DNA of 39,287 nt, from positions 1 through 39,287 of IMG/VR virus record IMGVR_UViG_3300042876_000381. The stretch is one strand, 5' to 3'. Shown here piece after piece: positions 1 to 39,287 of the stretch. The stretch is from a virus. The position numbers were made by a program, and so were the translations under genes. Under the pieces are notes generated by a model. It saw only the letters and a program-made list of their open reading frames with translations, was not told the origin of the DNA and did not search any database. Positions within the stretch are counted from its first letter, which is position 1; every line of letters starts with the position of its first letter.

Positions 1-565
1 CGTCAAGAACGGCAAATACGATAGCGTTTGGCAACTTTGGGAAAAGCGCCGCTTTCTGTCTAGTCCGAAGGGCGCGATCTGCACAAACGAAATGAAGGTC
101 ATTCCGCGCATGGACTTCCAGTTGCCGAGCGATCGCCATGTGTTCGGCTATACAGCCGACGCAGCCGACATAAAACGCGCCATAGACTTTCGCGCCCGCT
201 GGGATTTGATGGACGTTGAAACGCCGTTAATTGATGCGGGGCTGAACAAGTCGAACGTGCTGGCGATGATCGAAGGCGCGGGCATAAAGCTGCCAGTGCT
301 TTACGGCCTTGGCTTCCACAATAACAACTGCATCCCATGTGTGAAGGCGACAAGCCCCGATTATTGGTCGCTGGTCCGCCGCGAATTTCCGGCTGAATTT
401 GAGCGCATGGCAAAGCTATCGCGTGAACTGAACGTGCGCCTCACCCGCATAAAAGAGGAGCGCATATTCATTGATGAAATACCGGCTGACTGGCCCTGCA
501 CCAACCCGATTGCCCCGGCCTGCGATTTCATGTGCCAATTTGCAGAAATGGACAAAGCGGCATGA
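1..565 (+). CDS. PAPS reductase-like protein, C-terminal part (gene crosses the window edge)
   Basis: Open from base 2, with no start needed before the ATG at 92. This is the C-terminal 187 residues of the gene that begins at 39102. Visible motifs fit the phosphoadenosine phosphosulfate reductase / ATP pyrophosphatase superfamily: GAICTNEMK soon after the edge, where the family has GxxCTxxxK, and a Cys pair in NNNCIPCVKA that could help bind a metal or an Fe-S centre. Joined to the 62 residues at the right edge, the protein is about 249 aa, a normal phage length. Phage versions are usually uncharacterised. They may act in sulfur metabolism or nucleic-acid modification, and the substrate cannot be told from the sequence. 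The next gene starts 28 bases downstream. Confidence 0.8.
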   Translation, partial: VKNGKYDSVWQLWEKRRFLSSPKGAICTNEMKVIPRMDFQLPSDRHVFGYTADAADIKRAIDFRARWDLMDVETPLIDAGLNKSNVLAMIEGAGIKLPVLYGLGFHNNNCIPCVKATSPDYWSLVRREFPAEFERMAKLSRELNVRLTRIKEERIFIDEIPADWPCTNPIAPACDFMCQFAEMDKAA

Positions 566-593
566 CCCGCGCCACCCCCAAAGGAGATGAAGA

Positions 594-806
594 ATGAGCG
601 AGGAACTGATCATAGCGAAATATCGAGTTGCTTACGAGCGTGCCAATGGCGTCCCGTTTGAGCGATCGCTCACCTATCGCAATGGCTGGTTTGTTTTTGA
701 AACTATCGTTGATGGCGAAGCATTGCTTGTGTCCAGACACCGTAAGGCCGTGCTGTTGCAAATGACCGACCGATTGAACACCCGTCCAGAAGGAAAGCCG
801 TCATGA
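594..806 (+). CDS. hypothetical protein, 70 aa
   Basis: Small soluble protein I do not recognise. The start has a good Shine-Dalgarno (AAAGGAGATGAAGA just upstream). Its TGA overlaps the ATG of the next gene by ATGA, the pattern used throughout this operon. It is part of the tail end of the rightward + strand operon, downstream of the PAPS-reductase-like gene. Confidence 0.7.
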   Translation: MSEELIIAKYRVAYERANGVPFERSLTYRNGWFVFETIVDGEALLVSRHRKAVLLQMTDRLNTRPEGKPS

Positions 807-964
807 AGGAATTGATTGAACGCTTGAAGTGCAAAATCGGCCTGCATGATTGGGGCGCAGAAACTCGCAGGCCTGTGGCGATGGCAGGGGCGCAATTGGT
901 CGTCCAGCTTCGTAGCAAATGCTCGAAATGCAGCAAGGAAAGGGTTGGCCATGACTACGTTTGA
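803..964 (+). CDS. small CxxC protein, 53 aa
   Basis: Starts at an ATG that overlaps the previous stop (ATGA). The protein begins MKELIERLKCKIGLHDW and carries a later CSKCSK pair. The spacing of Cys10, His15 and Cys40/Cys43 suggests a small zinc ribbon, as in short phage proteins of the DUF1660 type. Function unknown. A possible 18-codon ORF overlaps its end (951-1007). Confidence 0.65.
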   Translation: MKELIERLKCKIGLHDWGAETRRPVAMAGAQLVVQLRSKCSKCSKERVGHDYV

Positions 965-1008
965 TGCCCGCATAGCCGCTCTATCAGCCCAAGCGGAAGG
1001 GGAGTGAT

Positions 1009-1188
1009 ATGCCCTTAAACGTGCCATCAATGAACAAGCCCGCCAAGCCATCGCTTTGGTCAAGGTTCTGGCAGCCGAACTTCAAAAGCCCGTTCTGGGA
1101 TGGCTTTTGGCGGGTCTATCGGCACTTCATTTGGACCATGCCGCTGGCGTTTCTGCTTGGCATTGCTTTGCGGGAGATGTTCCCATGA
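1009..1188 (+). CDS. small Trp-rich membrane protein, 59 aa
   Basis: Starts at an ATG with GGGGAG just upstream and ends in an ATGA overlap with the next gene. The N-terminal half is basic and rich in Trp and Phe (SLWSRFWQPNFKSPFWDGFW), followed by one probable membrane helix (FIWTMPLAFLLGIAL). An inner-membrane location is inferred. I know no family for it. Confidence 0.65.
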   Translation: MPLNVPSMNKPAKPSLWSRFWQPNFKSPFWDGFWRVYRHFIWTMPLAFLLGIALREMFP

Positions 1189-1529
1189 CTAGCAAGGAAC
1201 CCCCGATGGACAATAACCAGATCGCTGCAATCGCACGAGAGGATGTCATGATTGTTATTCAGCGCGACAATAAGGGAAAGCCGACAGTCTGGTGTGACCC
1301 CGAAATTGTTGACCTCATCACAGCATTAAATGGCGGCGGCATCCCTACAATCGCCTCTTGTTCGGGGCACGGACATAGGCCCGGCCGCATCATGCTTGCT
1401 GATGGGCGCAATCTATTCATCACTCGCAATCAGGATGATGTAGAGCAAATCGAAGCCCAATTTCCGTATGATATAAACGGAGAGATCGCAGCCGTCCGCA
1501 AGCATTTGGAGACAGCCAATGGCGAGTAA
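1185..1529 (+). CDS. conserved phage hypothetical protein, 114 aa
   Basis: The ATG at 1185 overlaps the previous stop. A second ATG at 1206 has AAGGA upstream and could be the real start. The core reads PTIASCSGHGHRPGRI followed by LADGRNLFIT, a motif I associate with a family of small uncharacterised phage proteins. Possible catalytic or metal-binding residues are the Cys and two His in SCSGHGH. The end overlaps the next gene by 11 bases. Confidence 0.75.
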   Translation: MTSKEPPMDNNQIAAIAREDVMIVIQRDNKGKPTVWCDPEIVDLITALNGGGIPTIASCSGHGHRPGRIMLADGRNLFITRNQDDVEQIEAQFPYDINGEIAAVRKHLETANGE

Positions 1530-1860
1530 GGCAAGAGAGATTTGGGAAGCGGCAGAGGACGCATATGACAGGGAATTGAACAATCCCGGCAGCACTGGCC
1601 TGTCACCGGAGAACAATGCTGCCGCTGTAATTCAAGTCGCCATAGACGCAGCCCGCGCCGACGAACGCGCCAAGACCAAGGCAGCGTGTGCGGGGATTGC
1701 GCGGCGACGAATGGACGAGCGTTTTGAGGAGTTTGGCACCCGCGAACCGGATACCAACGCCTGTTATTATACAGGCCCAGCAGCCGAAATGTATGAGGCT
1801 CTCGATGAAGAGGCCGACGACATCGCAACCGCAATTGAGCAATGGGAGCCGAACACATGA
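1519..1860 (+). CDS. hypothetical protein, 113 aa
   Basis: Predicted largely helical and acidic toward the C-terminus. The middle, AAVIQVAIDAARADERAK, resembles short helical segments common in phage accessory proteins of unknown role. It overlaps the genes on both sides, by 11 bases upstream and by ATGA downstream, so it is very probably translated as part of the operon. Confidence 0.7.
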   Translation: MASKAREIWEAAEDAYDRELNNPGSTGLSPENNAAAVIQVAIDAARADERAKTKAACAGIARRRMDERFEEFGTREPDTNACYYTGPAAEMYEALDEEADDIATAIEQWEPNT

Positions 1861-2177
1861 CACAGCCTGAACCGGAATCGTTAATCACAACTGGTCACAT
1901 GCGGTCTATGGCAAATGCCGTGCGTCAGAAAATGCCGAATACCGCAATATATTTGGATGAAGCGGCGCGACGTATCGACGCAGCAGCCCCCGACCTCGCC
2001 CGCAAGGCAGCACTGGCGGATAAGCTGGTGGACCACATTGCCGAGCAGATCACGCACATCGAAACGCGCGTAAAGGACGGCACAGAAATGGGCGCGTCAA
2101 TCTGGCGGCTCGCACTTGAGGACATTGTGCGCGAAAATCGCCAAGTCCTCACCGAATGGGAGAAGATCAATGGATAA
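1857..2177 (+). CDS. hypothetical protein, 106 aa
   Basis: The ATG overlaps the preceding TGA. An upstream in-frame ATG at 1842 is less likely. The protein is helical (AARRIDAAAPDLARKAALADKL) with no recognisable domain. The end overlaps the next gene by 8 bases. Confidence 0.65.
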   Translation: MTQPEPESLITTGHMRSMANAVRQKMPNTAIYLDEAARRIDAAAPDLARKAALADKLVDHIAEQITHIETRVKDGTEMGASIWRLALEDIVRENRQVLTEWEKING

Positions 2178-2499
2178 GCCAGACACAACGCAGGCTTTCA
2201 CGACACCGGCCATGCAGGCAGAGGCGAATGTGCTTGCCCGGTTCCCCGATTGGCAGCCGAGTGAGGCCATGCTTGGCTATGCGCGGGCTTTCGCCAAAGA
2301 AGCCGAACGCATCGCATGGGATGCCGCAATTCCCCATCAAGCTACGCTGGGAATGGTGAAGACGGCGGCAGATGCTTGCTTTGAAGCAACAGGCGTTCTT
2401 GTTACCAACAACGGCATGAAATCCGCAGCCGATGCGATGCTGGCCGTTATGCGGGGAGAGACCGCCATGCTCGACCAGATCGAAGGGAAGCTGAAATGA
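2170..2499 (+). CDS. hypothetical protein, 109 aa
   Basis: Start chosen at 2170, where GGGAGAAG lies just upstream and the overlap with the previous gene is short. The protein is soluble and helical (YARAFAKEAERIAWDAA). No domain recognised. ATGA overlap with the next gene. Confidence 0.65.
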   Translation: MDKPDTTQAFTTPAMQAEANVLARFPDWQPSEAMLGYARAFAKEAERIAWDAAIPHQATLGMVKTAADACFEATGVLVTNNGMKSAADAMLAVMRGETAMLDQIEGKLK

Positions 2500-2711
2500 G
2501 CAACCACTATGGTTATTCGACGCTGGCCATGCAATCGCTGGAAAAGGCTGGCTACAAGGTGACGGTCGCAGATGGGTGCATACCCGGCCTGTGGAACGTG
2601 CAGGGTTTGGCCAGTGATGTTACGACCAATCAGCTTTTGGATTTGGCAGATAGCCATGGCGTCCATCCGCTTTCCATACCGTCGCCTTTTGCAAGGAACT
2701 CAATGCCATGA
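2496..2711 (+). CDS. hypothetical protein, 71 aa
   Basis: The N-terminal half, SLEKAGYKVTVADGCIPGLW, reads as a small alpha/beta fold. The C-terminal tail is proline-rich. No family recognised. ATGA overlaps at both ends support translation. Confidence 0.6.
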   Translation: MSNHYGYSTLAMQSLEKAGYKVTVADGCIPGLWNVQGLASDVTTNQLLDLADSHGVHPLSIPSPFARNSMP

Positions 2712-3019
2712 CAGACCATGTTGAACGCGCCGCCGTGATCGCTGCTGTTGAAAACGCTGTGACTTGCGGCGGATTAGGCGAACGTGCTTTCGAACGCATT
2801 ATCGCAGACGACGCCATAGCAGCCATTAAGGCGCTCCCCGCTACCGACCCTGCAATGACAGACGATGTGAAGGCGCTGGTTGCATTGCTGGAAAGCGGGC
2901 TTGACTGGACCGTCAACAAAAGAGCAGCCCAAGCCCTTACCGACCTATCCGCCCGCGTTGTGGAGTTGGAGGGACTTGTGCGCGCTCTTACCCCCAATGG
3001 TTGCTTACCGAAGCCCTAA
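2708..3019 (+). CDS. hypothetical protein, 103 aa
   Basis: Helical protein containing AIAAIKALPATDP, a segment type common in small phage proteins of no known function. The C-terminal half looks like an amphipathic or coiled helix (ALTDLSARVVELEGLVRAL). It is followed by a 39-base gap before the next gene. Confidence 0.65.
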   Translation: MTDHVERAAVIAAVENAVTCGGLGERAFERIIADDAIAAIKALPATDPAMTDDVKALVALLESGLDWTVNKRAAQALTDLSARVVELEGLVRALTPNGCLPKP

Positions 3020-3058
3020 CCCACTCACAGGCTGGCTAATATCTGATAGGAATAACGC

Positions 3059-3334
3059 ATGGAATGGCAACCGATTGAAACTGTGCCGGATCACGATAAT
3101 ATCTTGGTTTGGGCAAGGTCTGACAATACCATCAATGGCCTGTCTTATGAGAGCGTTGATGGCTGGAGTGATTTTGCAATCCACATCATTGCCTATTCCT
3201 ATAAAGATGAAACAGCACCGCTCGGCAGGGCTTTCAAAAGCACAGAATCGGATGGTTGGGGCGAGTCCAATTTGACGATTTGGCCAACCCACTGGATGCT
3301 CAACCCACCGGCTCCGCAAGCCTCTTCGCAATGA
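3059..3334 (+). CDS. DUF551-like phage protein, 91 aa
   Basis: Begins MEWQPIETVPDHDNILVW and contains IWPTHWMLNPPAPQ near the C-terminus. This is the layout of DUF551 (W-x-P-I opening and THWM-x-x-P-x-P closing), a family found in many phages with no known activity. A 154-base gap follows (3335-3488), in which I see only a weak promoter-like TATGAT at 3473-3478. Confidence 0.8.
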   Translation: MEWQPIETVPDHDNILVWARSDNTINGLSYESVDGWSDFAIHIIAYSYKDETAPLGRAFKSTESDGWGESNLTIWPTHWMLNPPAPQASSQ

Positions 3335-3488
3335 GAGGGTGACGCGGCGGCGGCGGGTTTTTATAGCCGCTCTAACCTTGGCCTCAGCCACGATCGCTCG
3401 CAGCGCCGCGTCCATTATTCACTACACTATTGCACTGGGGATGGCAAGAGTTTGTTGCGGTTTGGGGCGGGTTATGATAGGAGAGATT

Positions 3489-3689
3489 ATGGCAAACGAT
3501 GAAATGGTTGAAGGATATTTAGACGGCTTCGATCTGGATAATCCAGAGCCTAGCGACAATCGCAGTCATTCGTATCGCCACGGCTTTGCAAACGGTCGTG
3601 CTGACAAAACGGGCAAGCCAGCCTTTCCAAGCGCAGAAGTCGCTCGATTGCGGGCGGAGGCGGCTATGGAAATGGACGCCGCTACCTAA
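3489..3689 (+). CDS. small hypothetical protein, weakly Rmf-like, 66 aa
   Basis: Start chosen at the ATG with AGGAGA five bases upstream. A longer reading from 3339 is mostly low-complexity and unlikely. The core EGYLDGFDL...YRHGFANGRADKTGK repeats a Y/F-x-x-G-F pattern loosely like ribosome modulation factor. That is a weak resemblance, not an assignment. It stands apart from its neighbours by non-coding gaps of 154 and 48 bases, unlike the rest of the operon, so it may have its own promoter. Confidence 0.6.
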   Translation: MANDEMVEGYLDGFDLDNPEPSDNRSHSYRHGFANGRADKTGKPAFPSAEVARLRAEAAMEMDAAT

Positions 3690-3737
3690 TCCCCCTCAAC
3701 AGCCAGCCCCGCCGCCTTTAGCGCCCTAGGAGAATTT

Positions 3738-3842
3738 ATGGAATGGCTAATCATACCTGCGCTGCTTTTTGCGGCATGGCTGCAGCCCACGAACAAGGGC
3801 CGAACCTATATTGGCAATCCGCCGCAATCGCCTTGGGTGTAA
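3738..3842 (+). CDS. micro-protein with one membrane helix, 34 aa
   Basis: Starts at an ATG with AGGAG five bases upstream. The N-terminal half MEWLIIPALLFAAWL is a probable membrane anchor, and the rest is polar and proline-containing. It is the last + strand gene. Its TAA ends one base before the TAG of the oppositely oriented spanin gene. Confidence 0.5.
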   Translation: MEWLIIPALLFAAWLQPTNKGRTYIGNPPQSPWV

Positions 3843-3843
3843 C

Positions 3844-4440
3844 CTAATCCGCCTCCTCCGCTAACCCCGCAGTTACCTGATCGCGCGCCCAGTTACCAGC
3901 GTTTATTCCGGCTTTGGCGAGGTCGTTGAGCAATTCAAAGTCTCCGGTGGATACCACGATGGAAGTTTCGGACAAGCCGTCATCCCCTTCGGCAACACGA
4001 TTTTCGGCGGCGGTATTGGTTCCGCTGCTATAGGCAGGACAGACTTTTGACAGCCTGTTGTTATCAGCATAGCGGGCAGAAGCGTCCCGAATAGCAATAG
4101 CGTTGAGATTTGCTTTTTCACGATTGAGCCTTTCGATCTGGATTTGCTTGTCAGTGACCGCCTTGTTCATTGCAATCTGTGCGGCGCGTGCGACTTCGCT
4201 TGCTGCCTTCATGGCGGCAATGGTCTTGTCCCGTTGTTCGACAGTCGCCAGCGCCTTTTCAGCCCGTCCCTGCCACTTGGCGTTGGATAGCCACAGGAAG
4301 CCCACAGAAGCCACCAGAGCGACGATAAGGACGTGCCGCCAGTCAGAGAGCACCCAGCGCACCCCTGCCTTCACAGCGCGTCCTAGAGCCTGTCCTATGC
4401 CGAGTAGCTTGAAGCCGATTGTTGCAAGTCCTAATGGCAT
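3844..4440 (-). CDS. inner-membrane spanin (Rz-like), 198 aa
   Basis: Last gene of the late operon and the last step of lysis: spanins fuse or disrupt the outer membrane after peptidoglycan is cut. The N-terminal ~30 residues precede one membrane helix (HVLIVALVASVGFLWL). A long periplasmic coiled-coil follows (about residues 55-115), as expected for Rz. An Rz1-like lipoprotein gene lies inside it in another frame, which supports the call. Start: ATG with GAAAGGAC seven bases upstream. Confidence 0.8.
   Translation of the reverse strand: MPLGLATIGFKLLGIGQALGRAVKAGVRWVLSDWRHVLIVALVASVGFLWLSNAKWQGRAEKALATVEQRDKTIAAMKAASEVARAAQIAMNKAVTDKQIQIERLNREKANLNAIAIRDASARYADNNRLSKVCPAYSSGTNTAAENRVAEGDDGLSETSIVVSTGDFELLNDLAKAGINAGNWARDQVTAGLAEEAD
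3903..4121 (-). CDS. outer-membrane lipoprotein spanin (Rz1-like), nested in Rz
   Basis: 72-aa ORF starting at GTG with AAAGG seven bases upstream, wholly inside the Rz-like gene in another frame. It has a lipoprotein signal: a basic start (MKKQ), a hydrophobic stretch (LLLFGTLLPAMLI) and a Cys at position 24 in ITTGC. A proline-rich segment follows (AEPIPPPKIVLPKG), typical of Rz1. The lipobox is not canonical, with Thr rather than Leu at -3. A nested Rz1 is a known arrangement in lambda, so I trust this despite the loose lipobox. Confidence 0.75.
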   Translation of the reverse strand: MKKQISTLLLFGTLLPAMLITTGCQKSVLPIAAEPIPPPKIVLPKGMTACPKLPSWYPPETLNCSTTSPKPE

Positions 4441-4497
4441 GTGCTATGTCCTTTCTCGCCAGTGTGATCCTGCGAAGGCAGGGGTAGGTCTGGCACC

Positions 4498-4571
4498 GAG
4501 TGACGCGGGGCATAAGACGCCTACGCCTTAGCCTTGTGAATATGGTGCAAGGTATGAAGCCCGCGTCACTC
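4498..4571 (-). repeat. 12-bp inverted repeat between holin and spanin genes
   Basis: Perfect arms GAGTGACGCGGG (4498-4509) and CCCGCGTCACTC (4560-4571) flank 50 bases, with a smaller inner hairpin CCTTG/CAAGG. The right arm overlaps the end of the holin-like gene. The element fills most of a 125-base gap in an otherwise gapless operon, so the transcript here should fold. Attenuation, mRNA processing or timing of spanin translation are all possible roles. Confidence 0.6.
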
Positions 4572-4802
4572 ACCTTCCCCCGTTGGCGGCACATCATCCC
4601 GCCCCTTTGGCCGGAACGTCCCGATAACCCCAATCAGGCCAGTGGTTGCCGCACCGATGAACGCAAGCTGCGCATTGACCTTGGCAATCTGTTCTTCGGT
4701 CCCGTCAAGCTGCTGCACGATAATCACGCCGCACAATGTCAGGCCCACGATTGCCGCCAGTGTCGCCAGATAGGCCCACAGGGCTTCCCGAACGGATTTC
4801 AT
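4566..4802 (-). CDS. holin-like membrane protein, 78 aa
   Basis: Two probable membrane helices (about residues 9-31, LWAYLATLAAIVGLTLCGVI, and 46-64, LAFIGAATTGLIGVIG) separated by a charged linker, with a charged C-terminal tail. It lies directly downstream of the endolysin gene, with a 4-base overlap, in the lysis cassette. Size, topology and position fit a class II holin. The 76-aa protein at 5332-5562 is a competing candidate. Confidence 0.6.
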   Translation of the reverse strand: MKSVREALWAYLATLAAIVGLTLCGVIIVQQLDGTEEQIAKVNAQLAFIGAATTGLIGVIGTFRPKGRDDVPPTGEGE

Positions 4803-5335
4803 GCTTCATTCCGCGACAGAACACCCGTAGCGGCCACCCTATAGGGCTTCACGCTATCAGGCTTGGAATTATACACCGGACGCCTTACCGCAATGCAGCG
4901 GCTTTTCTCGATGCGCGTAACACTTACCCTGTTCGACTGATTGCCGCCCAGGACATGATAGGCCGTTGCGTCCTCTGCCACATAGAAGCCGACATGCCCC
5001 CCGCCGTTGCGGACAAATACCAGAACGTCGCCAAGGCCAGCCTCTGTAACGCCCGTCCCGAACTTCGCCCAATTGCGCGCCCATAGCGGAGAGGCAACGC
5101 CCCTCTTGCCCGCACGATGAACCACGATAGCCGCGAACAGCCCGCACCACGGAATGTCATCATCAGAGAAGCCAGCAATCGACACACCGGCAGCGTTCAA
5201 TTCATCCCGCCAGCCAATGATTGTCTTGTTGCTGCCCTTGCCGACAACCTCTTGGACGCCATGCAGTTTGACTGCTTCCTGTATCGTGCGGGGCAATTGG
5301 CCGACATTGGCCAGCCATTCGTATTTCGGTATCAT
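4799..5335 (-). CDS. endolysin, TIGR02594-type NlpC/P60-CHAP-like, 178 aa
   Basis: Peptidoglycan hydrolase of the lysis cassette. The central part matches the TIGR02594 / NlpC-P60-like fold: DIPWCGLFAAIVVHRAG with probable catalytic Cys64, then GLGDVLVF and GGGHVGFYV with probable catalytic His114, then LGGNQSNRV. No signal peptide is seen, so it needs a holin. It has 4-base overlaps on both sides. Cleavage of a cell-wall peptide bond is inferred from the family. Confidence 0.85.
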   Translation of the reverse strand: MIPKYEWLANVGQLPRTIQEAVKLHGVQEVVGKGSNKTIIGWRDELNAAGVSIAGFSDDDIPWCGLFAAIVVHRAGKRGVASPLWARNWAKFGTGVTEAGLGDVLVFVRNGGGHVGFYVAEDATAYHVLGGNQSNRVSVTRIEKSRCIAVRRPVYNSKPDSVKPYRVAATGVLSRNEA

Positions 5336-5562
5336 TTGCCCGTCCTTTCAATCAGCCGGTCCAGCTTGTCCTCTTGCCGTATCTGGCTTTCCCGAATGTC
5401 TTTCAGGGTTTGGTCCTTGGCCTTGTCATTGGCCTCCAAAACGGTCAGCCGGTTCTCGATGCTGCCAATGGTAATCATGTAACCGTAAAGCAGTCCGGCG
5501 ATGAAAATCAGGACGGCAACCCCGTTCCTAATCGTTATCTTGGTGTCGTCGCTCAACATCAC
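5332..5562 (-). CDS. membrane-anchored coiled-coil protein, 76 aa
   Basis: One probable membrane helix (residues 13-34, GVAVLIFIAGLLYGYMITIG) followed by a charged coiled coil rich in Glu, Lys and Asp. The layout resembles small phage lysis-module proteins such as haemolysin XhlA-like or antiholin-like proteins. It lies between the 153-aa membrane protein and the endolysin gene. A role in lysis is inferred from position only. Confidence 0.65.
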   Translation of the reverse strand: MMLSDDTKITIRNGVAVLIFIAGLLYGYMITIGSIENRLTVLEANDKAKDQTLKDIRESQIRQEDKLDRLIERTGK

Positions 5563-6020
5563 GCCCCCACGCTATTAGAAAGAGCGCGCGAGACACGACG
5601 GCTAACAAGCCCAAAGCCCCTGCGGCACAAATGAGTAAGCTGGCCTCCATGCCCTTCGCTCCACAACAAAAGAGCGACCATCATCACTTGGCCAACCATG
5701 TTCATCAGGTGCCAGTAATCATAAGCCGCTTCGGGTATTCCCGATTGTATGAAAGCGATGCTTGCCCCGATCCTCACCCCAAAGAGCAGACCAATCCATC
5801 CCTGTTCCCTGTCTGCCGGATCGCCCATAACGATTCCGGCACTTACCAAATCGACCGCCAGTTGCAGGCGCGGGTCAATCACAGGATCGACCAATAGCGC
5901 CCACAATGTCATGATGCCCGCATTGGCAAGAAAGACTGTTGCAACTCGCGATATGGCCGGGTTGCGTTGCCAATAGGCAAACAGACAGACCGCGAGTAAC
6001 GCATAATGCGTCCAGTGCAT
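5559..6020 (-). CDS. multi-pass membrane protein of the lysis module, 153 aa
   Basis: Three or four hydrophobic segments (residues 5-17, 26-44, 55-66 and about 77-92) and a hydrophobic MVGQVMMVALLLW near residue 110. It may be a holin or an unrelated inner-membrane protein. No family recognised. It overlaps its neighbours by 1 base upstream and 4 bases downstream. Confidence 0.6.
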   Translation of the reverse strand: MHWTHYALLAVCLFAYWQRNPAISRVATVFLANAGIMTLWALLVDPVIDPRLQLAVDLVSAGIVMGDPADREQGWIGLLFGVRIGASIAFIQSGIPEAAYDYWHLMNMVGQVMMVALLLWSEGHGGQLTHLCRRGFGLVSRRVSRALSNSVGA

Positions 6021-6154
6021 CAGTCGCCCCCGACCTCTTTAGGCGGTGGGGGAGGAGGCGGGGGAGGCGTTCCCGTCTTGGGAGGCGGCGGCGATACGAT
6101 ATTGCCCCCGTCATCCGGTGCCATGCTCGTCATGCGGTAAATCAGCTTGTCCAT
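6020..6154 (-). CDS. polyproline micro-protein, 44 aa
   Basis: Starts MDKLIYRMTSMAPDDGG, then runs through PPPPK and a block of nine prolines (encoded near 6041-6067) to a Gly/Asp end. The TGA overlaps the next ATG by one base, and 1 base separates it from the gene before. Function unknown. A polyproline run usually forms a stiff extended rod and can stall ribosomes that lack EF-P. Confidence 0.55.
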   Translation of the reverse strand: MDKLIYRMTSMAPDDGGNIVSPPPPKTGTPPPPPPPPPKEVGGD

Positions 6155-6155
6155 G

Positions 6156-6341
6156 TTATTCCCCTACTTCCCAAGATTGCGGTGCCGTGATGTTGGAAAC
6201 ATACCGACCGCGAACCATCGTGATGACGTCCACCCGCTCCTGTTCGCCGTCCGGTGTGTCAACCACCTGTTGACCCACTGTGTAGCTGTCGCAGTTGAAC
6301 TCCATTTCATGGCCGTTCGCCATGACAACGCGCAAAATCAT
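6156..6341 (-). CDS. hypothetical protein, 61 aa
   Basis: Start chosen at the ATG overlapping the tailspike stop (ATGA). A longer frame from 6428 overlaps the tailspike too far. The protein reads as an all-beta domain (ILRVVMANGHEMEFNCDSYT...RVDVITMVRGRYVSN). It is probably a small virion or tail-associated protein by position. No family recognised. Confidence 0.6.
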   Translation of the reverse strand: MILRVVMANGHEMEFNCDSYTVGQQVVDTPDGEQERVDVITMVRGRYVSNITAPQSWEVGE

Positions 6342-8110
6342 ATCGCAAAACCCCTTCGCAAAATGCTGACAGTCAAAGATGAAGCGCGCTTGTTCTGAAT
6401 GACGTAGCGCGACGTTCCAGCATCCCAATAGATGTTGACGCGGCTAGGCGTGTCTTTGGTATTGGTGAAGAAGCCTGCCCAATCGCTGATTTCAGTGACG
6501 GTCAAAGTTGTCTGGGCTAAGTGATAGGTCGCGGCAACGTCTTCGCTGGTGAATATGTCGATAAACATATTGCAAAGATTGTCGCTGATTTCCTTGACCT
6601 CATCGACCGCCAGCGTGAACGGGACTCCCCCAAGCATTGTGTCCGAAACAATGGCACCGGAGCGACTATCAGCCTTGAAAACCCACTCTTCAACAAAGCC
6701 GATGTTGGTGACGTTCTCGCGGCGCACACAGACCGCGTTAGTCAACTGCATCGCAACGCCTGTGTTTGACCGGCAATTGATGAGGGTAAGCGACGAACCG
6801 GCGATAAAGGTCATGTTGACCGGAATCAGGCCAGAGCCGACGCCCTGCGCAAAAATCACATTGTCCAAAACAACCCGCTGCGCCTTGCGGAGATAAATCC
6901 CGTTCTGGTTCTGGTCCATGTAGGAATCGCGGATGACAAGGCTTTGCAGAACTTGGCTTCCCGCGTCCAAATACACCGAATAGCCGGTTGCATCGTCGGC
7001 CTGTTCGCGGCGCAGCTTTTCGATGACGAGGCCGTAGGATGCCCCCGCCGAGCCGCTTTCGCTCCAATAGATGCCATATTTGCCACCCGGCAGCGCCAGA
7101 TTGGAGAGCTGGCATGTGGTAATCATCACATCGGGTTCGAACTCGATGCACTTGCCCGTTGTCAGTGTCGTGGTAAGTTCAAGAACGCCCCCACCGCCGA
7201 TCATGAAATGGTCGGTATTCAGGGACGTGAAAACGGGGTTTTTGCCAATGACGAGCGGACGTGCGCAAGCGATTTCAGCGGTGTGGAAATTGACCGATTG
7301 CCGACCGCGAATGTAAACGCCAATCGACCCGCTACCCTGCCAAGCGCCCGTTGGGATAGCGATGCCGGTCAGTTCGAAGTCGGCGCAGTTTACAAGGGCG
7401 ATTGCAGTTTTATCGACCGTATTGCCGGACGTGAAGCCGACATTGTTCAAACTGCCTTGATACATGCCGCCAGCGGTTGCGCTGTGGTTGAACTCCAATG
7501 CCGTTCCCGCCAGTGTTGGCGTGTAGGAAATAATTGCTACGTTGCGACCTTCCCCTTCGGCATTGAACCTTTGCCCGTTCGCGGTAAACTTTGACGGCAA
7601 GACCCAAGTGCCTTTAGGGATATTCAGGCTAACCCCGCTCTGGTTATCGGTGTTGACGTTCTGCAACCCAGTAAGCGCGTTGGCTGTCGTGGCTTTGTCG
7701 GCAAGGGTCAGAATGTCCCTGCGCGCGGCCTGCATATCACGAGCGATTGAGCCTGTGCCTGCTGCGATGAAGCCGACATTTGCCGAACCACCGCTTTCAG
7801 CAAGTTCCGCAAGAACAGTGGAGTTGATTGGGTTTATATCGTGGACAACCACACTTCCGGTTGCGTTGGTCAGAATGCCGCGATACCGTAGCGAAGCATC
7901 GCCAAAGATATTTGGAAACTTTCCGCCCGCGTCTGCCACGACCGGATTGGTGTGTTCTACATCCATTGCCGCATTCGTATAGATTGCTTGGCGCGTTGTT
8001 GTGCCAGTCCCCGTTTCCGAGCCGATATAGAAATTCCACTTTGCGCCTGCATACGGATTGCCATTGGCATCCAATGCACGGTAAGCGGTTACGAGAAGCT
8101 CTGCGGCCAT
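6338..8110 (-). CDS. tailspike / tail fibre protein, 590 aa
   Basis: Host-recognition protein at the end of the structural module. Residues 1-110 form a probable particle-binding domain, with AYRALDANGNPYAGAKWNFY near the start, an opening seen in many spike proteins. Residues ~160-470 have the short, regularly spaced beta-strands and turn residues of a right-handed beta-helix with pectate-lyase-like repeats. The C-terminal ~100 residues would be the trimerising cap. Start: ATG with CCGGAG six bases upstream. A depolymerase activity is possible but no catalytic residues can be named. Confidence 0.75.
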   Translation of the reverse strand: MAAELLVTAYRALDANGNPYAGAKWNFYIGSETGTGTTTRQAIYTNAAMDVEHTNPVVADAGGKFPNIFGDASLRYRGILTNATGSVVVHDINPINSTVLAELAESGGSANVGFIAAGTGSIARDMQAARRDILTLADKATTANALTGLQNVNTDNQSGVSLNIPKGTWVLPSKFTANGQRFNAEGEGRNVAIISYTPTLAGTALEFNHSATAGGMYQGSLNNVGFTSGNTVDKTAIALVNCADFELTGIAIPTGAWQGSGSIGVYIRGRQSVNFHTAEIACARPLVIGKNPVFTSLNTDHFMIGGGGVLELTTTLTTGKCIEFEPDVMITTCQLSNLALPGGKYGIYWSESGSAGASYGLVIEKLRREQADDATGYSVYLDAGSQVLQSLVIRDSYMDQNQNGIYLRKAQRVVLDNVIFAQGVGSGLIPVNMTFIAGSSLTLINCRSNTGVAMQLTNAVCVRRENVTNIGFVEEWVFKADSRSGAIVSDTMLGGVPFTLAVDEVKEISDNLCNMFIDIFTSEDVAATYHLAQTTLTVTEISDWAGFFTNTKDTPSRVNIYWDAGTSRYVIQNKRASSLTVSILRRGFAI

Positions 8111-8210
8111 CGTTTACTCCGGTCTATAATGATGTTACAGGAATGCGATGCGCGACCTTATGCGGCCCCGCTTTTGGGTGCTGGCTATTCTGCTTTGGTA
8201 TTTCTGGCCG

Positions 8211-11159
8211 TCAGTTGCCTTCTTCTTCACTGGCGGCAAGTTTACCGGGTGACTGCCCGAAACTGTCGGCCAAGGCTTGCTTAAGCGCCAGAATGTCGGC
8301 AGCGGCAACGCTGTTCTGTGGAGCAGTTTTCTGCAATGTGTCAAACCAGCGGCTGATCGCAGCCGGGTTTGTCGTCTCCGGCGCGCTACGCAACATTTTG
8401 GTAACGTCCTTGTTCAACATCAGACGCGCTGCCCGCTTTTCGCCCATCTTGGAAAATGCAGGGATTGCTACAGCCCCGCCGATGGCTCCTACAGGCCCGC
8501 CAAGGCCAGCCCCCGCACCGATGCCCATGAAGCGCAACAGAAGGCCTTTAAGCCCCCCTACTTCGCGCCGGGTGTTCGTGCCTATCGGTGCCACATTGGC
8601 ATCCTGCTTGGACCGTGCAAGGGCTTTCAGGTTCATCAATGACTTGTAACCATCGGGACCAAAGACTTCGCGCAATGTGGCGGGATTGACCTTCTTATGG
8701 TCAAGGTTCGTCGCCAGCGCGGCAAGCGTAAATTCGCCGTTCCCTGCCTTACCAAGATTGGCTGCGATTGCAGCGCGCAAGTCGGCCTTTTCGGATTCCT
8801 CCATCGAGCGGAACACTTTGGCAAATTTGGCACTGCTGCCACCCGGTTTAATCATCGCCATAACGCGCTGTGCAGCCCGTTCTGCCTCCACAGGGCTTTT
8901 CTTTGTGCCCACCAGTTCCTTTACCACAGACTGCTTGAATTGGCTATATTCAGCCCATTTTTCGTTTGCGCGCTTTAGAGATGCCGCCGCCGCACTGTTG
9001 CCACTGGCAACAAGCGACTCTTCCAAATCCCGCGCCGCCGCGTCCATGATCTCGATAAGTTCGACTTCTTTGGCCGAGAACGCCAAATCATTGTCTTTGA
9101 TATGCTGCCGGACAATTTCACGATTGGCCTGCAAAGTTTCAGTCGTGACGCCTGTTTTTTCGAAGTTGCCTTTGATTTTGCTAAGCAACGAGATTTGCCC
9201 CTCATTGCCTTCCGGCGTCACAGATTTGATCGCCGCAATCTTGTCGTCAACGGTTTTGGAAACCTGTGTGGCGGGTGCCTTGAAACCCGGAGCCTGCATC
9301 TCTGCCCTACGGTAAAGAGCGGACGCTTCTTGCGACATCTTGCTCTTCTCGCGCTTCACAACGTCCTGAATAGCCGTGCCTGCGTTGAAGCCCTCTTTGA
9401 CCGTGCCAGCGCCGCCAATTTCAGTCAGACGGCTTTCGATAGCCGCTGCATCGTCCATTGCGGCCTTGCCAATCAATTCGCCGCCGCCATCGCTTGCCTT
9501 CAATTCGTTGTAACGCCCGCGCGTTGAAGGGGCTACGTCCTGAATGCGGACAGGGATATTCTCATCCATGCCAGCGCGAACGATATTGGCGTTCTGGTTG
9601 ACCTCTTGCGCCAAGGCATTTTGCGGAAACATACCCCGCACCTTGCCAGCTACAGGCGCGAGTGCGTTCATCCCCCTTTGCGCGATGGGCGCAAGTGCGT
9701 TCACTGCCTTTTCTGTGGCTTGCGGGGCAAAGCGCCCGATAGCGCCGCCTGCCAACCCGCCCAATATCCTGTTGTCGTTCTGATCCAATGCGCCATAGGC
9801 CGCGCCCGACAATGTTGCGCCGGTCTTTGTTGCAAGCGCGTTGGTCACAGCAGCGGGAGCCATCAATGCGCCTGTCACCGCACCGCCCACTTCACCCGCC
9901 AGCGATGCAACAGGCCGATTTTCGCGCAGATAGTCCTTTACGCTTTGAACGCGCGCGCCTTGATCCTCACCGGCCACAAGTCCTACAATTTCGTCAATGC
10001 CGCCCATTGTCAGAGCATTAAGGCTTCCCACACCATAAGCGCCAAGAGGGGAGTCGAGAAACGCGCCCGCCGCCTTTTGAACGCCGGTCCGCTTTTCATC
10101 GGGGCGCGGGACAAATGAACCACGCTCCCCACGCTTGATCTGGCGCTGCAAGTCCGCCCGCGAGTTGGTGTTGATATTGAGACCAAGGCGTTTCGCTTCT
10201 GCGAATAGCTGGTCAACAGTCCTGATTTGCCCGGACAGCCAAAGATTGTTCAATTCATCATTGGCGGCTTTCAGCTTTTCGCTGACTTGCATTTCGGCAT
10301 TAAAATCAGGGACAGTCGAACCATCGGAAGGAATTTCCGAAACGCCCATTGCGGGGTCAATAAGGGGCCTCCCGCCACCAGCAGGGCCGATAGGCTCATT
10401 GCCGGGGTCAAAGGAGCCATCGGGGTTCATGCCGATTGGCTTGCCGTTGTCCTGTATCATGGCAGGATCGACGTAAAGGCCGGTTGTCTCTTGCGTGGCG
10501 TCAGGCGTATCGCCCGCCCTTAATTTTTCATACGCAGCAAGCGTTTCTTCCAACAATTTGCCGCTACTTTGTTTCAGGCCAGCAATGGCACGAATGCGCG
10601 CTTGTCGCTTTGCCTCAATGACTGCGGGGCCGTCACCGGGCATGGGAAAATAGATTCTGCGCTGGCGCTCCATTTCTTCTGGCGGGATCGCCGCACCGGA
10701 ATCTTGGCGTAGTGACGCCGCAATAAATTCGTCTTGGTTTGTGTCTGCTACCTGTCGTTCAGGGCTATTGCCTACTCCTGCGGGGAGTTCGTTCAGCAAG
10801 TCTGGCGTCCACTCGGACAATGTTTGCCCAACTAACGAGCGTGGGCCAATGCCCAAGCCTTCATAGCTTTCATTAGCACCCAGTGCGCGCAGAAGGAACG
10901 CCGCTGCTTTGCGTTCTTCACCAACTGCGGACGCAACATCGCCATCCGCAAGTTTTTTCTGCCTTTCCTGAATATCAAGAGCGTCTTTTTCAGCATCACG
11001 AGCGCTTTTTTCCTGATCCAGTTCAAATTTGGCGCGTTGCATCTGCTGGTCTTCAGCCTTGTAAGGATCGACCTTCGGCGGCGCACCATAAACCGGGCCT
11101 GTGGCGGGCTTTGGCGTGTCAAGAACGAATCCGGGCGGTAACTGCATCTTATTCCCCAA
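8211..11159 (-). CDS. large ejection / internal virion protein, 982 aa
   Basis: Longest gene of the window, placed where P22-like phages encode the proteins ejected with the DNA (gp7, gp20, gp16). Residues ~30-75 are a charged coiled coil. About 400-500 and 870-900 are Gly/Ala-rich hydrophobic segments (VGGAVTGALMAPAAV, GIGAGAGLGGPVGAIGGAV) that could insert in a membrane. The middle is a long alpha-helical region. I see no transglycosylase motif. The gp16 role is inferred from position and composition. About 100 bases separate it from the tailspike gene. Confidence 0.7.
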   Translation of the reverse strand: MGNKMQLPPGFVLDTPKPATGPVYGAPPKVDPYKAEDQQMQRAKFELDQEKSARDAEKDALDIQERQKKLADGDVASAVGEERKAAAFLLRALGANESYEGLGIGPRSLVGQTLSEWTPDLLNELPAGVGNSPERQVADTNQDEFIAASLRQDSGAAIPPEEMERQRRIYFPMPGDGPAVIEAKRQARIRAIAGLKQSSGKLLEETLAAYEKLRAGDTPDATQETTGLYVDPAMIQDNGKPIGMNPDGSFDPGNEPIGPAGGGRPLIDPAMGVSEIPSDGSTVPDFNAEMQVSEKLKAANDELNNLWLSGQIRTVDQLFAEAKRLGLNINTNSRADLQRQIKRGERGSFVPRPDEKRTGVQKAAGAFLDSPLGAYGVGSLNALTMGGIDEIVGLVAGEDQGARVQSVKDYLRENRPVASLAGEVGGAVTGALMAPAAVTNALATKTGATLSGAAYGALDQNDNRILGGLAGGAIGRFAPQATEKAVNALAPIAQRGMNALAPVAGKVRGMFPQNALAQEVNQNANIVRAGMDENIPVRIQDVAPSTRGRYNELKASDGGGELIGKAAMDDAAAIESRLTEIGGAGTVKEGFNAGTAIQDVVKREKSKMSQEASALYRRAEMQAPGFKAPATQVSKTVDDKIAAIKSVTPEGNEGQISLLSKIKGNFEKTGVTTETLQANREIVRQHIKDNDLAFSAKEVELIEIMDAAARDLEESLVASGNSAAAASLKRANEKWAEYSQFKQSVVKELVGTKKSPVEAERAAQRVMAMIKPGGSSAKFAKVFRSMEESEKADLRAAIAANLGKAGNGEFTLAALATNLDHKKVNPATLREVFGPDGYKSLMNLKALARSKQDANVAPIGTNTRREVGGLKGLLLRFMGIGAGAGLGGPVGAIGGAVAIPAFSKMGEKRAARLMLNKDVTKMLRSAPETTNPAAISRWFDTLQKTAPQNSVAAADILALKQALADSFGQSPGKLAASEEEGN

Positions 11160-11466
11160 TCACTACATGCCAATGTGGGCCGGTTGCGTGGCTGGACGGG
11201 TTTTTCACCTCGTCGCGCGCTTCGATAATCTTGTAACCCGCCGCCCTGATTTTCCCGACATACTGCTCGAACGTCATGCCCGGTATCGGTGCAATATCGA
11301 CCGCACCCTTGCTCTTTGCGTGCCAGCTATTCGGATTCTTTTTCGATAACGGGTGATTAGGCCCGCGATAGCCAGACGTTACCTTGACGCCGGGGAACAG
11401 CTTTTGGATAACCCCTGTGCCGTTGTCACTCGCCCGGAAAGTTGCCAGCGCCGTTGCCGACGCCAC
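11149..11466 (-). CDS. M15-family peptidase domain protein, 105 aa
   Basis: Contains SGYRGPNHPL, then SWHAKSKGAVDIAP and GPHWHVVI: the H-x(7)-D and H-x-H layout of Peptidase_M15 zinc D-Ala-D-Ala carboxypeptidases and endopeptidases (His49, Asp57, His98/His100). It would cut peptidoglycan cross-links. Its place among ejection proteins suggests a virion-carried lysin for DNA entry rather than a host-lysis enzyme. The only start available is a GTG at 11466, 41 bases inside the upstream gene and on top of an AGGAGG sequence, so the true start, or a frameshift fusion to the gene before it, is open. Confidence 0.7.
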   Translation of the reverse strand: MASATALATFRASDNGTGVIQKLFPGVKVTSGYRGPNHPLSKKNPNSWHAKSKGAVDIAPIPGMTFEQYVGKIRAAGYKIIEARDEVKNPSSHATGPHWHVVIGE

Positions 11467-12220
11467 CTCCTACTGGCTGCCATTGCCCGTTCTGAAATAC
11501 GATCTTTTCACCCGTTGCCGGATTGGTTGCGGTCTGCCCTTCACTGACACCGCCAACCGGAGCGCCCGCCTGCTGTCCGCCCGGATTAGGCACAATCACA
11601 GGGGTTATTCCCCCGCCTGCAATGTCATATGCAGCAACGCCGCCGCCTTGCGTATAAGGAACTGTCTTGACCGTGCTGTATTTGCTTTTCAGGATACGGC
11701 CAATCTCTGCCTGAAATTCAGGCGTCCCGGGCTGCAATCCCGCCGCCACGACCTCTTGAGCAATCAATGGCAATTCAGGGTCATTGTTCAAAACCGCGCG
11801 GGCGATGGCCGATTGCGTCCTGATAAATTCGGGGTCAAACTGTGGCGGCGCGCTTTCAACAGGCAGGCCCAATTGCCGCGCAACATTCAAATTGCGCTGA
11901 TAGCTGATTTCATCGGTGCTGTCGTCCAGCAAGTCAGCAACCTTCGCCAATTGCGCCCGCTGCTGCTCCTGCTGCTGGCTTTGCGCTGCCTCCATGCTGC
12001 CGCGCAATTCAAACGCTGCCCTTGGGTCGATTGGCGCAAGCGCATTAACCGCGCTCATATCGCCATTGTAAGCGCCCGCGTAAGCTGCCTTTGTCGCCTC
12101 TTGCCGTTCACGCTGCTCTTTCTGCATACGCAGTTGCGTTCCAAATTCCATGCCCTGCGCCAAAGCGTTCATGGCGTTGCCAGCATGGTTGAAGTTTTGA
12201 AGTCCAGCTAAAGCGTTCAT
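11426..12220 (-). CDS. probable ejection protein, 264 aa
   Basis: Gln- and Ala-rich helical N-terminal half (EQRERQEATK, SQQQEQQRAQLAKVADLLDD) followed by a Gly/Pro-rich tail. This composition and position, between two other candidate ejection proteins, fit a P22 gp20-like DNA-injection protein. No sequence motif proves it. The C-terminal end overlaps the M15 peptidase gene. Confidence 0.6.
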   Translation of the reverse strand: MNALAGLQNFNHAGNAMNALAQGMEFGTQLRMQKEQRERQEATKAAYAGAYNGDMSAVNALAPIDPRAAFELRGSMEAAQSQQQEQQRAQLAKVADLLDDSTDEISYQRNLNVARQLGLPVESAPPQFDPEFIRTQSAIARAVLNNDPELPLIAQEVVAAGLQPGTPEFQAEIGRILKSKYSTVKTVPYTQGGGVAAYDIAGGGITPVIVPNPGGQQAGAPVGGVSEGQTATNPATGEKIVFQNGQWQPVGGGVGNGAGNFPGE

Positions 12221-12351
12221 TGCTTTTCCAATCGTTCGATTTCAGCCTTGATTTTTTCAGCCGATTGTTTCCATCCCGGCTTGTCGTCGCGGGCGCGCAG
12301 TTTGGCCTTCAATTCGGCAAGGCGCTGCTTGTCCTCATCGCTCACCACCAC
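12217..12351 (-). CDS. small charged coiled-coil protein, 44 aa
   Basis: Starts at one of three consecutive GTG codons (VVVSDEDKQRL) that overlap the stop of the upstream gene, with GGGAG nine bases before the first. The remainder is a highly charged helix (LAELKAKLRARDD...SAEKIKAEIERLEKQ). The TGA overlaps the next ATG by ATGA. It may be a chaperone or scaffold for the ejection proteins; that is only a guess from context. Confidence 0.6.
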   Translation of the reverse strand: MVVSDEDKQRLAELKAKLRARDDKPGWKQSAEKIKAEIERLEKQ

Positions 12352-13271
12352 TTTTTGTAACTCCCATACGCACCGAGGGCGTTGTTGAAGGATGACGTGA
12401 TGCCGCCGATCATGTTGTTGGTGTTGTTGGCCTTCGCCACCGCCGCATTCGCTGCGGTCTGGCCTTGGTTTTGCGCAATGCCGCTTGCCGCATTGGCATA
12501 ATTGGTTTGCACCCCGGACAGGGCATTTGCCGCGCCTACGCCAACCCGCTGCTGATCCTGCAATGCGCCAAAATAATTCCAATACTCCGCGCTGCCGATG
12601 TCTTGCCCGAACCGCTGATAGGCTTTTGCCGTTGCGCCCGAATTGCGCACCGGAGCGCCAGCGGCCAAAGCCCTCATGCCTTCGTTAAAGCGAAAATTGT
12701 AACCCGTGTTGTCGCGCCAGTTGCCAAAAGCGTTTTCAGCCTGTGCCAGTTCGTTAGGCTGCGTGTTGCCCGTTCCGAACGCGGCCTGTTCTGCCGGAGA
12801 GCCCGCCAGTGTGCCGTTTGCTTGCATTTGAAAATAATTATTCGGGTCAGGCTCCTGCGTTTCATACTGCATATCACGGTAACGTTGCTCGATTATGCCG
12901 TCCCCATAACCACTGCCGCCCATATAGCCGGGTGTTCCTTGGGGGACATAAGGATTGCCGAATTGCCCCTGCGATACGCCGCCAAACTGATACTTTCCCG
13001 TTTGCGGGCTATCCACAGGGCCGGTCGAGCCTAGGCCCAAAAGCGCGTTTATGCGATTGTTCGCGGCAAGGCCGGTGTTGTAAAATGGCTGCTGCATCGC
13101 CAGATTTTGATTACGCGCTTCCCGCTGTGCTTGAAGGGCGCGTTCATCGGCTGCGTTCTGTGCGGCAGTCGCCTTGTTAATGGCCTTGCTGTTTTTCGAT
13201 GCACCGATGGCACTCGCACCAGCGCCAATCACAGCAGAGCCGATCAGGGCCGCGCCCATGCTTATCGCCAT
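12342..13271 (-). CDS. probable ejection / DNA-transfer protein, 309 aa
   Basis: N-terminal hydrophobic Gly/Ala segment (ISMGAALIGSAVIGAGASAI), an Ala/Gln/Asn-rich helix, then a Gly/Tyr/Asn-rich middle and an Asn/Ala-rich C-terminus. This is the usual composition of podovirus internal virion proteins such as P22 gp7. The call rests on composition and neighbours. Confidence 0.65.
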   Translation of the reverse strand: MAISMGAALIGSAVIGAGASAIGASKNSKAINKATAAQNAADERALQAQREARNQNLAMQQPFYNTGLAANNRINALLGLGSTGPVDSPQTGKYQFGGVSQGQFGNPYVPQGTPGYMGGSGYGDGIIEQRYRDMQYETQEPDPNNYFQMQANGTLAGSPAEQAAFGTGNTQPNELAQAENAFGNWRDNTGYNFRFNEGMRALAAGAPVRNSGATAKAYQRFGQDIGSAEYWNYFGALQDQQRVGVGAANALSGVQTNYANAASGIAQNQGQTAANAAVAKANNTNNMIGGITSSFNNALGAYGSYKKWW

Positions 13272-13272
13272 A

Positions 13273-13689
13273 TCACAATTCCTTTATGTAACTATGCTCG
13301 TTGGCGACGTAACCCCGCCACTCAAGTAATCTGCCGACTGCGCGTGGTCGCATTGTCGCCATGCAAAACATTGTCCAAAACTTGGCACCTAAATCTTTTG
13401 CTTGGGCCTCGCAGACATCTAACAAATCCAGCCCTACGCCTTCCTCTGAATACCAGAAAAACTCTTGCCCCACTTTGACCGCGTGGTTGAACGGGTGTGG
13501 GTAACAAAGCCCGCCGATCATCCCGCTTTTTGAAACCAGCAAGATACCTTCTGGGCTTTCAATCAATTGAGAAAGAGTGGCGGCGACGCTGACGGGATCG
13601 TAACCAACCGCCAACGCTGCCCGCGCCGCCATTCTCTCCCCCATGTCCACTATCGACGGTATGTCATCGACCGTGGCTTCCCTAATCAT
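13273..13689 (-). CDS. GNAT-like acetyltransferase, 138 aa
   Basis: Opens IREATVDDIPSIVDMGERM, the typical first strand and helix of Gcn5-related N-acetyltransferases. It continues through EGILLVSKSGMIGGLCYPH and EEGVGLDLLDVCEAQAKDLGAKFW, near the acetyl-CoA site, to LLEWRGYV before the C-terminus. The pyrophosphate loop (Q/R-x-x-G-x-G/A) is not clear. Substrate unknown. It sits between tail genes and ejection-protein genes, with a 4-base overlap upstream, so it is expressed late and may modify a virion protein or enter the cell with the DNA. Confidence 0.75.
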   Translation of the reverse strand: MIREATVDDIPSIVDMGERMAARAALAVGYDPVSVAATLSQLIESPEGILLVSKSGMIGGLCYPHPFNHAVKVGQEFFWYSEEGVGLDLLDVCEAQAKDLGAKFWTMFCMATMRPRAVGRLLEWRGYVANEHSYIKEL

Positions 13690-14414
13690 TCAGGCAACGT
13701 CCGCACATAGCCCGGTGGCGTTGTTCCTGTTCCCGTAGAAGGAGGATCGCCAATCATCGGGATTGTCACCCCGCCGACAACGTGAATCGTGCCTGTCTGC
13801 GTTACTTCGTCGATCGTGCCGATGTAGGAAACTGCCCCGCCTTCGCGCGCTGCATCGAGATAATACACCCGCACAAACTGGCCTTCGGTGAAGCCAGAAA
13901 TTGACCCTGCATCCACTGCTACCGGAGCCGAACCATCGGCATAGTCCCTGTCATGGGCTGAAATGTTAATCACCCCGTCGCTCGTGGCGCTCAACAGCCC
14001 GTCAACCGGAACCGTCTTGCTGTTAGCCAAGGCAATATCCGCTTCGACACTCGCCACCTGTGCCGCTGTCTGTGCCTGTGCGTTAATCACTGCCTGCAAT
14101 TGCGCCACAATGACTTCAAGTGTGTCGATCTGCGCCTGCTGGTTCCTGAAAGCCGCCTCAATGGCCTCTAGGTTCCGTTGCTCTCTGATTTGCTCCCGCA
14201 TTGAAGGGGAGCCGTCCTTGTCAACAATCGCATCGCCGCGACTGTGCCGGTCCAGCTTTACGTCTTCGCCAAGCAATCCGGTTTCCAGCGAAACCCCAAG
14301 ACTGACATTACCCCCTGTGAAAGACGCGACATAAGGCGTGTAATCCAGCCCGTTAAAAAATCCCGTGCCTCCTGTGAACCTGTAAAGCCCCGGCGTGAAT
14401 GACAGGCTAGGCAA
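13686..14414 (-). CDS. structural protein, probable tail or fibre component, 242 aa
   Basis: Opens PSLSFTPGLYRFTGGTGFFNG. The central helical region (REQIREQRNLEAIEAAFRNQ, then a heptad-like stretch) is flanked by beta-rich ends, and the C-terminal tail is PPSTGTGTTPPG. This is the layout of a trimeric fibre shaft or neck protein. Position after the gp10-like gene supports a virion role. No family name can be given. Confidence 0.6.
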   Translation of the reverse strand: MPSLSFTPGLYRFTGGTGFFNGLDYTPYVASFTGGNVSLGVSLETGLLGEDVKLDRHSRGDAIVDKDGSPSMREQIREQRNLEAIEAAFRNQQAQIDTLEVIVAQLQAVINAQAQTAAQVASVEADIALANSKTVPVDGLLSATSDGVINISAHDRDYADGSAPVAVDAGSISGFTEGQFVRVYYLDAAREGGAVSYIGTIDEVTQTGTIHVVGGVTIPMIGDPPSTGTGTTPPGYVRTLPE

Positions 14415-14814
14415 TTTGGAATACCGTCCCGCCGTTTATCGGGAACGCCTGCAAATCCGGCAGCGTGTAGGGTGTGCCATAATCGACATAACCAATCAGT
14501 TCATCATTGGTCGCAGTGTCGTTATACAGAACCACATAGCGGAATGGCCCTACAGTGCCGCCAGAGGCCGATAGCGTGGCCGTTGCAAGCACAAGGCTGT
14601 ATGTCCCCCCTGTCTGGCTTGATGACGTCACAGTGGCCGTTAAACCGCCTGCCGTGTAGCCATTGCCCGCTGCGATTTCCGTAATATTGGCTTTGACCGT
14701 GTTTGACAGGCTCGGCGCGGTGTTGGAAAGCATCCATTTCAGCGTGTCAGAGGCAAGATTGTGCTTCTTTTCGCAAATGTCCTCTAAAAAGCAGTTGAAT
14801 TTGACAAAAGCCAT
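14407..14814 (-). CDS. structural protein, 135 aa
   Basis: N-terminal FVKFNCFLEDICEKKHNL, then repeated Thr/Ser/Gly-rich beta segments (GGLTATVTSSSQTGGTYSLV). It looks like a beta-sandwich virion protein similar to many uncharacterised phage tail proteins. It overlaps its neighbours by 1 base upstream and 8 bases downstream. Confidence 0.6.
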   Translation of the reverse strand: MAFVKFNCFLEDICEKKHNLASDTLKWMLSNTAPSLSNTVKANITEIAAGNGYTAGGLTATVTSSSQTGGTYSLVLATATLSASGGTVGPFRYVVLYNDTATNDELIGYVDYGTPYTLPDLQAFPINGGTVFQIA

Positions 14815-16142
14815 TATGCCCTGCCTTTCGCGTTCACATTGTCGTAAAAGCCGGACACCCGAAACGGCACGGGGTCGGTTATCCTGATCTGCGCCAGAAA
14901 GCCGGGAAGGTTAAACATCCCCAAGGCCCGATATTCCATCGGCTTGCGATAATCGCCTTGCGCGCCAAGGGTGTCGGTTTCCCAATCTTCCCAGCGATTG
15001 CCGCCGTCATCGCTTACCCGAAATTCAAGCGTAGGCTCGGCATAGGTTCCAGTAAGATAAGGCGTTGTCCCCACCTCGCATTCAACCGTCACCGTGTCGT
15101 AAATCTTGGGGGCAAGCAGTCTTTCGCCAGCGGTAACAATCCGCTCGACTATTTCCTCACCCTGTCCATATTCACCCCATGCCCAAATCTGGCCCGTTTC
15201 ATCGTCGCCATAATCCGGCCCGCAACGGAAATTCGTGCGGCCATAGGAGCGCAGTTCGAAAACTTCCCCCGTGGTAATGTCATAGGCCCATGTTTCCGTG
15301 TCCAGGCGGATGCAGACAAACTTGTGTCGCTGGTCCTTTAGCAGATACACCCGATAGGTCGTGCTGGCCTCGATGCGCTCAACCAGAAAGTCACCGCCTA
15401 GCGCCTGCGGAACGTCGCCATTGCGGTATAAAATCTTGTCAGCGCCAATCCAGAAGAACGTGTTGTCATCCTGCACCATGCAGCCCGATGCGATAATGCC
15501 CTGTTCAAATATCCGCTGCTGAATAGGCGTGAACGGCAAATCCGCTTGGCCGGTCGGTGCCCAAAACTCGATTGAATTAGGTCCGGCAAATACGATTATG
15601 CCGTCAAGAACAGTTGCCCACAGCAAGGCGTCTGGTTCACTCTCAACCTCGGCAAAGTCCAGTGCATCCCATAGCCGCCCGTTGCCGATAGCCGAAAAGA
15701 AGTGATACCCCGTCCCCGCCTCAAGCGCGACAAAGTAACCATTGGTTTGGATGATCTGCGTGACATTGCTGTCATCGGGAAAATCGACTGCAACAAAATT
15801 CGTGCCGTTATAGCTATACAACGGCCCGCCAGCGCAGAACAAAACCTCGTCGCTGTCCATTGCGATGGAAACAGGCCCATTGCCCGCAACCTCACCTAGC
15901 AGTGTTGTCCCGCGATAAGCAAAAGAACCCGATACCGTGAACCTGTCGCCGCCAAACACACCGTCCTTCGATAGCGAAGCCCGGACAGGCCCGGAACCTA
16001 CCGAAAACGCCTCAACCAATGGCGGACGCGATTGCATCACAACGCCTTGGCTTTGCGATTCCTCGACAAACATATTGACCGTTTCGAGCGGGGGCAGATT
16101 GCCGCGCGTCCGGCTATATGCGCCCTTGCCGTAGTCAAGCAT
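14814..16142 (-). CDS. P22 gp10-like packaged-DNA stabilisation protein (tail hub), 442 aa
   Basis: Closes the portal vertex after packaging. The N-terminus DYGKGAYSRTRGNLPPLETVNMFVEE is characteristic of the P22 gp10 family. The rest is all-beta with propeller-like repeats (LYSYNGTNFVAVDFPDDSN, GRLWDALDFAEVESEPDALL, IEFWAPTGQADLPFTPI). Length is close to gp10 (about 470 aa). It directly follows the gp4-like gene, as in P22. Confidence 0.85.
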   Translation of the reverse strand: MLDYGKGAYSRTRGNLPPLETVNMFVEESQSQGVVMQSRPPLVEAFSVGSGPVRASLSKDGVFGGDRFTVSGSFAYRGTTLLGEVAGNGPVSIAMDSDEVLFCAGGPLYSYNGTNFVAVDFPDDSNVTQIIQTNGYFVALEAGTGYHFFSAIGNGRLWDALDFAEVESEPDALLWATVLDGIIVFAGPNSIEFWAPTGQADLPFTPIQQRIFEQGIIASGCMVQDDNTFFWIGADKILYRNGDVPQALGGDFLVERIEASTTYRVYLLKDQRHKFVCIRLDTETWAYDITTGEVFELRSYGRTNFRCGPDYGDDETGQIWAWGEYGQGEEIVERIVTAGERLLAPKIYDTVTVECEVGTTPYLTGTYAEPTLEFRVSDDGGNRWEDWETDTLGAQGDYRKPMEYRALGMFNLPGFLAQIRITDPVPFRVSGFYDNVNAKGRA

Positions 16143-16690
16143 CAGAAATACTCAACCGGGTCTTTTGCGGTCGAAACCTTGTGGCTCAACGCGCCTTTGA
16201 ACCTTATCCCGATCCGCGCAATCATAGGCGGCAATTGTGCGCCAAACATCTCGCAATAGTGCATCGCCAGCAAGGCAGAAAGCCCGGTCATGTTGCGATT
16301 GGCAAGCGGAGCCTCGCTATCCAGCGTTAAAGCATCACACACCTGCCAGCGGCCAAGGCTGAACACATAATTCTTTTGCGTCGTGTCGGTGACGACGATA
16401 ACCGCGCTCAAATCCTTTGGCGTGCGGGTCTTGCCCTTTTCCTCAATTGTATCAGGAACAGTGATCGTCGCGCCGTCTGCAATTATCCGCTCGTTTTCCT
16501 GTGCGGTGTAATCGCTCGTCGCGTAAACATCGGTGAACGGTCCCAAAGGCCCATCCGCAAACATGCCGTCATACAGCGATTGCAGGGCAATCATGCCCTC
16601 GTCGCTCTCCGCAGCGCGCGGCGTCCGGCCTATGCCGACAATGCGCGCCTGTCGCAAGGCAAGGGTGACAATATCGCGGCATGTTGTCAT
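16142..16690 (-). CDS. P22 gp4-like head-to-tail adaptor, 182 aa
   Basis: Starts TCRDIVTLALRQARIVG and continues with AAESDEGMIALQSLYDGM. This helix pair is the hallmark of the gp4-type tail accessory / connector family, which binds under the portal and receives gp10. Length is close to P22 gp4 (166 aa). It overlaps the gp10-like gene by 1 base. Some gp4 proteins have a muralytic activity; no such site can be seen here. Confidence 0.8.
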   Translation of the reverse strand: MTTCRDIVTLALRQARIVGIGRTPRAAESDEGMIALQSLYDGMFADGPLGPFTDVYATSDYTAQENERIIADGATITVPDTIEEKGKTRTPKDLSAVIVVTDTTQKNYVFSLGRWQVCDALTLDSEAPLANRNMTGLSALLAMHYCEMFGAQLPPMIARIGIRFKGALSHKVSTAKDPVEYF

Positions 16691-16704
16691 ATCATCCCCC
16701 TATG

Positions 16705-16730
16705 AAAAGGGGCGAGCCGAAACCCGCCCC
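16705..16730 (-). terminator. intrinsic terminator between capsid and tail genes
   Basis: Read on the - strand: GGGGCG, 10-base loop GGTTTCGGCT, CGCCCC, then TTTTC. This is a short GC-rich stem with a U-tract, 9 bases past the stop of the 140-aa head protein. It probably acts as a partial terminator that lowers transcription of the tail genes relative to the capsid genes. Confidence 0.65.
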
Positions 16731-16738
16731 ATTCCTCA

Positions 16739-17161
16739 TTATGGCAAGTAGTAGGTGACTGCCACGCGAACGCTGCCAGCGGCGCTGGTGGCCGCGTTTG
16801 CAGCGACTGCCACGATAACAGCGGTGTTACCCGCAGTCACCGTCCACAAAAGGCCGGTTGCAGCAGTTGCCGAAGCTGCCGCGCCCGTCTGCGCCACAGT
16901 GCTTGCCGCGAAATAGCGGTTTGCGCTGCCAGCATCGCCGACGTTGAGCGTGATGGTCGGGGAACCGTTGGTATCAAGGTCGTCAGCCTCAAGGACGGCG
17001 CCCAGAACTACCGCGCCAACCGGCAAGTTCAGGATGGTTGCGGAATCCGAAGTGGTGATCGTGCCGGAAAAGGCGCATTCACCGTAGGATACCTTTACAT
17101 TGCCCCCGAAGCCGTGGCCGGGAGCGGCGAGACGCGATTGCGTCGAGTTTGTTGCAGGCAT
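16739..17161 (-). CDS. probable head decoration or minor capsid protein, 140 aa
   Basis: Ala/Thr/Val-rich beta protein (SATILNLPVGAVVLGAVLEA, SPTITLNVGDAGSANRYF, SVRVAVTYYLP). It lies two genes after the major capsid gene and just before a terminator, so it should be made in capsid-like amounts. The fold resembles small virion surface proteins, but no known family is recognised. Confidence 0.6.
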   Translation of the reverse strand: MPATNSTQSRLAAPGHGFGGNVKVSYGECAFSGTITTSDSATILNLPVGAVVLGAVLEADDLDTNGSPTITLNVGDAGSANRYFAASTVAQTGAAASATAATGLLWTVTAGNTAVIVAVAANAATSAAGSVRVAVTYYLP

Positions 17162-17164
17162 TGA

Positions 17165-17338
17165 TTATTCCTTTCCTGCCGCTTTGGATTTGCGGACTTC
17201 AAATGTTGCGTTGGTGGAAAGAAGGTCGGCCAATTCGGCATCGACCTTCTGCCATTCGCCCTTCATGAACTCCACACCGTAAACGGTGCAGAACTCATCA
17301 TCGGTAGGGTCAGCCGTTGCGATGAAACGGGCTTCCAT
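17165..17338 (-). CDS. hypothetical protein, 57 aa, head module
   Basis: ATG overlaps the capsid stop by one base (TAATG), and the gene ends 3 bases before the next ATG. The protein (EARFIATADPTDDEFCTVYG...ADLLSTNATFEVRKSKAAGKE) is acidic with a basic tail. It resembles short head-module proteins of unknown role. Tight spacing supports expression. Confidence 0.65.
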   Translation of the reverse strand: MEARFIATADPTDDEFCTVYGVEFMKGEWQKVDAELADLLSTNATFEVRKSKAAGKE

Positions 17339-18435
17339 TAGTCAGCAGCCGCGCCGAAGAAGCCCAAAACCATGCCGTGCTGCTTGCCGTTGAAGGCCGC
17401 TTTCTTCACGCCAATGATTTCATCCATGCCGACCGTCATGCGACGATTAAGCGCAGGAATATCGCTCTTTTCAGTGCCTGCCTGCGGCTTCTGGCTGTAG
17501 GCAATGAACACCGACTGCGTGCCACACAGGAACACAGGGCGAATGGGAGCCGACGAAGCACCCGCCGTGTTGAGCCCGTTTGCTGCGGCCCATACGTCGA
17601 TTTCAGGAACCTCGCGGTGAATAACACCGTCAAGGATCAAGTCACCGGCTTGGAACAGCGGGTTGGATTCGACATCACGCGGACGCGCATCGCGGTTGGC
17701 ATTGACCATCGGCGTGTCATTCGACAAATCACGGAACGTGCGCGATCCGTGGAATGCAACCATATATTCCCGGCCCATGTCGTCATTGACCTGATACGGG
17801 GTAATGGCAGGGCTTGCGGCCAGACCGAGGCGCTTCATGACGCCGATACGCGCTGCCGTGCAGGTCTGCGCAGCGGTGACGTTGGCAAGCGCCGTTGCCC
17901 ATGTTGCCGAATAGCCAGCAACCGCACCGAAAAACAGACGGTCTTGGTTGGCAGCAGCAAAGGCGTTGCGGTTTGCAGCCGATGCCAAGCCATAATTGAC
18001 GGTCGTGTCGCCGGTCGTGACAACCGAACCAAAAGCTTCGATAATGTCATCACGCAGCAGTTCGCCAAAATAGCGGGTCAGGCTTTCCTTAGCCGCATTC
18101 ATGACGTCCAGTTCCGTGCGGAACGTCTGGTTCTTTGTGACCGCTACGCCCTTGCCGCGAAGGGCAACAGGCACACCGCAGTTGAAGTTATCAAGCGGAG
18201 TTTCGTTGCCGACAATCGGGGTGTCACCCGTTACCGGCGAACCGCCCAGCTTGTAAAACAGCGGGATATTCAGCGTGTCGCCAGCGCGCTTCTCAAGGTC
18301 GGAATAACCCTGAATAATCGCGTTGGTCGTGTTGTTCACATAGGGGAGGAAGCGCGAACGACGCACATACTCCATGTGGGCCTTGTTGCTCCACTCTTTG
18401 CGCTGCGATGCAGTCGCCAATACAAAATCAGCCAT
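17338..18435 (-). CDS. major capsid protein, N4-gp56 / DUF4043-like, 365 aa
   Basis: Main building block of the icosahedral head (HK97-type fold by family). Matching segments: the N-terminal helix (ASQRKEWSNKAHMEYVRRSR), then GDTLNIPLFYKLGG, NETPLDNFNCGVPVALRGKG and QTFRTELDVMNAAKESLTRY, which follow the N4 gp56 / DUF4043 capsid family. Length of about 365 is usual. It lies directly after the scaffold-like gene and two genes after the portal. Confidence 0.85.
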   Translation of the reverse strand: MADFVLATASQRKEWSNKAHMEYVRRSRFLPYVNNTTNAIIQGYSDLEKRAGDTLNIPLFYKLGGSPVTGDTPIVGNETPLDNFNCGVPVALRGKGVAVTKNQTFRTELDVMNAAKESLTRYFGELLRDDIIEAFGSVVTTGDTTVNYGLASAANRNAFAAANQDRLFFGAVAGYSATWATALANVTAAQTCTAARIGVMKRLGLAASPAITPYQVNDDMGREYMVAFHGSRTFRDLSNDTPMVNANRDARPRDVESNPLFQAGDLILDGVIHREVPEIDVWAAANGLNTAGASSAPIRPVFLCGTQSVFIAYSQKPQAGTEKSDIPALNRRMTVGMDEIIGVKKAAFNGKQHGMVLGFFGAAAD

Positions 18436-18446
18436 TTTCTAAATCC

Positions 18447-19121
18447 TTAGAACATTTTGGCCAACTTCTCCTCCTCCGGCGTCACTTTCGGCGGACGGGA
18501 ATCGCCCGCGCTTGTTTCAGACGCGATGGAACGTGGGGGAGTAGTTGAAACCGGGGTTGCCGGAGTCAGAGCTGGCGTTTGCGCTTGCGCGGCCTGCCAT
18601 TGCTTGAAAGCCCTGATCTGCTCCGGATCGACGTTGCCAAGTTCCTGCAAAGACTGCGCCTTGCGGTGTTCCTCGACGATGAATTTGAAAGGATGCGACG
18701 ATTGCGCCACAGCCAGATTGAAGGCAGGATCATTATTGCAGCGTTCAAAGGCCCAGCCATAGGCTGTCTCGACCGTATCAGCGCCGTATTTGTCATCCGC
18801 CAATGTGCGGGAAAATTGCATGGCCTGTTGACGCAAGCTGCCGTTGACGATTTTCAGCGTGTCCTCGTCGGGGTATAATTCCTCTTGAGGCTGCATCTGT
18901 TGAACGGGCGGGTTTTTCAGGCTGCGGATTTCATCCCGCAATTCCTTCACAACACCTACCGGAACGTAACCTTCCGGCACCACCGGCTTTTCAGCCACTG
19001 GTTGTTCAATAACCGGCGCTGGCTCGATTACCGGGGCAGTTTCCTGCTCGATAGCCTCCACAACTTCCGGCACGTCAATAGGCTCGGCGTCTCCGCCGAA
19101 CAAAGCGTTCACATCATCCAT
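18447..19121 (-). CDS. scaffold-like protein, 224 aa
   Basis: Acidic, Pro/Val/Glu-rich N-terminal region (EVVEAIEQETAPVIEPAPVI), a helical middle (QQAMQFSRTLADDKYGADTV, HPFKFIVEEHRKAQSLQELG) and a basic, Pro/Thr-rich tail ending EEEKLAKMF. Low-complexity, helical composition and the slot between portal and capsid genes are those of a scaffolding protein, which shapes the procapsid and leaves before packaging. No sequence motif proves it. Confidence 0.7.
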   Translation of the reverse strand: MDDVNALFGGDAEPIDVPEVVEAIEQETAPVIEPAPVIEQPVAEKPVVPEGYVPVGVVKELRDEIRSLKNPPVQQMQPQEELYPDEDTLKIVNGSLRQQAMQFSRTLADDKYGADTVETAYGWAFERCNNDPAFNLAVAQSSHPFKFIVEEHRKAQSLQELGNVDPEQIRAFKQWQAAQAQTPALTPATPVSTTPPRSIASETSAGDSRPPKVTPEEEKLAKMF

Positions 19122-19241
19122 GTTTAGATTCCCTTGCCGAAACCCTCGGCACTAGTGTTCGCCCGTCACAGCGGCGGCCTGTTGCGATTTGACACCTTCG
19201 CAATGGTGAAATTCGCCCGTTAACCCCCGGCGGCGGGTAAC
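19122..19241 (-). promoter_or_regulatory. 120-base non-coding gap with two hairpins before the scaffold gene
   Basis: The operon breaks for 120 bases here. On the transcript side there are two perfect 6-bp hairpins: TTGCGA/TCGCAA (19182-19187 and 19198-19203, loop 10) and TGCCGA/TCGGCA (19135-19140 and 19146-19151, loop 5). The second lies about 13 bases before the scaffold ATG. The sequence CGGGCGAA occurs twice. This may be an RNA-processing or internal-promoter region. No clear promoter is seen. Confidence 0.4.
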
Positions 19242-21053
19242 TTATGCAGCAGCGGCCTTCATGCCCTCAAGCATCGGCTTCATTGCCTCATTCTGCGCCT
19301 TTGCAGCGGTCAATGCCGCGCTGGCTTCCTTGTCTGCAATCTCTGCCGCCATACCGCGCATAGCCATCTCCTGCTGCGGCTGCTGGCCTTGGCTGGCCTG
19401 GTCCGAACGCTCCTTGCGCTTGGCAATCAGCTTTGTCTTTTCAGGCAATGCCGACACTTCCAGCAAATCATCGAACGGCACTTCCTGCGGCCCGTAAATC
19501 TGCGCCAGTTCGACCAGCTTATCAAACTGCTCTTGGGCAAGATTTGCCGTGTCGGGAACGCTGTCGATGGTTATGTCAACATCCATCTCTGCCAGAGCGT
19601 TTTCATAGCCCAAAACAGGCTGCCCAATGCCGATAGAACCATCCTCCTGATACATCGGCTGTGGTTCACCAAGGATAGGCTGATTGATGCCGACAAACTG
19701 CGGCGATCCCGTGTCATCCGTTACCCGAATGAAATCAGCGGCTTTCCAATACTGTTTGCAACGCTGCCAAATCGCCCGAAACACTGACAATTCAAACAGC
19801 CGGATGCCGTTCAACGTCATGGCGCTGTCGACCATGCCAGCCTGTTGACGGGCGATCTGCGCGCGTCCCGATGCGCTTGCCGACTGTTGCGCCAAGACAG
19901 CGGGGTTCTGGCCTATGCGCTGGATGAACTCCCGTGCATTCGCCAAAAGATTGAATTGACCACTCGCCAAATCATTCAGGGAAGCGGGTTGCCAGCCTGC
20001 CGGAATAACACCGTCGGGGCGTGACATTTCTTCCCGCACCATTTGCGCGTCAACCGAATATGCCATTTCCGGGTCTGTCGCCACAGCTTGCCGGTTGTTC
20101 AGCATGTGCAGCAATTTGCTTTCACGCTTGTTTATCGCGTCCTGCGGGCTGCGAAGGTCGCGCACCTCACCGTAACGCCTGTTTTCCCTGTCGATATAGC
20201 AGGAACGGGCTTTAATCGGGCAATCAGGCTTTCCGAACGTATCGACATAAGGCGACGGGCCTGCCTCCAATATCCCGCCACCCCAAAACACACAGCGCGC
20301 CCAACCGAAACGCTCCTTGTGATACATCTCGACAATGAAAACGCGCTTTAGCTTGGGATCAGCCCAACCGAACGTCTGCCCCTCTGGCCTGTCTGCGAAG
20401 CTATCCCCCGCAACACCTAATCCACCCCCGTTATAGTCCACAGCCGACATGATGCCTTGCTGTGCGTCGGGATAAAGCCGTGCAACATTGTCGGCAAACA
20501 TCCACTTGCCGATTCCCATGTAACGGGCATCGTTAAAATCCAGCGCCCTTGAGCGGGGATCGTGGAAAAACTCCTCGAAGCGGATTTGCTCAACATCGAC
20601 GCGGTTGTTCTCATCCACCTGCACAATCGCAGCGGTCGTTCCCTCCACGAAATACTGCAAAGCGCATTGCGTCCGTTTGGCATCCCATTCGGCATAGTCT
20701 TTGACGTAACGCAAAACCTTGGTTGCAACGTCTGCGCTGTCCTCATCCTGCGGATTGCGCGGCCATGCGCGGGGATCGTTCTTGCCTTGCTCCCAAACAC
20801 CGACAAGCCCGCGAACAGCCAGCTTCACCTCATTGAAATACAAAGACGGCTGCTTGCGGCCATCAAGAACCTTGCGCTCGTCCTCGGTCCACTGATAGCC
20901 GTCCCAATAATCGCGGTCGATCAGCGATTCCTTGCGGTATTCGTCGTTTGTGTCGCGCGCGTCTTCAAAGAAACGCTTTAGCTGCGCATGGTCGGGCTGA
21001 TAGGCTACAGTGTTTTCCACGATTCCCCCTGCCCTTGATTGTTCTTGCGCCAT
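19242..21053 (-). CDS. portal protein, P22-like, 603 aa
   Basis: Dodecameric DNA channel at one capsid vertex. Segments typical of the P22 portal family: RYVKDYAEWDAKRTQCALQY, FEEFFHDPRSRALDFNDARY, NRRYGEVRDLRSPQDAINKR and ESKLLHMLNNRQAVATDPEM. A helical, Gln/Met/Ala-rich C-terminus ends the protein. Length (603) is below P22 gp1 (725), which has a longer barrel. The start overlaps the end of terL by 49 bases. Confidence 0.85.
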   Translation of the reverse strand: MAQEQSRAGGIVENTVAYQPDHAQLKRFFEDARDTNDEYRKESLIDRDYWDGYQWTEDERKVLDGRKQPSLYFNEVKLAVRGLVGVWEQGKNDPRAWPRNPQDEDSADVATKVLRYVKDYAEWDAKRTQCALQYFVEGTTAAIVQVDENNRVDVEQIRFEEFFHDPRSRALDFNDARYMGIGKWMFADNVARLYPDAQQGIMSAVDYNGGGLGVAGDSFADRPEGQTFGWADPKLKRVFIVEMYHKERFGWARCVFWGGGILEAGPSPYVDTFGKPDCPIKARSCYIDRENRRYGEVRDLRSPQDAINKRESKLLHMLNNRQAVATDPEMAYSVDAQMVREEMSRPDGVIPAGWQPASLNDLASGQFNLLANAREFIQRIGQNPAVLAQQSASASGRAQIARQQAGMVDSAMTLNGIRLFELSVFRAIWQRCKQYWKAADFIRVTDDTGSPQFVGINQPILGEPQPMYQEDGSIGIGQPVLGYENALAEMDVDITIDSVPDTANLAQEQFDKLVELAQIYGPQEVPFDDLLEVSALPEKTKLIAKRKERSDQASQGQQPQQEMAMRGMAAEIADKEASAALTAAKAQNEAMKPMLEGMKAAAA

Positions 21054-22483
21054 GCAGGCCGGTGAGGGCCGTTGAATCCAACCGTCTTTTGCGTTGACGG
21101 GATGATTGCAGGATGCGCCTGATCTATCGCCCTGCCAATCAAACTGGCCGTATCCACATCGTCGTCATTCTTGCCTGCTGGAAACACCAGAAACTCCGAT
21201 ATGTCCGCACCCGGTTCGAAATACACCCGCCCACTAGCCGCCATTGCCTGAAACGATCGGGCCCGCGTCGGCTTGTCGTGAACGCTCGGCATCCATTCCA
21301 TGCGGCAAAACACATTGCGTTCCCGCATTCGGCGCTTCAGCATCGGCTCGATGGCCTTCTGAATAACCCCACCTTCGCCAAACCAACAAAGCGGCTTGTG
21401 CTTGGCGATCAGGTCCAGCTTTTTCTCAATCCAGACGTCGCTTGTTGCCTGTCCGCGCCATCCGTCAACGCGGTGCACATTGCCATCTGTGTCAATGCCC
21501 CAAACGCGATGCACCGTGTAATCTCCGCCACCATCGGTAACAGCATAATCGCTTGTGCCGTAGTAACGCATCGCAGGCTGTCCCTGCGTCGTCTTGAACC
21601 ATTCCCTCTGAAAGAACGTGCCTTCATCCGGCTGTGGCTGTTGCTGATACAGTGCTGACCATTCACGCGGGCCGATGCTTGCCTTAATCCTGTTCAACGC
21701 CTCGACATTATACCATTCGGGCCAAAGCGCCGCGCCATCCTTGTTAATCGCCGGAAGGTCCAAAACCTCCCATTGGTCGGCTTCACTCTCAAGCAAGCGC
21801 CCTGCTAAATCATCTTCATGCCAGCGCGTCTGGATAAGGACAATCGCGCCACCCGGCATAAGCCGAGTGTAGAGGGTCGAACGATACCAGTCCCATACAA
21901 CATCGCGGCGGCGCTCGCTATCTGCTTCCTCACGATCCTTGAACGGGTCGTCAATCAAAGCAATGTCAGCGCCACGTCCCGTTACTGCCGTTCCAACACC
22001 AGCAGCAACATAAGTGCCACCATGATTGGTATTCATCCGGTTTGCTGCTTGACTATCAGGCGCAAGGCTTACCTTTGGAAACACCTGCCCAAATTCAGGG
22101 TCGGCAACGATATTCCGCACATTCCGGCCAAAGTCGCTGGCAAGGTCGCTGTTGTAACTCGCCGCGATAATCTGCCGCCTTGGGTTCCTGCCCAAACACC
22201 ATGCAGGAAACCGTTTTGAAGCCAATTCCGATTTACCATGGCGCGGCGGCATGAATATCATCAGCCGGTCAATCTCGCCACGCTCCACAGCCTCCAGCTT
22301 TTCCGCTATCAGCCGATGATGATTTGCCCCCTTGTAAAGCGGGTTTGTATATTCAGTGAACGCGAGAAGACTTTTCCGAGCCTGCCGCGTTCTCAATTCC
22401 CTCTGTAACGTCTCCAATTCCGTCAAGCAGGAAAGGAGAGAGTTGCGCGGCAAGGTCTCGGATGCGCTGTGCAAGTTCGTCAT
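21005..22483 (-). CDS. terminase large subunit, 492 aa
   Basis: Packaging motor ATPase and nuclease. Walker A is PPRHGKSE (about residues 79-86), Walker B is DIALIDDP (about 173-180), and the coupling region follows (RRRDVVWDWYRSTLYTRL). The RNase H-like nuclease half includes GTSDYAVTDGG near 325 and a late DDVDTASLIGRAI. The frame opens 131 bases inside terS, so the real start may lie further in, perhaps a TTG near 22400 just before RTRQARKSLLAFTEY. A headful (pac) mechanism would fit the split gene at the window edges. Confidence 0.9.
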   Translation of the reverse strand: MTNLHSASETLPRNSLLSCLTELETLQRELRTRQARKSLLAFTEYTNPLYKGANHHRLIAEKLEAVERGEIDRLMIFMPPRHGKSELASKRFPAWCLGRNPRRQIIAASYNSDLASDFGRNVRNIVADPEFGQVFPKVSLAPDSQAANRMNTNHGGTYVAAGVGTAVTGRGADIALIDDPFKDREEADSERRRDVVWDWYRSTLYTRLMPGGAIVLIQTRWHEDDLAGRLLESEADQWEVLDLPAINKDGAALWPEWYNVEALNRIKASIGPREWSALYQQQPQPDEGTFFQREWFKTTQGQPAMRYYGTSDYAVTDGGGDYTVHRVWGIDTDGNVHRVDGWRGQATSDVWIEKKLDLIAKHKPLCWFGEGGVIQKAIEPMLKRRMRERNVFCRMEWMPSVHDKPTRARSFQAMAASGRVYFEPGADISEFLVFPAGKNDDDVDTASLIGRAIDQAHPAIIPSTQKTVGFNGPHRPAWRKNNQGQGESWKTL

Positions 22484-22745
22484 CCGTCATCTCGCTGTTG
22501 TCATTAATGTTGAGCGTTGCCTCCTTCGGCATCAAGCTGGCGACCATCTTCACAAAATCCCCCGGCTTGTCGGCAATCATTGCGTCAATCGCAGCCTTGC
22601 CCTTATCAACCCATGCGGCTTGAACGTCTGCAAGGAAGTCTTCCTGCAATTTGCTCTTAGCGCCTTTGGGCCTGCCAGCAGGGTTCCCAGACTGTCCGGG
22701 TTGGAATAAATGGCTTTTCTGTTTTACGCCTGTATTTTCAGACAT
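22353..22745 (-). CDS. terminase small subunit-like, DUF5681 domain, 130 aa
   Basis: Opens with FQPGQSGNPAGRPKGAKSK, the DUF5681 signature often found just upstream of terminase large subunits. A helical middle follows (LADVQAAWVDKGKAAIDAMI), then an acidic tail. It would bind the packaging start site and load TerL. Start set at ATG 22745, which overlaps the previous gene by 8 bases. Confidence 0.75.
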   Translation of the reverse strand: MSENTGVKQKSHLFQPGQSGNPAGRPKGAKSKLQEDFLADVQAAWVDKGKAAIDAMIADKPGDFVKMVASLMPKEATLNINDNSEMTDDELAQRIRDLAAQLSPFLLDGIGDVTEGIENAAGSEKSSRVH

Positions 22746-22920
22746 TGATAGCCTCATCCCAATCACCGCTCACAATGCTCTGGCTTTGCGTCCAGCTTGC
22801 TGCGGTTGCTGTTGTCTGTTCTGTCCAGTTGTTCGACGTGGTGCTTTGTGATTGCGACCAGTTGCCCGTTGGAACCAGTTGCGGATTGTCGATTGTCGCG
22901 GTCAGGAAAAGCAGTGTCAT
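22738..22920 (-). CDS. 11-residue Trp-repeat protein, 60 aa
   Basis: After a beta-like start (MTLLFLTATIDNPQLVPTG) the protein has Trp at positions 21, 32, 43 and 54, exactly every 11 residues, in units such as GNWSQSQSTTS, NNWTEQTTATA and ASWTQSQSIVS. ATGA overlap with the gene before and an 8-base overlap with terS. Unknown family. The periodicity suggests a small beta-solenoid or a binding motif, perhaps of a virion part. Confidence 0.6.
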   Translation of the reverse strand: MTLLFLTATIDNPQLVPTGNWSQSQSTTSNNWTEQTTATAASWTQSQSIVSGDWDEAINV

Positions 22921-24224
22921 ATAAAGCTTATGTTATATTTGACTTCGCCCGCGCCGATTGCGGTTGTGTCATTGTCTGCTTCTAATCCAGTCACCGAAAC
23001 ACAAATGCCCGTCGTAAAGCGAATGCCAAGCAGGCCCGGATCAATATAGGTCGTGCTATTGGCTGGCAGTTCGATGCAGAGTTGAACGGCTGTCGTTCCC
23101 GGCGTTACCGTCGTGCTATTGTGTAATTTCAGAAATCTGGCACTGTCCGCGCGGTTGGTAATAATGCCCCCGTAAATGATTCCCGCGCTCGCTTTGATGA
23201 CCGTGCCGTTTGTCGAAGCGGCGCTGTTCAGAATTGCGGCTTGCGGCGTTCCCGGCGTTGACGATACGCTGCCAGAGACAGGCTGCGTTCCACTTATCTG
23301 TGCACCTGGAATAGGCTCTGTCGCATAGGAACCGGGTTGCAGGATATAAGCCGCCGTGCCGCTTGTGTGTGCCGTTGCCCGCACCCGAAAAGCGTTCCAG
23401 CCATTGACCGACACTTCCCAACCGTAAACAGGGGTTGCCGCCAAGACACCCGATGCAATTTCAATTGTGTTGGCGTTGGTTCGGATGGCCTGCATCTGAT
23501 ACCATGTGCCATCGCTGCCGTTGGTCGTATTGTTTGAGACTTCAAAAGAGGTATTATGGCCGACAAGCGATGTTGCCACCATGCTGAAAACAATGTTTGA
23601 AGCGCGGGAACAATTAAGCCAGACTATCCCGCCGTTTGTCGTGATGCTGCCAGTTGTGGCTGCATAGCTGGCGGGCTTGGTTGCTACCTTGACCCGACCC
23701 TCCTCATCGATCTTTACTAGCGTGTAATCGCCGTCATTGTCGGTTGACGTGGTATCAGCAAGCTGGCGCATGGCCAGCAGCGGAATGCCCTTGTCGCCAG
23801 ATGCAGCAGCAGCGTCTTCTGCCTTGAAATAGCCCTCTATTGCCTGAATTTCGCTGTCGATGCTGGCAAGGCTTGCCTCTATGCCGTCCACGTGGCCTAT
23901 CAGCGTGTCTTGTTTGACAGCCGTTGCCAAAGCAGCAAGGGCAGTCTCCACCCCGTCAACAGCCGCGATGATTGTGTCCTGCCTTGCCGCTGTTGCTAAC
24001 GGCGAGAAAGCGGCAAGGCTGGTCGCCCCCAGTTCGGTCGTTTCAAGTGCCGCCAAGCTGGCAGCATTCAAAGCCACCGGAACAGGGTTTGACGCGCTTA
24101 CAATGCTTTCGGTCGTGTCATCGCCAATGTCGAGATTGACAACTTGAATTAGCTTTCCAGCCTTTTCGTTGGCGCGGGCTTCGAATGTGGCTGTCGCACC
24201 TTTTAGAGTGACGTCATCCGCCAT
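22917..24224 (-). CDS. structural protein, fibre-like, first gene of the late operon, 435 aa
   Basis: Residues ~60-130 are helical with a 23-residue tandem repeat (LATAARQDTIIAAVDG, then LATAVKQDTLIGHVDG). A beta-rich region follows, with a C-terminal domain ending GIRFTTGICVSVTGLEADND then EVKYNISFI, an ending I associate with phage head-fibre or decoration proteins. It is the first late gene, ahead of the terminase, which is unusual for a structural protein. Start: ATG with CAGGAG six bases upstream. Confidence 0.65.
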   Translation of the reverse strand: MADDVTLKGATATFEARANEKAGKLIQVVNLDIGDDTTESIVSASNPVPVALNAASLAALETTELGATSLAAFSPLATAARQDTIIAAVDGVETALAALATAVKQDTLIGHVDGIEASLASIDSEIQAIEGYFKAEDAAAASGDKGIPLLAMRQLADTTSTDNDGDYTLVKIDEEGRVKVATKPASYAATTGSITTNGGIVWLNCSRASNIVFSMVATSLVGHNTSFEVSNNTTNGSDGTWYQMQAIRTNANTIEIASGVLAATPVYGWEVSVNGWNAFRVRATAHTSGTAAYILQPGSYATEPIPGAQISGTQPVSGSVSSTPGTPQAAILNSAASTNGTVIKASAGIIYGGIITNRADSARFLKLHNSTTVTPGTTAVQLCIELPANSTTYIDPGLLGIRFTTGICVSVTGLEADNDTTAIGAGEVKYNISFI

Positions 24225-24586
24225 GGCGCACTCCTGTGTTTACCCCCGCACAACCGAACGCTCTTAGCTAAATAGCTTTCTGTGGTCTTCGTCGGGGCGG
24301 GGTTGCGCCGTGTGGGGCGCTAATGTGTTTTGCGCGGGCCGGTCGCCTGTCCGGCATGGGAGGTGGCTGTCTCACGCTTCAGGGCGATCAATCCCGCGCA
24401 ACGCTGCTCATAATCCCAATCACTGCCTGCTCTCATTCCTAGCTGGCGGTCCCCATACAGTGAACCCAATGGCTAGCAGGCAAGAGCTTCCGCGCAATCT
24501 CTGAATCAAAATGCGCCCGAAACACGATGGCTGCGGACGCAATTAGAATAATCTCATTTCGGCCCTTATCACAATCCGCGCCATTG
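24225..24586 (-). promoter_or_regulatory. 362-base structured non-coding block before the late operon
   Basis: No convincing ORF. Visible inverted repeats: TGCCTGCT/AGCAGGCA (24424-24431 and 24475-24482) enclosing CTAGC/GCTAG; GCCGG/CCGGC (24338-24342 and 24351-24355); GCGCC/GGCGC (24305-24309 and 24316-24320); and AGCT-AAAT-AGCT (24266-24277). The region lies between the last early gene and the first late gene, where lambdoid phages carry the late promoter and its antiterminated leader. A - strand TTGTGA, 18 bases, TATTCT near 24550-24575 is a possible promoter. Confidence 0.55.
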
Positions 24587-25099
24587 TCAATCAGCAATCG
24601 CACTTAGCGCGTCCAATGCTTCGCGCAAATTATCTTGGGGCTGTTGTGCATCCTGCAACAGCGCGTCCAGCCACTTCGGGCCGTTGTCAGGGTGAATGTC
24701 GATAACCAGTTGGTCAAATGACCGGCGCACGTTCCGGCCCATGCGGTTTACGCAGTCCAGCACTTCATGCAGCCACTCTTCCTGCTGGCGCACCCGCTCA
24801 TGGTCGATGGAAATAACCGTGCCAAAGTTCTTTTCGCCAATGCAACTGCGAACCGTCCCTGTGGCGTAGGCTTGCCAATAGGCGCGCGACACTTTGCGGG
24901 CTGTGTCCAAAAGGTTCTTTGCTTCCGAACCTTCGCCTAACAGGCCGGAGCGATACGCCCTGCCTATAGCATCACAGTTATCAGGGCCGTAAAGCACCTG
25001 CATTGCTTGAGCGCGTTCTGTGCCTTTGTCGAAGTTTGCAGCCGAACGGGACAAGCGCCCGCTTTTTGTCCGCGATCCCTTTTTGCGTGGCCTACCCAT
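24587..25099 (-). CDS. conserved phage protein in the Q position, 170 aa
   Basis: Basic N-terminus (MGRPRKKGSRTKSGRLSRSA), then a helical core with LYGPDNCDAIGRAYRSGLLG and KNLLDTARKVSRAYWQAYAT, then ERVRQQEEWLHEVLDCVNRM. I do not recognise the family. It is the last early gene, directly before the non-coding block and late genes, the place of a late-gene regulator (Q-type antiterminator or activator) in lambdoid phages. The basic N-terminal arm would suit RNA or DNA binding. Start chosen at ATG 25099, which gives a short overlap with the gene before. Confidence 0.7.
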   Translation of the reverse strand: MGRPRKKGSRTKSGRLSRSAANFDKGTERAQAMQVLYGPDNCDAIGRAYRSGLLGEGSEAKNLLDTARKVSRAYWQAYATGTVRSCIGEKNFGTVISIDHERVRQQEEWLHEVLDCVNRMGRNVRRSFDQLVIDIHPDNGPKWLDALLQDAQQPQDNLREALDALSAIAD

Positions 25100-25304
25100 C
25101 CCAATGCGTCTCCCGTGTTCTGCGCAGCCGTTCTGCTGCCAGTATGTCCCGTGCCTCGTATGCGTATTGCAGGCCATGCCAGCGCATCAGCTTGGCGATA
25201 ATGCCCGGTGCGTTTAGTTCCTGTTCGGTCATGGTGCGCAGTGACCTGTGGTCAGGCTGCAATGCGTCGGCCCATGCGCCGGGGTGGCTGTCTGTGTCGA
25301 TCAT
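25092..25304 (-). CDS. hypothetical protein, 70 aa
   Basis: ATG overlaps the preceding stop (ATGA). Helical: MTEQELNAPGIIAKLMRWHG and YAYEARDILAAERLRRTR. No domain recognised. It lies between a small unknown and the Q-position protein in the early leftward operon. Confidence 0.6.
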   Translation of the reverse strand: MIDTDSHPGAWADALQPDHRSLRTMTEQELNAPGIIAKLMRWHGLQYAYEARDILAAERLRRTRETHWDG

Positions 25305-25501
25305 GGCTGGTCGCCCTTTGGAGGCTCGTCGAACATCACTTCGACCCACTTTTCCAACTGTCCGCGCGTTGGCCAAGCAGGCGGAACAACGTGAGTGTTG
25401 CCGTTGTATTCCTTACCGTCGCGCTCAAATTGATATGCGTTGTGAGACAGCCACCAATTTAGCTGCTGGCCAATAATTCTTAGTTTGTCATCGCGCGTCA
25501 C
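25301..25501 (-). CDS. hypothetical protein, 66 aa
   Basis: Starts at GTG with AAGGAG ahead, overlapping the preceding TGA as GTGA. Contains LRIIGQQLNWWLSHNAYQF and a Trp/Pro-rich C-terminal half (VVPPAWPTRGQLEKWVEVMF). Unknown function. Confidence 0.6.
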   Translation of the reverse strand: MTRDDKLRIIGQQLNWWLSHNAYQFERDGKEYNGNTHVVPPAWPTRGQLEKWVEVMFDEPPKGDQP

Positions 25502-25662
25502 AGTTTGTTCTCCTTCCACAGCCACAGCGCGTTAGTGCGGGCGCCCTCGGTTGGCCATTTGTTGCCGGTCCATTTTGCCTTCAGTTCGGTCTTGCTCATG
25601 CGGTTTTGTTCCATTTTGATGAGGTCGATTAGGAATTGCTGGTAGGTGCCGTTATGGTTCAT
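25498..25662 (-). CDS. hypothetical protein, 54 aa
   Basis: Small basic helical protein with NGTYQQFLIDLIKMEQNRM and a Trp-rich end (GARTNALWLWKENKL). It overlaps the gene before by 11 bases and the next by GTGA. No family recognised. Confidence 0.55.
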   Translation of the reverse strand: MNHNGTYQQFLIDLIKMEQNRMSKTELKAKWTGNKWPTEGARTNALWLWKENKL

Positions 25663-26032
25663 TCCACCAGTCTATTCCTTGGCTGGCGGGAGCAGGTGCG
25701 GCGTAGTTGCCGGGTATCTGACCGGGCAACCAATAGCGCGGCGGCTTGGCATAATCGCAGTTCAGATAGCAGCGGTTCCACGCGATACTGCGCAGATTGA
25801 AGGGCATCCGGTCGATCTCGGCTTGGGTGACGCGCCCCCATTTGACAGCGTTCAAATCGCGGTCGGTTTGCGTTTCCACATGCTGCAATTTTGGGCTGCC
25901 GTCATGGCCAACAACCCACGCAACATCGCTGCGTTTCAATTCTGCGTTCCAGCGCGCAACCCGTGCGTCAACGCTTTCAGTGGGGCGTTCGAATTGCGGA
26001 GTCCGGCGCATTGCTAACGGATTATTGGTCAT
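25652..26032 (-). CDS. hypothetical protein, 126 aa
   Basis: Start chosen at ATG 26032, overlapping the stop of the replication gene. The N-terminal region is basic and polar. The middle reads AWVVGHDGSPKLQHVETQTD, and the C-terminus is aromatic and Pro-rich (AKPPRYWLPGQIPGN, IDWWNEP). No motif identified. Confidence 0.6.
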   Translation of the reverse strand: MTNNPLAMRRTPQFERPTESVDARVARWNAELKRSDVAWVVGHDGSPKLQHVETQTDRDLNAVKWGRVTQAEIDRMPFNLRSIAWNRCYLNCDYAKPPRYWLPGQIPGNYAAPAPASQGIDWWNEP

Positions 26033-26717
26033 AATTTCCCTCAAGCGTTTTCTGAAAATTGGCCTTTTTGAAAATCCAGTCGAATGTCGCGCCGCGCCAG
26101 TTTGGCGTGTCACCGCGCAAAAACGGGCTGCGTTCGATCTTGCCAAACACGTTCACGAAATCGTCAATCGAGTATTGGGCTATCCGTGCTTTCAGCAGTT
26201 TCCGTCTCTCTGGCGTGAGATCGCGAGCCTTGGGCTTGCCAAGCTTGCCAGCAAGATCATTCCAATGTTCCAAAATATGTTCGGGCTTGAGTGCATCGCC
26301 AGATGCACAAGAACCTTTAGGTTCTAATTCTGTATCTGTATCTGTATCTGGGAGCGTTTCTGAAACGTTACATGGTTGTTTCACAGCGTTACGGGCTTTG
26401 TTTTCCCTATGTTTTTTAACTCTTTCGCTGCTATTATCGCTGCGATATTGCAATTTATCCCATGACACGGGATGCATGTTTTCATCGATCAATTCGACTT
26501 CGCGCAGGCGGCGTCCAATCTCCTCAAGTTCACGCACTTGGACACCCAAGCGAACGGCAATCCTGCGGTCGCGCAGGGAACCTAATTCACCGTCAAGCGC
26601 CCCCTCTGACTTGAGGCAGCACAAAGCGACAAAGTGCCAGCGGTCTTCGAAAGCAAGCAGGCGCAGCTTGTCGTCATCGATCATGCGGCTGTATGCGCGG
26701 AACCACTGCATACTCAC
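26022..26717 (-). CDS. phage replication initiator-like protein, 231 aa
   Basis: N-terminal winged-helix-like region WFRAYSRMIDDDKLRLLAFE...WHFVALCCLKSEGALDG, with LRDRRIAVRLGVQVRELEEI, is typical of phage O-type or replisome-organiser proteins. A charged linker follows (SERVKKHRENKAR plus an Asp/Thr repeat), then a DnaD-like C-terminal region ending KPEHILEHWNDLAGKLGKPK and FLRGDTPNWRGATFDWIFKK. It would bind the phage origin and load helicase. Starts at GTG with GGAGGA six bases before, overlapping the DnaA-IV-like gene by GTGA. Confidence 0.75.
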   Translation of the reverse strand: MSMQWFRAYSRMIDDDKLRLLAFEDRWHFVALCCLKSEGALDGELGSLRDRRIAVRLGVQVRELEEIGRRLREVELIDENMHPVSWDKLQYRSDNSSERVKKHRENKARNAVKQPCNVSETLPDTDTDTELEPKGSCASGDALKPEHILEHWNDLAGKLGKPKARDLTPERRKLLKARIAQYSIDDFVNVFGKIERSPFLRGDTPNWRGATFDWIFKKANFQKTLEGNYDQ

Positions 26718-27055
26718 TGGCTGTCCTCCAGTGCAGTCAGTAATTCGGCATATTCAGGGTAGCGCTTGATTAGACGCTTTGCAGACTTAACGCCTGCCAT
26801 TGCAGTTGCGTGGTGTTCGCGGCCCGTCAAAAGCGCAATTTGTTGCCAGCGCAGACCTAGGCGATGCAAGGCAAGCATGACAATTTGGCGAGGCTGTGCG
26901 ACCGCGCTAACTCGGGTTGCAGAATACAAAACGTCCTTGGGGAAACCGATAATAGAAGGTGCGCGCTCTATCAAAGCCACGCCATCACGATATTGCTGCC
27001 AAGGTGATTTTTCTTGCGCGATTGCAGGCGCACTATTAACGAGACTCAAAGGCAT
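26714..27055 (-). CDS. DnaA domain IV-like DNA-binding protein, 113 aa
   Basis: Residues ~46-97 look like the C-terminal DnaA-box-binding domain alone: QPRQIVMLALHRLG at the conserved PRQ-I-M helix, a helix-turn-helix (WQQIALL), then TGREHHATAMAGVKSAKRL, where DnaA has GGRDHSTV. It lacks the AAA+ ATPase. It is adjacent to the replication initiator and shares its operon, so a role in origin recognition or in modulating host DnaA is plausible. Start: ATG with AAAGGGAG just upstream, after a hairpin leader. Confidence 0.7.
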   Translation of the reverse strand: MPLSLVNSAPAIAQEKSPWQQYRDGVALIERAPSIIGFPKDVLYSATRVSAVAQPRQIVMLALHRLGLRWQQIALLTGREHHATAMAGVKSAKRLIKRYPEYAELLTALEDSQ

Positions 27056-27085
27056 AAATCGCTCCCTTTCAGCGGTTGATGTTCA

Positions 27086-27121
27086 GGCCCGTTTTCAACC
27101 GTTGGCGCGGTGAAGCGGGCC
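27086..27121 (-). promoter_or_regulatory. leader hairpin before the DnaA-IV-like gene
   Basis: Arms GGCCCG (27086-27091) and CGGGCC (27116-27121), with an inner ACCG/CGGT stem (27098-27101 and 27108-27111). On the - strand it reads AAAACGGCCCG...CGGGCCTGAAC, then GAAAGGGAG and the ATG. A near-identical layout occurs before the HNH gene at 38175. On the + strand the stem is followed by GTTTTT, so it could also stop antisense transcription. Confidence 0.5.
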
Positions 27122-27197
27122 GTTTTTGTATGAATCACGGCAAACTGCGGCGCAAGGGGTGCGCAAAATAATCCTTGGGGATAGGTCTGGTGACAGT

Positions 27198-27533
27198 TCA
27201 TCCTACCCTCACCACGATCTTACCGCCCGGCACGTTCTCGCCAATGTGGTAGCCAGCGGGAATAAACCGCTTGTCATTCACGCCCATCGCGTCAGCGATG
27301 CCGTCAAAATACGGTTTGCACCTGTTCCAATAGTTCATGCGGTCGCTGCGATTATCAGGCGCGTGGAACGTCACTGAAACGGGTATGTCACCAGTTGCAG
27401 GCACAGGAATGCGCGCCGCTTTCGTCGCTTGGAAGGCCCACAGGCGATGTTTTTTCGTGACCGTCCTTAAGCCACGCCAATGCTCATTATGGTGCCCTGA
27501 CAGGCTTGAGGGAGGCCAAGGAAGGGTGATCAT
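27198..27533 (-). CDS. RusA-like Holliday junction resolvase, 111 aa
   Basis: Opens ITLPWPPSSLSGHHNEHWRG, the usual RusA start. The catalytic region APDNRSDRMNYWNRCKPYFD with IADAMGVNDKRFIPAG supplies Asp60, Asp64, Asp77 and Asp87 and a Lys at 73. It would resolve Holliday junctions or branched DNA made during replication and packaging. Length is near RusA (120 aa). The ATG overlaps the stop of the gene before (ATGA). Confidence 0.8.
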   Translation of the reverse strand: MITLPWPPSSLSGHHNEHWRGLRTVTKKHRLWAFQATKAARIPVPATGDIPVSVTFHAPDNRSDRMNYWNRCKPYFDGIADAMGVNDKRFIPAGYHIGENVPGGKIVVRVG

Positions 27534-27859
27534 CCCCGCGCCCCATAATTGACGCCTAGGGCGCGCTGCTTGACGATGCCCCAATGAGCGGCCTGATCGG
27601 GATTGCGCGTGGCGTGATAGTCCGCCAGTGCTGCCAGCAATTGATCTGGCGCTCTTTTTACAACGCGCGGCTCTGCAATGGGCGATGCGACCTTGCGCAG
27701 CATTTGCGACCGCTGCTTGGGCAGAACGCTTTTGATGCGCCGCAATTCGGTTGCGTCCATCTGATAGCCGAAATCACGCTTTATGTGCGCAATGATTGCG
27801 GACTCGTCGGTGATGTATTGCAACAGGTGCGCTGCTTTAGCGCGGACTTCGGGCTTCAT
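27530..27859 (-). CDS. hypothetical protein, 109 aa
   Basis: N-terminal helical part MKPEVRAKAAHLLQYITDES with FGYQMDATELRRIKSVL looks like a small HTH-type DNA-binding fold, followed by a basic linker and a helical end (ADYHATRNPDQAAHWGIVK). No family named. ATGA overlaps at both ends. Confidence 0.6.
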   Translation of the reverse strand: MKPEVRAKAAHLLQYITDESAIIAHIKRDFGYQMDATELRRIKSVLPKQRSQMLRKVASPIAEPRVVKRAPDQLLAALADYHATRNPDQAAHWGIVKQRALGVNYGARG

Positions 27860-28008
27860 GCCTCACCCCGCAGAGGGTCATTCGCCCATCTTTTGCGTTG
27901 TGATTGCCAATAGGCTTTGCGGGCGCGTTCCTGCTCGACAAGACGCACAGCCTTGCGGGCCTTTAAGGATCGGTTTAGCCGCCAGCGGGCTATCAGGTTG
28001 TGGATCAT
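27856..28008 (-). CDS. small very basic protein, 50 aa
   Basis: One long Arg/Lys-rich helix (IARWRLNRSLKARKAVRLVE, RARKAYWQSQRKRW). ATGA overlaps on both sides. It may bind nucleic acid or membranes. Unknown family. Confidence 0.6.
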   Translation of the reverse strand: MIHNLIARWRLNRSLKARKAVRLVEQERARKAYWQSQRKRWANDPLRGEA

Positions 28009-28646
28009 GCGGCCATCCTTTGCCGTGTTGCAGAGCGGGCCATTGTGATAAGGAGATTGCGGAAAGGCTCTGGCGTTCCGATGCGCGGCGCGCTGTCCTT
28101 GCCGCCACCCTTGAAAGACAATTCACCGATGCGCCTTGCCTTGGCTTCACCATATTTGTCGATTGCCCATTGCGGAATGCGATGCGGGCCAACGCCCCAT
28201 TCCAGTTCCGGCAGTTCGCAGCCTACCGCATAAAGCCAGGTTGGCTTGCGCGCATAATGACCATAGCGGCCCTGTTCGACACAGCATGTCCAGCCACCAT
28301 GAAAATCAGCGGCAATCCAGCCCCCCTCGTGCGGCGGCTTGTTCAGCCCGAAATGCGCCCATGCGTGGCTGTCTTTGGGATGTTCCAGGACACCGCCATA
28401 TTTGCGCACATCACGCAATGCAGCTTCGAAGCAACCGCCATCGTCTCCTTTGCCCTTGCGCTCACCAGTGCGGGCCACGTGCGAGGGGCTTCCCATCCAC
28501 ATTTTGCCCCAACGCGGGCAAGGCGGGTGTGCAATGACAGGGTAAGGCCCGTCATACTGGCGCGCGTCCCGTGCTTCATCCCAAGGGTCGATACCAGGCA
28601 AACCGAAATACGCGCCGCCTGTTTTGACATAGAGCGCGGCGATCAC
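28005..28646 (-). CDS. methyltransferase-like phage protein, 213 aa
   Basis: Contains VIAHPPCPRWGKMWMGSP (PPC at residues 41-43) and YGGVLEHPKDSHAW, which recall motif IV (PPC) and motif VI (ENP-like) of cytosine-C5 methyltransferases. No clear SAM-binding motif I (FxGxG) is visible and the protein is short. It may be a degenerate or novel methylase, or unrelated. The C-terminal ARRIGELSFKGGGKD is a segment seen in such phage proteins. Starts at GTG with a GTGA overlap. Confidence 0.55.
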   Translation of the reverse strand: MIAALYVKTGGAYFGLPGIDPWDEARDARQYDGPYPVIAHPPCPRWGKMWMGSPSHVARTGERKGKGDDGGCFEAALRDVRKYGGVLEHPKDSHAWAHFGLNKPPHEGGWIAADFHGGWTCCVEQGRYGHYARKPTWLYAVGCELPELEWGVGPHRIPQWAIDKYGEAKARRIGELSFKGGGKDSAPRIGTPEPFRNLLITMARSATRQRMAA

Positions 28647-28789
28647 GACCGCCTCACAAAGCGGCCCTTGCCGTCACGCTTGGGAAGCTGGCGCTCTGCA
28701 TCGCGGGCGCGATTGGCAAAATAAATGCCGACAAAGCAGGCCATTGCAAACAATGCTGCCATGAATAACAATGCGGTTTCGGTATTCAT
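28643..28789 (-). CDS. small membrane protein, 48 aa
   Basis: N-terminal membrane helix (TALLFMAALFAMACFVGIYF) followed by a basic tail (NRARDAERQLPKRDGKGRF). GTGA overlap with the next gene and GGGGGG near the start as a weak ribosome site. Unknown role. Confidence 0.55.
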   Translation of the reverse strand: MNTETALLFMAALFAMACFVGIYFANRARDAERQLPKRDGKGRFVRRS

Positions 28790-28811
28790 AAAACCCCCCT
28801 TCCAAAGCGGG

Positions 28812-29285
28812 TTAAGCTGCGATTTTCATTTTCTCGATGTTGGCGATGTATGCAGTCAGATCGCGCATCGCCTCTTTCAGCAGGGGCAGCGCGTCCAATT
28901 GCTCTTTAGGCGTTTCAGTCTTGCCGCCCTCGCTGTCAGGGTGACGCATGGCGCAAATGGCCGATACCGACATTGCCAGCGACGCCAGCGGGTCGGTCTT
29001 GGTAAAGCTAAGGCTTTCCGCTCGCGCGCCATAAAGCGCATGGTAAGGGTCCACAGTATGCGCGCCGTAGATCGCACCGATGCGGGCAATGCTGGCAGCG
29101 TTCAAATCTGCCTTGCCGTTGCGGGCGTTGGCAATCGTGCCAGCAGATACGCCTAGCTTGTCGGCAGTGTCCTGATCGGTTTCCTGCGTATCACGCTGTA
29201 TGTCGCGGATGATTGCCGATACCGCAGCCCGCAAAGAACTTTGTGTAGGCAGAGTCAAAGGCAATAAGACATTATTGCGCTGCAT
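28812..29285 (-). CDS. HTH transcriptional regulator, CII-like position, 157 aa
   Basis: Residues ~30-62, DIQRDTQETDQDTADKLGVS then AGTIANARNGKADLN, form a helix-turn-helix of the Cro/CI (XRE) type. The C-terminal half is a helical oligomerisation-like region ending LKEAMRDLTAYIANIEKMK. It is the second regulator of the leftward early operon, downstream of the cro-like gene, as CII is in lambda. That parallel is positional. Start: ATG with GGAG seven bases ahead. Confidence 0.75.
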   Translation of the reverse strand: MQRNNVLLPLTLPTQSSLRAAVSAIIRDIQRDTQETDQDTADKLGVSAGTIANARNGKADLNAASIARIGAIYGAHTVDPYHALYGARAESLSFTKTDPLASLAMSVSAICAMRHPDSEGGKTETPKEQLDALPLLKEAMRDLTAYIANIEKMKIAA

Positions 29286-29472
29286 GGGCTATCTCCGTTA
29301 CATGGAAAGGAACATAGAGGAACGGCAAGGAAACCCCCTTGCCGACACCAACAAGAAAGAGGCGCGGACGATTGGCGAATTGACGCGCGAAATTGTGAAT
29401 GCTTTGGGCGACAGGCAGCGTTTCGGTTTTGCCTGTCGCCCTGCGGCCCGGAGGAGGGAGAGCCGCAATCAT
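29272..29472 (-). CDS. possible 66-aa ORF between the two HTH genes
   Basis: The ATG overlaps the cro-like stop (ATGA), and the ORF ends 14 bases into the next gene, as real neighbours here do. Against it, the stretch contains two strong hairpins and the protein (Pro/Arg/Phe-rich) matches nothing I know. The region may be a non-coding leader instead. Confidence 0.4.
   Translation of the reverse strand: MIAALPPPGRRATGKTETLPVAQSIHNFARQFANRPRLFLVGVGKGVSLPFLYVPFHVTEIAHAAQ
29323..29344. repeat. perfect 8-bp hairpin upstream of the HTH regulator gene
   Basis: CGGCAAGG (29323-29330), loop AAACCC, CCTTGCCG (29337-29344). On the - strand it is followed by TTCCTCT rather than a clean U-tract. It lies about 40 bases before the ATG at 29285. 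It could be a terminator or attenuator in the early leftward leader. Confidence 0.5.
29406..29441. repeat. perfect 12-bp hairpin downstream of the cro-like gene
   Basis: GGGCGACAGGCA (29406-29417), 12-base loop, TGCCTGTCGCCC (29430-29441). No U-tract follows on either strand. It lies about 28 bases past the cro-like stop on the early transcript, where lambda has nutR/tR1. A protein- or RNA-recognition site is possible. Confidence 0.55.
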
Positions 29473-29663
29473 GATGCGCGACCTTCAAGCGGCGGCAAAT
29501 GCGGCTCGACTGCTTTCAAGGTGGCGGCGGTAGGGTTCCAGTTATCGTCATCCACGCCAAGCAATGTGTTGGGATGCAGCCCCGCCAGCTTGGCCAGCCC
29601 TGTTTTCGTATATCCCGGTCGCTTGAGTGTGGCGCGAATATGATTGATAGTGTCATTTACCAT
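29469..29663 (-). CDS. Cro-like HTH repressor, 64 aa
   Basis: Small DNA-binding protein, VNDTINHIRATLKRPGYTKT then GLAKLAGLHPNTLLGVDDDN, with an XRE-type helix-turn-helix. It is the first gene of the leftward early operon and divergent from cI, so it fills the cro slot. The ATG at 29663 falls on the predicted transcription start and no Shine-Dalgarno is present, suggesting a leaderless mRNA. An upstream in-frame ATG (29672) lies inside the promoter and is unlikely. Confidence 0.75.
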   Translation of the reverse strand: MVNDTINHIRATLKRPGYTKTGLAKLAGLHPNTLLGVDDDNWNPTAATLKAVEPHLPPLEGRAS

Positions 29664-29670
29664 GACCAGC

Positions 29671-29699
29671 ATAAAAGCATATTTCAATATGCTATTCAA
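29671..29699 (-). promoter_or_regulatory. leftward early promoter (pR-like) of the cro-like gene
   Basis: On the - strand: -35 TTGAAT (29699-29694), 17-base spacer occupied by an operator, -10 TTTTAT (29676-29671). The layout is the same as the rightward promoter at 30721-30749. Repressor bound in the spacer would block RNA polymerase. Confidence 0.7.
29676..29693. promoter_or_regulatory. operator 1 (perfect dyad)
   Basis: AGCATAT-TTCA-ATATGCT, a perfect 7-bp dyad with a 4-base centre, in the spacer of the leftward promoter. It is the best copy of the four operators. Confidence 0.75.
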
Positions 29700-29706
29700 G
29701 CGCAAA

Positions 29707-29724
29707 AACATATCAGCATGTGCA
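29707..29724. promoter_or_regulatory. operator 2, near the predicted cI promoter
   Basis: On the - strand TGCACAT-GCTG-ATATGTT, an imperfect copy of operator 1 placed 31 bases away (three helical turns). It lies upstream of a possible cI promoter (-10 TTATAT at 29734-29739), so the repressor bound here could regulate its own gene. Confidence 0.65.
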
Positions 29725-29747
29725 AGCGGTCATTTATATCCCGGCGC

Positions 29748-30416
29748 ATGGAAAAGACTGCCGACGAGAAGCGCGAGATACTGCGCAAGTTCATAAAGGA
29801 CCGCGAATTGAAGATCGCGCGCTGGTGTAAGGAATCCGGCGTTGACAAAAACAGCGTTTACAATTTTTTGAACGGCCATTCGCAATCGCTCGATTTGCGG
29901 ACATACGGCAAATTGGCTAGAACGGCGGAAGTGCCGGTTTGGCAGTTATCAGGAGACCAACCGCAAGCGCCTAGCCCTACGTCAATCTGGGTGGCAGGCG
30001 ATGTGCAAGCAGGGGCGTTCAGAGAAGCAGTGGAGTGGGATCAATCAAACTGGTATGGCGTAGATGTGCCGGTGCCAGCGCAATTCAGAGGCCGCGCGAA
30101 GGCGTTAGAAGTCCGTGGCACTTCGATGAATATAGACTATCCCGAAGGCAGCATTGCAGTTTGGGTGCCAATGTTGGATTTCCGCCCGCCGCGCAATGGC
30201 GATGACGTGCTTGTGTATAGCTACTGTCATGACGGGCTGGTGGAGGCGACGTTGAAAGAATTTAGGATCGATGATGGTGGCGCAAAGTGGCTATGGCCGC
30301 GCTCCCACGATCCACTGCATCAAGCGCCTGTGGATATGGCGAATCCTAGCGGTGCGATCCGCGAAATCGAAATCGTCGGGATAGTGATAGGGTCATACCG
30401 ACCCCGCCACCATTAG
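29748..30416 (+). CDS. CI-like repressor with S24 peptidase domain, 222 aa
   Basis: Residues ~10-60 form an HTH domain (IKDRELKIARWCKESGVD then KNSVYNFLNGHSQSLDL). Residues ~80-215 form the LexA/CI-type S24 self-cleavage domain: Ala88-Gly89 in DVQAGAF as the cut site, Ser126 in RGTSMNID as nucleophile and Lys170 in ATLKEF as base. It maintains lysogeny and would be inactivated through RecA after DNA damage. No Shine-Dalgarno precedes the ATG and the predicted -10 (29734-29739) lies only 8 bases before it, so the mRNA is probably leaderless, as lambda cI from pRM. Confidence 0.85.
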   Translation: MEKTADEKREILRKFIKDRELKIARWCKESGVDKNSVYNFLNGHSQSLDLRTYGKLARTAEVPVWQLSGDQPQAPSPTSIWVAGDVQAGAFREAVEWDQSNWYGVDVPVPAQFRGRAKALEVRGTSMNIDYPEGSIAVWVPMLDFRPPRNGDDVLVYSYCHDGLVEATLKEFRIDDGGAKWLWPRSHDPLHQAPVDMANPSGAIREIEIVGIVIGSYRPRHH

Positions 30417-30649
30417 AACCTGGGCTTTGCCTGTTTCGGCTTATACGGGTCAACTGTGCCTGATTTTCCGGTGTGCGGATTGATGTTCGGCTTTGAACCC
30501 CAATTATTCGAAGTTTTGCCATCTGGCGCGGTGCGAACGTGCGGCGCTACATAGGTTCCATCCTTGCGAATGTGACCTTTCACCCGCACCGTTTCAGCGG
30601 CAAGCGGAGTGGCAATCAAACCCAAGACAGCAAAGGCAGCTAATTTCAT
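30413..30649 (-). CDS. small exported protein in the immunity region, 78 aa
   Basis: N-terminal signal peptide (MKLAAFAVLGLIATPLAA, cut likely before ETV). The mature part VKGHIRKDGTYVAPHVRTAP...GKTSNNWGSKPNINPHTGKSG matches a pattern seen in small secreted bacterial proteins of unknown function (GHxRKDGTYVxPHxR, NNWxxxxNxNPxTG). It lies on the opposite strand from cI, tail to tail with a 4-base overlap. A gene expressed from within the immunity region of a prophage is a candidate lysogenic-conversion (moron) gene acting in the periplasm. Confidence 0.7.
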   Translation of the reverse strand: MKLAAFAVLGLIATPLAAETVRVKGHIRKDGTYVAPHVRTAPDGKTSNNWGSKPNINPHTGKSGTVDPYKPKQAKPRF

Positions 30650-30694
30650 GGCAAACTCCCTGTTTTCCTAGAGAATCAGCACTACACGCAAAAA

Positions 30695-30712
30695 AACACA
30701 TTCAGATATGCT
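30695..30712. promoter_or_regulatory. operator 3, upstream of the rightward promoter
   Basis: AACACAT-TCAG-ATATGCT, an imperfect operator copy 32 bases upstream of operator 4. It shares the CACATTC..ATATGCTTT string with operator 4 as a direct repeat. Confidence 0.65.
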
Positions 30713-30720
30713 TTTTATGC

Positions 30721-30749
30721 TTGATTAGCACATTCTTATATGCTTTAAA
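30721..30749 (+). promoter_or_regulatory. rightward early promoter (pL-like)
   Basis: -35 TTGATT (30721-30726), 17-base spacer filled by operator 4, -10 TTTAAA (30744-30749). Expected start near 30756, giving a short leader with GGAG (30766-30769) before the ATG at 30776. It should drive the + strand operon and be shut by the repressor. Confidence 0.7.
30727..30744. promoter_or_regulatory. operator 4, in the rightward promoter spacer
   Basis: AGCACAT-TCTT-ATATGCT, differing from a perfect dyad at one pair. It occupies the -35/-10 spacer of the rightward promoter, as operator 1 does for the leftward promoter. Confidence 0.7.
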
Positions 30750-30775
30750 GGCTTCATCAAACGATGGAGCCGACA

Positions 30776-31030
30776 ATGACAACCCCCACCCAACTTGACG
30801 CAGCGCTGGCGCAGATTGACCGCGCCTTTGAGCGTATGGCTGCCGAACGGGCGCGCGACAACGCTGCGATGACGCCGGAACAGCGGGCCAGCCACAAACG
30901 CGCTTTGAACGCAATGCGCGCGACACCGACGCCTTGCAACAATGGCATTTTCACCGGACGCCCTGCGCGGGTTAGCGATGTCGAATACGACTATTACACC
31001 GGCCAAGCTGGCGCGGGGTATTTCGCATGA
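30776..31030 (+). CDS. hypothetical protein, first gene of the rightward operon, 84 aa
   Basis: Start set at ATG 30776 with GGAG six bases before; an in-frame ATG at 30764 lacks one. Helical N-terminal half (QLDAALAQIDRAFERMAAER), then a Thr/Pro-rich stretch. No family known. As the first gene after the repressor-controlled promoter it should be expressed earliest, a slot often used for host-takeover or antirepressor functions. That is speculation from position. Confidence 0.65.
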   Translation: MTTPTQLDAALAQIDRAFERMAAERARDNAAMTPEQRASHKRALNAMRATPTPCNNGIFTGRPARVSDVEYDYYTGQAGAGYFA

Positions 31031-31176
31031 GCTGGTTCGACATCACCGTCGCGGTTGCCACCATTGGCGTCACCGGCTTCTGCATCGCCATTTACGCCGC
31101 GTTCGACATTGCTCGGAACGAAGGCAGCTACAAGCAAAACATTCCTGACGATTTGGACAAGGGAGATGACGCATGA
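31027..31176 (+). CDS. small membrane protein, 49 aa
   Basis: One membrane helix (VAVATIGVTGFCIAIYAAFD) followed by a short acidic cytoplasmic or periplasmic tail. ATGA overlaps on both sides. Unknown role. Confidence 0.55.
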   Translation: MSWFDITVAVATIGVTGFCIAIYAAFDIARNEGSYKQNIPDDLDKGDDA

Positions 31177-31409
31177 CGTTACCTGAAAACCCGCCTGCAT
31201 TTCCGACAAGCGCAACCGATGATGTCTATGACGGCATGAGCCTGCGCGACTGGTTTGCTGGTCAGTGTGCCGCTGCTGCTCTCGTCAATGCTACTGGCGT
31301 TAGCGAGGAAGTAGCCAGCGAGGTCTTTCCGCTCGTTGCCCGCCTGTCATACTTGATGGCCGACGCCATGCTTGCCGAACGCCGCAAGGATGAAGGAGCG
31401 CAATCATGA
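31173..31409 (+). CDS. hypothetical protein, 78 aa
   Basis: Contains NPPAFPTSATDDVYDGMSLR then DWFAGQCAAAAL, a GMSLRDWFAG motif seen in many small uncharacterised phage proteins. C-terminal half helical. ATGA overlaps at both ends. Confidence 0.75.
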   Translation: MTLPENPPAFPTSATDDVYDGMSLRDWFAGQCAAAALVNATGVSEEVASEVFPLVARLSYLMADAMLAERRKDEGAQS

Positions 31410-31993
31410 GCGGGCTACCTGAAAAACCCGCCGCTGTTGCGCATGTGTCTGATGCAGAATTGCCCCGCCTGATTGAAGTGCGTGAGGATGGCTATTTCTG
31501 GCTACCCCGCCCACGTTCAATGTTTTGCGACGACATATCCTTCAAAAGTTGGAACGCGAAGCATGTAGGAAAGAAGGTTTTTACATCGCGGGATGACGAT
31601 GGCTATCTTCGTGTGCGGTTGTTTGGGCGATCATATCCCGCGCATCGCGTTATTTGGGCGCTGCATTATGGTAAATGGCCGGAAGGGCAAATCGACCATA
31701 TCAATGGCGATCCCGCCGACAACCGAATCGAAAATCTGCGCGATGTTTCTCACGCAGAGAACGGACGCAATCAGCGCCTTCACCGAACAAACACAAGTGG
31801 CTTTGCCGGTGTAAACTGGCGGGCAAGATCGCGGCGCTGGCTAGCGTCAATTACGGTCAATGGCCGCAGAAAGCACATTGGCTGCTTTGCAGCTCTTGCA
31901 GACGCTGTTGCTGCCCGCAAGGCCGCAGAGGCAGCCCTTGGCTACCATCCTAATCATGGCCGCGCCGCAATAGCAAAGGCGCAAGGCTCATGA
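31406..31993 (+). CDS. HNH endonuclease with AP2-like domain, 195 aa
   Basis: HNH core near residues 80-125: SYPAHRVIWALHYGKWPEGQ, IDHINGDPADNRIENLRDVS and HAENGRNQ. An AP2/ERF-type DNA-binding region follows (GFAGVNWRARSRRWLASITV, GRRKHIGCFAALADAVAA). This is the layout of HNH homing-type endonucleases in phages. It is embedded in the rightward operon with ATGA overlaps rather than inside an intron. Confidence 0.85.
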   Translation: MSGLPEKPAAVAHVSDAELPRLIEVREDGYFWLPRPRSMFCDDISFKSWNAKHVGKKVFTSRDDDGYLRVRLFGRSYPAHRVIWALHYGKWPEGQIDHINGDPADNRIENLRDVSHAENGRNQRLHRTNTSGFAGVNWRARSRRWLASITVNGRRKHIGCFAALADAVAARKAAEAALGYHPNHGRAAIAKAQGS

Positions 31994-32070
31994 CCCGCGC
32001 TCGTATCGCCCTTATCGTCTGGGCCTTTGCTTGGATGCCTGTGATGTTTTGCACGGAGCGTTTCCTGTGA
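31990..32070 (+). CDS. micro-protein with membrane helix, 26 aa
   Basis: TRARIALIVWAFAWMPVMFC is one hydrophobic helix with a basic start. The ATG overlaps the HNH stop (ATGA) and the TGA overlaps the next GTG (GTGA), which is the only strong support. Confidence 0.4.
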   Translation: MTRARIALIVWAFAWMPVMFCTERFL

Positions 32071-32240
32071 AGTCCGCCGATCACGCCGCCCGTCACCTGT
32101 TAGCCCTGCCTTCATGGAAGCAGGAAGAACTGGAACGCAACTGGCACGATACAACATTCGATGCCGCCCACGACTTCACAATGCGGTGGCGCAGACAGCA
32201 AGAGCGCAATCATGCGCGTGAGATACAGGAGCAAGGATGA
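32067..32240 (+). CDS. hypothetical protein, 57 aa
   Basis: GTG start overlapping the previous TGA. Helical and charged (ARHLLALPSWKQEELERNWH, FTMRWRRQQERNHAREIQEQ). Unknown. ATGA overlap with the Lar-like gene. Confidence 0.55.
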   Translation: MKSADHAARHLLALPSWKQEELERNWHDTTFDAAHDFTMRWRRQQERNHAREIQEQG

Positions 32241-32572
32241 TGGATAGCCTTAAGCCGTGTCCGCTGTGTTCTGGACGCGCCCGCCTGGTGACGTTCAAAA
32301 AGCGCATCGGTCGTGTTTGCCCTCACACTGTTTTTCGGCAGCACATCCAATGCACAAAATGCGGGCTTCAAAGCAAGCAGTCTAAATCCAAAGACGCCGC
32401 CGAGCGCATGATAAAGCGCTGGAATACCCGCCCCGATGCAACTGCACTGGTAGAGGCTTTGCAGGGCTTGCTTGAAGCCACGGAGCGCCATGTCTTTGGC
32501 GACGAATGCCTTGCGGAACGGGAAGCCGCCCGCGCCACACTTCAGCAATGGAAGGACAAAGCTAATGGCTGA
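32237..32572 (+). CDS. Lar-like zinc-ribbon protein, 111 aa
   Basis: KPCPLCSGRARLVTF, HIQCTKCGLQSKQSKSKDAA and ERMIKRWNTRP follow the restriction-alleviation (Lar) family: two CxxC knuckles then A-x-x-x-WN-x-R. Lar of Rac prophage modulates host EcoKI restriction, but most phage members are untested. The C-terminal ~45 residues are an extra helical extension. It overlaps the ERF gene by 8 bases. Confidence 0.75.
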   Translation: MMDSLKPCPLCSGRARLVTFKKRIGRVCPHTVFRQHIQCTKCGLQSKQSKSKDAAERMIKRWNTRPDATALVEALQGLLEATERHVFGDECLAEREAARATLQQWKDKANG

Positions 32573-33431
32573 CAATGGTATGGCACAGCCCGCCGTCTAT
32601 AAGGCAATTGCTGCCGTGCAAGGCGAACTTGCCAAGACTGGCATTGCAAAAGAAGGCGTCAATTCATCGCAGAACTATAAGTTTCGCGGTATCGACCAAG
32701 TTTACGGCGCATTGTCCCCCTTGCTTGCCAAGCATGGCCTTTGTGTCATCCCGCGTGTGATTGACCGCGAAATGCACGAGCGCGTCACCGTAAAGGAGTG
32801 GAACGGCCAGAAAAAGGAAAGCGTCCTTTTTTATGTGACCGTCCATGCCGAATTTGACTTTGTGTCGGCAGAGGATGGCTCGAAGCACACCGCAGCCACC
32901 TATGGTGAGGCGATGGACAGTGGCGACAAGGCGACGAATAAAGCCATGTCAGCGGCTTACAAATACGCTGCCTTCATGACGTTCGCAATCCCCACGGAAG
33001 GGGATAACGACGCGGACGCTTCAACACATGAAGTGCGGCCAAGGGCGGATGTTGGACAAAGCAATGGCACGGTTAGCCAGCATCCGCCTGCCAATGATAC
33101 CAAGCGCGCTGAAAAATGGGAAGGTGCTTATTCCGGCAAATCTGCCCTGCACAAAGGCCTGATTGCGGTCGAGCGCAACATTCGTGGTTGCGGCGATAGC
33201 GACCAGCTTGAAGCCTATCTGGCAACCGACGAATACAAGGATTTTGTCAAAAGCTGCGAACGCTACAATCCCGTTTATCTGACGGGCGGCGATCCTGCCC
33301 CGCCTGAATTTGTCGGCATCAATGATCTGGTTGCCAAGATGCGGACCGACTTTGCCAACATCGCTTCGCTTGGCGGCGATAGCATCCCTGATTTCATTCA
33401 CGAACAAGCTGCGAACGTCGCGGCAGGATAG
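32565..33431 (+). CDS. erf: ERF-family single-strand annealing protein, 288 aa
   Basis: Homologous recombination protein. The N-terminal half has VYKAIAAVQGELAKTGIAKE, NYKFRGIDQVYGALSPLLAK and HGL, then ATYGEAMDSGDKATNKAMSA with AYKYAAFMTFAIPT: the ERF superfamily pattern (YKFRGIDxV and GDKATNKAxSxAxKYA). The C-terminal half is variable. Start set at ATG 32565. Followed by SSB and a Ref-like nuclease, it forms a recombination cassette, as in P22. Confidence 0.9.
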   Translation: MADNGMAQPAVYKAIAAVQGELAKTGIAKEGVNSSQNYKFRGIDQVYGALSPLLAKHGLCVIPRVIDREMHERVTVKEWNGQKKESVLFYVTVHAEFDFVSAEDGSKHTAATYGEAMDSGDKATNKAMSAAYKYAAFMTFAIPTEGDNDADASTHEVRPRADVGQSNGTVSQHPPANDTKRAEKWEGAYSGKSALHKGLIAVERNIRGCGDSDQLEAYLATDEYKDFVKSCERYNPVYLTGGDPAPPEFVGINDLVAKMRTDFANIASLGGDSIPDFIHEQAANVAAG

Positions 33432-33439
33432 GAGTTACC

Positions 33440-33883
33440 ATGTCAGATTTAAACCAATGCACATTCACAGGACGGCTTGGCGCTGATCCTGAAATCAAAT
33501 CATTCCAAAATGGCGGGCGCATTGCCAACATGCGCCTTGCGGTTGGCAGCCAGTGGAAAGACAAACAGACAGGCGAGAAGAAAACCCGCACCGAATGGGT
33601 AAGCCTTGTCGCCAATCAGGATGGCCTTGTCGGGGTTGTTGAACGCTTCTTGCGCAAGGGCAGTCAGATTGCTGTTGTCGGTGAAATGCGCACACGCAAG
33701 TGGCAGGACCAGAGCGGAAACGACCGCTATTCAACCGAGGTCGCAATCGACAAGTTGACCATGCTTGGCGAAGGCAAGGGTGGCGGCGAAGCGCACGGCA
33801 CGGCACAAGGGCAGAGCGCGGGCTTTGCGGACGATCTCGATGATGACTCCGTGCCTTTCGCGCATTGCAATTCGATATTCTGA
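33440..33883 (+). CDS. ssb: single-stranded DNA-binding protein, 147 aa
   Basis: OB-fold SSB: LNQCTFTGRLGADPEIKSFQ, NMRLAVGSQWKDKQTGEKK, TEWVSLVANQDGLVGVVERF and LRKGSQIAVVGEMRTRKWQD. The C-terminal region is Gly-rich, then has the acidic tip DDLDDDSVPF (131-140), but seven more residues (AHCNSIF) follow it. The tip normally ends the protein and binds partner enzymes. Start: ATG with AGGAG five bases ahead. Confidence 0.9.
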   Translation: MSDLNQCTFTGRLGADPEIKSFQNGGRIANMRLAVGSQWKDKQTGEKKTRTEWVSLVANQDGLVGVVERFLRKGSQIAVVGEMRTRKWQDQSGNDRYSTEVAIDKLTMLGEGKGGGEAHGTAQGQSAGFADDLDDDSVPFAHCNSIF

Positions 33884-33885
33884 CA

Positions 33886-34245
33886 ATGGGATACGAGCCT
33901 AACCACAAGCGCATGAAGCCAAAAGCGGGAGCAGAGCCTACCGCCAAGGAACGCGCACACATGGACAGGGTAGCAAAACTGCCCTGTCTAGTGTCTGGCG
34001 AATATGGTGTGACATTGCATCATGTAACCGCGTCCAGCCACGTCATGGGAAGGTTCCCAAGGTCGCATCAATTGGTTGTCCCCCTTGCGCGCCGGTATCA
34101 TCAAAGGGTTGCCGATCCGAGCGCGCGCGAACCTATCAGCGTCGAGGGCTTGGGCCATCGCGGCTTTTACAAGAAATATGGCATCGACTTGCTGGCAGAG
34201 GCGGAATTTCTGCGGGCTGAAAGCATCATGGAGGGCATATTGTGA
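33886..34245 (+). CDS. Ref-like HNH-type nuclease, 119 aa
   Basis: VTLHHVTASSHVMGRFPRSH then QLVVPLARRYHQ and GFYKKYGIDLLAEAE match the P1 Ref / phage recombination-nuclease family (paired His 45-46, His61, His72). Ref cuts DNA in RecA-dependent fashion. Here it follows erf and ssb, consistent with a recombination module. Start at ATG 33886 two bases after the ssb stop. Confidence 0.75.
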   Translation: MGYEPNHKRMKPKAGAEPTAKERAHMDRVAKLPCLVSGEYGVTLHHVTASSHVMGRFPRSHQLVVPLARRYHQRVADPSAREPISVEGLGHRGFYKKYGIDLLAEAEFLRAESIMEGIL

Positions 34246-34454
34246 AGCACCATTTTGTTATTGCCATTTATGCAGAAAAGAAATCGGCAAGCAGATTTCA
34301 TAAGCTGGCTAAGTCTTTGGGGGAAAACCCAGAGCAATTAGCCAAAGACCTCATAACAGAGGGTATCGAAAGCCGCCGCAAAAAATGTCCGTCTTTTGAT
34401 CGGTTATACAGATCGCTTTATTCCAAAGCGCAGGGAATTGGAAAGGGCGCGTGA
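34242..34454 (+). CDS. hypothetical protein, 70 aa
   Basis: GTG start overlapping the preceding stop (GTGA). Basic and helical: RFHKLAKSLGENPEQLAKDL then ITEGIESRRK, which could be a ribbon-helix-helix DNA-binding domain. Not certain. Confidence 0.55.
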   Translation: MKHHFVIAIYAEKKSASRFHKLAKSLGENPEQLAKDLITEGIESRRKKCPSFDRLYRSLYSKAQGIGKGA

Positions 34455-34840
34455 TGAGTGACGCATATCAACCAGAATTAGGCCAGATGATGTTTGGTCA
34501 ACCAAGTCACGCATTGAGCGTCCCCGTTGACGTTGAATTGGCGCTGGACGCAATTTCAAATGCCGCTTCGGTGTATTGTGGATTTGGAGCCTTTGAAAGC
34601 CCATTTTCCAATTCCGGCGCGCGATATGAATGGTCTTGCTTTGCCGTTCACGCCTACGATTGGGGGGACGATCAGAGCCAGCAATGGAACTTCAAATGGC
34701 GTGATTTTGAGGTGAGTTGGTATAAATATCTCGGCCGTGGGATGAGCAGAAACCGCAAGATAAGCAAGGCTGAATTGCAGGAAATGCTCACTGAATGCCT
34801 CACGGCTTTGATGACAGAAAAGCCGGCCCAAAATGACTGA
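34454..34840 (+). CDS. hypothetical protein, 128 aa
   Basis: Trp/Tyr-rich protein (SGARYEWSCFAVHAYDWGDD, WKWRDFEV-like NFKWRDFEVSWYKYLGRG) with a helical C-terminus. No known family. The start overlaps the previous stop by one base, and the end overlaps the next gene by 8 bases. Confidence 0.6.
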   Translation: MSDAYQPELGQMMFGQPSHALSVPVDVELALDAISNAASVYCGFGAFESPFSNSGARYEWSCFAVHAYDWGDDQSQQWNFKWRDFEVSWYKYLGRGMSRNRKISKAELQEMLTECLTALMTEKPAQND

Positions 34841-35264
34841 CAAAGCCCCCATGTTTTTCGAAGCCCGTCTAGGCGGCTTGTTTCCTGCCAATGAAACGGC
34901 CCGCAAAGCCATGCAGGAGGCCCAAGGACGCTTTCGGGTCACAATGACAGGCGGGAAGGCCAATCAGCGCCGTAGAGGCCTCTATTGGGTCACAGTGGCG
35001 CTTGTAACGCCTATCCTGAACGACCTTCACAACATGACGCTTACCGATGACGATTTGCACGACATCATGCGGGATAAATTCGGCATGTTTGACGAGGTGA
35101 CTTTGCCGTCCGGTGACGTTCACAAAAAGCGATGGTCCACAAGCAATCGCGCCATGAATGAAGCGGATCGGGCGGAATATCTGAACAAGTGTTTTGACGT
35201 TTGGTCCAAGTGGACAGGCGTGGAAGTGGCGACCCTTCGTAGGGAAGCTGAATTGCAACAATAA
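34833..35264 (+). CDS. conserved phage protein, 143 aa
   Basis: Contains GKANQRRRGLYWVTVALVTP and NDLHNMTLTDDDLHDIMRDK, then STSNRAMNEADRAEYLNKCF with a Trp-rich end. The basic QRRRGLYW segment suggests nucleic-acid binding. Position after the recombination module is similar to nin-region genes such as ninB, but I cannot confirm the family. Confidence 0.65.
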   Translation: MTDKAPMFFEARLGGLFPANETARKAMQEAQGRFRVTMTGGKANQRRRGLYWVTVALVTPILNDLHNMTLTDDDLHDIMRDKFGMFDEVTLPSGDVHKKRWSTSNRAMNEADRAEYLNKCFDVWSKWTGVEVATLRREAELQQ

Positions 35265-35326
35265 CCAGCGTTCCCGGCGCTTGCCCCGCCTCCGGGATGA
35301 AAGAGGGCGGGGATGGAGAATTGATT

Positions 35327-35536
35327 ATGAGAGTGGCTATCACCATTGAGGACGGTCGGACGCAGTTGGTCCTTACGCCTGAAACAAAACACGAGACCGC
35401 TTGCCTAGGGCAGCTTCACGATGGCGATGTCGAACTAACCATCCGGCAGGGTGAGTATTATGCCTGCCAAGGTGGCTGGACACGGCAGCGCGAAAACGGA
35501 ACCGCAAGCACTATTCTTGTGATGGAGAAGGCATGA
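35327..35536 (+). CDS. hypothetical protein, 69 aa
   Basis: Small beta-rich protein (MRVAITIEDGRTQLVLTPET, DGDVELTIRQGEYYACQGGW). Start at ATG 35327 with GGAG eight bases before. ATGA-type overlap downstream. Unknown. Confidence 0.65.
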   Translation: MRVAITIEDGRTQLVLTPETKHETACLGQLHDGDVELTIRQGEYYACQGGWTRQRENGTASTILVMEKA

Positions 35537-35685
35537 TGGCCTACACATACGAAGCCCGCCGCTTTCATTGCAAGGGTAAACCCGACACCCCGCGCATTTG
35601 GTTGCGTGTCGATAAGGCGCACGTTGCCAGAGTGCTTAAGGCGCGCAGGGCAATGTGCTTTGGCGAAGAAGTGAGGGTGTCATGA
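35533..35685 (+). CDS. small basic protein, 50 aa
   Basis: MAYTYEARRFHCKGKPDTPR and IWLRVDKAHVARVLKARRAM form a compact basic domain. It overlaps both neighbours by 4 bases. Unknown family. Confidence 0.55.
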   Translation: MMAYTYEARRFHCKGKPDTPRIWLRVDKAHVARVLKARRAMCFGEEVRVS

Positions 35686-35981
35686 CAGATAATGGGCATC
35701 CCCTACGGGACGGGCTTTCGTCTAACGATGGAGCCGTGAACGTCTCCACCCTTCGGGCTTCAATCCCTGATGCGTCTTTAATCCCAAGCGGTTGGTATTG
35801 CTACGAGGCAATAGAAGAAATGGACGAACAAGGCTTCATGCGGCTGAAGAACGTATGCCCCTACTACAAAAGCCTTTCCGACGATCACGCCTATTGCGGA
35901 TTCATGGATTACACCACTGAATTTTCGCGGGAGTTGCTCTGGGATCAAGTCAAGATTTGCGGGGTGAACGACGATGATTAA
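35682..35981 (+). CDS. conserved phage hypothetical with Cys motif, 99 aa
   Basis: Ends with KNVCPYYKSLSDDHAYCGFM and LLWDQVKICGVNDDD, a CPY-x(n)-HxYC ... LLWDQVKxCG pattern seen in small phage proteins of unknown role. The Cys/His could bind zinc. Start: ATG overlapping the previous stop (ATGA). Confidence 0.7.
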   Translation: MTDNGHPLRDGLSSNDGAVNVSTLRASIPDASLIPSGWYCYEAIEEMDEQGFMRLKNVCPYYKSLSDDHAYCGFMDYTTEFSRELLWDQVKICGVNDDD

Positions 35982-36348
35982 ATCTTGGATTTGGGACTAT
36001 GCAGCAGGCATGGGCAAAAGTGTCAACGGGGTTGGGCCTAAAGATATGATTATCTCCATGTGCGGCGATCAACTCCACGTATCTGCAACGATGCACACCG
36101 CCCAAGAAGCCGAGTGCGTCCGTGAAATAATCAATATATTGGGCAAGCGCCTGCCAATGACGCGGCCAATGCTACACGCGGACATATATGGGAATCCGCC
36201 GCCAAAGCCGTCATTCGAAGATGAAATAATTCGAATGTTTGGCGATCCTGCAAAAGCGACAGAAACCGGAACGGCCATGACCGCAGGGCATGGTGCGAAG
36301 CATGATGGCGCGGCCCCAACGGGGTTTGCCCAAAAGGACGCCCCATGA
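35974..36348 (+). CDS. hypothetical protein, 124 aa
   Basis: IKSWIWDYAAGMGKSVNGVG, a central helix (QEAECVREIINILGKRLPM) and a Gly/Ala-rich tail. No domain recognised. Overlaps neighbours by 8 and 4 bases. Confidence 0.6.
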   Translation: MIKSWIWDYAAGMGKSVNGVGPKDMIISMCGDQLHVSATMHTAQEAECVREIINILGKRLPMTRPMLHADIYGNPPPKPSFEDEIIRMFGDPAKATETGTAMTAGHGAKHDGAAPTGFAQKDAP

Positions 36349-36533
36349 CCCTACCGGAACTAGCCAATCATGAAACGCAGGCAGATTGCCTTGCAGCCAA
36401 CGGTGATTTTCGCGGTGCAATTCATGTGCTGCGCCAAGTCACCGACGCATTGCGCGAACGCTATGGAATTTATGACCCTCGTGAATTGAGACTGACAGCA
36501 AAAGAGGAATTAGGCACATGGCCGATGTTTTGA
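36345..36533 (+). CDS. hypothetical protein, 62 aa
   Basis: Helical, TPR-like single repeat (ETQADCLAANGDFRGAIHVL, RQVTDALRERYGIYDP). It overlaps the genes on both sides. Unknown. Confidence 0.55.
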   Translation: MTLPELANHETQADCLAANGDFRGAIHVLRQVTDALRERYGIYDPRELRLTAKEELGTWPMF

Positions 36534-36649
36534 CCCTACCAGACCGTATAGAAAAGCTGGCCAATGTCATGCGAGAACAAGGCTCGTTCATATTCCATTG
36601 GCCTGTCCGCTGGATTGCCGCAGCACTGCGGGCAAGGGGGATAGAGTGA
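36518..36649 (+). CDS. small hypothetical protein, 43 aa
   Basis: ADVLTLPDRIEKLANVMREQ then FIFHWPVRWIAAALRARGI. The helical RIEKLAxxMxEQ...AAALR pattern looks like small phage proteins of unknown role. It overlaps upstream by 16 bases and downstream by GTGA. Confidence 0.5.
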   Translation: MADVLTLPDRIEKLANVMREQGSFIFHWPVRWIAAALRARGIE

Positions 36650-36729
36650 AACTCCCCTCGTCTCCTGAAATAAAGCGGGCAATCAAAGCCTATTGCGATG
36701 CAATGCGCGCCGCTGGGCCTATACCGTGA
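36646..36729 (+). CDS. micro-protein, 27 aa
   Basis: GTG start overlapping the previous stop (GTGA). Basic and helical: KLPSSPEIKRAIKAYCDAMR. Its own TGA overlaps the next GTG, so it would couple translation toward the AlpA-like gene. Support is only the overlaps. Confidence 0.4.
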   Translation: MKLPSSPEIKRAIKAYCDAMRAAGPIP

Positions 36730-36947
36730 GCGAATGGCCCGCCATGATGCTGCGCAAGACAGCCGCGAAATATTGTGACTTGTCAGAAGCGGCATTCGAA
36801 CGCGAAGTCAACGCGGGGCGGATTGTTGCACCTGTCATGTTTGGCGGGCGTCCACACTGGCATAAGGCCGCGCTAGATCAGGACCTAAAACGCATTGCCG
36901 GACTCATGGCGGACTGGCGAACGGAAAGCAAATTATATGGGACTTAA
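36726..36947 (+). CDS. AlpA/excisionase-like DNA-binding protein, 73 aa
   Basis: LRKTAAKYCDLSEAAFEREV, NAGRIVAPVMFGGRPHWHKA and ALDQDLKRI form a winged-helix of the MerR/AlpA excisionase type. It sits immediately before the integrase, overlapping it by 11 bases, the usual place for a recombination directionality factor. GTG 36726 chosen for the GTGA overlap; ATG 36744 is another option. Confidence 0.7.
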   Translation: MSEWPAMMLRKTAAKYCDLSEAAFEREVNAGRIVAPVMFGGRPHWHKAALDQDLKRIAGLMADWRTESKLYGT

Positions 36948-37950
36948 GACCCTGCCCTATGTGAAATATGTCAAAGCGCGAGGCCGCGACTATTGGTATT
37001 TCGACACTGGAACGACCGTAAATGGAAAGGCAGTCTATAAGCGCCTGCCCCACCTAAAGGATGCGGGCTTTGGCGCGTCCTATGCCTCATTCATGGCAGG
37101 CCGGACAAGGCGCGCAAATGTCGCTGCCTATATGACTGTTGGCAAGATGATCGAACTGTTTGAGGCCAGCCCCAAGTTTCAAGCCCTGTCAGCCGGAACG
37201 CGCAAAACTTATGGCATCCACTTGCGCAAGATCGAAGCGCTTGTCGGTAACGCGCCGGTCAATGATTTGGAGCCGCGTGACGTTTCCCGCATGATGGACG
37301 AACATTCGGCAACCCCCGGCACTGCAAACATGATCCTGTCAGTCACAGGCGCGCTATACAAATGGGGCAGACAGAGGCACCATGTCTTGCGCACCGTCAA
37401 TCCAACACAGGACATTGCCGCGCTGGAAATGGGCAGTCATGACCCTTGGCCTGAAAATGTGCTACAGGACGCCTTGGCATCGGATAACGACCGCGTTCGG
37501 CTTGCGACCCACTTGCTCTATTACACCGCGCAACGGATAGGCGATGTCTGCCGGATGCGCTGGTCAGATATTCGCGGCGGCGTGATCAGCGTCAAACAGG
37601 AAAAGACCGACAAGCCGCTTGAAATAGTCTTGCATTCCGCACTAGCCGAGGAACTGGCTAGGACGCCCCGTAGAGGCATGACGATCCTAACGAACTGGCG
37701 TGGACAGCCAGTTGGCGACCACCCTATCAGAACGGCCTTAAAACGCCATGCAGAGCAATATGGCTTGAACCTTGTCCCTCACGGCCTGCGCAAAAATGCC
37801 GTCATCGCCCTTTTGGAAGCTGGCTGTTCGGTTGCCGAAACCGCTTCCGTATCTGGTCAATCATTCCCGATGGTTGAGTATTACGCCAAGATGCGCAGCC
37901 AGAAAAGACTATCCAGCGCGGCCATTTTGAAGTGGGAAAACAAATCGTGA
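36937..37950 (+). CDS. int: tyrosine recombinase / integrase, 337 aa
   Basis: Integrates and excises the phage. The N-terminal ~60 residues form an arm-type binding domain (KYVKARGRDYWYFDTGTT), a SAM-like core-binding domain spans ~65-150, and the catalytic domain ~165-330. Catalytic residues: Arg200 in TAQRIGD, His282 and Arg285 in PHGLRKN, and Tyr315 or Tyr316 in MVEYYAK. The second conserved His appears as Gln308 (SGQSF), a substitution found in some family members. Start set at ATG 36937. Confidence 0.9.
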   Translation: MGLKTLPYVKYVKARGRDYWYFDTGTTVNGKAVYKRLPHLKDAGFGASYASFMAGRTRRANVAAYMTVGKMIELFEASPKFQALSAGTRKTYGIHLRKIEALVGNAPVNDLEPRDVSRMMDEHSATPGTANMILSVTGALYKWGRQRHHVLRTVNPTQDIAALEMGSHDPWPENVLQDALASDNDRVRLATHLLYYTAQRIGDVCRMRWSDIRGGVISVKQEKTDKPLEIVLHSALAEELARTPRRGMTILTNWRGQPVGDHPIRTALKRHAEQYGLNLVPHGLRKNAVIALLEAGCSVAETASVSGQSFPMVEYYAKMRSQKRLSSAAILKWENKS

Positions 37951-38174
37951 ATCGGAAAACAGTCGGAAAATTAACTGTAGGACGGCGGAATTGCGCGCTT
38001 GACAGTAACGTGTCGATTAAGCTAACGTCGCAACAATCCTACGGTTTTGAGGGATTGCGCGAGAAAACAGCCGTCAATTGCGTCAATCACTTAGCTACAG
38101 GGTGGAAAACAAAACGGGCCGAATTGCTGCGCGAACAGCAACCGGCCCTGACCAATAGACGAAAGGACCGTCCA
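37951..38174 (+). promoter_or_regulatory. 224-base non-coding region after int; candidate attP and promoter
   Basis: Contains direct repeats TCGGAAAA (37952-37959 and 37963-37970) and GTCAAT (38073-38078 and 38082-38087), a possible -35 TTGACA (37999-38004) with a poor -10, and a hairpin leader (next entry). attP is usually beside int, so these repeats may be integrase arm sites. No tRNA-like segment is seen, so the core is unknown. Confidence 0.4.
38116..38148 (+). promoter_or_regulatory. leader hairpin before the second HNH gene
   Basis: GGGCCG (38116-38121) pairs with CGGCCC (38143-38148), with an inner GCTG/CAGC stem (38126-38129 and 38136-38139). It is preceded by AAAAC and followed by TGACC, then GAAAGGA and the ATG at 38175, the same order as before the DnaA-IV-like gene. 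No U-tract follows, so it looks like a 5' leader structure rather than a terminator. Confidence 0.6.
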
Positions 38175-38834
38175 ATGGCTTCCCGCCCCCATATCCCTAT
38201 CTTGCCACTTTTGGAAGGCCGCGCTGGCGATCTGCGCAAAATGCGCTTTTGGTCAAAGGTTGACATTGGCGCACCGGAACAATGTTGGGACTGGCAAGCA
38301 TCGGTCAATGAAAGTGGTTACGGTCGTTTCAAGATCGCCGATGGTCGGACCGTTCGGGCGCATCGCTTCGCCCTTGTGTCTAATACAGGACAAGAGCCGG
38401 ACGGCCTAATTGCCTTACACAGTTGCGACCGTCCGCAATGCTGCAATCCTCACCATTTGCGCTTTGGCACCGATGCCGACAACAGCCGCGACAAAATGGA
38501 GCGGGGCCGCGCCAAAGGCAAAGATCAATCCGGCTTTGAAAATGGGAACCGGAAACTGTCACCCGATGAATTGGCGCTAATTGTCACCCGCTTGCAGGAA
38601 GGCAAAAGCAATGTGCAAATTGCAAATGAGGTTCGCACGGTCGGCCAATCGCTCGTTAGCCGCATTCGTGTTGGGCGTAGCTGGCAAAAAGAAACCGCTG
38701 CGCTTGGCTGGAAAACACCCGTTGCGGAAAGCGCGGTAAACCAAAATCAGGCAATTCTATCCGAACTCGCCCGCGTCAAGGTGGCGTTCCAGCTTCGCAC
38801 GATCTGCGCTGTGATGGGAGTAAATCATGACTGA
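38175..38834 (+). CDS. HNH endonuclease, 219 aa
   Basis: RFWSKVDIGAPEQCWDWQAS-type opening (here FWSKVDIGAPEQCWDW), GRTVRAHRFALVSNTGQEPD, and the HNH core ALHSCDRPQCCNPHHLRFGT plus DADNSRDKMERGR. The C-terminal ~80 residues carry an HTH (KLSPDELALIVTRLQEGKSN, VQIANEVRTVGQSLVSRIR). A longer frame exists from 37932 but GAAAGGA supports the ATG at 38175. Likely a free-standing homing-type nuclease. Confidence 0.8.
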   Translation: MASRPHIPILPLLEGRAGDLRKMRFWSKVDIGAPEQCWDWQASVNESGYGRFKIADGRTVRAHRFALVSNTGQEPDGLIALHSCDRPQCCNPHHLRFGTDADNSRDKMERGRAKGKDQSGFENGNRKLSPDELALIVTRLQEGKSNVQIANEVRTVGQSLVSRIRVGRSWQKETAALGWKTPVAESAVNQNQAILSELARVKVAFQLRTICAVMGVNHD

Positions 38835-39102
38835 CAAATTCACCTATCCGAAATCATGGGATGAGCCTCACGCTATACCCGAACCGATTAGCGGCGCTCT
38901 GCGCAAGGCGTTGGTGGATGCACAGGAACGCACACTCGCAATGTCGCCGGAAGAAAAGCAGGCGATGTTCGAAGCGCAAAAGGCAAGCTGGTTACGCGGC
39001 ATGGGGCCGTGTGAGCATGGCGATTGTGATTGGGAAACCTGCGCGCAATGTCTCGCCACCCCCCAGCCCGACACAATGGGCGTTTCTGACAGGGGGTTGT
39101 GA
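38827..39102 (+). CDS. hypothetical protein, 91 aa
   Basis: Helical middle (GALRKALVDAQERTLAMSPE, EKQAMFEAQKASWLRGM), then a Cys-rich part (CEHGDCDWETCAQC) that may bind zinc. A common type of small protein in phages of this kind, function unknown. It overlaps both neighbours (8 bases and 1 base). Confidence 0.7.
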   Translation: MTDKFTYPKSWDEPHAIPEPISGALRKALVDAQERTLAMSPEEKQAMFEAQKASWLRGMGPCEHGDCDWETCAQCLATPQPDTMGVSDRGL

Positions 39103-39287
39103 TGGGGCGCGTAGTCATCTGGTTTTCCTGTGGTGCCGCCAGCGCGGTTGCAGCCAAAATGGCTTTGCAAAAATATCGGGGGAAGCGGGAGGTTGTGATT
39201 GCTTACTGCGATGCAGGCGGTGAGCATCCCGACAACAAGCGCTTCATGGCCGATTGCGTTCGCTGGTTCAATCAGGATGTAATGATC
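39102..39287 (+). CDS. PAPS reductase-like protein, N-terminal part
   Basis: First 62 residues: VVIWFSCGAASAVAAKMALQ holds the PP-loop (SCGAASA, cf. S-G-G-x-x-S), which binds the adenylyl nucleotide, and YCDAGGEHPDNKRF follows as in PAPS reductase-like proteins. The frame runs off the right edge and continues at base 2 (entry at 1-565). ATG overlaps the previous TGA by one base. Confidence 0.85.
   Translation, partial: MGRVVIWFSCGAASAVAAKMALQKYRGKREVVIAYCDAGGEHPDNKRFMADCVRWFNQDVMI

Follow-up and report, generated by a model that had tools for sequence, protein, structure and literature searches.

A candidate lambda-style immunity region with two operators on each side of cI in a temperate phage and its relatives

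In the IMG/VR record IMGVR_UViG_3300042876_000381, which is the virus contig itself, the gene for a 222-aa CI-like repressor is placed between two outward early operons and flanked by two pairs of one 18-bp dyad, O1 and O2 on the left and O3 and O4 on the right. The window, i.e., the whole stretch of DNA analysed here, is the whole of that record (39,287 bp). We consider it very probable that the four dyads serve as CI operators in the lambda-style immunity region of a temperate phage and that they work by the mechanism proposed below, a reading drawn from comparative sequence analysis. A lambda-style switch with two operator regions around cI had been suggested in a first-pass annotation of this DNA, and it is supported by the HTH-plus-S24 make-up of CI, a Cro-like HTH gene diverging from cI, early operons leading outward on both sides, and operators in both early promoters of all 17 phages compared.

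The late genes (terminase, portal and head) lie on the left side of the window and are transcribed leftward. The leftward early operon runs from the Cro-like gene (from 29663) through an HTH protein to an O-like/DnaD-like replication protein, while the rightward early operon, from about 30776, encodes an ERF recombinase, SSB and, at the far right, an integrase; replication on the cro side and recombination and integrase on the other is the lambda-type arrangement of early operons. The DNA of the HTH gene after cro matches Pam1 and Synechococcus phages, in which it carries the annotation 'regulatory CII protein'. A CII Pfam match was sought for the HTH protein and none was found, the CII label coming only from the annotation of the matching phages. 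A scan of the whole window for tRNA and Rfam elements found none. Coordinates are collected in Table 1.

Table 1. Features of the immunity region and adjoining early genes (positions in the window; strand and basis where assigned)
Feature	Positions	Strand	Basis or remark
HTH protein after cro, leftward operon	28812..29285	-	DNA matches phages annotating the gene 'regulatory CII'
Cro-like HTH protein, 64 aa	29469..29663	-	weak Pfam/PHROG HTH matches; HTH aligns with CI HTH
-10 of cro promoter, TTTTAT, TGC (extended -10) ahead, supplied by O1	29671..29676	-	sequence, conservation
O1, AGCATATTTCAATATGCT, perfect dyad, within cro-promoter spacer	29676..29693		72 bp before cI ATG in 17/17 phages
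-35 of cro promoter, TTGAAT	29694..29699	-	TTG invariant in 17/17
O2, AACATATCAGCATGTGCA, weaker, upstream of cro promoter, over -35 region of presumed cI promoter	29707..29724
Presumed -10 of cI maintenance promoter, TATATC	29735..29740	+	TA 10 nt after O2 in 17/17
CI-like repressor, 222 aa, N-terminal HTH (GVDKNSVYNF) and S24 domain	29748..30416	+
Cargo gene, 78 aa, signal-peptide-like N-terminus, phrog_29674 (unknown function), Shine-Dalgarno	30413..30649	-
Presumed cargo-promoter -10, TAGTGC	30679..30684	-	10 nt from O3, as O2 to cI promoter
O3, AACACATTCAGATATGCT	30695..30712		32 bp from O4 (31 in all relatives)
-35 of rightward early promoter, TTGATT	30721..30726	+
O4, AGCACATTCTTATATGCT, within rightward-promoter spacer	30727..30744
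-10 of rightward promoter, TTTAAA, TGC ahead	30744..30749	+	sequence, conservation
First gene of rightward early operon	30776..31030	+	start after GGAG; ORF finder start 30764

The dyads and their conservation in relatives

The first-pass annotation had placed the four dyads at 29676, 29707, 30695 and 30727, with spacings of 31 bp (O1 to O2) and 32 bp (O3 to O4), and both the positions and the spacings were confirmed. Its common dyad, A-G-C-A-x-A-T-N4-ATATGCT, stood only in part: it is exact for O1 and O4, but O2 departs from it at three positions and O3 at one. With up to three mismatches this loose consensus finds 15 places in the window where 9.6 would be expected, so the loose pattern alone is not significant. 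The symmetric form AGCAYATN4ATRTGCT, allowed two mismatches, finds only the four sites in the 39,287 bp, and its reversed control finds 0. A weight matrix built on 44 sites from 11 relatives, with the window held out, gave scores of 25.8 (O1), 16.2 (O2), 20.1 (O3) and 20.6 bits (O4); the next-best of the approximately 39,000 window positions scored 5.0 bits, a gap of about 11 bits. Across 60 simulated genomes the same matrix reached a top score of 18.2 bits, with a mean of 10.6.

Single-sequence CI searches of viral and genome contigs gave no relatives, which were found by alignment-based searches. One relative is Pseudanabaena phage Pan3 (L005, ON968454.1), which has a CI 70% identical to that of the window and the same four dyads. 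Further relatives from the alignment-based scans are the IMG/VR contigs L007-L011 and L014-L017, a Sphingobium boeckii prophage (L013, one element with L014) and the Sphingomonadaceae genomes L019 and L020, and a later scan added L033, L034, L035, L036, L038 and L039. The total of 17 phages consists of the window and 16 relatives, whose CI proteins are 54-71% identical to that of the window; L020, which carries the left region of L034 and has the same pattern, is left out, and L039 is counted once with L033 because it differs from L033 by an insertion in the cargo gene.

The geometry of the sites hardly varies. Among the 12 phages compared first, one of them the window, O1 starts 72 bp and O2 41 bp (40 bp in L010) ahead of the cI ATG, and the six phages of the later scan, fetched after the geometry had been fixed, all obey it. 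The distance from O3 to O4 is 31 bp in 16/16 relatives and 32 bp in the window, while the stretch between the cI stop and O3 ranges from 0 to 596 bp in the first 12 phages and from 0 to about 2,000 bp over all relatives. A motif search in related prophages, which the first-pass annotation had put forward as a check, recovers the same four-site set in the 16 relatives. Its claim of two sites per region, where lambda has three, is likewise borne out by the window, in whose whole length there are only four sites, and by 15 of the 16 relatives. The exception is L010, the one relative with five sites, where a third right-hand dyad, TGCACATCCTGATGTGCT, lies at 5106-5123, 48 bp from O3. Across the 4 Mb genome of Sphingobium boeckii the pattern is matched perfectly at two places only, the core sites on either side of the prophage cI.

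The immunity region apparently belongs to sphingomonad phages. Pan3 is on record as a cyanophage, yet its CI and operators are common to a Sphingobium prophage. A Sphingobium genome was co-assembled from the sequenced culture in the Pan3 paper (PMC9837993), and that Sphingobium may be the true host of Pan3. The words 'operator' and 'repressor' are absent from the Pan3 paper, and the operators are not described there.

More distant CI relatives (L006, L021, L022 and L024) have other dyads around cI. TAGCG..CGCTA dyads at 4831, 4866, 4890, 6053 and 6088 in Nostoc phage Nsp-JY10 (L006), and GTCGGA-N4-TCCGAC dyads at 1307, 1336, 2111 and 2140 in a Sphingomonadaceae contig (L022), each flank a distant S24 repressor in a two-sided layout and are unrelated to the dyad of the window.

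Regulatory proteins and early promoters

The repressor combines an HTH with an S24 domain, matching PF00717 (E=1.7e-7) and phrog_4 (E=2e-12) in addition to its HTH matches, and the S24 residues A88-G89, S126 and K170 are near-invariant among relatives. A Foldseek search with the structure model of CI (pLDDT 77) gave three PDB matches at E <= 0.001, namely the lambda-186 hybrid repressor (two chains) and the lambda repressor with RecA; global superposition of the model is poor, so the fold match rests on the domains. In L011 the CI (4001-4666) no longer has the Ala of the cleavage site and carries Cys and Arg in place of the catalytic Ser and Lys, and the four operators are kept; this CI is possibly a repressor incapable of self-cleavage. 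The divergent gene for the 64-aa, HTH-like candidate Cro is conserved in relatives. Database and fold matches of its product are weak, and comparison with characterised phage Cro proteins gave no strong match. Its HTH aligns with that of CI at P = 0.0004, but with an hhalign probability of only 35%.

The recognition helices of both proteins vary together with the half-site. A CI helix of the form VDKN[SA] (12 phages) goes with the half-site [AG]GCATAT, VSKNA (L035) with AGCACAT, and V[SA]ANS or VSPNS (L033, L034, L036 and L038) with CACAT without the conserved G. In five relatives (L033-L036 and L038) an altered CI helix accompanies a change of the half-site from CATAT to CACAT, and the Cro-like helix is altered in those same phages, from NTL[LYN]G to NTL[QR][GDE]. 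On a tree of the CI C-terminal domains only one or two changes of half-site label are needed, so the covariation could go back to as few as one or two events in evolution and counts as support, not proof. It would offer a small specificity code, in which CI residue 33 goes with base 5 of the half-site and residue 34 with base 2.

The promoters in which the first-pass annotation had set the core operators are literally as it described them, with O1 in TTGAAT-N17-TTTTAT (leftward, 29699 to 29671) and O4 in TTGATT-N17-TTTAAA (rightward, 30721 to 30749), the 18-bp dyad occupying the whole 17-bp spacer and reaching one base into the -10. Operators with one dyad are present in both early promoters flanking cI, as in lambda-type regions. 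The hexamers of both promoters are weak by consensus; a standard sigma-70 consensus promoter scan called no promoter in the window, and conservation was used as support. All 17 phages have TTG as the -35 ahead of both O1 and O4, with a 1-bp offset in one Pan3 case, and in each of the 34 promoters the TG of the core operator's inner half-site coincides with the extended -10. The degenerate -10 hexamers would be explained by the extended -10 that this operator-supplied TG provides.

The translation starts are tied to the operators just as closely. In all 17 phages exactly 12 nt separate O1 from the cro ATG, which comes 7 nt after the -10 hexamer. At cI a TA exactly 10 nt after O2 is invariant (17/17), and the -10 hexamer ends 7 nt before the ATG. 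These spacings leave no room for a Shine-Dalgarno sequence. Their geometry points to leaderless mRNAs, and the transcripts of cro and cI are both probably of this kind.

Proposed operation of the switch, alternative readings and the cargo slot

We propose that in a lysogen a CI dimer would fill the strong core site of each early promoter. Occupancy of O1 would shut off cro and leftward replication, and occupancy of O4 the rightward recombination/integrase operon; sitting between -35 and -10 and covering the TG of the extended -10, CI at either site would exclude RNA polymerase. A second CI dimer would join at the weaker upstream site, O2 or O3, about three helical turns off and probably cooperatively, so that the lytic promoters would be repressed first and cI autorepressed at higher CI levels. 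As O2 lies over the -35 region of the presumably leaderless cI promoter, its filling most likely limits the CI level, and O2 most likely serves autorepression, unlike the activating OR2 of lambda. Cro would likely use the same half-sites, O2 first, and so shut cI off. Following DNA damage, RecA-stimulated self-cleavage of CI would leave the sites empty and both early promoters would open together.

Two details of this scheme are tempered by work on other phages. The Cro of phiKO2 binds only OR3 and not OL (PMC4997575), so binding of all four sites by Cro cannot be assumed. Neither can cooperativity, given that the 933W repressor binds adjacent sites non-cooperatively (PMC3317979); the 31-bp spacing and the separation of O1 and O4 by about 1 kb are compatible with cooperative CI binding and OL-OR looping but prove nothing.

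Were the four sites chance palindromes of AT-rich intergenic DNA, one would expect a result such as that of the loose consensus, where three mismatches give 15 matches against 9.6 expected, but the 11-bit gap in the held-out model and a geometry that is identical in 16 relatives, newly fetched ones among them, refute this reading, to which we give practically no credence. It is also very unlikely that the sites are mainly bound by the Cro-like protein, with CI acting elsewhere or by another mechanism. The Cro-like recognition helix does covary with the half-site and the sites overlap the cro promoter; however, the CI recognition helix covaries as well, the four sites flank cI itself, and a search of the immunity region gave no other recurrent dyad for CI. 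Furthermore, the prophage repressor of N15 and phiKO2 binds all five of its sites (PMC4997575).

A more serious contender, though still an unlikely one, accepts the operators as real and has CI at O1/O2 activate its own promoter in a lambda-like positive autoregulation, the promoter needing CI to recruit polymerase for want of its own -35. A TTG-like -35 is indeed absent at the cI promoter in the window and 11 relatives, where the presumed -35 falls inside O2, and only the TA of the cI -10 is invariant, as expected for an activator-dependent promoter. The centre of O1, at -63.5, is close to where class I activators classically bind, as established for CRP. The centre of O2, on the other hand, is at -32.5 from the presumed start, on the -35 hexamer, while the activating OR2 of lambda is centred near -42; reckoned from the cI ATG, the geometry (O2 at -32.5, O1 at -63.5) puts no CI site near -42 of the cI promoter. 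In addition, the cI promoter of five relatives (L033-L036 and L038) carries an extended -10 (TGn) and may need no activator. A cI promoter with no recognisable -35 keeps activation alive as a reading, and autorepression through O2 is the one we prefer.

Several of the phages have a leftward cargo gene between cI and O3. In the window it encodes a signal-peptide protein of 78 aa; Pan3 has a lipoprotein of 109 aa there, the Sphingobium boeckii prophage a zinc-ribbon/membrane protein of 197 aa (or shorter) and L033 a lipoprotein of 115 aa. In these four phages a purine-rich, Shine-Dalgarno-like stretch precedes the cargo gene, and in 4/4 a TA lies exactly 10 nt from O3, as it does from O2 at the cI promoter. 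A TA is found at that distance in 1/12 phages without cargo (L009 only; Fisher 0.003, with L015 and L016 counted once and the test framed after the first three cases had been seen, L033 coming later). The right pair probably controls a lysogenic promoter as well, from which the leftward cargo gene would be driven in co-regulation with CI.

The switch might then consist of two mirror-image modules, each with a core operator in an early promoter and an upstream operator over an inward lysogenic promoter. The left module would make CI and the right one, where cargo is present, an exported protein or lipoprotein tuned with CI in the lysogen. We put this forward tentatively, as a plausible reading with the balance tipped slightly towards doubt. 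If it is true, new lysogenic-conversion genes could be taken up through insertion behind O3 and the gain of a TA 10 nt from it. The cargo gene of the window overlaps the cI stop by 4 bp, and its 78-aa protein is a candidate lysogenic-conversion or superinfection-exclusion gene product. L039 has the same immunity region and cargo lipoprotein as L033, with about 2.4 kb of extra DNA that breaks the cargo gene and includes a 300-aa ORF resembling an IS1595-type transposase.

Comparison with known switches

In the open-access literature we found no description of the 2+2 layout or of this dyad, and the novelty claimed for the dyad in the first-pass annotation holds as far as could be searched. The region is a compact one in which operator geometry is fixed almost to the base and the cargo slot is free to vary. 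It would offer a natural test of the fewest operators required for a stable CI switch, and of lysogeny without lambda's activating site, and the operator model allows the immunity groups of these phages to be predicted from the sequence itself.

The resemblance to lambda, with its OL, OR, CI and Cro, lies in an S24-domain CI of matching fold whose gene separates two operator regions, operators within both early promoters, a divergent Cro-like gene and early operons leading outward on both sides. Unlike lambda, which has three sites per region, the phages described here have two, with a different 18-bp dyad, and O2 lies over the -35 of the cI promoter instead of at an activating position. The sites are spaced by 31 bp and O1 and O4 are about 1 kb apart, whereas in lambda the operator spacing is about 24 and the corresponding operator distance over 2 kb.

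In the linear plasmid prophages N15 and phiKO2, OR and OL sites sharing one dyad likewise lie on either side of the gene for the prophage repressor CB, and their OL has two sites (PMC4997575). They differ from the window in their three OR sites, their T-A-(N)10-T-A motif and an OL that controls repA replication, and in phiKO2 Cro binds one site (PMC4997575); the window, with another dyad and another number of sites, is not of this three OR plus two OL type. The lambdoid phage 933W also has an operator region without a third site, lacking OL3 (PMC3317979, PMC5977221), but unlike the window it keeps OR1-OR3 and has an enterobacterial repressor and other operators. From N15/phiKO2 (three OR and two OL sites) and 933W it follows that two-site regions already exist. 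Leaderless cI and cro mRNAs, which we infer here, have been mapped in the immB region of PY54 (PMC4488713), which unlike the window has a single recognisable OR3 site. Pan3 and the Sphingobium boeckii prophage have the same CI family (70% identity), four dyads and geometry as the window and differ from it in the cargo gene carried between cI and O3.

Follow-up and report, generated by a model that had tools for sequence, protein, structure and literature searches.

Opposite edges of an IMG/VR record fall within one gene, pointing to a complete, circularly mapping genome of a temperate Pam1-like phage

The stretch analysed here (the window) is 39,287 bases long, and each of its two edges cuts a reading frame of the PAPS-reductase-like family. 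This raises the question of whether the two edges belong side by side and, if so, whether the window holds a complete phage genome. The window is an entire IMG/VR record (G000), so its edges are contig edges rather than the limits of an arbitrary extraction. The analyses below indicate that the record very likely represents a complete genome whose map is circular and which the assembler linearised arbitrarily, headful and permuted packaging being the likely cause of the circular map.

Edges of the record and the split reading frame

At the right edge, 62 codons starting with the ATG at 39102 extend up to the final base (...NQDVMI; the last codon, ATC, occupies 39285-39287), and a GTG three bases upstream of this ATG is also a possible start. 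At the left edge, a frame open from base 2 (VKNGKYDSVW...) continues for 187 aa to a stop at 565. Joined plainly end to start, the two parts are out of frame; bases 39287 and 1 are both C, and dropping one of them yields a single frame of 249 aa, as the original prediction had read it (Table 1).

An open frame across the join is weak evidence when taken alone. Among end pairs drawn at random from the window, 582 of 4,000 (15%) yield a frame that stays open for 250 codons or more, with at least 60 on each side, and frame continuity was therefore rejected as proof of closure; homology is decisive. Comparison of the window ends showed that they share neither an inverted repeat nor a direct repeat of more than 1 base. 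The longest terminal identity, a single base, falls short of the 20-bp minimum that CheckV and IMG/VR set for the direct terminal repeat of a closed genome (PMC8116208). A one-base end overlap is also present in a related IMG/VR record (G002, described below) and was considered as a signature of the pipeline; this idea was discarded, because the ends of G002 do not join parts of one recognisable protein.

Table 1 Features of the window discussed in the text
Feature	Position	Strand	Evidence
Redundant base (= C of base 39287)	1..1	+	both on one base of the L003 locus; 0-nt gap in 78/78 loci
Split PAPS-reductase-like gene, 3' half (187 codons)	2..565	+	phrog_424 E 4.4e-22; opened by the left edge of the record
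First leftward gene of the left arm	3844..4440	-	homologue in G002 at 13292-13837
Lysozyme	4799-5335	leftward	profile search
DNA-ejection protein	12342-13271	leftward	profile search
Head closure Hc3	14814-16142	leftward	profile search
Major capsid protein (MCP)	17338..18435	-	phrog_334 E 3.4e-45; 86% identical to Pam1
Portal, Pam1-like	19242..21053	-	Pam1 portal 7eep E 8.5e-276; 67% identity
Terminase large subunit (TerL)	21005..22483	-	phrog_38 E 4.7e-120; 84% identity with Pam1; in one clade with Aaphi23
Likely small terminase	24587-25177		
DnaD-like replication gene	26022-26717		profile search
S24 repressor	29499-30416	rightward	profile search
Erf-like single-strand annealing protein	32472..33431	+	phrog_155 E 4.1e-38; PF04404 E 8.1e-20
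SSB	33440-33883	rightward	profile search
Tyrosine integrase	36895..37950	+	PF00589 E 3.5e-16; phrog_1 E 1.4e-37; right-hand side of the join
HNH endonuclease gene, between integrase and split gene	37932..38834	+	phrog_1872 E 2.9e-26; PF13392 E 1.5e-7; probable start more internal, e.g. ATG 38176
Split PAPS-reductase-like / PP-loop gene, 5' half (62 codons)	39102..39287	+	phrog_424 E 1e-13; SCGAAS PP-loop-like motif; cut by the right edge of the record

Comparison of the join with homologues

The two halves match consecutive ranges of the same profile, phrog_424, with the 5' half covering 161-219, the 3' half 231-392 and the joined protein 161-392 (E = 2.5e-41), which bears out the earlier claim that the gene cut at the right edge has its remainder at the left. 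The nearest intact homologue is L003 in IMG/VR record 3300047548_000442 (G002, 37,752 bp). In the alignment to this locus, window base 39280 corresponds to base 9993 and window base 1 to base 10000, so that bases 39287 and 1 share one L003 base. The gap between the halves was also projected onto related IMG/VR loci in which both halves were found separately, and was exactly 0 nt in all 78 of them with the shared base counted once, giving a unit genome of 39,286 bp. Moreover, the joined protein and the L003 protein are equally long and identical at 217 residues (87%), and none of the 32 invariant columns of a 26-member alignment is altered in the joined protein. On these alignments, the two edges of the record are shown to be adjacent in relatives, to the base, and the map of the window phage appears almost certainly closed.

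The residue at the join is Ile, against Arg in 12 of 18 aligned homologues. This would fit a linear fragment that ends near its own start and lacks a few bases or one codon at the join; two extra bases, for example, would supply an additional Arg residue. Such a residue is present in none of the 78 homologues, however, and a shared C is expected under an overlap but in only one case in four under a gap. In addition, two unrelated contig edges would meet on one homologous base with a chance of about 1 in 39,000. The loss of two bases, restoring Arg by adding a residue, thus seems unlikely from the alignments, and a gapped fragment of any such kind is highly improbable. An exact-pattern scan of IMG/VR and GTDB contigs for the join, allowing 0-30 bases in between, found nothing, and no second copy of the window phage therefore spans the join in these collections.

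The joined protein belongs to phrog_424, on the basis of its profile match and the conserved residues it keeps. It carries the PP-loop motif SCGAAS and conserved cysteines at 89, 172, 236 and 240; a Pfam search recovered no family in the split protein, although the PHROGs profile did match. A C-terminal ECG(I/L)H motif marks CysH, the true PAPS/APS reductase. This catalytic cysteine motif is absent from the joined protein, which, judged by its residues, should not be named a true CysH. Since the motif is lacking, "PAPS reductase", often listed as a viral sulfur-metabolism gene, is probably a misleading name for the family. Structure prediction was carried out on the L003 homologue, because the linear record holds no uninterrupted coding sequence for the joined protein, and gave a predicted CysH fold (Z 11-13; pLDDT 88.6). 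The closest solved structure by sequence is PDB 21fy "PptA" (E = 9e-54), for which a literature search found no paper.

Homologues can thus test circularity to the base without reads, which makes them useful as a completeness check. In the present case one gene that annotation would list as two fragments is rescued, and the record is recognised as a probable complete phage genome despite failing the usual 20-bp terminal-repeat rule, while its biology is what would be expected of any temperate tailed phage.

Gene order across the join and relatives of the window phage

The closest isolate to the window is Pseudanabaena phage Pam1 (ON014753, L269; 36,043 bp, deposited circular). The Pam1-like podovirus block TerL-portal-scaffold-MCP-cement-adaptor-needle is homologous and syntenic in the window, and the order of the structural block, repressor region and integrase is shared between the two. 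Unlike the window, Pam1 is 3.2 kb shorter and has another tail-spike body, and no PAPS-like gene was detected in it. Both an integrase and a repressor were found in the window by profile search, as expected of a temperate integrating phage. The integrase, S24 repressor, Erf and SSB genes, together with the chromosomal prophages described below, indicate a temperate lifestyle, and the window is on this gene content assigned to a temperate Pam1-like podovirus.

In G002, the PAPS-like gene (9933-10679), an excisionase-like gene, the integrase (10901-11935) and left-arm homologues follow one another on one contiguous stretch. Beyond the integrase lie homologues of the window genes at 3844, 6338 and 8211 and of the tail spike, on to the portal (30808), the homologue of the first leftward gene of the left arm starting 1.4 kb past the integrase. 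In Pam1, the integrase (23473-24465) and the lysis end (20515) are likewise adjacent, about 3 kb apart with small opposite-strand genes in between. By this synteny, the right arm of the window runs into its left arm in both G002 and Pam1, that is, the gene order crosses the join. The integrase search alignment in G002 (10889-11935) includes a single in-frame TGA, situated at its end or close to it.

G002 resembles the window in its intact 249-aa PAPS-like gene and its integrase (79% identical), but differs in its capsid, which is only 38% identical; TerL was not found in the G002 record. The PAPS-like gene follows the integrase and HNH gene in the window, whereas in G002 it precedes the excisionase and integrase; it is thus mobile within this segment. 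Together with the HNH gene, it occupies an accessory position flanked by the integrase and the lysis end (window 37932-38834, 38827-39102 and 39102-565).

Prophages with a TerL of the window's type (68-77% identical) are present in 4 of 397 Sphingomonadaceae genomes (G021, G022, G084 and G112), and other relatives, whose integrase is located at the prophage end, lie in the chromosomes of Novosphingobium mathurense and Parasphingopyxis. In the Sphingomonadaceae genome G084, whose phage TerL is 72% identical to that of the window, a chromosomal prophage (C1:2941275-2979419) is accompanied by a separate closed contig, C2, of 38,127 bp (L284-L288). C2 matches the prophage of the same genome in two blocks at 99.995-100%, the copies differing by a single alignment gap. 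The last and first bases of C2 map next to each other on the chromosome, at 2961575 and 2961574, and within C2 the prophage ends meet at the 17-bp core CCTGTAGGGCGCGCCAC beside the integrase. This match demonstrates that the group exists both integrated and as an exact circular permutation. Unlike the window, G084 has a different integrase (29% identity) and its own att core. The proposed one-base duplicated edge and 39,286-base unit are thus backed by the 78 homologues, by two contiguous relatives and by a relative seen both as prophage and as permuted circle.

The integrase-side prophage ends of G021, G022 and G084 fall between the integrase and the lysis end, the segment in which the window's join also lies. 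The record could on this account be an integrated prophage cut back to its attachment sites, attP then lying within the PAPS-like gene, which integration would split. A tyrosine integrase requires an identical core of several bases, however. The prophage ends of G084 share such a core of 17 bp, while the record ends share 1 base and the record has no flanking host DNA, leaving this reading barely credible. An attP with matching attL/attR was found for G084 but not for the window, G021 or G022; a search for attL/attR cores in G021 and G022 found none, nor was a tRNA found in the stretches scanned in the attachment-site search.

The extrachromosomal, circularly permuted contig that G084 carries besides its prophage would also be in keeping with a lasting plasmid-like circle, in which case the window would represent a phage-plasmid and not a phage that is chiefly integrated or packaged. 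Spontaneous excision explains the G084 circle, the window encodes an integrase and a phage-type replication gene, and no searched gene matched a partition or plasmid replication family; a phage-plasmid is hence very improbable. That Pam1-like phages in general maintain a persistent extrachromosomal circle alongside the integrated copy or in its place, should the G084 contig be more than mere spontaneous excision, seems very unlikely, if slightly less so.

Closed maps also occur among the full-size relatives (16 records of 36.7-41.8 kb). Eight of the 16 end in direct repeats, of 53, 99, 122, 123, 123, 127, 127 and 127 bases, most of which are of assembler k-mer size; repeats such as 55, 77 or 99 bases are left where assemblers break a circular template (PMC8116208). 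The unit lengths of seven repeat-ended relatives are 38.6-40.3 kb, a range that the 39,286-bp unit of the window matches, and the edges of one relative (G008) split its portal gene. On a map starting from the portal, the edges of seven records lie at 0.04, 0.14, 0.29, 0.39, 0.62, 0.78 and 0.92, and those of the window at 0.46. Since assemblers open circles at random (PMC8116208), the scattered edges show closure but are by themselves no proof that virion DNA is permuted.

Packaging and host

In a TerL tree, the window, Pam1 and Haemophilus phage Aaphi23 fall in one clade with support of 100/100, although the tree is deep and its branches are long. The Aaphi23 TerL is 38% identical to that of the window over 456 aa; the likeness to this phage, a myovirus, refers to TerL only. 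Aaphi23 carries the nearest TerL with experimentally known ends, which are headful, permuted and redundant (PMC3556154, PMC10269795), so the window TerL is kin to that of an experimentally headful phage. The gene order recalls that of Salmonella phage P22 (TerL, portal, scaffold, coat, adaptor and needle, with Erf and an S24 repressor), for which headful, permuted DNA is expected, as proposed for the window phage. A P22-type terminase, considered because of this order, was ruled out by the TerL comparison: the P22 sequence is not detectably related to that of the window (phmmer E 0.97), P22/Sf6-type TerLs (E 0.61-0.97) lie outside the window clade, and the window TerL does not group with P22, Sf6 or ES18. 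With respect to packaging type, the authors of the Pam1 study described its TerL as "unclustered" (PMC9382816). In the window, a 435-aa gene without a PHROGs match (22917-24224, minus strand) separates TerL from the likely small terminase, whereas the two terminase genes of Pam1 adjoin.

A virion genome that is linear with fixed ends, either short direct terminal repeats or cos, would yield the same map if the assembler had collapsed the repeat or had read through intracellular concatemers. Fixed terminal repeats are known to collapse in assembly and to mimic circular permutation (PMC3556154, PMC8862349), and the TerL that follows Aaphi23 in relatedness, though weakly, is that of T7 (phmmer E 8e-6). 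A fixed repeat is visible in none of the records examined, however, and the permuted and redundant ends of Aaphi23 speak against this possibility, which we regard as unlikely. Given a closed map, headful permutation is likely. The original prediction had left a choice between a circle and headful-permuted DNA: the closed map stands, and the choice, undecidable from sequence, is one in which the TerL family favours headful packaging without proving it. For a phage of this sort, each of the two forms is to be expected, at separate stages of its cycle.

Under headful packaging, virions would carry circularly permuted, terminally redundant DNA, the presumed cause of the circular map. The infecting linear DNA would become a circle in the cell by recombination involving the Erf-like annealing protein, and the circle would either integrate by means of the tyrosine integrase or replicate to concatemers that are packaged headful. 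In P22, Erf represents the enzyme class that circularises permuted, redundant DNA, and the Erf-like protein of the window would suit circularisation through terminal redundancy. The record itself very likely comprises a single unit of 39,286 bp and one base that is repeated, with the assembly graph having closed on itself and the circle having been opened arbitrarily by the assembler or pipeline, inside the accessory PAPS-reductase-like gene. The single shared base may be the remnant of a trimmed terminal overlap or a one-base slip at ring closure.

The host of the window phage is probably an alphaproteobacterium, namely a sphingomonad. Pam1 is reported from a cyanobacterium, while the window's other relatives are sphingomonad prophages. 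In 386 genomes from the phylum of G419 (titled Thermosynechococcus MAG), the best match of this TerL type is 44% or less, and Pam1, reported from the cyanobacterium Pseudanabaena, is 84-86% identical to the window in TerL and capsid. An alphaproteobacterial GcrA-like gene is annotated in Pam5, a phage co-occurring with Pam1 (PMC9382816). Sequence similarity thus suggests that the real host of Pam1 may be a sphingomonad accompanying the culture.
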